A stretch of 35,940 bases of DNA from a virus. Each line of letters starts with the position of its first letter. Within the stretch, counting starts at the first letter, position 1. Positions 1 to 35,940 of this stretch are shown one piece after another. The notes beneath the pieces are model-generated. The model saw only the letters and a list, made by a program, of their open reading frames with translations, ran no database searches and had not been told where the DNA came from. A program made the translations under genes and the position numbers. The DNA lies in IMG/VR virus record IMGVR_UViG_3300005605_000008, positions 1 through 35,940 of that record, one strand, 5' to 3'.

Positions 1-3000
1 GTTTGTGAAGCTATTGTTATATTACCACCAGCCGCACTATCTAAACTAAGATAATTTGTTCCACCACCTACTTTCCAAGCTCCATTAGTATACCAATAAT
101 TGTTGGAATTAATATACATACCATCATTTGAACCAGCGACATTCCTACCCAACATCATCTTATCACCACTCTCAATACCACCAGCAGTTGTCGCTATATT
201 AAGTATTCCATGAATACTTCCAGTTAAAGCTTGAATCGAACCTCTAAAATAACCATTGTCTGTATAGAGACCAAATCCTGGTTCTTCATCACCATACAGA
301 TAACCACTTGATAATCCACTTAAATCACCAAGTCTTGCTCTTAATTGTAAATCATATACACCACTTCCAGTTCTTTCCACAATATCCATATATGGTGTGC
401 CTGGGTCATTTGGATTTGCATTCATCATAATATAACCAGTTGATAAATCTTTGGTAGCATCAAACTTACCAGTTGAAACTATTACTTGACCTTCATTATA
501 TGTTTGTGCAGACGAAACTAATCCAAATAAAAACTCTGCATCTGTATCTACGCTATATACGGTAACTCCTGCAGAATGTGCTTCTGTATCGGTTGATAGA
601 TAATCTCGTACAACCTTAATCGTCTGATTATTTCCAGTAGTTCCAGTTCCACCCGAAGCGCTAATAACTTTAAATCTTTCATCATTAATTTTTAAAATAG
701 ATTGAGTCGTAACAGAATTGGAAGCTAAATCCAATATCATATTAATTTGTGTACCATAAGTAGCTGTATCAGATATTGATGTATCAAGTGTACCAATAGA
801 ACTTGATACAACATTAGTTTGTCCATACCCTCTACCAATATATAATTCACCAGCTAAACCATCTGGGTCATTTGCTCCCATATTCGCTGATGCTATAGAG
901 GCTGAGTATGGTGAACCAGCTTCCGTATATCTCATAGAACCAGTTATCATCATATACTCAACTATAAAACCTGTATCATCAACCTTTTTAGCTTTTATAA
1001 TTTCTCCAGCGGCAAATCCTGATGCATTAGCAACACTCATAGTTGTATCAGTTGCTGACATTGAAGCTGCTCCTGCAAGTATACTACCACTCTCATCCAT
1101 CAACGGTTGCATTGTAGTAGAGTTCGCTACCATTAACTGTCCACCAACTACATTGACTGATTCTTTTTCAAATACAGTAGTTCTTAATGTTCCACGAATC
1201 CTACAATTTTCAAATTCCGCAGTACCATTTCCTAAACTATCAATTCTCCAACCTTTTAATCCAGTTGCAAAATCAGAAGTTTCTATTCTACCCTCTGAAT
1301 GTATAATAAGTTTCGTTTCACCATCTGCATACAGCTGACCAACACCAGCATCAGGTACACCTCTTATTTGACCAGTTGTTATTTCCCATCCACCAATTAA
1401 ATTTCCTCTATCTCCAAGAGAAAGTATTCTATCAGTTTCAAAATCAATACCAGTTCCATCAAATTGTACTAATCCAAATTTATTGCCAGCAGCACCATCA
1501 CTAATATCACCAATTCTCATTACATCTTTATTATTTGGTTTATCCCTTATAATAATTCGTCCATTATCAGATTCTAATGTAAGACTACTTGTTCCTTGTG
1601 CATTAACTGGGCTTGAAATTCTATCACTTGATAAATTCCACCCACCAATCTCACCTTTAGACGCTGTTATTGTTCCATCACTCTTTACATTAAAAGGTGC
1701 ACTTCCACTCGCTGGTAAAGAAGTTGCTCCAGCGAAAAATCTCGTAGCTTTTGGTGTACCAGCGGCTGCGGGGTCTGCCATAGAACTTATACCAGTAAAT
1801 GTAGAACCTTGTTGTTTATGTAGTGAATCTGTGCCTATTGTCCAATTACCTATAAATCCACCTGACGCCGTAACTACACCTTCAATCTTTGCGCCACTTG
1901 CTATTAAAGTTCCTGATGAAGATACAGCAAAATCATTTCCAAATCTTACATAATAATTTGAACCTGGAGTAAAGTCAATATAATAACCATCCAACTCACC
2001 ATTACTATCTGTTTTATAAATTCGTGAACCATCTGCATCCAAAGTAATATTAGAACCAGTAATTAGTCCACTTGCTATTTTCCAATTCCCGATATTACCT
2101 GCGGTTGCCGTAACAGTTCCAGCCATTGCAACATTACCACTCGTATCCAATGTTAGGTTTCCAACTCCAGCATTTATACTACCATCATTACTTAAATGAA
2201 AATTAGAGGAACTTATTTCTATCTTACCATCAGCACCACTTATATAACTCTCAACTCCACCTGAACCAGATATACCAAATAAATAATCATCAGTCTTTAC
2301 TTTAAAGATAGCATTATCATTTCCATCATTAGTTCTAAATTGAAAATATCTTTCTGCACTTCCACTATTACCATCGTGAATTTCTAATCCAGCTCCTTTA
2401 TAGTTATCAGGTGAATCTGGTAATACTGAACCACTATAAATTATAAACCCACCTTTACCAGCATTAGAAGCACTATTAAAACCTTCCCAACCAATAGTTC
2501 TTAAAAACGCTGAATTAAGACCTGCCATCTCAATACCTTCACCAATAGCGTTAGAGATATACATCGAACCACTCAATACATTATTATCACCTTGAATAGC
2601 AAAGTTAGCTCCAGGGAATGTTACTTCATCTGATAAAACTGTCGTATCTGCTTTAACTCCATCATTATTAACAAACTCAAGTAAAAACCTTACCTCATCT
2701 GGTCTATTTCTCGATGGTGGCATCTCGGAAAATACTCGAGCATTTCTTGGATTAAAATTTGTCTCAGCTGCAGGACGTAAAGATATATCTGACAAATGCC
2801 AAAATCCAGCATTTACCCTAAATTGTAATTTTACATTATCATTCTGTAAAGGTACAAAAGTGCCATCTAGTATTTTATTATTAAAGTTAGTTTCATATAT
2901 TCCATCATCATTAGGTTTTATTGGATTAAGAGCCTCATAATCTTTTGAATCCAAATCAATAGTTAAAATTCTTCTTCCTAATCCATTACCTAAATTATGA

Positions 3001-4553
3001 TTTTTCGGTATCTTAGACCCTGACACATAACACTCTAATATTCCTCTATTACCCACCATACTATCTTTAGGTAATTTTTGTGAATACGCCTTAAATGAAA
3101 GTGAATACGGTGTGCTCTTTACTATATCAAAAGATTGTGAAGTCTCTACAACTATATCTTCATCTTTACCTTCAACCGAACCAGATATAGACATAGCGTA
3201 AGCTATCTTAGAACCTGTTTGTTCTAATTTTATATTATTTGCGGGTGTTCCACTACCTGACGCCTGTGTCCCTTTACTTGCAAATGCATTCCAATAAGAA
3301 TTTACTTTATTTTGATTTAGAAAAAATCCAGTTCTTCCATTTTTTATATTTCTACTATCAAAAATTAATTCTTCTGCTTCAAGTGGTGTTTGTGTTATTA
3401 AATCAAATCCCTGTTCAGATTGAGCACCCTTTGATAATGCATAAATATTTACATATTTAACATCACCACTAATAGTTCTCATATTACTTAATCGAACATC
3501 TGCAACATCAAAATAATTTATAACTGAATCAGATTCAGTTGGTAGTGGACGATATGAAACAGAAAATTCTACATCCTCTTTAGTGTTTATTGGATACTTA
3601 GTAGCCGCATCTGAAGATGACACATAAACGACATCTGCTATATCTAATCGTGTGTCTGTCAACCTATCTACAATTGAACTCGAATACGCAGGTGGGATAA
3701 CATAGCTATCTGGTAAACTTTGATTTGCTGATGTATCGAGATTTGCAGAAGCAGGTGTGAAAGTTAAAGATTCACCTATCATTCCATCATCTATACTACC
3801 ACTCGAAATATGTAATATAGCATCTCCTTGAGGTGGAGAAAAAGAAAATAAAGGAAACTTAAAATTAAAAAGAGGTGCTAATTTAAACGAAGGTAAATTA
3901 AAAAAAGGTAAAAATGGTTTTGATTTATTCTTTTCTGTTTCTGTTGGGAAGGTTTCTTCTTTTGTAACTGGATCTATTGTCTTTTTAACAGTTGCTTCTG
4001 CGGTAGCTTTATTTTTAATTTGACCTGTTAATATTCTTGTATGTCTTGGTTGTTTTGTGTATTCCTTAAACGCATTAGTAAGAGGAAATACTGAAACTGT
4101 TGGTTGGTCATAAAATATAATTGGTTCAGTATTTAATATCCTCGTATTAATATTAAACCGTCTAATATATTTAGCGTTATAAACACCTCTCCATTGTTGA
4201 GGAATATCCATCTTAGTACTATCTAACTCACCCAACAACGTTAAAGTAGCTATACCTGGATTTGCGTCTTTATATATCTCTATAGAAATTCTTCTTAAAT
4301 TATTTTCTCTATAACCTCGTACTGGTTCGGTATATATTACATTACCTGCACTATCTAAAATTTCAAGTTTTAATCTTATATTAGGTTTAAGAAATGTTGA
4401 ACCACCTACTAAAAAACTACTTTTACCTGTTGGTAATTCTTCTTTTAACCCAACAACATTAAAATACTTAGTTTCAGATAAACCTTCTTCCGTAATAAAA
4501 GTTGGTATTTCTATTAAATTTTGTTTAGTATTTATTCTTTTGGGGACTGCCAT
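1..4553 (-). CDS. Giant tail-fibre / host-specificity protein, 3' end outside window
   Basis: An uninterrupted frame of 1517 codons starts at ATG 4553 and leaves the window at base 1 with no stop. I translated it by hand. The start has a ribosome site (AGGA, 6 bases upstream). The first ~250 residues form a head domain followed by a Pro/Phe-rich stretch (PFLPFFNLPSFKLAP). Residues ~260-800 are Ser/Gly/Thr-rich. From ~820 a G-[NGK]-W-x-[IL] motif recurs with Trp at 824, 904, 972, 1056 and 1102, each opening a block with DG, SG and GG turns. Residues ~1115-1135 hold GTLRTTVFEKESVNVVGG, a motif I associate with fibre proteins of marine phages. Low-complexity beta-rich modules of this kind are typical of trimeric tail fibres that bind the host surface. 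The family assignment is inferred from architecture and from its place at the end of a virion gene set; no receptor is implied. Confidence 0.8.
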   Translation of the reverse strand, partial: MAVPKRINTKQNLIEIPTFITEEGLSETKYFNVVGLKEELPTGKSSFLVGGSTFLKPNIRLKLEILDSAGNVIYTEPVRGYRENNLRRISIEIYKDANPGIATLTLLGELDSTKMDIPQQWRGVYNAKYIRRFNINTRILNTEPIIFYDQPTVSVFPLTNAFKEYTKQPRHTRILTGQIKNKATAEATVKKTIDPVTKEETFPTETEKNKSKPFLPFFNLPSFKLAPLFNFKFPLFSFSPPQGDAILHISSGSIDDGMIGESLTFTPASANLDTSANQSLPDSYVIPPAYSSSIVDRLTDTRLDIADVVYVSSSDAATKYPINTKEDVEFSVSYRPLPTESDSVINYFDVADVRLSNMRTISGDVKYVNIYALSKGAQSEQGFDLITQTPLEAEELIFDSRNIKNGRTGFFLNQNKVNSYWNAFASKGTQASGSGTPANNIKLEQTGSKIAYAMSISGSVEGKDEDIVVETSQSFDIVKSTPYSLSFKAYSQKLPKDSMVGNRGILECYVSGSKIPKNHNLGNGLGRRILTIDLDSKDYEALNPIKPNDDGIYETNFNNKILDGTFVPLQNDNVKLQFRVNAGFWHLSDISLRPAAETNFNPRNARVFSEMPPSRNRPDEVRFLLEFVNNDGVKADTTVLSDEVTFPGANFAIQGDNNVLSGSMYISNAIGEGIEMAGLNSAFLRTIGWEGFNSASNAGKGGFIIYSGSVLPDSPDNYKGAGLEIHDGNSGSAERYFQFRTNDGNDNAIFKVKTDDYLFGISGSGGVESYISGADGKIEISSSNFHLSNDGSINAGVGNLTLDTSGNVAMAGTVTATAGNIGNWKIASGLITGSNITLDADGSRIYKTDSNGELDGYYIDFTPGSNYYVRFGNDFAVSSSGTLIASGAKIEGVVTASGGFIGNWTIGTDSLHKQQGSTFTGISSMADPAAAGTPKATRFFAGATSLPASGSAPFNVKSDGTITASKGEIGGWNLSSDRISSPVNAQGTSSLTLESDNGRIIIRDKPNNKDVMRIGDISDGAAGNKFGLVQFDGTGIDFETDRILSLGDRGNLIGGWEITTGQIRGVPDAGVGQLYADGETKLIIHSEGRIETSDFATGLKGWRIDSLGNGTAEFENCRIRGTLRTTVFEKESVNVVGGQLMVANSTTMQPLMDESGSILAGAASMSATDTTMSVANASGFAAGEIIKAKKVDDTGFIVEYMMITGSMRYTEAGSPYSASIASANMGANDPDGLAGELYIGRGYGQTNVVSSSIGTLDTSISDTATYGTQINMILDLASNSVTTQSILKINDERFKVISASGGTGTTGNNQTIKVVRDYLSTDTEAHSAGVTVYSVDTDAEFLFGLVSSAQTYNEGQVIVSTGKFDATKDLSTGYIMMNANPNDPGTPYMDIVERTGSGVYDLQLRARLGDLSGLSSGYLYGDEEPGFGLYTDNGYFRGSIQALTGSIHGILNIATTAGGIESGDKMMLGRNVAGSNDGMYINSNNYWYTNGAWKVGGGTNYLSLDSAAGGNITIASQ

Positions 4554-4628
4554 TGATATTCCTATTTTAAATAAATATCATATATATAAAATAGTTTGAT
4601 TTTATTCATAATAAAATATGATTTTTTT
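4554..4628. promoter_or_regulatory. Divergent promoter region with a shared 17-mer
   Basis: This short gap separates the minus-strand tail-fibre gene from the only plus-strand gene. Bases 4571-4587 (ATAAATATCATATATAT) are identical to 20887-20903, upstream of the T9SS cargo gene. In both places the 17-mer lies beside ATTCCTAT, here with five extra bases between. Read on the minus strand, the tail-fibre ribosome site follows directly. The ATATCATATATAT core is close to a palindrome, which would suit a dimeric DNA-binding protein such as the RHH-like product encoded next door. That it acts as promoter or operator is inference. Confidence 0.5.
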
Positions 4629-4820
4629 ATGAAAAAAATACTTATTACTATGAAAGACAAATTAGTAGATATTAAAATACGAGCTGAATATAGGGATATG
4701 TTAAAATCTCATTGTAGAGATAATGGGATGAAGATGTATATCTTCGTTGAAAAATTAATAGAACAGAACTGTAATATTAAAAATAAAAAAAAGTTATTAA
4801 CTTCAGAATATGAACGTTAA
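4629..4820 (+). CDS. Small ribbon-helix-helix-like DNA-binding protein
   Basis: This is the only plausible plus-strand gene. From ATG 4629 it encodes 63 residues; ATG 4650 (56 residues) is an equally good start, and a TTG at 4596 is less likely. There is no clear Shine-Dalgarno sequence. The core reads as a short beta strand (KLVDIKI), a helix (AEYRDMLKSHCRDNG), a turn (MKM) and a second helix (YIFVEKLIEQN). This is the plan of Arc/MetJ-type repressors, which dimerise through the strand and bind palindromes. The C-terminus is Lys-rich. Its stop overlaps the stop of the convergent gp47-gp46 gene by three bases. It diverges from the tail-fibre gene, so the gap between them is the natural place for autoregulation. 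The fold is judged by eye, without a profile search. Confidence 0.6.
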   Translation: MKKILITMKDKLVDIKIRAEYRDMLKSHCRDNGMKMYIFVEKLIEQNCNIKNKKKLLTSEYER

Positions 4821-7800
4821 TCAGAAACAGGTAAAAAGTTAATTGAACTTAAATCTGTCTCTTTTTTGACTTCCAATAAAGTATCAACCGCATCTCTCAT
4901 AGAATCAATATGAGATACAATCAATGTGAATTGGAATTGGGCTTTTAAATATTGGAATAGTTGATATACAGAATTGATATTTTCACTATCCATTGTTCCC
5001 CAACCTTCGTCTATAGCTAAAAAGTTAGATGATGGTAAATTAGATACATTCATTAATCCCACTCTAAGTGCCAATGAACATATAAACCTCTCCATACCAC
5101 TTGATAATTCTAATGGCCAAATATTATCATCATCATATACAATATAATTGTTAATATTCTTACCATCCATTTCAAATACTATTTGAAAATCAACTAACGA
5201 AGATAAAATATTATTTACCTCTCCCTCAATCGTTGGTAAAGCTTTTGTAATCAACTCATATGGAACACCATCTCGTTTAATAGCATCTAAATAATACTGA
5301 TAAGCTACTGATTCATTCTCTAACTTTTCTACTTTATCAATATTCTCTATTATATTCTTTTTCTTATTTACTAAAACTTGTTTAGACGCATATAAATTTC
5401 TTAATTTTTTATTTAACTCTGTAATATCAGTTTCTAACTCTTTTTGTGTTCCAGATAGTTTATCAATTTTTAATTGTAATTCTTTATTAAATAATACATC
5501 TTTTTCTTGTTCATAATATTTTGAAATTTTTTCTTGTATTGTTTTTACTTGAGATAATACGTTCTTCTTTTTTTCATCATTAATAGTTAATTGAGTTTCT
5601 AAATTATTTTTCTTTTTTAATGTACCTTCAACTTGAGTCAAAAGATTATCTAAATCTTCTTTATGATTTTTAACATGAAATAAAGTTTTTATTTTTTGTT
5701 CATAATCATCAATATGATTTAAAAACTTATCAGCTAATTTTCTATCTTCGTTTAATTCTGTTTTTGTTTTAATAGCATCCTTTACAAAAACATTATTCAT
5801 ACAATAACCACAATCAGGGTCATATTCCAAATCTTGTAACTTTTCTAATTTATCTAATTTAGACCTAACTGAAATCTGTAATTTATCTATCTCAACTTTA
5901 ACATCATCTCTATCTTTTTCAATCTGATCTAAATTTGCACATTGTTCTTCTATACCATCATCTATATATTTTTTAATTTTAGATTTACATTCATTAATTT
6001 CAAGTGTATATTCTGATAATGACTTATCACTCTCAGCTGAATAAGTATTATATTTTTCTAAATGATTTTCAAGATTAGTATTTTCAGATTTCAATAACTC
6101 AATATCAGTAATACTATCATCTACTGGACGTTGTTTACTATATATTGTTTTTATATCATCTGAAAGTCTTTTGTATTTTTTATCTAATTCTTCTAATTTA
6201 GTTTCTTCACTTCTTAAATCAGTAGTTATTGTTTTATAATTTCGTTTTATCTCAACCAACTCATTATCATAATCATTCTCTCTAAAATTCTTTAATACCG
6301 CTCTGACATCTTTGATATTTTCAGATGCTATTTGATATAAAGTATCAAAAATACCAATACCCATAAACTGAGCTAATAACTCTTTTCTTTCTTTTTGTGT
6401 TTTATCAATAAAAACAGTATTGTTTATTTGAGATGATAAGGCTGTAAGAATAAAATCTTCATATGTTCCAAGAACTTTTCTAATAGAAGCATTTGTAGTT
6501 CTTCGTTGGTCACCATTCAAAGATTCTTTTTGTCCAATGTCATCAAATGTATAGAAATCCACATCAACTTTAACATGACCACTTTTTAATTTTTTACCAT
6601 ATCTTTCAATATAATAATCTTTACCATTTACCTCTACACATACCTTACAGGAAAACCAATCTTTTTTATTATTCAAAACATTATCAGCTTTAAATGCTCT
6701 ACTTGAAGTATCAAACAAACAAAAAGATAAAGCATCTAATAAAGATGATTTACCACTTGCGTTAGGTGCAAAAATACCTACAATACCATTTAGTTTTGTA
6801 AAGTCTACAACATTATCCTCACCATAACTAAACATATTAGAAAAATCAAATCTTTTTAAATTCCAATCTATATTCCTACCAACTTCTTCTTCAGGTAATT
6901 TAGTATTTAATTCTTCATTTATTTCTTTTATTTTAACATATGTCTCATCATCTACTATAAAGTTCTGGTCTAAATAAGTTTTAATTAAATCAAACTGAAA
7001 ATCTGTTGATGTTATATCTCCAATATTAATTTTATTTCCACGTATTCTATCAGATTGTGATAAAGGGTCTGTCCTCGTAACAGTAAATTCTCTTATCTTA
7101 GGATATGTATGTTTTACAGTTGTCATAATACGTTTAACTTCAGCAGCATTAGTATCAGCAACTCTCATACGAACTCGTGCTTTAGGTGGGAAATAAGAAA
7201 TATCAGGTAACTTACCATTCTCTACATCAAGAGTAACATATCCGTAACTATTTGGTATCTCAATATACTCTGATTTTCTTTTTGGAACATCCCATAATAA
7301 ATAACCTTTACCAATATCTTCACCATGATTCTGTTGAACTAATGAACCACAATAAGAAATAGTTTCTTCTTTATTCAAATGTTGTCTTTTATGAATGTCA
7401 CCCAAAAGTCCGAGATCGTACCCATCAAATTTATCTATATGTACATCTGATGGAAGTCTAAATCCTAAATCTGTTTTAGCTTGGTCTACTGTACCGTGAA
7501 AGAGCACTACTTTAGTATCCCCTTCGACCTCAGACGCTTTTGGGTATTTACTCTCTTTGTCCCAAACATCCCATACTACCAATGAAGTATCGGCGCATTT
7601 ATACACACCAGTATTTCGTAAGTAATGTAAGTTAGAATGATTGATGTTTTCGACAATAGGAGTTAATACATCTAACCTTGAAAGGTTATTTAAATTACAA
7701 TCGTGATTCCCTGCTATTAATATCGTTGGACATATATCAGCTAAATTCCTAAATAAATCAGATAACATATCTATTAACTCTGGAGACATATCTAATTTTG

Positions 7801-7984
7801 AATGAGCTATATCACCACCTATATATGCTATTGAGTTATCAGGATATTCTTTAACTTTTTTATATAGACCTTCAAATACCTCTCGATATTCTTTATGTCT
7901 TTTAAGATTTCGAACTTGAATGTCCGATATATGATGTATATATTTAAGTTTCCTAAAAGGAACTTTAAGAGTTTTATTTTGCAA
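4817..7984 (-). CDS. gp47-gp46: Fused gp47-gp46 (SbcD-SbcC / Mre11-Rad50-like) recombination nuclease
   Basis: One 1055-residue frame carries both halves of the phage recombination and end-processing nuclease. T4 encodes these as separate genes 47 and 46. Residues ~12-340 are a calcineurin-like phosphoesterase with HISDIQ (D21), GGD (D58), GNHD (92-95), LFHG and GDIH motifs. The usual D-x-H of motif I reads D-I-Q here, so one expected metal ligand is Gln. Residues ~380-1055 are an SMC-type ATPase: Walker A around K412, coiled coils at ~560-900, a zinc-hook CxxC at C725/C728, an ABC signature LSSGMERF near 960 and Walker B FLAIDEG near 990. In T4 the complex resects DNA ends for recombination-dependent replication and takes part in host DNA breakdown. 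No stop or frameshift separates the halves. Primase and a small gene precede it in the operon. Confidence 0.92.
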   Translation of the reverse strand: MQNKTLKVPFRKLKYIHHISDIQVRNLKRHKEYREVFEGLYKKVKEYPDNSIAYIGGDIAHSKLDMSPELIDMLSDLFRNLADICPTILIAGNHDCNLNNLSRLDVLTPIVENINHSNLHYLRNTGVYKCADTSLVVWDVWDKESKYPKASEVEGDTKVVLFHGTVDQAKTDLGFRLPSDVHIDKFDGYDLGLLGDIHKRQHLNKEETISYCGSLVQQNHGEDIGKGYLLWDVPKRKSEYIEIPNSYGYVTLDVENGKLPDISYFPPKARVRMRVADTNAAEVKRIMTTVKHTYPKIREFTVTRTDPLSQSDRIRGNKINIGDITSTDFQFDLIKTYLDQNFIVDDETYVKIKEINEELNTKLPEEEVGRNIDWNLKRFDFSNMFSYGEDNVVDFTKLNGIVGIFAPNASGKSSLLDALSFCLFDTSSRAFKADNVLNNKKDWFSCKVCVEVNGKDYYIERYGKKLKSGHVKVDVDFYTFDDIGQKESLNGDQRRTTNASIRKVLGTYEDFILTALSSQINNTVFIDKTQKERKELLAQFMGIGIFDTLYQIASENIKDVRAVLKNFRENDYDNELVEIKRNYKTITTDLRSEETKLEELDKKYKRLSDDIKTIYSKQRPVDDSITDIELLKSENTNLENHLEKYNTYSAESDKSLSEYTLEINECKSKIKKYIDDGIEEQCANLDQIEKDRDDVKVEIDKLQISVRSKLDKLEKLQDLEYDPDCGYCMNNVFVKDAIKTKTELNEDRKLADKFLNHIDDYEQKIKTLFHVKNHKEDLDNLLTQVEGTLKKKNNLETQLTINDEKKKNVLSQVKTIQEKISKYYEQEKDVLFNKELQLKIDKLSGTQKELETDITELNKKLRNLYASKQVLVNKKKNIIENIDKVEKLENESVAYQYYLDAIKRDGVPYELITKALPTIEGEVNNILSSLVDFQIVFEMDGKNINNYIVYDDDNIWPLELSSGMERFICSLALRVGLMNVSNLPSSNFLAIDEGWGTMDSENINSVYQLFQYLKAQFQFTLIVSHIDSMRDAVDTLLEVKKETDLSSINFLPVSD

Positions 7985-7999
7985 CGAGAACCTTTAAAT

Positions 8000-8194
8000 T
8001 TATTTTAATAATTTTCTCACTTTTGAAATATTCTTATTAGGTATAATTAGTTGATACGCAAATACCGTATTTTGTTTAGTGTATTCCGCAGGTTGTCCTG
8101 TTAAAGATAATGTTTTTATTTTATCTAATTTATCTAAATCCTCAAAATATACCATATAAGTTTCTTCGTCAAGCTTCCATGTATCAAATTTCAT
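8000..8194 (-). CDS. Conserved-looking small hypothetical protein (64 aa)
   Basis: The product is 64 residues and begins MKFDTWKLDEETYMVYFED, with a C-terminal basic helix (NISKVRKLLK). No catalytic motif, signal peptide or membrane segment is visible. Strand-helix-strand character and the central FAYQLIIP segment suggest a compact alpha/beta fold. Its start overlaps the end of the primase gene by 11 bases and its stop lies 15 bases before the nuclease fusion gene, so it belongs to the replication/recombination operon. I do not recognise a function. The overlap with primase and clean spacing support a real gene. Confidence 0.7.
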   Translation of the reverse strand: MKFDTWKLDEETYMVYFEDLDKLDKIKTLSLTGQPAEYTKQNTVFAYQLIIPNKNISKVRKLLK

Positions 8195-9101
8195 TTAGCC
8201 TCATGAGTATTTTATTCTTCAAATTTACTTCCTTACTTTGTTTTATGAGATTTATCATATTCTTAAATCCTTCATCAGAAGGGTCTTTTTGTTTCATACT
8301 AACCATTGAAACATTTATCCCATATTTCATAAGTATATCCGAAAGTTGAAAAATGTCTTTTCCAGCATCAGAATCTAAAGCTATAAATACATGTGTAGTT
8401 TTCTTTTCTATTAATTTTTCTAATAATTTTTGTGGAATTGTTTTTCCAAGTAAAGGTATAGCATTACGTTTAATAGCAATTGCATCAAACACACCCTCAC
8501 ATAATATAACGGGTTCATTCCAATTGATAAGATTTTCAAATACAACCACGTTTTTAGATACATTTGGATTCTTATATTTCATCTTAGATTTATAAAAATC
8601 TCGAGCTATAAAATAATTTAATTTAAAATTTTCAGTATAAGAAGGTATAATTATTCTATTTTGATAAATTCCACTTGTACAATAACCTATATTATATTTT
8701 ATAATATCAGACATCGTAATACCTCTATCTAACACATAAGACATAGCATGATTATATACAAGTGATTTTGTTTTATTTTTAAGTGACTTAAATTCCGTTG
8801 GTAAAACTATTTTTTCATCTTCAGTTTTAGCTTCATATTCATATACAATATCATCTACTAATTCAGATAATTCTTTATATAAATTACTTTGTACTTTTAG
8901 CTTATTAAATAACTGATATAATTTATGTCCAGATTCATTACAAACCCAACAATGCCATTTTTGATTTACAAGATTTACTTGAAGTTTTGGTTTATAGTGA
9001 TTACAAAATGGACAGAAAAATATGTGTTCATTTTGTTTACGTACTTTATGTCCTTTATTTCCTATTACTTCTATTAATAAAGAAAGTAGTTCGTTATTCA
9101 T
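8184..9101 (-). CDS. DNA primase, gp61/DnaG-like with zinc finger and TOPRIM
   Basis: The 305-residue protein makes RNA primers for lagging-strand synthesis at the phage replication fork. The N-terminal zinc-binding domain has C30-x2-C33 and C51-x2-C54 around the QKWHCWVCNESGH segment. A middle region (~115-190) carries the YVLDRGIT and IGYC motifs typical of the primase core. The TOPRIM domain has CEGVFDA (E202) and ALDSDAGKD (D243, D245), the acidic residues that bind metal. The length is close to T4 gp61 (342 aa) and much shorter than bacterial DnaG, with no C-terminal helicase-binding extension. It overlaps the upstream nuclease gene by 8 bases and the downstream 64-aa gene by 11. No replicative helicase lies in this window. 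Confidence 0.88.
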   Translation of the reverse strand: MNNELLSLLIEVIGNKGHKVRKQNEHIFFCPFCNHYKPKLQVNLVNQKWHCWVCNESGHKLYQLFNKLKVQSNLYKELSELVDDIVYEYEAKTEDEKIVLPTEFKSLKNKTKSLVYNHAMSYVLDRGITMSDIIKYNIGYCTSGIYQNRIIIPSYTENFKLNYFIARDFYKSKMKYKNPNVSKNVVVFENLINWNEPVILCEGVFDAIAIKRNAIPLLGKTIPQKLLEKLIEKKTTHVFIALDSDAGKDIFQLSDILMKYGINVSMVSMKQKDPSDEGFKNMINLIKQSKEVNLKNKILMRLNEI

Positions 9102-9429
9102 TCAACATTTCTAATAATTTTCCAAATTCTAATACAGCATATGTTTTAGAACGATTTCTTTTAAATATAACCAAAGGAGTGTGGTCACCACTATTTTCTT
9201 CCGCTTGTTCTAAAGCTGACCAAATATTAAGTTTTTCTTGATTTTTACACTCTACTGAAAAGGGGAATAATCTACGAGCGGCTGGTGATAATAGAATATC
9301 TTCTCCGCTATCACCCATTGTGATGGAACGGACATCATCTGATTCTAAAATATCGAATTTTTCAAGGATTAAATCACGGATTTTGTTTTGTAACCGTTTA
9401 CCCTTGTTTTTGGCACTTCTTGGTTTCAT
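9094..9429 (-). CDS. PD-(D/E)XK nuclease, Holliday-junction-resolvase-like
   Basis: A 111-residue nuclease-fold protein. The N-terminus is basic (KPRSAKNKGKRLQNKIRDL), as in archaeal Hjc-type resolvases. SGEDILLSP supplies D44, and FSVECKNQEKLNIW supplies E60-x-K62, giving the D...ExK catalytic set. A QAEENS...PLVIFKRN segment follows, as in resolvase-like and VRR-type phage nucleases. It probably cuts branched DNA during recombination or packaging, the role T4 fills with the unrelated gp49. It starts the DNA-metabolism run, 36 bases after the metallopeptidase stop, and its last 8 bases overlap the primase start. Nuclease fold is well supported; substrate is inferred from the family and context. 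Confidence 0.82.
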   Translation of the reverse strand: MKPRSAKNKGKRLQNKIRDLILEKFDILESDDVRSITMGDSGEDILLSPAARRLFPFSVECKNQEKLNIWSALEQAEENSGDHTPLVIFKRNRSKTYAVLEFGKLLEMLNE

Positions 9430-9465
9430 AACTTACAGATATAACTATTAAATTAAAACGTCAAA

Positions 9466-9846
9466 TTAAAATTTATTTTTCCATTTTGGATATTCTTTAT
9501 TAGCCCATTTTTCAGCATCTTCTTCAAATTTATTATCATCGTGAAAATCACCACCTTTTTGTATAGCTAATTCACCATATTGATGATATAACCTTTCATA
9601 TTTTTTAGCACCCATTTTCTTTCTATCTAAAGCGTGTTTTATTTCGTGTAAAACCGTTATAATAAAATCCTTGACAGTTGGGTAACTTTTTCGTAAATTT
9701 ATAGTGTCAGTTGTCCAATTATAATCACCCTTATCTTTACCAGTAGTAATTTTAACTTTAGACTTTAACTTATGTAGTTTTACAATCTGTTGAGCTGTAT
9801 CAACAATATCCATTCTTTCTATTAATAAATTTTTTAATTTAATCAT
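9466..9846 (-). CDS. HExxH metallopeptidase-like protein with MIKLK N-terminus
   Basis: A 126-residue protein starting MIKLKNLLIER. The zinc-binding helix is VLHEIKHALD (H67, E68, H71). A later acidic helix, KFEEDAEKWANKEY (~107-119), could give the third ligand (E108, E109 or E112), as in ImmA/IrrE-type or other gluzincin folds. The middle has a DTINLRKSYP strand-turn typical of small zincins. There is no signal peptide or membrane segment. The start overlaps the end of the PAP2 gene by 8 bases. The N-terminal leader with L-I-E at positions 8-10 matches three neighbouring genes and looks like a capsid-targeting peptide with a prohead-protease site, which would make this a head-packaged peptidase. 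The peptidase call is good; packaging is inference. Confidence 0.72.
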   Translation of the reverse strand: MIKLKNLLIERMDIVDTAQQIVKLHKLKSKVKITTGKDKGDYNWTTDTINLRKSYPTVKDFIITVLHEIKHALDRKKMGAKKYERLYHQYGELAIQKGGDFHDDNKFEEDAEKWANKEYPKWKNKF

Positions 9847-10471
9847 GTTTAAAAGCTCTATACATAATACCAGCTATTTTCTTACCATATTGTTTATCTG
9901 ATGGGAAATGTGCTTTTGCTAATAATCTACTTTGTGCTATTGCTTCACTCAACTGGTCTATCTGATTTGACATAGTTGGTAAATAAGATTTTAAAACCCA
10001 ACCAACCAAATATCCTTGAACTGCATGACCACTTGGATATGATGGTGTTTTCATACTATCTAATTTAGTTCCATTTAGATTCATACCATAAAACTCTGCG
10101 ATTTGATATGGTCTTGGTCTATTGTATTTATACTTCAAATATAAAATATCTCTCGAAGATTGTTTAACAACACTTTCAATCAATTCAATATATTCTTCTT
10201 CATTTATTCCATTTTGATCTAATAATTCACCAAAAGCTTTGGGTATATCATCATAAAGTTCGATAGACTCTCTATCACCTTCTTCTAAATTAGTTATATA
10301 TTTAAGTTCTTTTAAAGTTGTTTTACTATCATTTTCTGGAGGTAACTGCTGTGGGAAAACCATTACAGAAAAATTAGGGGCTTCCTTAACCATCTTTTTT
10401 TTATGTTTGGGTTTAATGACATTTGTATATTTCATTTCCCTCAAAGTAAGTAAATCTTTTAACTTAATCAT
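9839..10471 (-). CDS. Soluble PAP2-superfamily phosphatase with MIKLK N-terminus
   Basis: From ATG 10471 the product is 210 residues. An upstream ATG at 10492 is possible, but 10471 forms an ATGA overlap with the preceding stop and gives the MIKLKDLL leader shared with neighbours. All three PAP2 / vanadium-haloperoxidase signatures are intact: K113-x6-R120-P121 (KYKYNRPRP), PSGH at 146-149 and S181-R182-x5-H188-x3-D192 (SRLLAKAHFPSD). No clear transmembrane helices are visible, unlike lipid phosphatases of the PgpB type, so it is more like soluble class A acid phosphatases. The substrate could be a phospholipid headgroup, a nucleotide or another phosphomonoester. The leader contains L-R-E at 10-12, a candidate gp21-type cleavage site. 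A PAP2 enzyme delivered with the genome would be unusual. Confidence 0.85.
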   Translation of the reverse strand: MIKLKDLLTLREMKYTNVIKPKHKKKMVKEAPNFSVMVFPQQLPPENDSKTTLKELKYITNLEEGDRESIELYDDIPKAFGELLDQNGINEEEYIELIESVVKQSSRDILYLKYKYNRPRPYQIAEFYGMNLNGTKLDSMKTPSYPSGHAVQGYLVGWVLKSYLPTMSNQIDQLSEAIAQSRLLAKAHFPSDKQYGKKIAGIMYRAFKHD

Positions 10472-10842
10472 CTTTGTAACCACTTCTTCCATAAACTATA
10501 ATCAATAATGTTTGAAGTTTTTGGTTCTAAATCTTTTGGTTTACCAGTACCTCTTTTTTTAATATTAATTGTATAGGCTGTTTTACCTTTTGGATTTATA
10601 ACAAATACTCCACCAGGAAGATTACTAATTTGATATCCTTTTGCTACAAAAAACTTCAGACTTTCTTTTTTATAAATCATTTTATTTCCACCAGGACCCG
10701 CAGTAGACAATTGTCCAGTTGGTTTACTATTACTACCAAGTATGTAAACATAAAAAGGTCTCTTTACGGTAAAATGTTGAGTATCACTGCCGTATAATCC
10801 GTGTTTATATGCTTCTTTTATTAAATCTTTTAATTTAATCAC
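10468..10842 (-). CDS. Hypothetical protein with MIKLK leader, GTG start
   Basis: A 124-residue protein. The start is GTG at 10842, forming GTGA with the stop of the gene before it. The leader MIKLKDLIKEA closely matches three adjacent genes and contains I-K-E, a good fit to the [IL]xE consensus cut by T4-type prohead proteases. The rest is basic and beta-rich (FYVYILGSNSKPTG, GGVFVINPKGKTAYTINI), with Gly/Pro turns and no cysteine, signal peptide or membrane helix. No enzymatic motif is recognised. Its place between two other leader-bearing genes and the tight overlaps suggest the four are made together, plausibly as internal head proteins. Confidence 0.75.
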   Translation of the reverse strand: MIKLKDLIKEAYKHGLYGSDTQHFTVKRPFYVYILGSNSKPTGQLSTAGPGGNKMIYKKESLKFFVAKGYQISNLPGGVFVINPKGKTAYTINIKKRGTGKPKDLEPKTSNIIDYSLWKKWLQR

Positions 10843-11156
10843 TTTAGTGCCCTCATTACATCTATTGGTTTTACATTCTCATCACCCATATAAGCTATAT
10901 CTTCTGGGTTTTTAATAATTTTTTTGATTGTGTTTTTTTCTCTTGATGTTAATGTTATTGGTTTTTCATCTAACGACATTCCAGTTGCATATCCAACTCC
11001 ACTAACATATTCTCTTCTCATATTGAAATAAACGACTTTCCACTTACCAGCTGGAGCTCTATCTACAACTAATTCAACTTCTTTACCTCTACCACCTAAC
11101 CCAACACGAGCTGAACCTACTTTAATTTCACTTATTAATTCTTTTAATTTAATCAT
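10839..11156 (-). CDS. Hypothetical basic protein with MIKLK leader
   Basis: The 105-residue product starts at ATG 11156, which overlaps the preceding stop as TAATG. A longer reading from 11171 adds only MGKKI and would break both the coupling and the shared leader. The leader MIKLKELISEI includes I-S-E, a candidate prohead-protease site. The body has a strand-rich section (KWKVVYFNMRREYVSG) and a C-terminal helical part (TSREKNTIKKIIKNPEDI). Overall it is basic, without cysteines, signal peptide or catalytic motif. Function is unknown. It is the first of the four leader-bearing genes in transcription order. Confidence 0.75.
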   Translation of the reverse strand: MIKLKELISEIKVGSARVGLGGRGKEVELVVDRAPAGKWKVVYFNMRREYVSGVGYATGMSLDEKPITLTSREKNTIKKIIKNPEDIAYMGDENVKPIDVMRALK

Positions 11157-11308
11157 TATCTTCTTCCCCACATTGGTGTTTGAACTCCTTTTTCTTCTTG
11201 TTTAGCTAAATATTTTTTATGTTGTGCTGAAGTTCTACCCTCAGTAGCCCATTTCTTGTTTAGTGCTGCTTTTTTACGTTTTCTATCTTTTGCTTTTCTA
11301 TTTGGCAT
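11156..11308 (-). CDS. 50-aa strongly basic hypothetical protein
   Basis: A short frame encodes 50 residues beginning MPNRKAKDRKRKKAALNKKW and ending GVQTPMWGRR, with about one third Lys/Arg. It is predicted to be one or two charged helices with no hydrophobic core, consistent with a nucleic-acid-binding or intrinsically disordered peptide. Both ends are TAATG overlaps: its ATG shares a base with the thioredoxin-like stop and its TAA shares a base with the next ATG. Perfect tiling between two genes is the main reason to accept it. Function is unknown. Confidence 0.75.
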   Translation of the reverse strand: MPNRKAKDRKRKKAALNKKWATEGRTSAQHKKYLAKQEEKGVQTPMWGRR

Positions 11309-11718
11309 TAGTTAGTACTCCTTCTTCTTTTATTTGTTGGTGGATAATCTATACCCATTTTTATATCTATCTCAGTAACTGCATTCTTACCATCAATAGT
11401 TGCTTTCCATTTTTTAATAGGTTTACCATCTTTATATAAAACTACAGATGGAAATGTTCTCAATTTATTTCTACGTGTTTCTCTGGGTGTATCTTTCGTA
11501 TCTGCGTGAAATATCTTCGTACCTTTATGTCCCTCTATACCCATAAACTTATCTATACTACATACACCAGCCCATCCTGCACAAAACTCAACTACAGAAA
11601 ACCCTTTTGCTGTCTTTACTGCAAAATCTGCATCCGTTATAGGATTTTCTTTCTTCACTACCTCATATTGTGCACTTAATGAACCAATCATCATTAACAT
11701 CATTAACATTTTTCTCAT
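11308..11718 (-). CDS. Exported thioredoxin-fold protein with degenerate active site (AxxC)
   Basis: A 136-residue protein with an N-terminal signal peptide (MRKMLMMLMMIGSLSAQ, cleavage expected before Q17). The thioredoxin fold is seen in the strand VVEF, the active-site loop at 46-53 (CAGWAGVC) and the cis-proline loop TFPSVVLYKDGKPI (P90). The usual WCxxC has become W-A-G-V-C: the nucleophilic first Cys is Ala50, Cys53 remains, and an extra Cys46 sits three residues before the Trp-Ala pair. It therefore probably cannot act as a normal dithiol reductase but may bind, hold or isomerise partners in the periplasm. The tail (NKRRRSTN) is basic. It lies between the MshEN-domain gene and the basic peptide gene in the envelope module. 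Confidence 0.8.
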   Translation of the reverse strand: MRKMLMMLMMIGSLSAQYEVVKKENPITDADFAVKTAKGFSVVEFCAGWAGVCSIDKFMGIEGHKGTKIFHADTKDTPRETRRNKLRTFPSVVLYKDGKPIKKWKATIDGKNAVTEIDIKMGIDYPPTNKRRRSTN

Positions 11719-11720
11719 AA

Positions 11721-12281
11721 CTATTTCCTATCTCGCTTTTTAGCTAATTCAACTTTCAGTTCAACGATTTCTTCTTCAAGTTTTTCAACTTGTTCTTCTA
11801 AATCTGAAACTGCGGCCTCTAACCCTCCGACTTGAGTTTTATATTGTTCCATAGAACTCGGCCAGTTATATCCTGTAAGTCTTGATGGATATTCTTCCTC
11901 ATATATATTATCTATCTTTGGAAGTTCTTTTGCTTCTTGTATTTCACCTATCATCATATAATAAAATCCAACAAATGTTGCTATACCAACTCCAGCACTA
12001 ATTATAGTTTTGACTGATAAAGTAAATTTTGTATTTTCACTCAATTCTTTTTTCATAACCTTTTCCTCTGTAACTTCGTTTTCATTCCATCTTGATTTAG
12101 GACCGTTATTCATCATAACTTCAGTCATATCGTCTATAGTTAAATATCCTAACTCAACTAAAATTTCACCTAATTTTCTATTATCACCAGTTTCTTGCAT
12201 GGCAAGAGCCTTGTTCAACTGTCTTTTAGTTAAAACATCTCCATCTAATAATATATCCCCCAACTTTTTACCGCTAACCAT
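11721..12281 (-). CDS. MshEN (GspE N-terminal)-like domain, membrane-anchored, with external coiled coil
   Basis: The 186-residue protein has three parts. Residues ~4-58 resemble the MshEN / T2SSE N-terminal domain, with tandem motifs KLGDILLDGDVLTKRQLNKAL and KLGEILVELGYLTIDDMTEVM (abutting helices ~20 residues each). Residues ~88-112 are one transmembrane helix. Residues ~150-182 are a Glu/Lys coiled coil. MshEN domains of pilus and secretion ATPases bind cyclic di-GMP. Here the second motif is close to consensus, but the first has Asp15 where Gly is usual, and the final Gln of motif 2 is absent, so nucleotide binding is uncertain. There is no ATPase domain. N-in topology would place the coiled coil in the periplasm. 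A ribosome site (AGGAGAA) precedes the start. Confidence 0.7.
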   Translation of the reverse strand: MVSGKKLGDILLDGDVLTKRQLNKALAMQETGDNRKLGEILVELGYLTIDDMTEVMMNNGPKSRWNENEVTEEKVMKKELSENTKFTLSVKTIISAGVGIATFVGFYYMMIGEIQEAKELPKIDNIYEEEYPSRLTGYNWPSSMEQYKTQVGGLEAAVSDLEEQVEKLEEEIVELKVELAKKRDRK

Positions 12282-12296
12282 TATTTTATTCTCCTA

Positions 12297-12530
12297 TTAT
12301 GAGCTTTTTTTCCCGCCCATAACTTTTTCTACTCCAGCTATTCCGAAACAACCTAATGTAATATATAGAAAACTATTATACACAAAATCGTTTATGGGTA
12401 ATTCCATACCGAAATATCCAGTTACCAAGTCTGTCATACTATACATAGTCATGACAGCAAATGACATAAAACCTATTATTGTTTTTTCGTTAAAATCATT
12501 CTCATCTTTGAAAATGTCTTTGAATGCCAT
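12297..12530 (-). CDS. Putative holin (77 aa, two transmembrane helices)
   Basis: A 77-residue protein with a charged N-terminus (MAFKDIFKDENDFNEKT), two hydrophobic helices (~18-39 and ~47-68) joined by a short loop (GMELPINDF), and a polar Lys/Ser C-terminus (GGKKSS). Size and layout match class II holins, which open the inner membrane to time lysis. A similar N-terminal motif is, from memory, common in small membrane proteins of marine T4-like phages. No endolysin was recognised in the window; the nearest enzyme-like neighbour is the 104-aa Cys-His-Asp protein. Holin function is inference from form. Confidence 0.6.
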   Translation of the reverse strand: MAFKDIFKDENDFNEKTIIGFMSFAVMTMYSMTDLVTGYFGMELPINDFVYNSFLYITLGCFGIAGVEKVMGGKKSS

Positions 12531-12531
12531 T

Positions 12532-12672
12532 TTACTTCCCCTGTTTTATTTTTTCCCTTATCTTTATTATTCTCTCTTTCAAATCTTTTTTCACCATCAT
12601 CATATCTTTTGGTGTTACTTTAATTCTTTTCTTTCCGATTTCTCTCGGTTCATCTATGTGAAATGTTTTCAT
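12532..12672 (-). CDS. 46-aa basic hypothetical protein
   Basis: A short frame encodes 46 residues starting MKTFHIDEPREIGKKRIKV and ending in a Lys/Arg/Glu helix. Its ATG shares one base with the stop of the 81-aa gene (TAATG), and its TAA is one base from the holin start. There is no signal peptide or membrane helix. The N-terminal DEPREIGKKRIKVTP piece looks like a beta hairpin and the rest a single amphipathic helix. Function is unknown. Close tiling with both neighbours is the evidence that it is translated. Confidence 0.68.
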   Translation of the reverse strand: MKTFHIDEPREIGKKRIKVTPKDMMMVKKDLKERIIKIREKIKQGK

Positions 12673-12917
12673 TAATTACTCTTTGAAATTTTAACTGTTG
12701 TTCCACTATCTGATTTTGATGTAGTCCTAACAACTTTTTTAATTGGTTGTGATACTTTTTTTACAGGTTGAGTTTTTATTTTTTCTAACATATCCTTAGC
12801 CTCTTCTACTTTAACTCTTGCTTCGTTTGCAGCATCTCTATTTCCTTCTAACATTCTACGTCTTAATTCCATTTCCGCCTTATCAACTATCTTATTCGCT
12901 TCTTTCAAATCAACCAT
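12672..12917 (-). CDS. 81-aa coiled-coil hypothetical protein
   Basis: The protein has 81 residues. Residues ~3-48 form a highly charged helix (heptad-like Ala/Leu/Val with Glu/Lys/Arg), then a Pro/Lys/Val-rich stretch with near repeats (QPVKKVSQPIKKVV), then a Ser/Thr/Lys tail. It lacks cysteines, signal peptide and membrane segment. It has its own ribosome site (AGGAGAAAAG). Perhaps a small structural or scaffolding component; no function can be assigned. Confidence 0.7.
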   Translation of the reverse strand: MVDLKEANKIVDKAEMELRRRMLEGNRDAANEARVKVEEAKDMLEKIKTQPVKKVSQPIKKVVRTTSKSDSGTTVKISKSN

Positions 12918-12927
12918 AACTTTTCTC

Positions 12928-13242
12928 CTAACGTGGTGGTTTTAAATCCCAAGGTCCCCAATGTTTCTTTCTCAATACTTTTATACTCACTTGTTCAGGA
13001 GTATACTTATAAAGTTTAGTTCCCTTTACAGGTGCTTTTAATAAAGCATAATATAATTGTTTTGGAAAATTAATATCATTTCCATTACTCTTATCAATAC
13101 ATTTTCCTTTGTATTCTACCCAACAATGTCCAAATGGTTTTCCATCGGTTTGAAGAATACCAACTCCATGTACTAATCTAGCTGAATCATCCATACCGAT
13201 AATTTCTCTACCATTAGCAGCGTAACAATCTCCTTTTGACAT
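12928..13242 (-). CDS. 104-aa protein with possible Cys-His-Asp catalytic triad
   Basis: The protein begins MSKGDCYAANGREIIG and contains GHCWVEYKGKCIDKSNG at 38-54. Cys6, His39 and Asp50 occur in the order and local settings (G-D-C-Y at a helix start, H in a strand, D in the next strand) seen in papain-like or transglutaminase-like small enzymes. Two more Cys (40, 48) are present. The C-terminus is basic and aromatic (KKHWGPWDLKPPR). It could be a cysteine peptidase, amidase or lysis enzyme, or a non-enzymatic relative. I recall similar short GHCWVEY proteins in marine phages but know no function. Its start shares a base with the stop of the 40-aa gene. Confidence 0.65.
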   Translation of the reverse strand: MSKGDCYAANGREIIGMDDSARLVHGVGILQTDGKPFGHCWVEYKGKCIDKSNGNDINFPKQLYYALLKAPVKGTKLYKYTPEQVSIKVLRKKHWGPWDLKPPR

Positions 13243-13364
13243 TATGGTAATTTACTCCAAACATCCATAAATCTTATAAATCCATACATAATATACATTA
13301 AAATACTTCCTGCCGCTACATGTAATAAATATTCAATTGTATTTAATATTGTTTCAATCTTCAT
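13242..13364 (-). CDS. 40-aa single-pass membrane peptide
   Basis: A short frame encodes 40 residues: a short N-terminal helix (MKIETILNTIEYLLH), one hydrophobic helix (~16-33) and a short tail ending DVWSKLP. The start overlaps the previous stop as ATGA, and the stop overlaps the next start as TAATG. Small membrane peptides in phage late regions often aid lysis or modify the envelope, but nothing specific can be claimed. Exact tiling supports translation. Confidence 0.68.
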   Translation of the reverse strand: MKIETILNTIEYLLHVAAGSILMYIMYGFIRFMDVWSKLP

Positions 13365-14080
13365 TTCCAATCCCATATTTTAACTAAATTATAAGTTACT
13401 CCTACACCTATAGTTGGTGTAGTTAATCCAGTATCACTATTATATAGAATACCTAACATTGGTCCTATTGAAATTTGATTTCTCGGTGGTTTTATTTTCA
13501 ATATCTCACTACTACCACCTTTTATTTTCAAATTCAAAAATTCACTATCAGGATAGATTGCTCTATATTCATATCTATCCAATTTTTCTAATTCAGGTGG
13601 ACCTAAATTAAGTTCACCTGAAAAATCGGCTATTGTTTTAGATTCAACTATTTTATTATCACGAATCCGTAAACCAGTTCTGCCGAACACTTTTATATAA
13701 TTATCTTGTGTTCCAAATTCCTGTAAAAATGGAACAGTAGATGACTCATAACTTAATAAATCTAACTGTAAAGCCTCTACGGTATCAATCAAATTTTGTA
13801 ATCTTTGTTCGTATTCTTTACTCCAACGAACTATATCATATAAATCTTTAGATAATCTCTTTAGTTGTTGTTCTTGAGTATCACTATCTATTTGTAATCT
13901 TCTCGTAACTGTAGATATACTATCAATTGAAGATTCATTTTTAACTATAAGTTGTTCTTGTCTTGTACTATCTTCTTTTAGAAAGTCGTATTCTTCTTTA
14001 GCATATTTATATCTTATTGTAAAAATAGATAAAACAAATATAACATTTATAGCTATACCTAATAAGGTATCTTTTGTCAT
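13361..14080 (-). CDS. Inner-membrane-anchored coiled-coil protein with beta C-terminus
   Basis: A 239-residue protein. Residues ~6-24 form one transmembrane helix, ~28-110 a long coiled coil (TRQEQLIVKNESSIDSIS onward), and ~130-239 a beta-rich domain ending in GPMLGILYNSD and TPTIGVGVTYNLVKIWDWK. The ending resembles a pair of outer-membrane-type strands. A single anchor, a periplasm-length coiled coil and a C-terminal beta unit could bridge inner and outer membranes, as i-spanins and efflux adaptors do. It is coupled (ATGA) to the CsgG-like gene before it, so it may form a complex with the CsgG-like proteins. No family was recognised with certainty; similar proteins occur in phages of Bacteroidota. 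Confidence 0.62.
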   Translation of the reverse strand: MTKDTLLGIAINVIFVLSIFTIRYKYAKEEYDFLKEDSTRQEQLIVKNESSIDSISTVTRRLQIDSDTQEQQLKRLSKDLYDIVRWSKEYEQRLQNLIDTVEALQLDLLSYESSTVPFLQEFGTQDNYIKVFGRTGLRIRDNKIVESKTIADFSGELNLGPPELEKLDRYEYRAIYPDSEFLNLKIKGGSSEILKIKPPRNQISIGPMLGILYNSDTGLTTPTIGVGVTYNLVKIWDWK

Positions 14081-14715
14081 TTTAAACTTACCGACGCGTC
14101 ATCTATTGCTTTTCTTAAAGCACCACCCAATTCACTATTACTAAAAGGAACACCATCTTCTTCAATCTGTAAACCTGTAGCAGATATCTTTGTATCAATC
14201 TCACCCATACCTCTACTTGTGGTTACTTTACCAGTAGCATTCTCTGTTAATAATATATTCAACCTTACTTGTGTTTTTGTTTTTCTACGATTGAATATAC
14301 CAACAATACTAAATGCTTCGTTTGGTCTACCAATATAAACTATCTCTGCTGATACTGTAAAATTAGCATCACTATCATCAGTTAAAATATAATCTGATTC
14401 TTGAAATGACTCTTGTAATAGTTGTTGTATTCCCATAGTGATTCTATCATCTTTGATACCAACATTCTCACTCGTACCTACAAACTTAGATACAGTTAAT
14501 GTTGGTCTAATTAAATCAGCATCTATAATCGCTGGAACTGGTAGATTTTGAGCTTTAGCTTCTTGTCTTGCCTGTTCTCTACGTTCATTAGCTTCATTTT
14601 TCATCCGTTGTATTTCTACTTGAGCAGTAGCAACACTACATAATGTAATTGTTAATACTCCTAAAGTAAATATTTTGAATCCCAAACGTAATACTTTAGT
14701 TTTAATATAATTCAT
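14077..14715 (-). CDS. CsgG-like secreted protein (second copy)
   Basis: A 212-residue protein with a signal peptide ending ATAQ (~32), a charged helix (EIQRMKNEANERREQARQEA) and a C-terminal domain of CsgG type. The domain has RPTLTVSKFVG, a MGIQQLLQESF helix, ANFTVSAEIVYIG, then KTQVRLNILLTENATGKV and GGALRKAIDDASVSL. These follow the order of elements in CsgG: first strand, helix, GSI strand, membrane hairpin region, TGEI strand and final helix. There is no lipobox Cys at the cleavage site, unlike canonical CsgG and the sibling at 15733-16395. CsgG forms nine-subunit export pores in the outer membrane for curli. The ribosome site is GGGGAT. Assignment is by eye and homology is remote; LpoB-like is another possibility. 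Confidence 0.6.
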   Translation of the reverse strand: MNYIKTKVLRLGFKIFTLGVLTITLCSVATAQVEIQRMKNEANERREQARQEAKAQNLPVPAIIDADLIRPTLTVSKFVGTSENVGIKDDRITMGIQQLLQESFQESDYILTDDSDANFTVSAEIVYIGRPNEAFSIVGIFNRRKTKTQVRLNILLTENATGKVTTSRGMGEIDTKISATGLQIEEDGVPFSNSELGGALRKAIDDASVSLK

Positions 14716-14726
14716 ATTTATATCCC

Positions 14727-15725
14727 CTAAAAATAAGTTCCAAATAAAATACTGAAAGTCTTATCTCGTTCCCCATAATCATTAACTACGGTGTTATATC
14801 CCATTGAAACACCTAAATTAAAGGAGAATGCCGTACCTAATTTCCAATCCATTGATATAGTTGGCATAAAAATGATAGGACTTCTCAGTAATAAATATCT
14901 ATCATCTGGATTATTACCTTCATAATATCTCCACAAAGTATAAGCAATATAGTTAGAAAAAGTAATTGTATTACCACCAATTATTTTAAATGGAAATCTT
15001 TGTCCATATACCATTGTTATATTTGCAAAGTCATTACCACTAACACTTCCATAACTACCTGTTAAAACGAATGCTTCTGCGTTTTTCTTCTGTAATGATT
15101 TCGCAAATGAAGTAGATAATAACCAATCCCATCCCTCAAATGTTTTATATGTTAACCCACTTCCATTCAATACTACGTTTTGTTTTTTAGCTGTAAATTT
15201 AAATCCTTGTCCATATGTAAGAGAACCTTTTCTTAAATCATCTGTAAAGTTAAAATTACCATCGTGTCGTTTACTACCATCAAATGATGTTGCAGTATAG
15301 ACACTATTAAAAGATGTTATCCATCTTTCTTCACCTTGTGTAGAACGAATTGCATAATTTACCTGTTGTGGTGTAGATGAAATATCTTCTCCACCACCCT
15401 CATCTTTACTAAATTGTTCACTAACATTTTCTGCAATTACTGATGATAATATTTCTTCAGCAACTTTTACGGCACAGGGAAATAAGTCCTCAAAGTCTTT
15501 ATAAACACTTTGTGTCCATCTTTCTAAATCACCATTTAATACTTCTTGTAATGTAAAGAACTTAGTACGATTGTAGTAAGTTACGTGAAATCCTTGTTGT
15601 TCACCACTAATTACTACATTAGTACGAACTACAGTTTGTTCACAAGGGTCTATATAAGAATAGAAGAATGATTGGGCAGAAACACTACTCCAAAGTAAAA
15701 AAATTAATATAAGTTTCTGCCACAT
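14727..15725 (-). CDS. Secreted outer-membrane beta-barrel-like protein (332 aa)
   Basis: The signal peptide (MWQKLILIFLLWSSVSAQ) is followed by a small N-terminal domain with two Cys in IDPCEQT and LFPCAVKV, likely a disulphide. A linker rich in Glu/Asp/Gly comes next. Residues ~125-332 alternate polar and hydrophobic residues with aromatic belts (WITSFNSVYTATSF, LTYKTFEGWDWLLSTSF, TFSNYIAYTLWRYYEG), and the C-terminus ends in Phe (ILFGTYF), the standard outer-membrane barrel signature. It sits between two CsgG-like genes, so a role in the same export or surface structure is likely. I do not recognise a named family. Confidence 0.65.
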   Translation of the reverse strand: MWQKLILIFLLWSSVSAQSFFYSYIDPCEQTVVRTNVVISGEQQGFHVTYYNRTKFFTLQEVLNGDLERWTQSVYKDFEDLFPCAVKVAEEILSSVIAENVSEQFSKDEGGGEDISSTPQQVNYAIRSTQGEERWITSFNSVYTATSFDGSKRHDGNFNFTDDLRKGSLTYGQGFKFTAKKQNVVLNGSGLTYKTFEGWDWLLSTSFAKSLQKKNAEAFVLTGSYGSVSGNDFANITMVYGQRFPFKIIGGNTITFSNYIAYTLWRYYEGNNPDDRYLLLRSPIIFMPTISMDWKLGTAFSFNLGVSMGYNTVVNDYGERDKTFSILFGTYF

Positions 15726-15732
15726 TCATCTT

Positions 15733-16395
15733 TTACCAACCTCTTCGGTCAATTGCTTTTATAACATTGACTACGGCGGTCTCCATAGCTTTATTTGATG
15801 CGGAACTTAAAGAACTTTGATTCCAAGCCATATTAGGATTCATAAGAAATCCTTTACCTATGGTTGAAGCTCTTCCTTGACCACTACCAACAACATATTG
15901 TGTATTCTCATTGTTAATTAATTTAACCTGAATACCAACTATTGTTTCATTGATAGTCTCCACCTTACCAGCTTTTATTTCTTCTTTTAGATTGACAGCA
16001 AAATCATAAATACTAACACTTGCTGAATACTTAGCTTTTGTTATCTTTGCATCATTTGCTCTCAAATCATTCATAATCAAAAGTTGCATATCTCTTTCCG
16101 CTTCTACTAAATTAAATCTCCCCACATAAGATATTACATTTTGAAGTTCTTGAACCAAACCCATAGAAACTCTTTTGTCTGCTAATTCAGGGTATCGTTC
16201 TTCTAACTCTTTGTTAAACTTTAAATCATAAAGTTTTAATCCATCAACTTTTGTTACTACGATTTCATCTAAAGATTTTTCTTTTTCATACTCACCTACA
16301 TATTGTTCTGTTTGAACGGAAGCGGCACATCCTATTATATTGGATACAACCAAACCGAAAACAAAAAACAATATAAAACGATAATTGTTTTTCAT
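15733..16395 (-). CDS. CsgG-like outer-membrane lipoprotein
   Basis: A 220-residue protein with a lipoprotein signal peptide whose lipobox is I-I-G-C (C23). The mature part has DEIVVTKVDGLKLYDLKF, a helix with RVSMGLVQELQNVI, FNLVEAERDM, a SASVSIYDFAV strand, ETIVGIQVKLINNENTQYV and a GSGQGR strand, ending with a NKAMETAVVNVIKAI helix. This follows the layout of CsgG-family lipoproteins, which assemble outer-membrane channels; CsgG-domain genes have been reported in marine viruses. The Gly/Ala/Met/Asn-rich stretch before the last helix fits a membrane-inserted hairpin. It has a strong ribosome site (AGGAGATAAC). With its sibling at 14077-14715 and the barrel gene between, it may build a phage-specified export or surface channel. 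Confidence 0.62.
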   Translation of the reverse strand: MKNNYRFILFFVFGLVVSNIIGCAASVQTEQYVGEYEKEKSLDEIVVTKVDGLKLYDLKFNKELEERYPELADKRVSMGLVQELQNVISYVGRFNLVEAERDMQLLIMNDLRANDAKITKAKYSASVSIYDFAVNLKEEIKAGKVETINETIVGIQVKLINNENTQYVVGSGQGRASTIGKGFLMNPNMAWNQSSLSSASNKAMETAVVNVIKAIDRRGW

Positions 16396-16404
16396 TGTTA
16401 TCTC

Positions 16405-16797
16405 CTATTTAAAATCTGCTAATGGATCTTTAAGTAATTTTTCTAATTTCTTAATTTCACCTTTTAGTTTATCAATCTCATTGTTTAATTTCATTACATC
16501 TTTATCATAAGATTTAACTTTAGGTGTTTTTAAGTTATCAAGTTTATCACGAAGATATTTAATATCCTCATCATATCCATCTAACTTAGATGTTACTAAT
16601 TCTATATCACTTGCTTCTGCAAAACCATCTACAACTTCTTCTAATCCATCAATACGACCAGTAAATGAATACCAACCTGCTATTCCTGTTGATAGAACCG
16701 TTACGAGGGCTATGATATTTTGGATTGATAATCCGAACTTTTTGTTCTTCATATCTTCTATTGCGGATTCTGCATCCACTACTTTTTTCTTCGCCAT
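16405..16797 (-). CDS. Membrane-anchored coiled-coil protein (130 aa)
   Basis: Residues 1-24 are a charged cytoplasmic section, ~26-46 a transmembrane helix (NIIALVTVLSTGIAGWYSF), and ~50-125 charged coiled coil (YDEDIKYLRDKLDNLK and LNNEIDKLKGEIKKLEKLL). No cysteine or lipobox is present. Spanin-like or secretion-adaptor roles are possible. It lies between the PorV-like barrel (1-base gap) and the CsgG-like lipoprotein, so it is likely co-made with them. Its plan echoes the 239-aa protein at 13361-14080 and the C-terminal part of the MshEN protein: three single-pass coiled-coil proteins in one module. Confidence 0.68.
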   Translation of the reverse strand: MAKKKVVDAESAIEDMKNKKFGLSIQNIIALVTVLSTGIAGWYSFTGRIDGLEEVVDGFAEASDIELVTSKLDGYDEDIKYLRDKLDNLKTPKVKSYDKDVMKLNNEIDKLKGEIKKLEKLLKDPLADFK

Positions 16798-16798
16798 T

Positions 16799-17659
16799 TT
16801 ACAACTCCAGGTTTATTGTTAATCTAATTGTGTTACTCAAAGGTAACTCTCTATTACCATAAATATAACTCATACCTATCAAATACTTGTCATACTTAAA
16901 ATCTAATCCAAATGTTGGATAAGTTAGTTCGTGTGTAGTATCTAAGTAATATCCTAACTTCCCCCACAACATATTTTTATAATTATAACTTGTCCCCATA
17001 CCAAATGTTTGATGTTTTTTCATTTTATTAAATTGTCCATAAAACATAAAATCTTCATATGGATATGTTCCAGCTATATTTACACTTGTAGGTAGTTCTG
17101 ATTTATACCCACCAAATTTAGGTGCAAATCCAAAGTTATTAATCATAACATCTAAATATAAATCTTTGTATACTTTTGGAAAATAAGCACCCACACCAAA
17201 AACAAATCCATTTGCTTTTTGTGTATGTAAATCGTGTGTTATTATCTTTGCATTTAATCCTAAATTATATTTACCAACTTTACGTGCATAATCAACACTA
17301 TATATAGCACTCAATGGTGTAAATGTTCCTTGTATAATTCCATTTTCATCTGCTTGATTTTGTTCTCCATAATTAAAGAACATAACATTAACACCAAACG
17401 GACCTCTATCCATATTTATAAAATTATAATTCATATCACTTACAATATTAGTCATCCAATTTACTCTACTAAAACTGAAATGGTCTTTGTTATATAAATT
17501 ACGAGCTGGATTCATCATTGGTAACATTACATTACCTATCGAACTCGTTTGAGCCGTAGGTGCTACTGTTAATATTCTATTTGCTTGTGCCAATAATTGA
17601 CTACCTAACGATAGTAATATTGCCAAACCAAATAATATCCAAAATTTATTTTTTCTCAT
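16799..17659 (-). CDS. PorV/UPF0164-like outer-membrane barrel (T9SS-associated)
   Basis: A 286-residue protein with a signal peptide (ending SQLLAQ). The N-terminus of the mature part has the pattern seen in PorV/PorQ and UPF0164 barrels: a region starting AQTSSIGNVMLP, NPARNLY (NPA), then FSRVNWMTNI. Alternating strands run to a C-terminal TIRLTINLEL. Family members are FadL-like 14-stranded barrels; PorV carries T9SS cargo from the translocon to the attachment complex. The gene lies just downstream of a T9SS-sorted protein, separated only by a 38-aa peptide gene that overlaps both. A PorV-like role for the phage cargo is therefore attractive, but the match is remote, and PorP/SprF or a generic barrel cannot be excluded. 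Confidence 0.55.
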   Translation of the reverse strand: MRKNKFWILFGLAILLSLGSQLLAQANRILTVAPTAQTSSIGNVMLPMMNPARNLYNKDHFSFSRVNWMTNIVSDMNYNFINMDRGPFGVNVMFFNYGEQNQADENGIIQGTFTPLSAIYSVDYARKVGKYNLGLNAKIITHDLHTQKANGFVFGVGAYFPKVYKDLYLDVMINNFGFAPKFGGYKSELPTSVNIAGTYPYEDFMFYGQFNKMKKHQTFGMGTSYNYKNMLWGKLGYYLDTTHELTYPTFGLDFKYDKYLIGMSYIYGNRELPLSNTIRLTINLEL

Positions 17660-17762
17660 TTTTTCTCTCTATTTTTTCAGAAACCCAAACAATAAATTTC
17701 AAGGTGAAATATAATGATGGAAGCATTACAGCTATAGCGAAGAAAAATTGTAATTCACTCAT
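17646..17762 (-). CDS. 38-aa single-pass membrane peptide between T9SS cargo and PorV-like gene
   Basis: A short frame encodes 38 residues: MSELQFFFAIAVMLPSLYFT and a basic tail (VWVSEKIERKNEKK). It has one transmembrane helix and a positively charged C-terminus, suggesting N-out/C-in orientation. Its ATG shares a base with the stop of the T9SS cargo gene (TAATG), and its last 14 bases overlap the start of the PorV-like gene. This overlap at both ends is the case for a real, coupled gene. Function is unknown; accessory to secretion or lysis is possible. Confidence 0.65.
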   Translation of the reverse strand: MSELQFFFAIAVMLPSLYFTLKFIVWVSEKIERKNEKK

Positions 17763-20700
17763 TATTTCACCACCGTAAATTTACTTGACTTAATTCTATT
17801 ATCTGTTTGCATTACAAATATATAAACACCAGGTTCTAACTTTTGATGATTTTCATACACACTAACTCCAGGTAGAAAAACACTTGGTTCATTAGTAAAT
17901 TCAAAAGTATGTAATCCCTGTAATATGTGTTCATCTAATAATGTTCCAACTCTCTGTCCTATTGAATTTAAGATATATAATTTTACATCTTTTGATTCAT
18001 CTAAAAAGAATTGGAATGTTGTGTTCTCCATAAAAGGATTTGGATAATTGTATGTTATTGCTTCTTCATCTGGTTTTCCACCACCGAATGCCCAATACTT
18101 ATTCCATACTAATACTTCACCATCTTTTCTTTCCATAGTCAAATCACGACCTGATGGATTACCTGCTGCGTGTTTACCTACAAATCGTATTGGAGCATTT
18201 GTCCATTCAACATCAGGAAATGTTGCTTTGAAAAGTAATTTTAATCCTACCATCTCTTGACTTATATGATAAGTTTCAGGTGCATTATTTGGTGAATAAT
18301 CCATACCACCAAATGAAATTCTTTGCCATCCATTTTTAGGTTCATGAACATTCACATAAGTCATCCAGGGTCCTGGTAAAACATCTGTTTTCATATCTAT
18401 AAATTCTAAACCACTACTATCACCCTCTGCTAATTTATACTCTACTTCAAATTCAAATCCTGCTATAAGAACTCCCTCTTTTGGTGTAATCGTTAAAGGA
18501 ACTTCTATCTGATTACCAGATTGAACTCTAACAGTAGAATCAGCAGGTAAAGAAAGAACTACATCTGTAATTCCATCTGCAAAATCATCAAATGAATCGA
18601 ATCCATTTAAAGTATTGTTAGGTTCATCATTATCTGTATTAATTTTTTCTGCGTGTCTTGATGGTGCACTATTTCCCCAACGATAAAATGTAGAACCCTC
18701 ATTATCAATATATCCATCACTAACTGTACCTGCTTGTGCTTTAGTATAATCTATGTTCGCTGAACCGTTAAGTGTTGTTTGATGTCCATGACCCGTTGTT
18801 GTTCTACCAGTTTTACTGTCATCTACTTCGTGAACTTTTGTTCCTGTCATATTAATATCACCTGTAAAATAATATGCTATATCGGGCATTAGGTAATCTG
18901 GATTACCAGCTTGGTCATTTTTTTCACTTGTTCTCGCTGCACTCCAAGAAGAATACCCAGCACCTAATACTAAGTGAAGTGTATCCAATCCTGTTTGGTG
19001 GTCATCCATTAATGGATTTAAAATTTCTATCACTCCAGGTGTCAATGCTCTTTGATTTGTAGCTAAAGCTCTCGTTGTAGCCATTGGTGATTTTTTTCCA
19101 GCGTTAACTCCTGATGACCTATCTCCTCCAGTACTTGATTCTGCGGTTGTGGTCTCATCCCAAAAAACTGTAAACTCATATTTCTGTGGTCTTGATTGTC
19201 CGTTTACTGTTTGATAATATACATAGTTATTAGCGTTTCCACTTTCTTTAAATACTTCAATTGTAGACCAATCTTCGTGAGACCTACCAGTATGGTGTGT
19301 ATAGTTATTCATTATTCCTGATACATAAGACCATAAAATATATGTGTCATTTAGTTGAAATAAATCATCACCATCTACATCACCAACCAAATATTCAAAT
19401 GCAGTCATAGTATCTATTCTTGTACCAGGAGAATCTCTTGTTCCTGTATTATAATTCTTAAATTTATTTGATTGAAAATTAAATGAAGCTATAGCATCAC
19501 TTACATTTGTAATAGCTCCTCTATTTACATCAAAATGGTCATGTGTTTCTATATAATCACTTTCATCAGGTGGCCAAAATGAAATACGATATCTATTGTT
19601 TCTTGGTAGTTGAATGTTATAATATCCTTTGTCGTCTGTATAAGTTGAATCATAATAAGAGATACCAAGAAATCCCTCACCAGGTAAAGTTTGTTCTGCT
19701 GTAGAAACTGTACCATTAGCTGCTTTCTTATTAAATTGAAAAGTTGATGAATGGTCTCCAATAACATCATCAGTTGTAGTCTCATCTGATTTTTTAGCTG
19801 CTGTGTTTCCTGAATGGTTAGCTATTGTTTCATAATTCAACCAATTAGTTATTCTCGGATTAAAGTTAGCTTCATTGTGGTCTAACTCAAATTTTACTTT
19901 CCAATATGGATATGTGTTTTCTATAGGACCTCTTTCCCAAGCTGGTGAACCATCAGCATAATCCCATACTGCTCCCATACCTCTACCATTACCTTGAATG
20001 TATCTGAAGTATCCCTCAACATCTAATAGTTTTGGGTGTAGTGTAATATCACCACGTGCATGACCTATACCATCTTCGTGTGTTCCCACATTACCATCTA
20101 TATAAACTTTATATGATGTTAAATAATTTCCATTGGTTACATAAGTATAATATCCTGCCGCACCCTCATATTTTGTAGCCACTCGAAATGACTTGGGTGC
20201 AAAGTTATCTGCAACATCATCTACTTTAAAATGTAGTTTTAATAATTCTGTTTGATTTCCGTTACCATTACCGAACGTATGTGTACCACCATTATGTGAT
20301 ACCATTGTGATTCTTAACCAATCATAACGGTTGTTAGCTGCCGATTTTTCACTACCTGCAGTTTGTATTGAATCCACGTATCCCACATTATTATACCAAG
20401 TTACCTCATATGAATAATGATGTCCACTTTCTGCATTATCACCCTCAGTCCAACCTGATATGTACGCACCTTTTTCTACACGAACTGAATCGTGTCCTGT
20501 AAGAGTTGTATTATTCCAAGTAAATATATCATTGTCGAATACTAAATCCAAACGAAAAGCAGTTACACTAGCTCCATTATCATCAAGTGTAACAGCAATA
20601 GTCATTACTGAATCTCTCCACGCATCAAAATTATTATTCTTATATGCAGGTGTACCTGGTGCATCAGCCAAGTATGTTCTCAATGGTTGAGTAACTTGAT

Positions 20701-20815
20701 CTCTCCACCAAAACTTTGGTGTTTTGTAATCTCTCGATTGCATTAATCTTATGATGGGTGTTTGAGCTTGTAGCAAACCCACCAACATTAAGAAACTTAT
20801 TAGAAATTTCCGCAT
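17762..20815 (-). CDS. Large secreted protein with T9SS type A C-terminal sorting domain
   Basis: A 1017-residue protein with a signal peptide (MRKFLISFLMLVGLLQAQ). Residues ~60-230 resemble a cohesin-like beta sandwich (VTAFRLDLVFDNDIF). Around 385-430 is a carboxypeptidase-regulatory-like fold (DDKGYYNIQLPRNNRYRISF). GDVDGDDLFQLNDTYILWSY near 480 looks like a dockerin-type calcium loop. Residues ~780-900 resemble a second cohesin-like sandwich (VPLTITPKEGVLIAGFEFEV). Residues 922-1017 are a Por sorting domain with YPNPF (924-928), YILNSIGQRV, QGLHTFEF and LEPGVYIFVMQ...SSKFTVVK. Such domains send proteins through the T9SS to the cell surface, so this product should be displayed or released by the infected host. 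It follows the virion genes after a 125-base gap and heads the envelope module. No enzyme motif was recognised. Confidence 0.85.
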   Translation of the reverse strand: MRKFLISFLMLVGLLQAQTPIIRLMQSRDYKTPKFWWRDQVTQPLRTYLADAPGTPAYKNNNFDAWRDSVMTIAVTLDDNGASVTAFRLDLVFDNDIFTWNNTTLTGHDSVRVEKGAYISGWTEGDNAESGHHYSYEVTWYNNVGYVDSIQTAGSEKSAANNRYDWLRITMVSHNGGTHTFGNGNGNQTELLKLHFKVDDVADNFAPKSFRVATKYEGAAGYYTYVTNGNYLTSYKVYIDGNVGTHEDGIGHARGDITLHPKLLDVEGYFRYIQGNGRGMGAVWDYADGSPAWERGPIENTYPYWKVKFELDHNEANFNPRITNWLNYETIANHSGNTAAKKSDETTTDDVIGDHSSTFQFNKKAANGTVSTAEQTLPGEGFLGISYYDSTYTDDKGYYNIQLPRNNRYRISFWPPDESDYIETHDHFDVNRGAITNVSDAIASFNFQSNKFKNYNTGTRDSPGTRIDTMTAFEYLVGDVDGDDLFQLNDTYILWSYVSGIMNNYTHHTGRSHEDWSTIEVFKESGNANNYVYYQTVNGQSRPQKYEFTVFWDETTTAESSTGGDRSSGVNAGKKSPMATTRALATNQRALTPGVIEILNPLMDDHQTGLDTLHLVLGAGYSSWSAARTSEKNDQAGNPDYLMPDIAYYFTGDINMTGTKVHEVDDSKTGRTTTGHGHQTTLNGSANIDYTKAQAGTVSDGYIDNEGSTFYRWGNSAPSRHAEKINTDNDEPNNTLNGFDSFDDFADGITDVVLSLPADSTVRVQSGNQIEVPLTITPKEGVLIAGFEFEVEYKLAEGDSSGLEFIDMKTDVLPGPWMTYVNVHEPKNGWQRISFGGMDYSPNNAPETYHISQEMVGLKLLFKATFPDVEWTNAPIRFVGKHAAGNPSGRDLTMERKDGEVLVWNKYWAFGGGKPDEEAITYNYPNPFMENTTFQFFLDESKDVKLYILNSIGQRVGTLLDEHILQGLHTFEFTNEPSVFLPGVSVYENHQKLEPGVYIFVMQTDNRIKSSKFTVVK

Positions 20816-20940
20816 GTATATCCCCGTTTAATTAAACTGTTCCATTATAGCCTTTTAGATAAAAAAGGTGTAGACTTTATTCCTATATAAATATCATATA
20901 TATGATGAATTTAAACAGACGTAATATATAAAATTAAAAT
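20816..20940 (-). promoter_or_regulatory. Promoter-like gap upstream of the T9SS cargo
   Basis: This is the longest gene-free gap in the window. It contains the 17-mer ATAAATATCATATATAT (20887-20903), also found at 4571-4587, which extends here into a perfect palindrome ATCATATATATGAT (20893-20906). Nearer the gene are TATAAT on the minus strand (about 20844-20849), a 12-bp palindrome GTTTAATTAAAC (20826-20837) and a ribosome site GGGGAT just before the ATG. It probably starts a separate transcript for the envelope module. The 6-bp inverted repeat CCTTTT/AAAAGG (20851-20868) lacks a T-run after it. Confidence 0.5.
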
Positions 20941-22053
20941 TTAATTATCAAATCTAATAGTAAACGATATATCGTAATCTTTTGGTTTTTTGATTGGTCT
21001 TGAGAGTTTAGCGACTGCTAAAAGTTCTTTTTGATCATTATATAATCCTACCGAACTTATGTAAGGATTAAAATTTGAATGTGTAACAAAATTTTGGTAA
21101 CGACCAGCTGGTTTATAAATAGAACCAGTATGGTATTCTTCAGTTCTTAATATATTATTATAAGCGGCTCCAGATATTTGTGTAACAGGACTCTCTTCAT
21201 ATAACATAGTCAAATCACTACCTATTAATTGAGAACCACTATATCCTTCTGTAGCCGAAATATTATCAGTAGCATTATATTCATGTTCTTGTACATTAGC
21301 TAAGAATTCATATTCACGTATAGTTTTAGTACCTTGTACTTCTAATTCCCAACCATCTGAACCTGTCATCAATCCTACATTTGTATATCTTGAACCTGTA
21401 TTAGTTATACAAATCATTCCTTGATCGTAAAATACATTACCTACTATACCACCAACTTCTTGACTACCAGAAAAACTGCTACTACCATATGCGAAACTTT
21501 CTGAAAATTCAGTATCATAAATATTTCCTCTACCATCATCTGTCAAATAAAGAGTTTTATAAGTTAAAGAATTATCTATTATATTTACTGAACTTGGTTT
21601 TAATTCTTCTCCATAAAACTTTCTTGGTATATTAAATACATTTACTGATTGATGTAAGATAGGATATAATTCTTTAACTGTACTACCAGATAAAAAAGTA
21701 TGAGGTGCGGGATTTTGAGTAAAACTAAATTGTGGTTGAGTACCACCTCGTGGTGTAGTTTCTGCTGAATATCTATAATATAAATGATTTATGGACGCCC
21801 AAGTAGGAATCTTATAAAAAGTTCCAACACTATACCACTCATCTTTTGGTCTACCTAAAGATTGTGATTTTGCATTGATAGTACCAAATGATTGAGAGGC
21901 GGCTGAGCCTGTTTCGAAGTTATGAAAACTTCCACTTGTACCCTCAAGACAAAAAACTCCACTACCGCTATCAGCGTTAGTAAACTGGAACTGTTTGTAA
22001 ACCTTAAAGGGTGTGATTGATTTATCACCTTCCTCAAACGGTTTATACAACAT
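20941..22053 (-). CDS. Virion structural protein, paralogue of the next upstream gene
   Basis: A 370-residue Ser/Thr/Gly/Tyr-rich beta-type protein. The C-terminal ~40 residues (VGLYNDQKELLAVAKLSRP, then TIRFDN) match the end of the 358-residue protein encoded just upstream, so the two arose by tandem duplication with diverged bodies. Features include repeated SGSQ/GSS turns and many aromatics. The shared end, with VGLYND and AKLSRP, is likely a docking or trimerisation element. The gene closes the virion module and probably encodes a fibre, spike or decoration protein. It has a modest ribosome site (AGGGGAC). Enzymatic motifs are absent. Confidence 0.7.
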   Translation of the reverse strand: MLYKPFEEGDKSITPFKVYKQFQFTNADSGSGVFCLEGTSGSFHNFETGSAASQSFGTINAKSQSLGRPKDEWYSVGTFYKIPTWASINHLYYRYSAETTPRGGTQPQFSFTQNPAPHTFLSGSTVKELYPILHQSVNVFNIPRKFYGEELKPSSVNIIDNSLTYKTLYLTDDGRGNIYDTEFSESFAYGSSSFSGSQEVGGIVGNVFYDQGMICITNTGSRYTNVGLMTGSDGWELEVQGTKTIREYEFLANVQEHEYNATDNISATEGYSGSQLIGSDLTMLYEESPVTQISGAAYNNILRTEEYHTGSIYKPAGRYQNFVTHSNFNPYISSVGLYNDQKELLAVAKLSRPIKKPKDYDISFTIRFDN

Positions 22054-22065
22054 AGTAGTCCCCTA

Positions 22066-23142
22066 TTAAAAGTCTAATCTTACTTTTATAATAGCTTCCC
22101 TTGCTGGTGTTTTTAGGAAAGGTTTAGATAATTTAGCTACTGCTAACAACTCACTATTATCATTATAAAGACCGACTGTTGTTACATAAGTTCTTGGATC
22201 ATTCAAAAAAGATGCATTTGTCAATTCACCACTACCAGTATAATATGTTGGATTTTGACTGTAATTATATTTTGAATGGTTTACACGACAAAAATAATGT
22301 GTTGATTTAATATCTTCTTCACGGCGAGCTTGGAAATATCCATTAGACCCACTAAATGCTTGATATAATTTAGAAGCATTATTACCATCAGTATTTGTAG
22401 CTAATCCTGTACCAATCGAAATACCTTTTTGAGTAATTCCTGCCCAACCTAAATCTAATCTACCTGAGTCTAACATTATCACACCAAGAAATGGATAAAA
22501 TCTACCATAATACATTTTAGTAGTACCAGTTGAATATTTATAATCAGCTGTTCCACTTCTTATACTTCCAGAAACTACATTAAAATAAGTTGTTCCTTTA
22601 GCTACACTTGAATCACTTGTAGCTCCACTATCGTCAATTAAACATAATGCATTATGTGTACTACCACTTTGAAGTCTTATTTCCCAATTACCTGGATCCA
22701 TCTTCTCTCTCATACGAGCTCGTGCGACAGATATAAAATAGGAAGAAGAAGATTCTAATTCAGCATCAGTTGCTCCAAATTTAAAATAATCATTTGTTGG
22801 TGATACAATCAAATTCTTAAACTGTTTATATACCGCCTTAGATATTTTACCATTTGAAGTATCAGGGTCTTTTGAACCACTACCTGCATAGTGTCCATAA
22901 GCTACGCTGAATTGTACTTCACTTGTGTTTGATGATGTTGCTTCCTGATACACATCATAATAATATTCTCCACTTGAAGCACTCTGTACTGAAGAAGTGA
23001 AAAATCCTGCTGTGGTGGATTTTCCTTCAAGAGTTGTTCCACCACTTGACCATATACCACTTGATACTGTAGTTACACGATTTTCTACTATATCTTCGGA
23101 TGGGTCAAATAATTTAAATACGCTACTGTCTCCTATCGCCAT
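22066..23142 (-). CDS. Virion structural protein, tandem paralogue
   Basis: A 358-residue protein rich in Ser, Gly, Thr and Tyr. It starts MAIGDSSVFKLFDPSEDIVE and ends TVGLYNDNSELLAVAKLSKP then KVRLDF, matching the C-terminus of its downstream neighbour. The middle includes AYGHYAGSGSKDPDTSNGKI and a basic helical piece (SVARARMREKMDPGNWEI), likely one folded core with beta extensions. A strong ribosome site (AAGGAGATATAAA) suggests high expression. It is probably a fibre or decoration component on the tail or baseplate. I do not recognise a named family. Confidence 0.72.
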   Translation of the reverse strand: MAIGDSSVFKLFDPSEDIVENRVTTVSSGIWSSGGTTLEGKSTTAGFFTSSVQSASSGEYYYDVYQEATSSNTSEVQFSVAYGHYAGSGSKDPDTSNGKISKAVYKQFKNLIVSPTNDYFKFGATDAELESSSSYFISVARARMREKMDPGNWEIRLQSGSTHNALCLIDDSGATSDSSVAKGTTYFNVVSGSIRSGTADYKYSTGTTKMYYGRFYPFLGVIMLDSGRLDLGWAGITQKGISIGTGLATNTDGNNASKLYQAFSGSNGYFQARREEDIKSTHYFCRVNHSKYNYSQNPTYYTGSGELTNASFLNDPRTYVTTVGLYNDNSELLAVAKLSKPFLKTPAREAIIKVRLDF

Positions 23143-23192
23143 TTTATATCTCCTTAATAATGACTAAATTTTTGAAATTTTGTTTTTTGATA

Positions 23193-23756
23193 TTATATAT
23201 CCATTGCATCTTGGCCACCTGCTTCGTCATCTGCTATCTTCTTATCTGCTAATTTAGCAGCTAAATCTTGTGCTTTTTTAGCGGCTTGTTGTGCTTTCGC
23301 TACATCGGCGGCTTGTTGTGCTTTAGCTGCGGCTTGTTGAGCCGCTGTCGCTGCTCTATTCTCACCTGAAGCTGTTTCTTGTTGAGCTTGTCTAGCTTGT
23401 CTAGCTTTTTCCGCTGCATCGGCGGCGGCTTCAGCTTCTCTCAACGCGGCTTCTACTTCTTTTTTCCTCATCTCAGCTTCTAGTTTTCTCTTTAACTCTG
23501 CAGCTTTTTCTTCTTCTGTTGGTGGTGGTGTAATCTTTTTATAAAATACGTTACCATTCTCATCTATTACAGCACCTATTGGATTTCTACCTCTTGTTCC
23601 AGCTTTAACAGTTAGAGTTGTTCCGAAATCTGCTCCTGAATCTATACCTTTTCCACTTATAGTTACAGTTTTATTTGCAAAAGTTCCTGTAGTTGTTCCT
23701 ACATTTGCTCTTGTTACTATAACAAAATTTTTTCCTGTTTTAGTTACTGATGCCAT
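23193..23756 (-). CDS. Ala/Gln/Lys-rich coiled-coil structural protein
   Basis: A 187-residue protein in two parts. Residues ~1-72 are a small beta domain (TKTGKNFVIVTRANVGTTTG, GKGIDSGADFGTTLTVKAGT) ending VIDENGNVFYKK. After a short Pro linker, residues ~80-180 are a long helix rich in Ala, Gln, Lys and Glu (KAQQAADVAKAQQAAKKA), predicted coiled coil, and the tail is acidic (DDEAGGQDAMDI). It lies between two pairs of tandem virion paralogues, so a rod-like fibre or connector role is likely. Base composition is locally GC-richer because of the Ala codons. Confidence 0.7.
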   Translation of the reverse strand: MASVTKTGKNFVIVTRANVGTTTGTFANKTVTISGKGIDSGADFGTTLTVKAGTRGRNPIGAVIDENGNVFYKKITPPPTEEEKAAELKRKLEAEMRKKEVEAALREAEAAADAAEKARQARQAQQETASGENRAATAAQQAAAKAQQAADVAKAQQAAKKAQDLAAKLADKKIADDEAGGQDAMDI

Positions 23757-23758
23757 TA

Positions 23759-24232
23759 TTATCCTTCCATATCTATAGTTTCACCGTCAGTAAATACTTT
23801 AACATATGTATCATCTGTAATAGTTATAGTATAATTTTCATCTTCACCATTAAGTGTACTTGGATTTATTGTAATAATATTCCAACCACCAACAACTTCA
23901 CTTTGAGTATTGACTCCAGTAATCTCAACATTAGTACCTGCAGTATCGGGTAAAGAATCAATTAAAAAAGTTCTCATTGCAGCATCTTTACTATCTTCAG
24001 ATACACCAACTGTTCTCGTCATAGCTTCAAGAATAGGCATGTTTAAAATTGTCTTATCATATGAATCAGGTCCATCTGGATGTGATACATCAAATAAACT
24101 ATAATCAACACCATCATCTGCTAATGCAAATTTGGTTATATTAACATTTCCACTTTTAGCTAATGCTTGACGACCTTGTTCGGTCAATACTGCATCTATA
24201 AATACTGTTACACTTTTATCTAAAAACGCCAT
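23759..24232 (-). CDS. Structural protein, short paralogue of the upstream gene
   Basis: A 157-residue protein whose first ~70 residues align with those of the 235-residue protein encoded immediately upstream. Shared elements are L-T-x2-G-R-x2-L-A, FALADD, VDYSL, a HP-x-G pair and [LI]N[ML]P[IL]LE. The C-terminal half is different, a beta-rich domain (NIITINPSTLNGEDENYTIT) ending in acidic residues. The start shares one base with the upstream stop (TAATG). Conservation of the N-terminal piece suggests a common attachment site on the virion and two interchangeable distal domains. Function is unknown. Confidence 0.75.
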   Translation of the reverse strand: MAFLDKSVTVFIDAVLTEQGRQALAKSGNVNITKFALADDGVDYSLFDVSHPDGPDSYDKTILNMPILEAMTRTVGVSEDSKDAAMRTFLIDSLPDTAGTNVEITGVNTQSEVVGGWNIITINPSTLNGEDENYTITITDDTYVKVFTDGETIDMEG

Positions 24233-24939
24233 TAGTCATTTGCCTTATAATTCATTCTAATTGTTAAAGCTGCTGTTGCACCAGATTTTAATCCAGTAAC
24301 TATACAAGTTGTCTTACTTAAATCTTGAGTACTCGTTATAGACTTAGCTTTAATTTTAATTGTTTGATTTCCTGCAGGTGCTATAAGTGTTTGTGAAGAT
24401 CTAAACCTTCTCTGTACATCTGTAGGTTGTGCAAAAGTACCAGCCGTGCCCTCATCATTATCTAAAAACATAAAAGCTACATTAGTGTTAAGTAATGTAT
24501 ATGAATAAGATTCGGGACCTGATGTGGGAGAAAGATTTTTAGTATTACATTGTAAAGAAGCTTCTGTACCAGTACCACTTGTATTTCTCCATTCTAAATC
24601 TAAAATACCACTATTAGTATTAACCTTGCTATTAAATTCTCCATCAATACTTGCTAATTTAAATCCTGCTGATTTATCTAAATGATCTGTAGACCACAAT
24701 AACTTATAACGCATTGTACTCGTTTCATTTGGAACAGGTTCTAACAATGGAAGATTTTCGATTACATTTCCATAGTAATCAGAACCAGATGGGTGTGCTG
24801 TATCCCATAATGAGTAATCTACTTCATCATCAGCTAACGCAAAATGTGATACATTAAAAGCTCCACTTGCTAATAACTCTCGACCTTTATTAGTCAAAAT
24901 AGCTTTAAGAACTTGACTTGTTTTATTTAGATAAGCCAT
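24232..24939 (-). CDS. Structural protein, long paralogue
   Basis: A 235-residue protein beginning MAYLNKTSQVLKAILTNKGR. The N-terminal ~70 residues (SHFALADDEVDYSLWDTAHP) match the next gene; the C-terminal ~150 residues form a separate Ser/Thr-rich beta domain ending LTIRMNYKAND. It has a ribosome site (GGAGAAAGATAA) and lies 27 bases after the 1836-aa tail gene. I recall similar FALADDE proteins in marine myophages, annotated only as structural. A tail or baseplate accessory role is likely. Confidence 0.75.
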   Translation of the reverse strand: MAYLNKTSQVLKAILTNKGRELLASGAFNVSHFALADDEVDYSLWDTAHPSGSDYYGNVIENLPLLEPVPNETSTMRYKLLWSTDHLDKSAGFKLASIDGEFNSKVNTNSGILDLEWRNTSGTGTEASLQCNTKNLSPTSGPESYSYTLLNTNVAFMFLDNDEGTAGTFAQPTDVQRRFRSSQTLIAPAGNQTIKIKAKSITSTQDLSKTTCIVTGLKSGATAALTIRMNYKAND

Positions 24940-24966
24940 TTATCTTTCTCCAATATATTATTTAAT

Positions 24967-27900
24967 TTATTCATCAACATCAAACTCAGTTCTAATTACC
25001 ACACTATCTCTCGCATCTCCAGCCAATCTGGTAGGACTTGTTAATATGAAACTAACTGGTTTGTAATCTTTTTCACCATTCTCATCAATACTCCAAGGTG
25101 CTGAATTTACATCATTCTTACAACCTTCAAAATTAATTCTTCTCTGTGCTGATATGTATTCGGTTAATCTTTCAAAACTTGAGGTTACAAAACTTACACT
25201 TGAAGCTGTACCGTTTACATAATTCGCCTTACTACTATAAATATAATGTTTTTCTTTATTATAATCGGAAATTCTTTGATTCTCGACATATGCTATAGAT
25301 TCTGTAAAAACTGAGGTTGGACCTCCCATATAAATAGATGATGTTGTATAATTTCGTCCAAAATGTCCAAATTTATCTACCCTATTTAAATCTCTAAGAG
25401 AAGGTAATCTTAGTTCTGTATCTACTGTATCTTCAAAATACTGATTATCTCCTTGTAAACCATATGAGGAATCAGAATCCATTTCTTTATCTAATCGTGT
25501 AACACTTTGACTTACTTCAAAATATTGATTATCTGAAGATTGTTTTACTGTTTCTCCATCTTCAGAGTTAAAATATACAGTAGATTCAAAGATTGGATTT
25601 TCTTGAGTAGGATGATTTATTGGTTGTTTATTTCTCTCTAATATATTATTTTCTACTAATACACCAAGAACTGCTTTTGAACGAGCAGGAATTAATGATT
25701 CTAACTGTCTGAATAAAGAATGGTCATAATACTCTAATGTTCTTAAATAATCATAAAAATTATTAGCACCAGTATATTTCTTAAAATATTCTTCTTTAAT
25801 CTGTTCTAAACCTCTATACCTATATTCTTTATCATCTCTACTATCTCCGAGATAATTATCAAAATTAAAATCTGACATTTGGTCCATTATATCTTGATTG
25901 ATAACATCTACAGGTGAGAAATAAACACCTACTCTATTTAAATCTAATGGACTTCTATCATAAGAAGATTCCTCTATTCTATTTGTAGGACTTAATTGAA
26001 TTTGTTGTCCTACTCTTTCCTGATATACAGGTTTTTCAATTCTTATCTTATTAGCGTTTGTTCTAATTCCACCAATCTTAGGTAATGGAAATTTGGTTCT
26101 ATCAACCACATCAGAATAATTATTCTCATCAGCAAAACTTGTAGCTATACCATTAATAGGTGTAGATTGGTCAGTTGATGTATCTCTTACAGAACTAACA
26201 TCTGAATGGTTTTTGTCCTCATTAAAACTATATCGTAAAGCTATATCCTCATAAGAAGCACTAACAGAATTACCTGCGTAGGATTGTGGATTCTCCACAT
26301 GCTCATTAAATGGTTTTTCATCTAATGCTGATTTCCATAATCTAAATTCCATAAGTGAACCACTAAACTGTCCACCAAAATCTTTCGTAGTATATCCACC
26401 AATATACATAGAACCAGTCTCTGCGAATTTATTATTAAAAGAACTCGATACTGAAGTTAAAAAATCTTTTGAAACTCCATCAGAATATAATATAGCATCT
26501 CTACCAGCGTCCCATTGTTTAACAATTAAATCATAAGTATATCCGATACCAGTTGTCGTATTAGGAAAAATTCTTTTCAAAGAACCATCATCAAAATATA
26601 CATTCGGATTTAACTCTATGTTATCTACATCTGTCCCTCTTGCTAATACAGATAATTGAAGTGATAAATTAGCAGTTGCTCTTTGTTTAATTGGAAATTT
26701 TAAACTAATTCTTTTCCAAGTAGTACCTACACCTGTTCTTATTTCATGTACACCATAATCGTTAGGTGTACTTTCATTAGGATAAAGTTTTGTATTCCAA
26801 TTAATTGCTTTACCAACACTATCAAGTTCTTGAGCTGATAGAGCTACGGTTGCTGTCTTTTCTTCAGTACGAGCCCATACTTCTAAACTAAATTCTTGAC
26901 CAAAAGATGCCGTTACAAATCGTGCATCCCTATATCCAGCCGCTCCATAATAACCAATATTACCACCTGGATTTCTATATGGATATGTGTAAGTTGACAC
27001 AGGAACTTTTGTATCATTTGCAAGTGTTGTAGTTCCAACAGTATGTGATAACTTTAATGAATATGTAGAGTCTGCTCTAGTATAAGCCGAAGCACTATTG
27101 ATAGTTAATACTCCATTCTCAGCAGCTGCAAATGGAAAATCTTTTGTACCAGCTGCTGCACTAATCGTTCCACCAAAACTCGCTGACTCGAAAGCATCAC
27201 CAATCATTTCTCCTGATATTGGAGAGCGTCTTAATAATACTGACCAATAATCATTATTATATAAAGGTAACGCATCACTTGACATTGTAGCATAAGTAGA
27301 TACTGCTTCTGCACCATAAGTTTCTGTTGATGGTATTTTAGTATCATCATTTACCGAACCTGACAAACTAAATACTATTCTACCGTAATTATCATCAGAA
27401 CCATTATCTCTTAAATGTACACCCCAACTATTAGCGTCTAATCCACCACCTTGAACTATAGTCATATTAGAACTTGATGCTGCTTTAAATCTAAACTCCA
27501 TACTATTTGGAACTTGTGTACCACCCAACCCAAGTGTTGATGACCAAGATGAAGATACAAATTGACCTGTTTTAAAATCTAACGCTTTAGTAAACCTACG
27601 ACCTGTTTCATATATTGGGTCGACATCATTAATAGTAGGTCCACCAAATTCTCTAACTCTTAATATTGTAGATGGAATACCATAACAATTTACTAATCCT
27701 TTTAACGCATCAACTGTACCTCTTGACTTTAAGAAATAAGGCATGTTGGCGATAATTCTTTTCCAAATTTCTCTTGAAGTATCTTGTAAAGAAGAGCTAG
27801 CATATAAAGTTGTGTCATTACTACTATCTACGGTTTTACCAAAAAGATATTTATCTAACTTTACTAAATCATAACCATCTTCTAATGTCCATCCAAAAGA

Positions 27901-30477
27901 TTTCGCTACATTATAAACTAATTGTTTTGATAATCCTTTATCCAACGCTTCATCTGTTTCATATACTTGACCAAATCTATCAATGTAATTTTTTAAATTA
28001 TCAAAGTGTTGTCCTACCATATCCGTAAATGTAACAAAATCTTGATTTCCCAAATCATCTCTTATGTGGTCTGGTAAATGATATATTAATCTATCAAGAT
28101 TTTCTGTATCATAAGTTGAAGCACTTGTGTGTTGTTCATTATACCAATCAGTAGCTGTTGAATTTTCCGAATCAAGTAAAGTATATGGTTTAGAAGAATT
28201 AGTCTTAGGCCATGATGCGTCATAATATAATCCTGCACTTCCAGATTCATAAGATGAACTTGCAAAATACAAATACCTCTCATACCCATCAAACCCATTT
28301 ACTACTTCATTAATAGCTACTTCAAAATTCTTAGCGTCTTGTGCTCCGTGTGTAACTGCTGTTCCTGATACATTTCCTAAATACCCAGTATCAGATAATG
28401 TTCCAGCAATAGAAGCACTCTTATCAGTATATGTTTCTATTTTTTCTAATTTAGTTTTAAAATTTTCTAATCTTCTACGAGCAGAACTAAACTTAATAAA
28501 CTTGTCATAATTAGAATAATCTATATTGAGTTCAACCTGATTGAAAGAACCACTTACAATATCTCTTTCTATATCCTTAGCTAAAGAACTACTTTCAAAA
28601 ATTAAATCTTCATAACTTAATGCTTCAGAAGCACGTGGTCTTATAGTACCAGTCTTACCTGACTTATAAATTCCAGTAGGTAATCTTAAAATATTAGTAG
28701 GTGGTGGTGGAGATTGATAGGTTACATAATTAATTGGAAAATTTTGAGATGAGAAAACTTTCTTTACAAATATAACATCATCTTCTGAATCTACAAAATT
28801 AGGTAACGCAACTGGTAACTTTACTAAAATTTTATTTTCTGCAAATATCTTATTCGTTATAGTATATGGTTGTTTATTAACCATAACTGCTAAATCTAAG
28901 TTAGCAACATCTCTTAAAACATTTGTAAAATTTAAAATTAAATTACCACCCGATAACTTACCAGCTAATTCAGTATCATTTATTCTATCATCATTAATAC
29001 CGATAATCTGATCTAAGTCAATTCCGTTTTCTGTTGCATACTCTCTTACTGATGTCTCAAATCCAAATTCAACTACATGGTCTATACTATCATCTACTGG
29101 TACTTTCACATCTGTTAATTTTGTTTTAAAAGACTCAAAGGTAGGCACAAGTTTTGTTTCAATAGTTTCTACAGTTCTTGTATATAAACCATCCGCTCCA
29201 CCTGCATAAACAAAAGTTGATAAAAAGTCTCTTAAACCTTCAATTGAATTAGCTCCACCAGAATCATATAATGCCAACATCATATTTGCGTCTGATTCAT
29301 ATTCATTTAAATTTGATTTTGCCATTACCCAATCTGAATCATTACTAATGAAACCTCTACCTATTACATTTTTTTGAAACCAAGTTTTAAATGGTCCTTC
29401 AAATTCTAATTTAAAATCACTTCTATCATCATCGCGTGCACCCGTATTACTTTGTATCACTGTAGCCTTTATCCAAGCTGGATTAGCTACATTGGCTAAT
29501 GTTGTTTGATTTTGACTTAAACTATATTGTGGAATCAACGGTGTTCCACTATCAAAATGTCCAGGATCGGTTGCAATAACTAAAGGATAACCTGGTATTA
29601 ATTCCGTTCCCCATACATTATTATCATCACCCGTTTGATCCATTCCAGGAATTTTGTGTACCCATGAATTAGCTAGAGGCCCAGTTAATTTCCATTCCCA
29701 TTGACCATAAGTTGATTCCGTTCCATCTGTAGCTATATTTGGAATGTATTCTGGTTTAGGTTCTTTAAACTGTTCTGTAGTGGTTGTTATTTCCTCTACT
29801 TCTTCCATACTTGTAATGAAAAAATTAGGTATTTCCAACTCTACATTTTTAATTGACTCACCTGCTGTAAAAACTAACCAAACATCTTTTGGAATATAAC
29901 CACTTGTTCTTGTTGGGTCTTTAATAAATTTTTTAGAATCAATATCAAAACCTTCAAAATAATAACCATTACATATTCTACTTATAGAGTCATCATCAAA
30001 CTTTAAATTATTAAATTGTACATTATATAAATCTTCTTTTATAAAACTTTTTTTATCTATTACAAGTTCTCGTCTTGAAGGTGAAATATATTTTATAACA
30101 TAACTAGGTGTATCACTTACTAAAAGAGCATCAGCTGTTGGATTTGGATTTGATTGGTCTGTATCACCAGCTGCTTGTTTGTATAAATCACCATCATGAG
30201 AAAAATAACTACCTGTCCATACCATCCCTTTTGTATCAAAGTTAGTTACATCTAAACTACCACCTATCCGTTCTATAAAATTATATTCAAGAGAACCAAC
30301 ATTTACTGGTTGACCGATAGTTTCTAAATCTTGAGCGAGGTTAAGTTCCGTAGTACTTTCCTCTTGAGGTATCATCTCAACTGATAATACTTCATCAAGA
30401 TTATCGCGAGCAGTAACATGCACATAAGTACTTGCACCAAATTTATCTATCTTACCACCAAATGACATTAAATCCAC
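24967..30477 (-). CDS. 1836-aa tail/baseplate protein with LamG-like region
   Basis: The largest complete gene here. Residues 1-~560 are a mixed beta domain. Residues ~910-945 hold RIIANMPYFLKSRGTVDALKGL then CYGIPSTILRVREFGG, a segment like that of phage tail proteins of the gpI kind, which join baseplate to fibre. Residues ~960-1400 contain one or two concanavalin/LamG-type jelly-roll blocks (SMEFRFKAAS, MYIGGYTTKDFGG, SLMEFRLWKSALDEKPF), which bind sugars or glycans in many fibres. The C-terminal ~400 residues include a FDNYLGDSRDDKEYRYRGLEQIK helix section. It follows gp6 and two smaller genes, so it is best seen as the large baseplate-to-fibre component of this phage. It overlaps the preceding gene by 10 bases. 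Confidence 0.75.
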   Translation of the reverse strand: MDLMSFGGKIDKFGASTYVHVTARDNLDEVLSVEMIPQEESTTELNLAQDLETIGQPVNVGSLEYNFIERIGGSLDVTNFDTKGMVWTGSYFSHDGDLYKQAAGDTDQSNPNPTADALLVSDTPSYVIKYISPSRRELVIDKKSFIKEDLYNVQFNNLKFDDDSISRICNGYYFEGFDIDSKKFIKDPTRTSGYIPKDVWLVFTAGESIKNVELEIPNFFITSMEEVEEITTTTEQFKEPKPEYIPNIATDGTESTYGQWEWKLTGPLANSWVHKIPGMDQTGDDNNVWGTELIPGYPLVIATDPGHFDSGTPLIPQYSLSQNQTTLANVANPAWIKATVIQSNTGARDDDRSDFKLEFEGPFKTWFQKNVIGRGFISNDSDWVMAKSNLNEYESDANMMLALYDSGGANSIEGLRDFLSTFVYAGGADGLYTRTVETIETKLVPTFESFKTKLTDVKVPVDDSIDHVVEFGFETSVREYATENGIDLDQIIGINDDRINDTELAGKLSGGNLILNFTNVLRDVANLDLAVMVNKQPYTITNKIFAENKILVKLPVALPNFVDSEDDVIFVKKVFSSQNFPINYVTYQSPPPPTNILRLPTGIYKSGKTGTIRPRASEALSYEDLIFESSSLAKDIERDIVSGSFNQVELNIDYSNYDKFIKFSSARRRLENFKTKLEKIETYTDKSASIAGTLSDTGYLGNVSGTAVTHGAQDAKNFEVAINEVVNGFDGYERYLYFASSSYESGSAGLYYDASWPKTNSSKPYTLLDSENSTATDWYNEQHTSASTYDTENLDRLIYHLPDHIRDDLGNQDFVTFTDMVGQHFDNLKNYIDRFGQVYETDEALDKGLSKQLVYNVAKSFGWTLEDGYDLVKLDKYLFGKTVDSSNDTTLYASSSLQDTSREIWKRIIANMPYFLKSRGTVDALKGLVNCYGIPSTILRVREFGGPTINDVDPIYETGRRFTKALDFKTGQFVSSSWSSTLGLGGTQVPNSMEFRFKAASSSNMTIVQGGGLDANSWGVHLRDNGSDDNYGRIVFSLSGSVNDDTKIPSTETYGAEAVSTYATMSSDALPLYNNDYWSVLLRRSPISGEMIGDAFESASFGGTISAAAGTKDFPFAAAENGVLTINSASAYTRADSTYSLKLSHTVGTTTLANDTKVPVSTYTYPYRNPGGNIGYYGAAGYRDARFVTASFGQEFSLEVWARTEEKTATVALSAQELDSVGKAINWNTKLYPNESTPNDYGVHEIRTGVGTTWKRISLKFPIKQRATANLSLQLSVLARGTDVDNIELNPNVYFDDGSLKRIFPNTTTGIGYTYDLIVKQWDAGRDAILYSDGVSKDFLTSVSSSFNNKFAETGSMYIGGYTTKDFGGQFSGSLMEFRLWKSALDEKPFNEHVENPQSYAGNSVSASYEDIALRYSFNEDKNHSDVSSVRDTSTDQSTPINGIATSFADENNYSDVVDRTKFPLPKIGGIRTNANKIRIEKPVYQERVGQQIQLSPTNRIEESSYDRSPLDLNRVGVYFSPVDVINQDIMDQMSDFNFDNYLGDSRDDKEYRYRGLEQIKEEYFKKYTGANNFYDYLRTLEYYDHSLFRQLESLIPARSKAVLGVLVENNILERNKQPINHPTQENPIFESTVYFNSEDGETVKQSSDNQYFEVSQSVTRLDKEMDSDSSYGLQGDNQYFEDTVDTELRLPSLRDLNRVDKFGHFGRNYTTSSIYMGGPTSVFTESIAYVENQRISDYNKEKHYIYSSKANYVNGTASSVSFVTSSFERLTEYISAQRRINFEGCKNDVNSAPWSIDENGEKDYKPVSFILTSPTRLAGDARDSVVIRTEFDVDE

Positions 30478-30854
30478 TCACTCTTCAATTGAACCAATTC
30501 CTTAAAACTCTCCTTCTCATACCCTTCTACCTCTTCATAATCCGTATAAGTAATATTTTCTTTATATCTTACAACCAATCTTTTTGTTCTTTCACCAACC
30601 TTATAGTTATCAAATTCAACATTCTTTATTACTTCTTTAGTATCTGGATCTTGAAAAAATACTAAACGACCTTGGTCGTCTGTAAAATTATTGTTAATTT
30701 CCATTGTAGTACCCTCAGCTTTTAAAGTTGCATCTGGTATATCTACTCCATTTATGGCAAGTCTACGAACCTCTCTAAGATAATTTCGTCTATCGAGAGC
30801 TTCTACTTTTTTTTGCCAATCTAGTAATTCAATTTCTTTCGGGGTATAAGGCAT
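30468..30854 (-). CDS. Small tail-module hypothetical protein (128 aa)
   Basis: A 128-residue protein starting MPYTPKEIELLDWQKKVEAL. An N-terminal charged helix is followed by a beta-rich body with GRLVFFQDPDTKEVIKNVEF and KRLVVRYKENITYTDYEEVE. There are no cysteines or membrane segments. Its start forms TAATG with the DNRLRE gene's stop, and its end overlaps the 1836-aa gene start by 10 bases, so it is tightly coupled to the large tail gene and may be its chaperone or partner. I do not recognise a family. Confidence 0.72.
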   Translation of the reverse strand: MPYTPKEIELLDWQKKVEALDRRNYLREVRRLAINGVDIPDATLKAEGTTMEINNNFTDDQGRLVFFQDPDTKEVIKNVEFDNYKVGERTKRLVVRYKENITYTDYEEVEGYEKESFKELVQLKSEWI

Positions 30855-31969
30855 TACCTACTCACTTTAAATGTAAAATCATCTTTATAATAATTTATAG
30901 TTTGACTTGCTCCACTTCCACTAACATATTTAAATTCAAATTCATAATATCTTTCTGCTTGTAATCCATTCATCCACATATTAAAATAGTTTCCTTCACT
31001 ATCGCAAGAAATATACGAACCAGAATCAAAAGGGATAACTACATCTTCCGTCAATGCATCTTTAACTGAGTAATAAGAAGAAGCACTTGGTAAAGGATGT
31101 ACCGTTATACCTTCATTAACAGTTGTTGTACTATATTCTTTAGAAGGATATCGTTCACGAGCTACTAATCTAAATTTTACTTTAGACTCTTCTTTATATT
31201 CAGGTCTTAATCCTTTCATATAAACAACAATATCTTCTAATTGAGAACCACTTAGTTCTGAAAGACTTCCTGTTGCCCAAGTTGAATCATTCCATACAGC
31301 CTCTAACTTTGGTTGATATATAGTATTTGTTTCACGACTAAAATAAGCGAAGTTTCCATACTTTGTAGTATTTCCTTCCTCTGCATTTGAATCTGAATTA
31401 CCAACACTACCACTTCTCTTAATCATAAATCCTTGATTAGATGCACTACCTATTAACCACTTATTAACAATATCAGTAACATCCATTCTCATATCAGTAG
31501 TTTCAAAATCAAAAGACTGTGAAGCTTCATATCCACTACCACTCAACCAAGTACCACCTGTATCATTACTTCCACTTATCCATTGTGTTCCATCATTCGC
31601 TCCATGTCTATATCTCCAACTCACACCTTCTTCATCTTTAGGGTCATCATGAAACTTACCTTCTCCCATTGTCCAAGATTGACTTACAGGATATGCATAT
31701 AAAGATTGACTCGTTGTTAAGTTTTGAGAATTAGCATCATAAAGATTTAAATAATATGTAGCGTTGGAAGGTATAGTACCATCAACAACCGAACCTGACA
31801 TATCAGTTAAATCAAATTTTATAAGAATCCTCGAAACACTAATTGTAGTTGCCTGATCATTAGTATCTTTTCTAATTTCTAATATCTCATCAAGTCCTGT
31901 ATTTTGAGATTGTGTTACTGAACCTTCATATATAGTTGCGTCTGAATCTGCGTATGTAAAATAATGCAT
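30854..31969 (-). CDS. DNRLRE-like beta-sandwich structural protein
   Basis: A 371-residue protein. Residues 1-~225 resemble a DNRLRE-type domain: DSDATIYEGS, an early Leu/Ile strand (EILEIRKD), SRILIKFDLTDM, NATYYLNLYDANSQ, the SQSWTMGEGKFHDDP loop and MRMDVTDIVNKWLIG then NQGFMIKRSG. The rest is a second beta domain (VKFRLVARERYPSKEYSTTT to DFTFKVSR). DNRLRE domains occur in bacterial surface proteins, often in cell-wall contexts, and here probably form part of the baseplate or a spike. The start and stop are both TAATG overlaps, between gp6 and the 128-aa gene. Confidence 0.72.
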   Translation of the reverse strand: MHYFTYADSDATIYEGSVTQSQNTGLDEILEIRKDTNDQATTISVSRILIKFDLTDMSGSVVDGTIPSNATYYLNLYDANSQNLTTSQSLYAYPVSQSWTMGEGKFHDDPKDEEGVSWRYRHGANDGTQWISGSNDTGGTWLSGSGYEASQSFDFETTDMRMDVTDIVNKWLIGSASNQGFMIKRSGSVGNSDSNAEEGNTTKYGNFAYFSRETNTIYQPKLEAVWNDSTWATGSLSELSGSQLEDIVVYMKGLRPEYKEESKVKFRLVARERYPSKEYSTTTVNEGITVHPLPSASSYYSVKDALTEDVVIPFDSGSYISCDSEGNYFNMWMNGLQAERYYEFEFKYVSGSGASQTINYYKDDFTFKVSR

Positions 31970-33876
31970 TATAAATCTCCCACTACTTTACCAACAATAT
32001 CAGTTTTTGGAAACTTAACTTCAAATATTGAAGGGTCTTTTGCTGGATAAATTATACCATCTTTTGTAGTTTCTGGATCTGATAAATCATACAAATTACC
32101 AGAATATCCCTTAGTAACATCATACTTGTTATAGAAAGCTATTTGAGTTCCAAGTGGATTACCATCTTTAGGTGTCTGTAAACCTGCTACACCTTCTACA
32201 TTTAATATCTCTTTAACTATACTTGCAATAACAATAGGTTGATTTATCTGCCATTTATCCATGTCAAAATAATCAATCATCTTTGTAATTGCTCTCAATA
32301 GAACTTCGTTTTTATTATAACCCTGTTCTGCTATTATCTCAAACTTTACACCAATGTTAATGACATAAGCGTCTTTAAGATTATAAGCATCATTCAACAT
32401 TCTAAATCTACCCATATAAGTTTTTAAATTATTCTTAACAAGGTCATTTACTTTTGCTAATTTTTTATTACTGTTATATCCAAGTAAATAAACATTCAGA
32501 CCAAATTGGTTCATTATATTACTATCAACTCCCTGATTGTCTGTTGTTATCTGGTCATCTTGTACCACATAGGCTTTAGCTATGTTACCAAATCTACGAG
32601 GTAGACTATAAATCCTCGCTATAATATCTTCCTTAGTAACTGCACGAGCTTGTGCTTGGAAAAATGCTAATGCGTTTTGTTTAATTTCTTCTACAGATTC
32701 TTCATTCATTCCACCACTTGCTGGTTGTTCATTTAATAATGAAAGTGAATTTTTTACTCGAGCCAACTTAGTAGCATCTAAATTTCCTGTAAACTCTCCT
32801 ACTACTTTTGAAGAAAAAGAATTTATCTGTCCACTACCAACATTGTTATCTGCTCCACCACCATACATATAAGTTACTGTCAAAGTAGTATTTGCAGGTG
32901 CTTCACCATATGCTCTTGTACTTGTAAAGTTAGCTGGGTCAAATGCTATACCTAATTTAGATGGTGTACCTGGTAAATTACTACCAACATTAGTAGGGTT
33001 AGGAATTAATTCTTCATCAGGTGTTACTTGTGTTCCTGCTCCGAATCTTAATTCAGTCTTACCATCACTTCTAATAAAAGTTCTAAATCTACGTGAAGTT
33101 TTTAATCTTTTTAAAATATAAGGGGAAGTTTCATTATACTGATTTAATGCTGGATCAATATCTGCATTACCTGCCATCTCTTGAAATACAGTATCTTGAG
33201 CTAAGAAAGGAACTTCATACCAAGTATTATTATTACTATCTTTTACAGAAATAATATCTGTTACTTCATCTAATCCTAAAACAATTTTACTATATTTAGT
33301 TGCCGTGTTAAAAGTAAAATCTTCTTCCTTTATAAAACCACTAGTTCCTCTAACCTTCTTAGTCAACTTATAATAAGTTGGTGTACCAGCTGAATTGGTT
33401 GCTGACAACTCTACTGTTAAATCTCCAGTATTAACTGCAAAATTACAATCATCTAATAAACGAAATTCTATTCCAGTTGAAGTCTTAACTCTTGATTCAG
33501 CTTTTACATTGATAGCATAATCAAAATCTGGTTTAGATGTATCACCTGTTTGAGCTGGTACTTCACTTGTAAATACTAACTCAACTATAGCTGGTGAACT
33601 TAGTCTTGGTTTGTATCCCATAAACTGAGCTATATTATATATTTGATTCTTTTCTTCTGCGTATGGAAGTAATGATTCTTTAAAAGCTACATCAGTATAA
33701 TATCCCATAACATCACCGATATAAGCCGCTGATTCTAAGAATAACATACCAGGTGACGCTTCATTAAAGTCTCTGTAAGCTGTTGGGAAATAAGATTTTG
33801 CAAATTCTATTAAACTATCTCGTAGAATAGAAAAATCTCTTCCAACATAATTTACTTCTTTATTGTAATTAGGCAT
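31969..33876 (-). CDS. gp6: Baseplate wedge protein, T4 gp6-like
   Basis: A 635-residue protein, near the 660 of T4 gp6. The N-terminus has YVGRDFSILRDSLIEFAKSY, FPTAYRDFNEASPGMLFLES and GDVMGYYTDVAFKESLLPYA, strongly like gp6-type wedge proteins of T4-like phages. A central baseplate-J-like part includes RRFRTFIRSDGKTELRFGAG. Towards the C-terminus are KEDIIARIYSLPRRFGNIAK and NIGVKFEIIAEQGYNKNEVL. Gp6 forms the inner ring of the baseplate and links neighbouring wedges, changing shape when the tail contracts. It directly follows gp25 (TAATG), as in T4-like gene order where gp25 and gp6 are neighbours in function. This is strong evidence for a contractile-tailed phage. Confidence 0.9.
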   Translation of the reverse strand: MPNYNKEVNYVGRDFSILRDSLIEFAKSYFPTAYRDFNEASPGMLFLESAAYIGDVMGYYTDVAFKESLLPYAEEKNQIYNIAQFMGYKPRLSSPAIVELVFTSEVPAQTGDTSKPDFDYAINVKAESRVKTSTGIEFRLLDDCNFAVNTGDLTVELSATNSAGTPTYYKLTKKVRGTSGFIKEEDFTFNTATKYSKIVLGLDEVTDIISVKDSNNNTWYEVPFLAQDTVFQEMAGNADIDPALNQYNETSPYILKRLKTSRRFRTFIRSDGKTELRFGAGTQVTPDEELIPNPTNVGSNLPGTPSKLGIAFDPANFTSTRAYGEAPANTTLTVTYMYGGGADNNVGSGQINSFSSKVVGEFTGNLDATKLARVKNSLSLLNEQPASGGMNEESVEEIKQNALAFFQAQARAVTKEDIIARIYSLPRRFGNIAKAYVVQDDQITTDNQGVDSNIMNQFGLNVYLLGYNSNKKLAKVNDLVKNNLKTYMGRFRMLNDAYNLKDAYVINIGVKFEIIAEQGYNKNEVLLRAITKMIDYFDMDKWQINQPIVIASIVKEILNVEGVAGLQTPKDGNPLGTQIAFYNKYDVTKGYSGNLYDLSDPETTKDGIIYPAKDPSIFEVKFPKTDIVGKVVGDL

Positions 33877-34286
33877 TATACATCCCCATAAATTATAATT
33901 GTTTTATTTTCTTGTGTTTTGTCATTGCTTAAACTATAAGTTACTGTTACGTTGAGTCTGTTATTTCCATCATCTATAACTGGTTCTACTTTACTTATAG
34001 ATAAATATGGTAACCAGAAATTTACTGCTTCTCTAATAGACTCCTCTGCATTACTTATAATAGATTCATCCATTTGTTCAAAAGTTAAACTCGCTAACCC
34101 ACACCCAAAGGTAGGGTGAGCAAGTCTCTCACCAAACTTGGTTAATAAAAGATTTTTTAAATTAAACTCAGCTTGTGCTAAAGTCGTTTTTGTTCTATTA
34201 AAAAATCCTAAAGTACCATGTCGTATAGGTAATTCTACACCTATATAAACATTTGGGTCATTATCTAACTCTCTATTTGAGGGCAT
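33876..34286 (-). CDS. gp25: Baseplate wedge protein, T4 gp25 / GpW-gp25 family
   Basis: A 136-residue protein, close to T4 gp25 (132). Features of the family are RTKTTLAQAEFNLKNLLLTK, FGERLAHPTFGCGLASLTFE, then ISNAEESIREAVNFWLPYLS, a helical pattern followed by strands (VEPVIDDGNNRLNVTVTYSL). Gp25 is a lysozyme-unrelated wedge subunit at the junction of baseplate and sheath that seeds sheath assembly; homologues occur in all contractile injection systems. Both junctions are TAATG overlaps, with the 164-aa gene before and gp6 after. Confidence 0.92.
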   Translation of the reverse strand: MPSNRELDNDPNVYIGVELPIRHGTLGFFNRTKTTLAQAEFNLKNLLLTKFGERLAHPTFGCGLASLTFEQMDESIISNAEESIREAVNFWLPYLSISKVEPVIDDGNNRLNVTVTYSLSNDKTQENKTIIIYGDV

Positions 34287-34780
34287 TAGTTATCCTTATT
34301 TATTCTTTTCATAAGACCACTATAATCTCTTGTCAAAGCATTTATTGTAGACTCAGGAACTTGGTCAAGTTTAACACCAGATTTAGCTATTGTATCAGCT
34401 GCAACAACATTACGTGCATGGTCGGAATTTCCTCCACCAACCAAGTCTCCGTAACCAAGAACTTCAGCCATATTTGAACTATCAAAAGTTTTATTTTTTA
34501 CATCTGGATACTCTTCGAAACCTGGATTAACTTGTGGACTATCACCACCCATTATTCCACCTTTAGTTTCATTAAGAACATCATTTAAAACTTTGTTCTT
34601 AGTATAGCGAACTTCTTTTTGTTTTTTAGGTTGTTGCTTTTTTGGTTTGGTTTTAACCAACGATTTTAAGTCAAAACTTTCTTGGACATCTTCCTTATTA
34701 GTAAATATCTCTTTAATAGTTTTTTTAACTTCCTGTCTTACAACTTTTCTGATAATTTCTATCAGTTGTTTTTTATCCAT
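34286..34780 (-). CDS. Baseplate-region hypothetical protein (164 aa)
   Basis: A 164-residue protein. The N-terminal ~35 residues are a charged helix (MDKKQLIEIIRKVVRQEVKK), followed by a Lys/Gln/Pro-rich linker. Then VLNDVLNETKGGIMGGDSPQ and a Gly/Asn/Asp region lead to a C-terminal INALTRDYSGLMKRIN helix. I recall a similar LNET...ALTRDYS pattern in marine T4-like phages near baseplate genes. Its basic middle and low-complexity linker suggest a flexible assembly or virion protein. It has a strong ribosome site (AGGAGTAGTAAC) and is TAATG-coupled to gp25. The function is unknown. Confidence 0.75.
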   Translation of the reverse strand: MDKKQLIEIIRKVVRQEVKKTIKEIFTNKEDVQESFDLKSLVKTKPKKQQPKKQKEVRYTKNKVLNDVLNETKGGIMGGDSPQVNPGFEEYPDVKNKTFDSSNMAEVLGYGDLVGGGNSDHARNVVAADTIAKSGVKLDQVPESTINALTRDYSGLMKRINKDN

Positions 34781-34790
34781 GTTACTACTC

Positions 34791-35462
34791 CTATGTTTGT
34801 ATTGGATACAATCCTCTTAATCTTGCTTCTTGTTGAATTTCATTATATTTTAACCAGCCACCTTTATCATTTACCCAAGTTCTATTACTTTCACTTTCTT
34901 GCCAAAACTCTACGAGTCTACCATCTTTTTTAGCCATAAAATAATTTGTTCCTACCTCATCCATACCACCAAACATTACTTGGTCTTTGTTATTTTTATT
35001 CTCGGCGTTACTAATCATTTCTTCAATAAAAGCTAAATCTCCATCAAAGTCCTCAAAAAGACTTCTAAATTCTTTCTTTAATAATCTAAATTGTTTACGA
35101 TTAATACTATCAATATCTTGTACGACAGCCGCTATTTCAGGATGAATTGCTACAGCTGCTCCACCTGGTACACCCTTTATAGCAAGCTTTGCTGCCTTGT
35201 AAGCTGTAGATACTGCTTCTTGAGCTTTTTTTATACGCTCCATTATCCTTTCACCTACTTTAGCATTTTTTATTTGTCTGTTTATTTTTTTAATTTTTAT
35301 TTTAAGGTCATCTAGTTTTTCCGTAGTAATTTCCGTATCAGCATTTTTAAGTTGAGTGAATAGATAACGTATTGCAGCGAGCTCAGACTTAATCTTATAT
35401 GCTGGTTGTACTGATTCTATTAATTTTACTTCATATAATTGTCCAGGTTTTGTATCAGCCAT
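34791..35462 (-). CDS. Helical structural protein (223 aa)
   Basis: A 223-residue protein, mostly helical. It includes KSELAAIRYLFTQLKNADTE, a Lys/Ile-rich coil (LKIKIKKINRQIKNAKVGER), an Ala/Gly-rich hydrophobic stretch at ~85-110 (AAKLAIKGVPGGAAVAI) and a DSINRKQFRLLKKEF coil. The C-terminal ~50 residues form a beta piece with Trp (LVEFWQESESNRTWVNDKGG). It lies after the FecR-like gene and before the 164-aa protein, in the baseplate-assembly part. The Ala/Gly stretch could contact a membrane. No family was recognised. Confidence 0.72.
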   Translation of the reverse strand: MADTKPGQLYEVKLIESVQPAYKIKSELAAIRYLFTQLKNADTEITTEKLDDLKIKIKKINRQIKNAKVGERIMERIKKAQEAVSTAYKAAKLAIKGVPGGAAVAIHPEIAAVVQDIDSINRKQFRLLKKEFRSLFEDFDGDLAFIEEMISNAENKNNKDQVMFGGMDEVGTNYFMAKKDGRLVEFWQESESNRTWVNDKGGWLKYNEIQQEARLRGLYPIQT

Positions 35463-35466
35463 ATTA

Positions 35467-35880
35467 TTATCCTTTCACAGATGCAACACTCACAGGTGTT
35501 TCCACACGATAGGGTTTTTTACTACCATCTTTATTAAGAATGTTATGAAGTGTGCCATCCTGACCAATAATACGACTTCGTGTGTTTGATGTCGCAACAA
35601 ACTTAAAATCAGTATTTGGTCTTATCTTTACTACGGATTTATCATCAAGAAAAATGACTACACAGAAATCTTCTTTACCGAGGCTGATGTGGTCACCTTG
35701 GTGAACAGGAATACCAGCTTTTGCGGTTATAGTTTTTCCATTCCATTTTTTTAATTTTGGAGTACCATTGACTTTCATCACTAATCCTATCTTTAAAGTA
35801 TTTTCTTTCATCTCTACTCCACCAACAACTTTTGTAGGGTCATGTAAAACAACTTTAACACTACCTTTATTATCACTCAT
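35467..35880 (-). CDS. FecR-domain-like protein, ends at the VxG motif
   Basis: A 137-residue protein. Residues ~50-137 resemble the FecR beta domain: ITAKAGIPVHQGDHISLGKE, DFCVVIFLDDKSVVKIRPNT, DFKFVATSN and finally YRVETPVSVASVKG. FecR domains usually go on past this point (A-V-R-G-T-x-F), but here a double stop (TAATAA) follows directly. Either the family ends early in this phage or the downstream part is lost. In FecR the domain passes iron-siderophore signals across the periplasm; in a phage baseplate operon it is more likely a structural beta-helix unit. No signal peptide is present. It starts 11 bases after the gene at the right edge. Confidence 0.62.
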   Translation of the reverse strand: MSDNKGSVKVVLHDPTKVVGGVEMKENTLKIGLVMKVNGTPKLKKWNGKTITAKAGIPVHQGDHISLGKEDFCVVIFLDDKSVVKIRPNTDFKFVATSNTRSRIIGQDGTLHNILNKDGSKKPYRVETPVSVASVKG

Positions 35881-35891
35881 AGTTTATTCCT

Positions 35892-35940
35892 TTAAAGTAA
35901 TTCACCACTCATTCCACTTATTTTAATTTTTTCCCCATTA
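35892..35940 (-). CDS. C-terminal end of a gene entering at the right edge
   Basis: Only 15 codons and a TAA are visible, giving NGEKIKISGMSGELL. It is open to the window edge and sits 11 bases before the next start, the spacing usual in this operon. The hydrophilic strand-like sequence suggests the tail of a beta-type structural protein. Too short to identify. Confidence 0.45.
   Translation of the reverse strand, partial: NGEKIKISGMSGELL

Follow-up and report, generated by a model that had tools for sequence, protein, structure and literature searches.

A shared ten-residue leader on unrelated proteins of an uncultured T4-type phage lineage is a candidate capsid-targeting tag

Introduction

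Why would four adjacent phage genes, whose products have nothing else in common, begin with the same short peptide? The question is posed by a 35,940-base IMG/VR virus fragment (the window, by which we mean this whole stretch of DNA), which carries genes for DNA metabolism, baseplate genes of T4 type and a run of genes for exported proteins, and which derives from an uncultured, probably marine phage. An earlier note, made from the sequence alone, had likened the shared peptide to the capsid-targeting peptide of T4 internal head proteins and had taken the four genes for a cassette of packaged effectors.

Capsid-targeting leaders are known in T4 and P1. To our knowledge, the proteins injected beside phage DNA have been identified for only a few model phages, because such proteins share no recognisable sequence. 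Where one tag is common to unrelated proteins, the probably injected proteins of such phages can therefore be listed from sequence alone. Herein we report that the leader is very probably a lineage-specific capsid-targeting and cleavage tag of T4-type phages, borne by proteins that are packaged and probably injected; binding to the prohead core, packaging, cleavage and injection are all inferred.

Results

The four leader genes of the window

The four genes lie on the minus strand and overlap successively by 8, 4 and 4 bases (Table 1). Their products all begin MIKLK[N/D/E][L][L/I] (MIKLKNLLIER, MIKLKDLLTLREM, (M/V)IKLKDLIKEA and MIKLKELISEI, from gene 4 to gene 1) and do not resemble one another beyond the leader. 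The shared leader and the unrelated remainders are thus as the earlier note described them; the positions it gave (9466, 9839, 10468 and 10839) are the stop-side ends, the starts being at 9846 (ATG), 10471 (ATG), 10842 (GTG) and 11156 (ATG). Mechanical calling begins the open reading frame a few codons upstream for two of the four genes (MGKKI- and MEEVVTK-), and the MIKLK start was accepted for both because homologues fix it. The nearby [IL]xE, also pointed out before, follows the leader in every case, with its Glu at residue 10 in three proteins and at residue 12 (LRE) in the PAP2 protein.

Table 1 Coordinates of the four leader genes and their leaders in the window; a slash marks the predicted cleavage point
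Feature	Position	Strand	Remarks
Leader gene 1	10839..11156	-	105 aa, MIKLKELISE/IKVGSAR...
Leader MIKLKELISE of gene 1	11127..11156	-	
Leader gene 2	10468..10842	-	124 aa, GTG start, MIKLKDLIKE/AYKHGLYGS...
Leader (V/M)IKLKDLIKE of gene 2	10813..10842	-	
Leader gene 3, PAP2-type phosphatase	9839..10471	-	210 aa
Leader MIKLKDLLTLRE of gene 3	10436..10471	-	Glu at position 12
Leader gene 4, zincin-like metallopeptidase (VLHEIKHA), MPTase-PolyVal-like	9466..9846	-	126 aa
Leader MIKLKNLLIE of gene 4	9817..9846	-	

Homologues of gene 1 occur in four related records (G004 13011-13337, G016 5382-5693, G013 and G010). Across eight aligned homologues, the only invariant residues are M1, I2, K3, L4, E10, G14, G24 and K65. 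AlphaFold yields a good model, a small β-barrel plus helices, with pLDDT mostly 72-95 in the body and below 50 at residues 1-8; as modelled, the leader is a conserved tail outside the fold. No confident match to this fold was found in the PDB or BFVD. The gene 2 protein, for which the structure model is of low confidence, is 49-52% identical to the product of G018 65441-65707, a gene located 2.6 kb downstream of the prohead protease.

The gene 3 product matches the PAP2 profile PF01569 (E 8e-11, 42.2 bits, cut-off 27.2), and its catalytic motifs, read in the sequence, are complete (KxxxxxxRP, PSGH and SRxxxxxHxxxD). Its nearest solved structures are soluble, PhoC-like acid phosphatases (7f18, E 6.7e-8). 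The LRE site is kept in the homologue from G002, and the G001 homologue (MIKLQELLGIKK) is without it. Among 50,697 phage records, the PAP2 protein found only weak matches, to a BcrC-like protein of an Acinetobacter phage record.

For the gene 4 product, the match to MPTase-PolyVal (PF18818) stays below the cut-off (E 8e-4, 19.9 bits against 27.5), and HEIKH is present. Of the two enzymes that had been recognised by eye, the phosphatase is thus borne out by its profile, and the peptidase retains its HExxH motif with sub-threshold profile support. The peptidase has about 20 homologues; in all those listed, L[LI]xER immediately precedes the domain. No cultured relatives of this peptidase, or of a 312-aa leader protein, were found among the 50,697 phage records.

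Distribution and conservation of the leader

Related records were found with the peptidase, the PAP2 protein and a protein of the baseplate as homology queries. The resulting set of 25 records includes two cultured phages, and its 1480 predicted proteins were grouped into 727 clusters. No N-terminal 5-mer is commoner in this set than MIKLK, which opens 17 unrelated clusters and occurs internally in none. Several leader genes may be present per phage, with five in G004 and four in G008.

The leader was also proposed as a search handle, and proved to be one. A scan of IMG/VR with a DNA pattern for MIKLK[DN]LLxE yielded at least 120 stretches; the permuted control MKILK[DN]LLxE gave 7 over the entire collection. 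Among the matches listed, 86 were inspected, 82 of which begin proteins 35 aa or longer, belonging to 49 clusters; an in-frame stop lies within 60 codons upstream in 80 of those 82, such that 80 of the 86 are starts of open reading frames. By comparison, 84,980 cellular genomes (257 Gb) contain 36 pattern matches, only 6 of which start a reading frame of at least 55 aa. In all sequences fetched, MIKLxx[LIMF][LIMVF]xE is present in no fewer than 85 unrelated families, and an alignment of 85 representatives has a mean column identity of 5%. Two simple accounts were discarded on these results: chance, or a general property of AT-rich coding sequence, is ruled out by the 17 versus 0 internal clusters, the permuted control and the rarity in cellular genomes, and mutual homology of the leader-bearing proteins is rejected by the clustering and by the alignment of representatives.

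The leader was not seen on any DNA polymerase, helicase, terminase or baseplate protein. Its appearance on many unrelated cytoplasmic proteins, which according to the earlier note would have refuted the packaging idea, is therefore not what we observe, given also its near absence from the cellular genomes. What did not survive is the four-gene cassette: the leader-bearing set is real, and its scope was drawn too small, since the tag is found on at least 85 families across the lineage.

Among the papers searched, none contains the string MIKLKDLL. In Methylophilales phage Melnitz, a narrow pattern revealed no general T4-style leader family beyond two proteins. Two cultured phages could allow the leader to be tested: Microcystis phage Mel-JY01, with paralogues beginning MIKLKSLLQE and MIKLMSLVTE (record positions 60276-60926 and 62056-62718; L132:10276-10926 and 12056-12718), and Flavobacterium phage immuto, whose protein QQO91719 begins MIKLIDLLTE.

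Because part of the 85-cluster set was itself selected with the motif, conservation was measured separately, on reading frames chosen on MIKL alone and with those picked by the pattern scan left out. Glu10, whose background frequency is 6%, was found in 65% of 22 clusters from the homology-found records and, among the matches listed, in 76% of 44 clusters from the other reading frames in the scanned loci. In these MIKL-selected frames, L or I predominates at positions 7 and 8. A few homologues have Asp at position 10 (MIKLKELMKD, MIKLADFFKD). The Leu and Lys codons of the leader are used at roughly genome frequencies, with the Ile codon at position 2 favouring ATT; the Leu and Lys usage implies that the constraint acts on the peptide.

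This codon usage bears on a possibility that the overlapping gene starts, which abut or overlap upstream stops, and the AT-richness of the leader would otherwise invite, namely that the leader acts in translation or expression, as an AT-rich start region that is under selection at the RNA level or has spread through gene conversion. Such an element would not be expected to vary in its Leu and Lys codons as the genome does, nor would a permuted leader of equal composition be almost absent; it assigns no role to Glu10 or to hydrophobic residues 7 and 8, and it does not accommodate the kinase described below, which in other phages has different leaders with the same Glu spacing. We rejected this RNA-level reading on synonymous codon use and the permuted control, and regard it as extremely unlikely.

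The head module of relatives

The 36-kb window has no head genes of its own, being without protease, capsid or scaffold genes. G008, however, is colinear with the greater part of the window (SbcC-like, primase, nuclease, zincin and baseplate genes, and exported proteins), and its contig also holds a whole head module and leader genes. Of 33 related records, 10 encode an S77 (gp21-type) prohead protease. In the contigs of at least 20 kb selected by the leader pattern, among the matches listed, the protease (PF03420) occurs in 20 of 35, and in 0 of 7 control contigs. The capsid protein of the relatives matches T4 gp23 (E 7e-33), and its prosequence ends LIDE/S, A or T after about 64 residues (65 in T4), the cut being predicted only. 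On sequence evidence, the closest well-covered relatives of the window encode T4-type head machinery, though the window itself lacks head genes.

As far as the contigs reach, G016, G018 and G008 share the order terminase, portal, protease, several leader genes, scaffold, capsid. In the homology-found records, 10 of 17 leader starts are no more than 5 kb downstream of the protease, where 1.6 are expected. In the leader-found records, among the matches listed, the figure is 15 of 56 versus 6.6 expected, with P 0.0008 by count and P 0.12 when counted per record, some records being near-duplicates. Homologues of gene 1 lie in the head module in G004 and G016 and beside other leader genes in G013 and G010; the gene 2 homologue lies in the head module of G018.

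This proximity raises the question of whether the leader could be a tag for assembly of the prohead core only, with the tagged proteins digested or kept in the head and no effector delivered. Many leader genes do stand among the protease, scaffold and capsid genes, as do the homologues of two window proteins, and T4 provides a precedent in gp22, gp67 and gp68, core proteins that are cut to fragments (PMC5694885). Those leader proteins that are encoded in the head module may indeed be core proteins only, never injected, and the two small window proteins may be core proteins rather than effectors, because their relatives are encoded in the head-gene cluster. As a general account it is improbable in our judgement, as many of the tagged products can be recognised as enzymes (zincin, PAP2, NUDIX, Zeta-type kinase, HD, GNAT, NT5C, 2H) and many tagged genes stand away from the head cluster, those of the window included.

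The head module also weighs on the idea that the leader serves as a different kind of signal at the protein level, such as an amphipathic helix that binds membranes, or a degron acting in the infected cell. A short, cationic and hydrophobic peptide would suit such a role, and the gene 1 model has a small, low-confidence helix at residues 4-7. This would leave unexplained both the conservation of Glu10 and the co-occurrence with, and clustering beside, the prohead protease, and we hold it to be very unlikely. Each prediction of the capsid-targeting reading that sequence allowed us to check was borne out, and the likeness to the T4 peptide that was first suggested for the window is now supported, at the level of sequence, by unrelated carriers, an [LI]xE ending at residue 10, a gp21-type protease and gp23-type capsid in relatives, and homologues in the head cluster.

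Tagged enzymes and polyproteins

The recognisable tagged proteins comprise zincin, PAP2, NUDIX, Zeta-type kinase, GNAT, HD, NT5C, lysozyme, ART-PolyVal-like and 2H/Acb1-like proteins. The 2H protein was not accepted as Acb1 and is called no more than 2H/Acb1-like, because its Pfam match to Acb1 is below the cut-off and no PDB match was obtained. Two further leader proteins look ADP-ribosyltransferase-like by eye, L112:8013-8558 (G015 28013-28558; VYRG..SFTYN..EVFH) and L145:472-1008 (YHYTN), and neither has a Pfam match. Many tagged genes, as in the window, stand away from the head cluster.

Fusions were also found (NUDIX-zincin and kinase-NT5C). When the zincin is fused behind NUDIX, LLxER is retained before it, with MIKLK absent. 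In the Zeta-type kinase, [LV]xE/G precedes the P-loop by exactly 14 residues whatever the leader: MKTFAELQE in Methylophilales phage Melnitz, MIPFILKE in Pelagibacter phage HTVC008M, MIKLKDLLSE in this lineage and, inside a polyprotein of Agrobacterium phage Atu_ph07, EVTE. LLxER before the zincin and [LV]xE/G before the kinase fit putative processing sites; alternatively, LLxER and ExG could belong to the domains themselves and not be cleavage sites.

Other genes of the window and the probable host system

Several other genes, all on the minus strand of the window, merit description. A PorV/PorQ-family protein (16799-17659; NCBIfam NF033709, 97 bits, cut-off 90) adjoins a 1017-aa protein (17762-20815) with a type IX secretion sorting domain over the cut-off (TIGR04183). 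The phage thus seems, from these profile matches, to carry a type IX secretion system (T9SS) substrate plus a shuttle-type partner, and its host probably has such a system. The window also has a block of lipoprotein- or signal-peptide-bearing proteins (13361-16797) that are 57-94% identical in G008, with no Pfam match in any protein scanned; they represent conserved exported proteins.

Beside the leader genes, and without a leader, is a thioredoxin-like protein (11308-11718; PF00085, just over the cut-off) with an apparent signal peptide. A small C...HCWVE...D protein (12928-13242; see also L068:9624-9998) shows a weak Transglut_core3 match and is 81% identical in G018; a C...HAWVE...D protein in G020 and L155, similar in appearance, bears the MIKLK leader. 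A FecR-domain protein (35467-35880; PF04773, over the cut-off) lies beside the baseplate genes, and phage Melnitz has FecR and curli-secretion genes.

Discussion

By analogy with T4, hydrophobic residues 4 and 7 of the leader would dock the tagged protein into the prohead core, the S77 (gp21-type) prohead protease would cut after Glu10 ([LI]xE/), and the mature protein would be freed inside the head. That it would then be ejected with the DNA at the next infection is inferred from the enzyme cargo and from T4 precedent. In the window, the leader would mark four such proteins, namely a soluble zincin, a soluble PAP2 phosphatase and two small proteins. The leader, its peptide-level conservation, its presence on at least 85 families, the protease and gp23-type capsid motif of colinear relatives and the clustering behind the protease are what we read from sequence comparison. 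No virion proteomics was found for any member of the lineage. The weak points of the tag reading are that the fragment has no head genes, that the PAP2 Glu is at position 12, that one PAP2 homologue has no site, and that the association with the protease is weaker in the motif-selected contigs.

Three things are new here: the leader family itself, the finding that no fewer than 85 protein families of an uncultured lineage use it, and a list of candidates for injection that can be read from sequence. It is rather likely, in our view, that in this uncultured T4-type lineage, with hosts that probably have a T9SS, a single ten-residue tag serves as a general head-loading code on at least 85 families, including ADP-ribosyltransferase-, kinase-, NUDIX-, HD-, GNAT- and 2H (Acb1-like)-type enzymes, some in polyproteins with possible internal protease sites. 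If true, the set of proteins that each phage injects at time zero becomes readable from sequence, since a consensus this clear allows the whole lineage to be searched for proteins that are injected or packaged in the head. The tag would give a first functional assignment to dozens of families without known function, and predicts which enzymes are active at the very onset of infection, with host defences as a plausible target.

The closest known system is that of T4. In IPIII, a ten-residue leader is enough for packaging, targeting relying mainly on residues 4 and 7 and processing on residues 8 and 10, and Asp10 stops processing without stopping targeting (PMC9026906). The leader described here conserves these same four positions. 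As with the leader of IPI, IPII and IPIII, ten residues with hydrophobic positions 4, 7 and 8 precede otherwise unrelated proteins, Glu10 provides a gp21-type site, and a gp21-type protease and gp23-type capsid are encoded by the phage (here, by relatives). The two differ in sequence, however: IPII and IPIII begin MKTYQEFIAE/A, and only M1, E10 and the hydrophobic character of positions 4, 7 and 8 are common to both. Beyond these positions the leader shows no similarity to MKTYQEFIAE, and common descent of the leaders is not shown; that the leader works like the T4 signal is therefore better supported than that it descends from it. Unlike T4, with its three internal proteins, the present lineage is uncultured and has at least 85 tagged families, many of them enzymes, and its leader genes also crowd behind the protease gene.

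Other systems share parts of this arrangement. In P1 DarB, an N-terminal signal of fewer than 30 residues suffices to package a reporter (PMC9024508); the N-terminal position is common to both, whereas the Dar proteins lack the kind of common consensus that all cargo bears here. Ejection proteins of phiKZ and SPN3US have N-terminal propeptides that a gp21-type protease removes after xxE (PMC5694885). Those propeptides often exceed 100 residues and are mostly not shared, in contrast to the ten shared residues of the present leader. The phage polyvalent proteins of Iyer et al. (2017) include MPTase-PolyVal zincin and ART domains predicted to be injected (PMC5512222). Unlike these, the cargo here consists mostly of separate small proteins, each with its own tag, with some fusions too (NUDIX-zincin, kinase-NT5C) and a possible protease site between the domains of the NUDIX-zincin protein.

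Follow-up and report, generated by a model that had tools for sequence, protein, structure and literature searches.

A conserved phage gene block linking a CsgG-like protein pair and a predicted outer-membrane barrel to a type IX secretion cargo

A previously unannotated block of phage genes ties a pair of CsgG-like proteins and a predicted outer-membrane barrel to a cargo protein of the type IX secretion system (T9SS), in marine as well as freshwater phages. The genes S, A, B, C and D constitute an obligate block across 68 distinct phage loci and are present in the window analysed here, a viral DNA stretch of 35,940 nucleotides (IMG/VR record IMGVR_UViG_3300005605_000008; Table 1). We see an even chance that the block represents a phage-specific envelope module, which would use an outer-membrane complex for export or anchoring to display the phage-coded S on infected Bacteroidota cells. 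A Bacteroidota host is suggested by the T9SS, in agreement with an isolate that infects Flavobacterium and with a phage contig binned in a Flavobacteriales MAG.

Table 1. Genes of the block and the neighbouring holin-like gene in the window (TM, transmembrane segment).
Gene	Position	Strand	Predicted product
S	17762..20815	-	1017 aa, putative secreted T9SS cargo; dockerin-like repeat aa ~468-522; cohesin-like domain aa ~761-900; type A C-terminal sorting domain aa 924-1015
P	16799..17659	-	286-aa outer-membrane beta-barrel of the PorV/PorQ family (T9SS shuttle family)
A	16405..16797	-	130 aa, one TM followed by a coiled-coil tail (sequence, alignment)
B	15733..16395	-	220-aa lipoprotein with predicted CsgG fold; lipobox IIGC at Cys23
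C	14727..15725	-	332 aa, signal peptide, N-terminal domain with Cys28/Cys84, predicted outer-membrane barrel of ~12 strands
D	14077..14715	-	212 aa, signal peptide, without lipobox; CsgG-like paralogue of B
E	13361..14080	-	239 aa, N-terminal TM, coiled coil, conserved beta-rich C-terminus
H	12297..12530	-	77-aa holin-like protein with two TMs

The initial annotation had described a cluster of five minus-strand open reading frames between 16797 and 13361, and all five (A to E, lettered in the order of transcription) were located there with the features it ascribed to them. They are arranged head-to-tail and tightly packed, D and E overlapping by 4 bases. The proposed start of the cluster at 16797 had to be revised, as S and P directly upstream are part of the same operon. 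A comparison with three to four relatives shows purifying selection on all five, with pN/pS values of 0.17-0.21 (A), 0.05-0.26 (B), 0.19-0.28 (C), 0.29-0.33 (D) and 0.30-0.38 (E). These values (0.05-0.38), together with the A-B-C-D-E order that recurs in all sufficiently long marine relatives, indicate that A to E are real genes and not chance open reading frames. B is under the strongest purifying selection in the block, and S and P are under the loosest (pN/pS 0.22-0.65), as expected of surface-exposed parts.

Scans of viral contigs retrieved close marine relatives, and tblastn identified the isolate Flavobacterium phage vB_FspM_immuto_2-6A (immuto), in which gp017 shares 30% identity with B. 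With gp017 added to the alignment, at least 174 relatives were found, on contigs of up to 343 kb; the best 80 were used and, after removal of duplicates, gave the 68 distinct loci, 30 of marine type and 38 others, for which 'freshwater' serves as shorthand and not as a determination of habitat. The marine loci follow the order S-P-A-B-C-D-E, and the others S-A-(H)-B-C-(L)-D-(M), with variants. A conserved gene order in relatives had been set beforehand as a condition for the envelope-cluster reading, and it is strongly evident: on sufficiently long contigs of this set, S precedes B in 59/59 (marine 26/26, others 33/33), C follows B in 61/61 (marine 27/27, others 34/34), and D comes after in 48/49 (marine 19/19, others 29/30). 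Reverse searches located B downstream of S in 53/53 cases and downstream of P in 30/30; the forward and reverse tests share some contigs and hence are not fully independent. The surroundings of the block vary, with replication genes beside it in immuto and tail and holin-like genes beside it in the window, and this shifting context suggests that it moves as one unit.

The seven consecutive immuto genes gp013 to gp019, mostly annotated as hypothetical, correspond to the same block: a C-type lectin (gp013), a cohesin-like protein (gp014), a protein with cohesin and T9SS tail domains (gp015), a TM protein (gp016), B (gp017), C (gp018) and D (gp019). In contrast to the window, immuto lacks E and the PorV-like P, and its S is divided into gp014 and gp015. 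P and E are confined to the marine clade; being absent from the freshwater branch, they are dispensable for the core. A is present in every complete marine locus, and since no relationship between marine and freshwater A is detectable (6%), the two are positional analogues only. Many freshwater phages encode M, a secreted HExxH metallopeptidase-like protein (for example L094:11729-12181), either preceding S or following D.

Profiles of B, C and D retrieved nothing from ~390 other genomes of the class to which the Flavobacteriales MAG belongs, although rare cellular copies are possible; the exception in this sample is the one phage contig binned in that MAG, which carries the block. The Pfam CsgG family PF03783 is present in 11/80 genomes sampled from the class. 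A closely related phage block (L082) was binned in a MAG labelled Gammaproteobacteria, likely owing to a binning error.

With TIGR04183, the model for the type A sorting domain of the T9SS, the window S scores 26.8 bits versus a cut-off of 23. Its matches to the Pfam cohesin and Por_Secre_tail (PF18962) models remain below cut-off but pass it in relatives: both the cohesin and the T9SS tail domains exceed the Pfam cut-offs in immuto gp015 and in freshwater S, to which the window S is homologous. From these sequence signals we infer that S would be secreted through the T9SS. P matches the PorV/PorQ family model NF033709 with 97.1 bits (cut-off 90), as do 17/18 of its relatives, whereas it scores 48 and 61 bits with the equivalog models for PorV and PorQ, which are narrower, and does not reach their cut-offs. 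The profile of P also recovers the solved PorV of F. johnsoniae (6h3i; E 1.5e-8). Phages thus carry a T9SS family component and not cargo alone. Searches with P and S by tblastn against isolate phages yielded no matches, and neither a phage PorV nor the present block turned up in the open-access literature, subscription papers and preprints being mostly outside the search. Phage-encoded T9SS cargo has been reported for Cryophage (PMC7468147), whose cargo proteins, like S, bear type A sorting domains of the T9SS; the available sections of that source, however, describe variable, stand-alone genes (glycoside hydrolases, PA14) and mention neither PorV nor a CsgG/barrel block. In freshwater phages the block also includes a gene for a C-type lectin, whose dockerin match is weak. 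An HMM search of the window detected no homologue of the lectin or of the secreted peptidase.

The two CsgG-like proteins that were initially noted on either side of the barrel withstood closer analysis by profile-profile comparison and, for B, by modelling. The Pfam model PF03783 matched neither B nor D, singly or across all members, and both proteins lie outside the CsgG family in Pfam's definition. Single sequences of B, C and D gave nothing above chance with Pfam, PHROGs and NCBIfam, and PDB sequence-profile searches returned nothing or chance matches only. By contrast, the B profile aligned to a CsgG alignment in hhalign with 95% probability (E 3.7e-8), whereas two alignments of unrelated proteins, used as controls, reached 6% and 0.3%. 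The CsgG alignment comprised five sequences (E. coli as a query, HTVC008M, Melnitz and two bacterial members). The predicted structure of B is of low confidence (pLDDT 55.8, pTM 0.49); in Foldseek it matched PelC first (9e-8) and CsgG next (2e-6) with a probability of 1.00, and in VIA-align CsgG was on top (Z 11.9, 167 residues, 3.4 A), followed by LptE, DUF330 and PelC at Z near 9-10.7. The second BFVD match to B is A0A516KWP5. On the basis of the profile comparison and this low-confidence model, B is predicted to have a CsgG fold. D aligned weakly with CsgG directly (12.6%, profile-profile), yet with B at 98.6% (hhalign), and the two gave reciprocal HMM matches within the window of 1.1e-5 and 2.3e-5. 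As judged from sequence, B and D are paralogous to each other, and D very probably shares the CsgG fold.

C had been described as a secreted barrel with an N-terminal cysteine pair; in support, Cys28 and Cys84 are conserved in every aligned member. Its AF2 model (pLDDT 59.9, low confidence) consists of a small N-terminal domain holding both cysteines, a helix and ~12 strands. FapF is the best match in Foldseek (1.6e-4), where barrels match broadly, and the best VIA matches, which include CymA and EspP, have Z values of 12-15.7, no more than a barrel of such size would give in general. C is accordingly modelled as an outer-membrane barrel and might have a role in translocation. Similar to the functional-amyloid secretion barrel FapF, C combines an N-terminal domain, a linker and a 12-strand barrel; at 10% identity, however, the resemblance is that of generic barrels, and no Fap partners were seen. 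In freshwater C, a low-complexity linker of 200-300 residues rich in Ser, Thr, Asn and Gly separates the N-terminal domain and helix from the barrel. We also considered C as a classical autotransporter, in view of the alignments with EspP and NalP, and dropped this candidate because the freshwater linker intervenes between helix and barrel and such alignments are common to all barrels of 12 strands. Near the block, positions 11308-11718 (minus strand) encode a secreted thioredoxin-like protein with the motif CAGWAGVC (TIGR01068, 0.00027, below cut-off), which could act on the cysteine pair of C.

Among the roles suggested in the initial annotation, export of a phage surface protein has gained in plausibility, since the neighbouring S combines a T9SS sorting signal with a cohesin domain. 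An export and display function is further favoured by the obligate two-way linkage, the T9SS signals, the fold of B, the paralogy of B and D, the modelled barrel of C, the purifying selection on all genes, the movement of the block as one unit, the precedent of PelB and PelC, and the absence of B, C and D from the ~390 sampled genomes of the class outside the binned phage contig. In such a module, S would be exported via the host T9SS, in marine phages aided by the phage's own PorV-like P. A lipid anchor would hold B in the inner leaflet of the outer membrane, and B and D could form periplasmic rings beneath the C barrel, comparable to PelC beneath PelB, to give a complex for export or anchoring. 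From the inner membrane, A, and in marine phages also E, may extend up towards it. This complex might either export companion proteins such as the dockerin-lectin of freshwater phages or anchor a coat of S, linked through cohesin/dockerin contacts and joined by lectins in some phages. The likeliest benefit would be an altered surface of the infected cell, chiefly against superinfection and secondarily for aggregation. A role of S, B, C and D as virion parts appears unlikely, as all four carry signal peptides.

The PelB-PelC exopolysaccharide exporter, in which a ring of 12 PelC lipoproteins is described at the outer-membrane exporter PelB (PMC12141448), likewise pairs a CsgG-superfamily lipoprotein with one outer-membrane barrel gene, as B and C do. 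The likeness seen is one of fold, however; C lacks a long TPR-like region, and neither a sequence relationship nor polysaccharide genes were seen. It is possible, if doubtful, that the block is a dedicated viral machine for surface display, in which a pair of CsgG-fold rings and a barrel would assemble and anchor a T9SS-exported, cohesin/dockerin cross-linked coat on infected cells, in some phages with lectins, the phage contributing its own PorV-type T9SS shuttle; if true, this would be unlike any machine described. In the papers we found, phage CsgG has hitherto been reported in curli operons of proteobacterial phages, with roles unsettled. Immuto, an isolate with a cultured Flavobacterium host, makes the role of phage CsgG-type envelope machines directly testable.

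Several observations speak against the display function. Both structure models, of B and of C, are of low confidence (pLDDT 56 and 60). The lipobox, present in B of the window and of most relatives, is missing from D and from B of immuto and several other phages. What links S to B, C and D is synteny only, and S could use the host T9SS without them. Finally, the holin-like genes in or near the block fit a role in lysis as well.

Lysis is the main rival on account of H and E, although we consider it unlikely. A and E would tie in the inner membrane in the manner of spanins, B, C and D would be their outer-membrane partners, and together with the neighbouring holin-like H they would disrupt the outer membrane when the infection ends. 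The window H is matched at 1.3e-42 by an HMM built from a freshwater 93-aa protein, and holin-like H lies just after E in the window and, in many freshwater phages, separates A from B, being tied to the block in only part of the relatives. E, with its TM and coiled coil, shows weak similarity to DUF6808 (8/18 members, best 0.0025; window E below cut-off) and to Rz-like spanins and LysB, and a lysis role has been proposed for methylophage CsgGF (PMC9004378). The spanin/LysB matches, however, fall within the coiled coil and far below cut-off, the immuto endolysin is annotated elsewhere (gp236) with the block adjoining replication genes, and the obligate T9SS cargo is left unexplained.

We regard it as rather improbable that B and D assemble into a TraT-like oligomer at the outer membrane or cell surface that blocks incoming phage or DNA, with S as an added shield. 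TraT is indeed a decameric surface-exclusion lipoprotein (PMC11733297), and a few D members weakly match the Pfam families TraT (PF05818; 2/21, best 0.02) and Lipoprotein_16 (0.01). These matches are confined to 2-3/21 members overall, and the fold searches of B put CsgG, LptE and PelC first; TraT is not among the matches listed for B by Foldseek and VIA.

Curli operons exist in phages, including pelagiphages (PMC7029224, PMC9004378, PMC9599517), and those of the HTVC008M, Melnitz and HTVC023P type (curli/T8SS) likewise hold a CsgG-fold protein in a conserved envelope operon. The initial comparison with CsgG-bearing marine phages nevertheless does not amount to kinship, as the pelagiphage and methylophage operons have a different gene set (CsgF, curlin repeats and FecR) and are devoid of C, D and T9SS genes. 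Their CsgG proteins, unlike B, are clear members of the family with ~40% identity to E. coli CsgG. That B, by virtue of its fold, is the CsgG pore of a diverged curli-like T8SS, secreting an amyloid-like fibre subunit for aggregation ('sibling capture'), is very unlikely: family-model searches found no match to CsgF, CsgE or curlin repeats among the block genes and neighbours, the block has a separate barrel gene, and by eye the first hairpin of B is similar in length to that of CsgG, whereas the second is ~11-12 residues shorter and lacks VFRF. The hydrophobicity of the hairpin faces of B speaks neither for nor against pore-forming hairpins.

Two further features were noted downstream of the block. 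Four consecutive minus-strand genes at 9466-11171 (9466, 9839, 10468 and 10839) share the motif MIKLK[DEN]L[IL] at or near their start and include, by eye, an HExxH protein and a PAP2-phosphatase-like protein; the same start occurs in 25 varied proteins across the 30 marine-type relatives. In T4, packaged internal proteins bear a capsid-targeting leader, and by analogy the motif looks like such a leader of packaged internal proteins. Positions 12928-13242 (minus strand) encode a small protein with weak transglutaminase-like similarity (0.1), which adjoins the block in some marine relatives.
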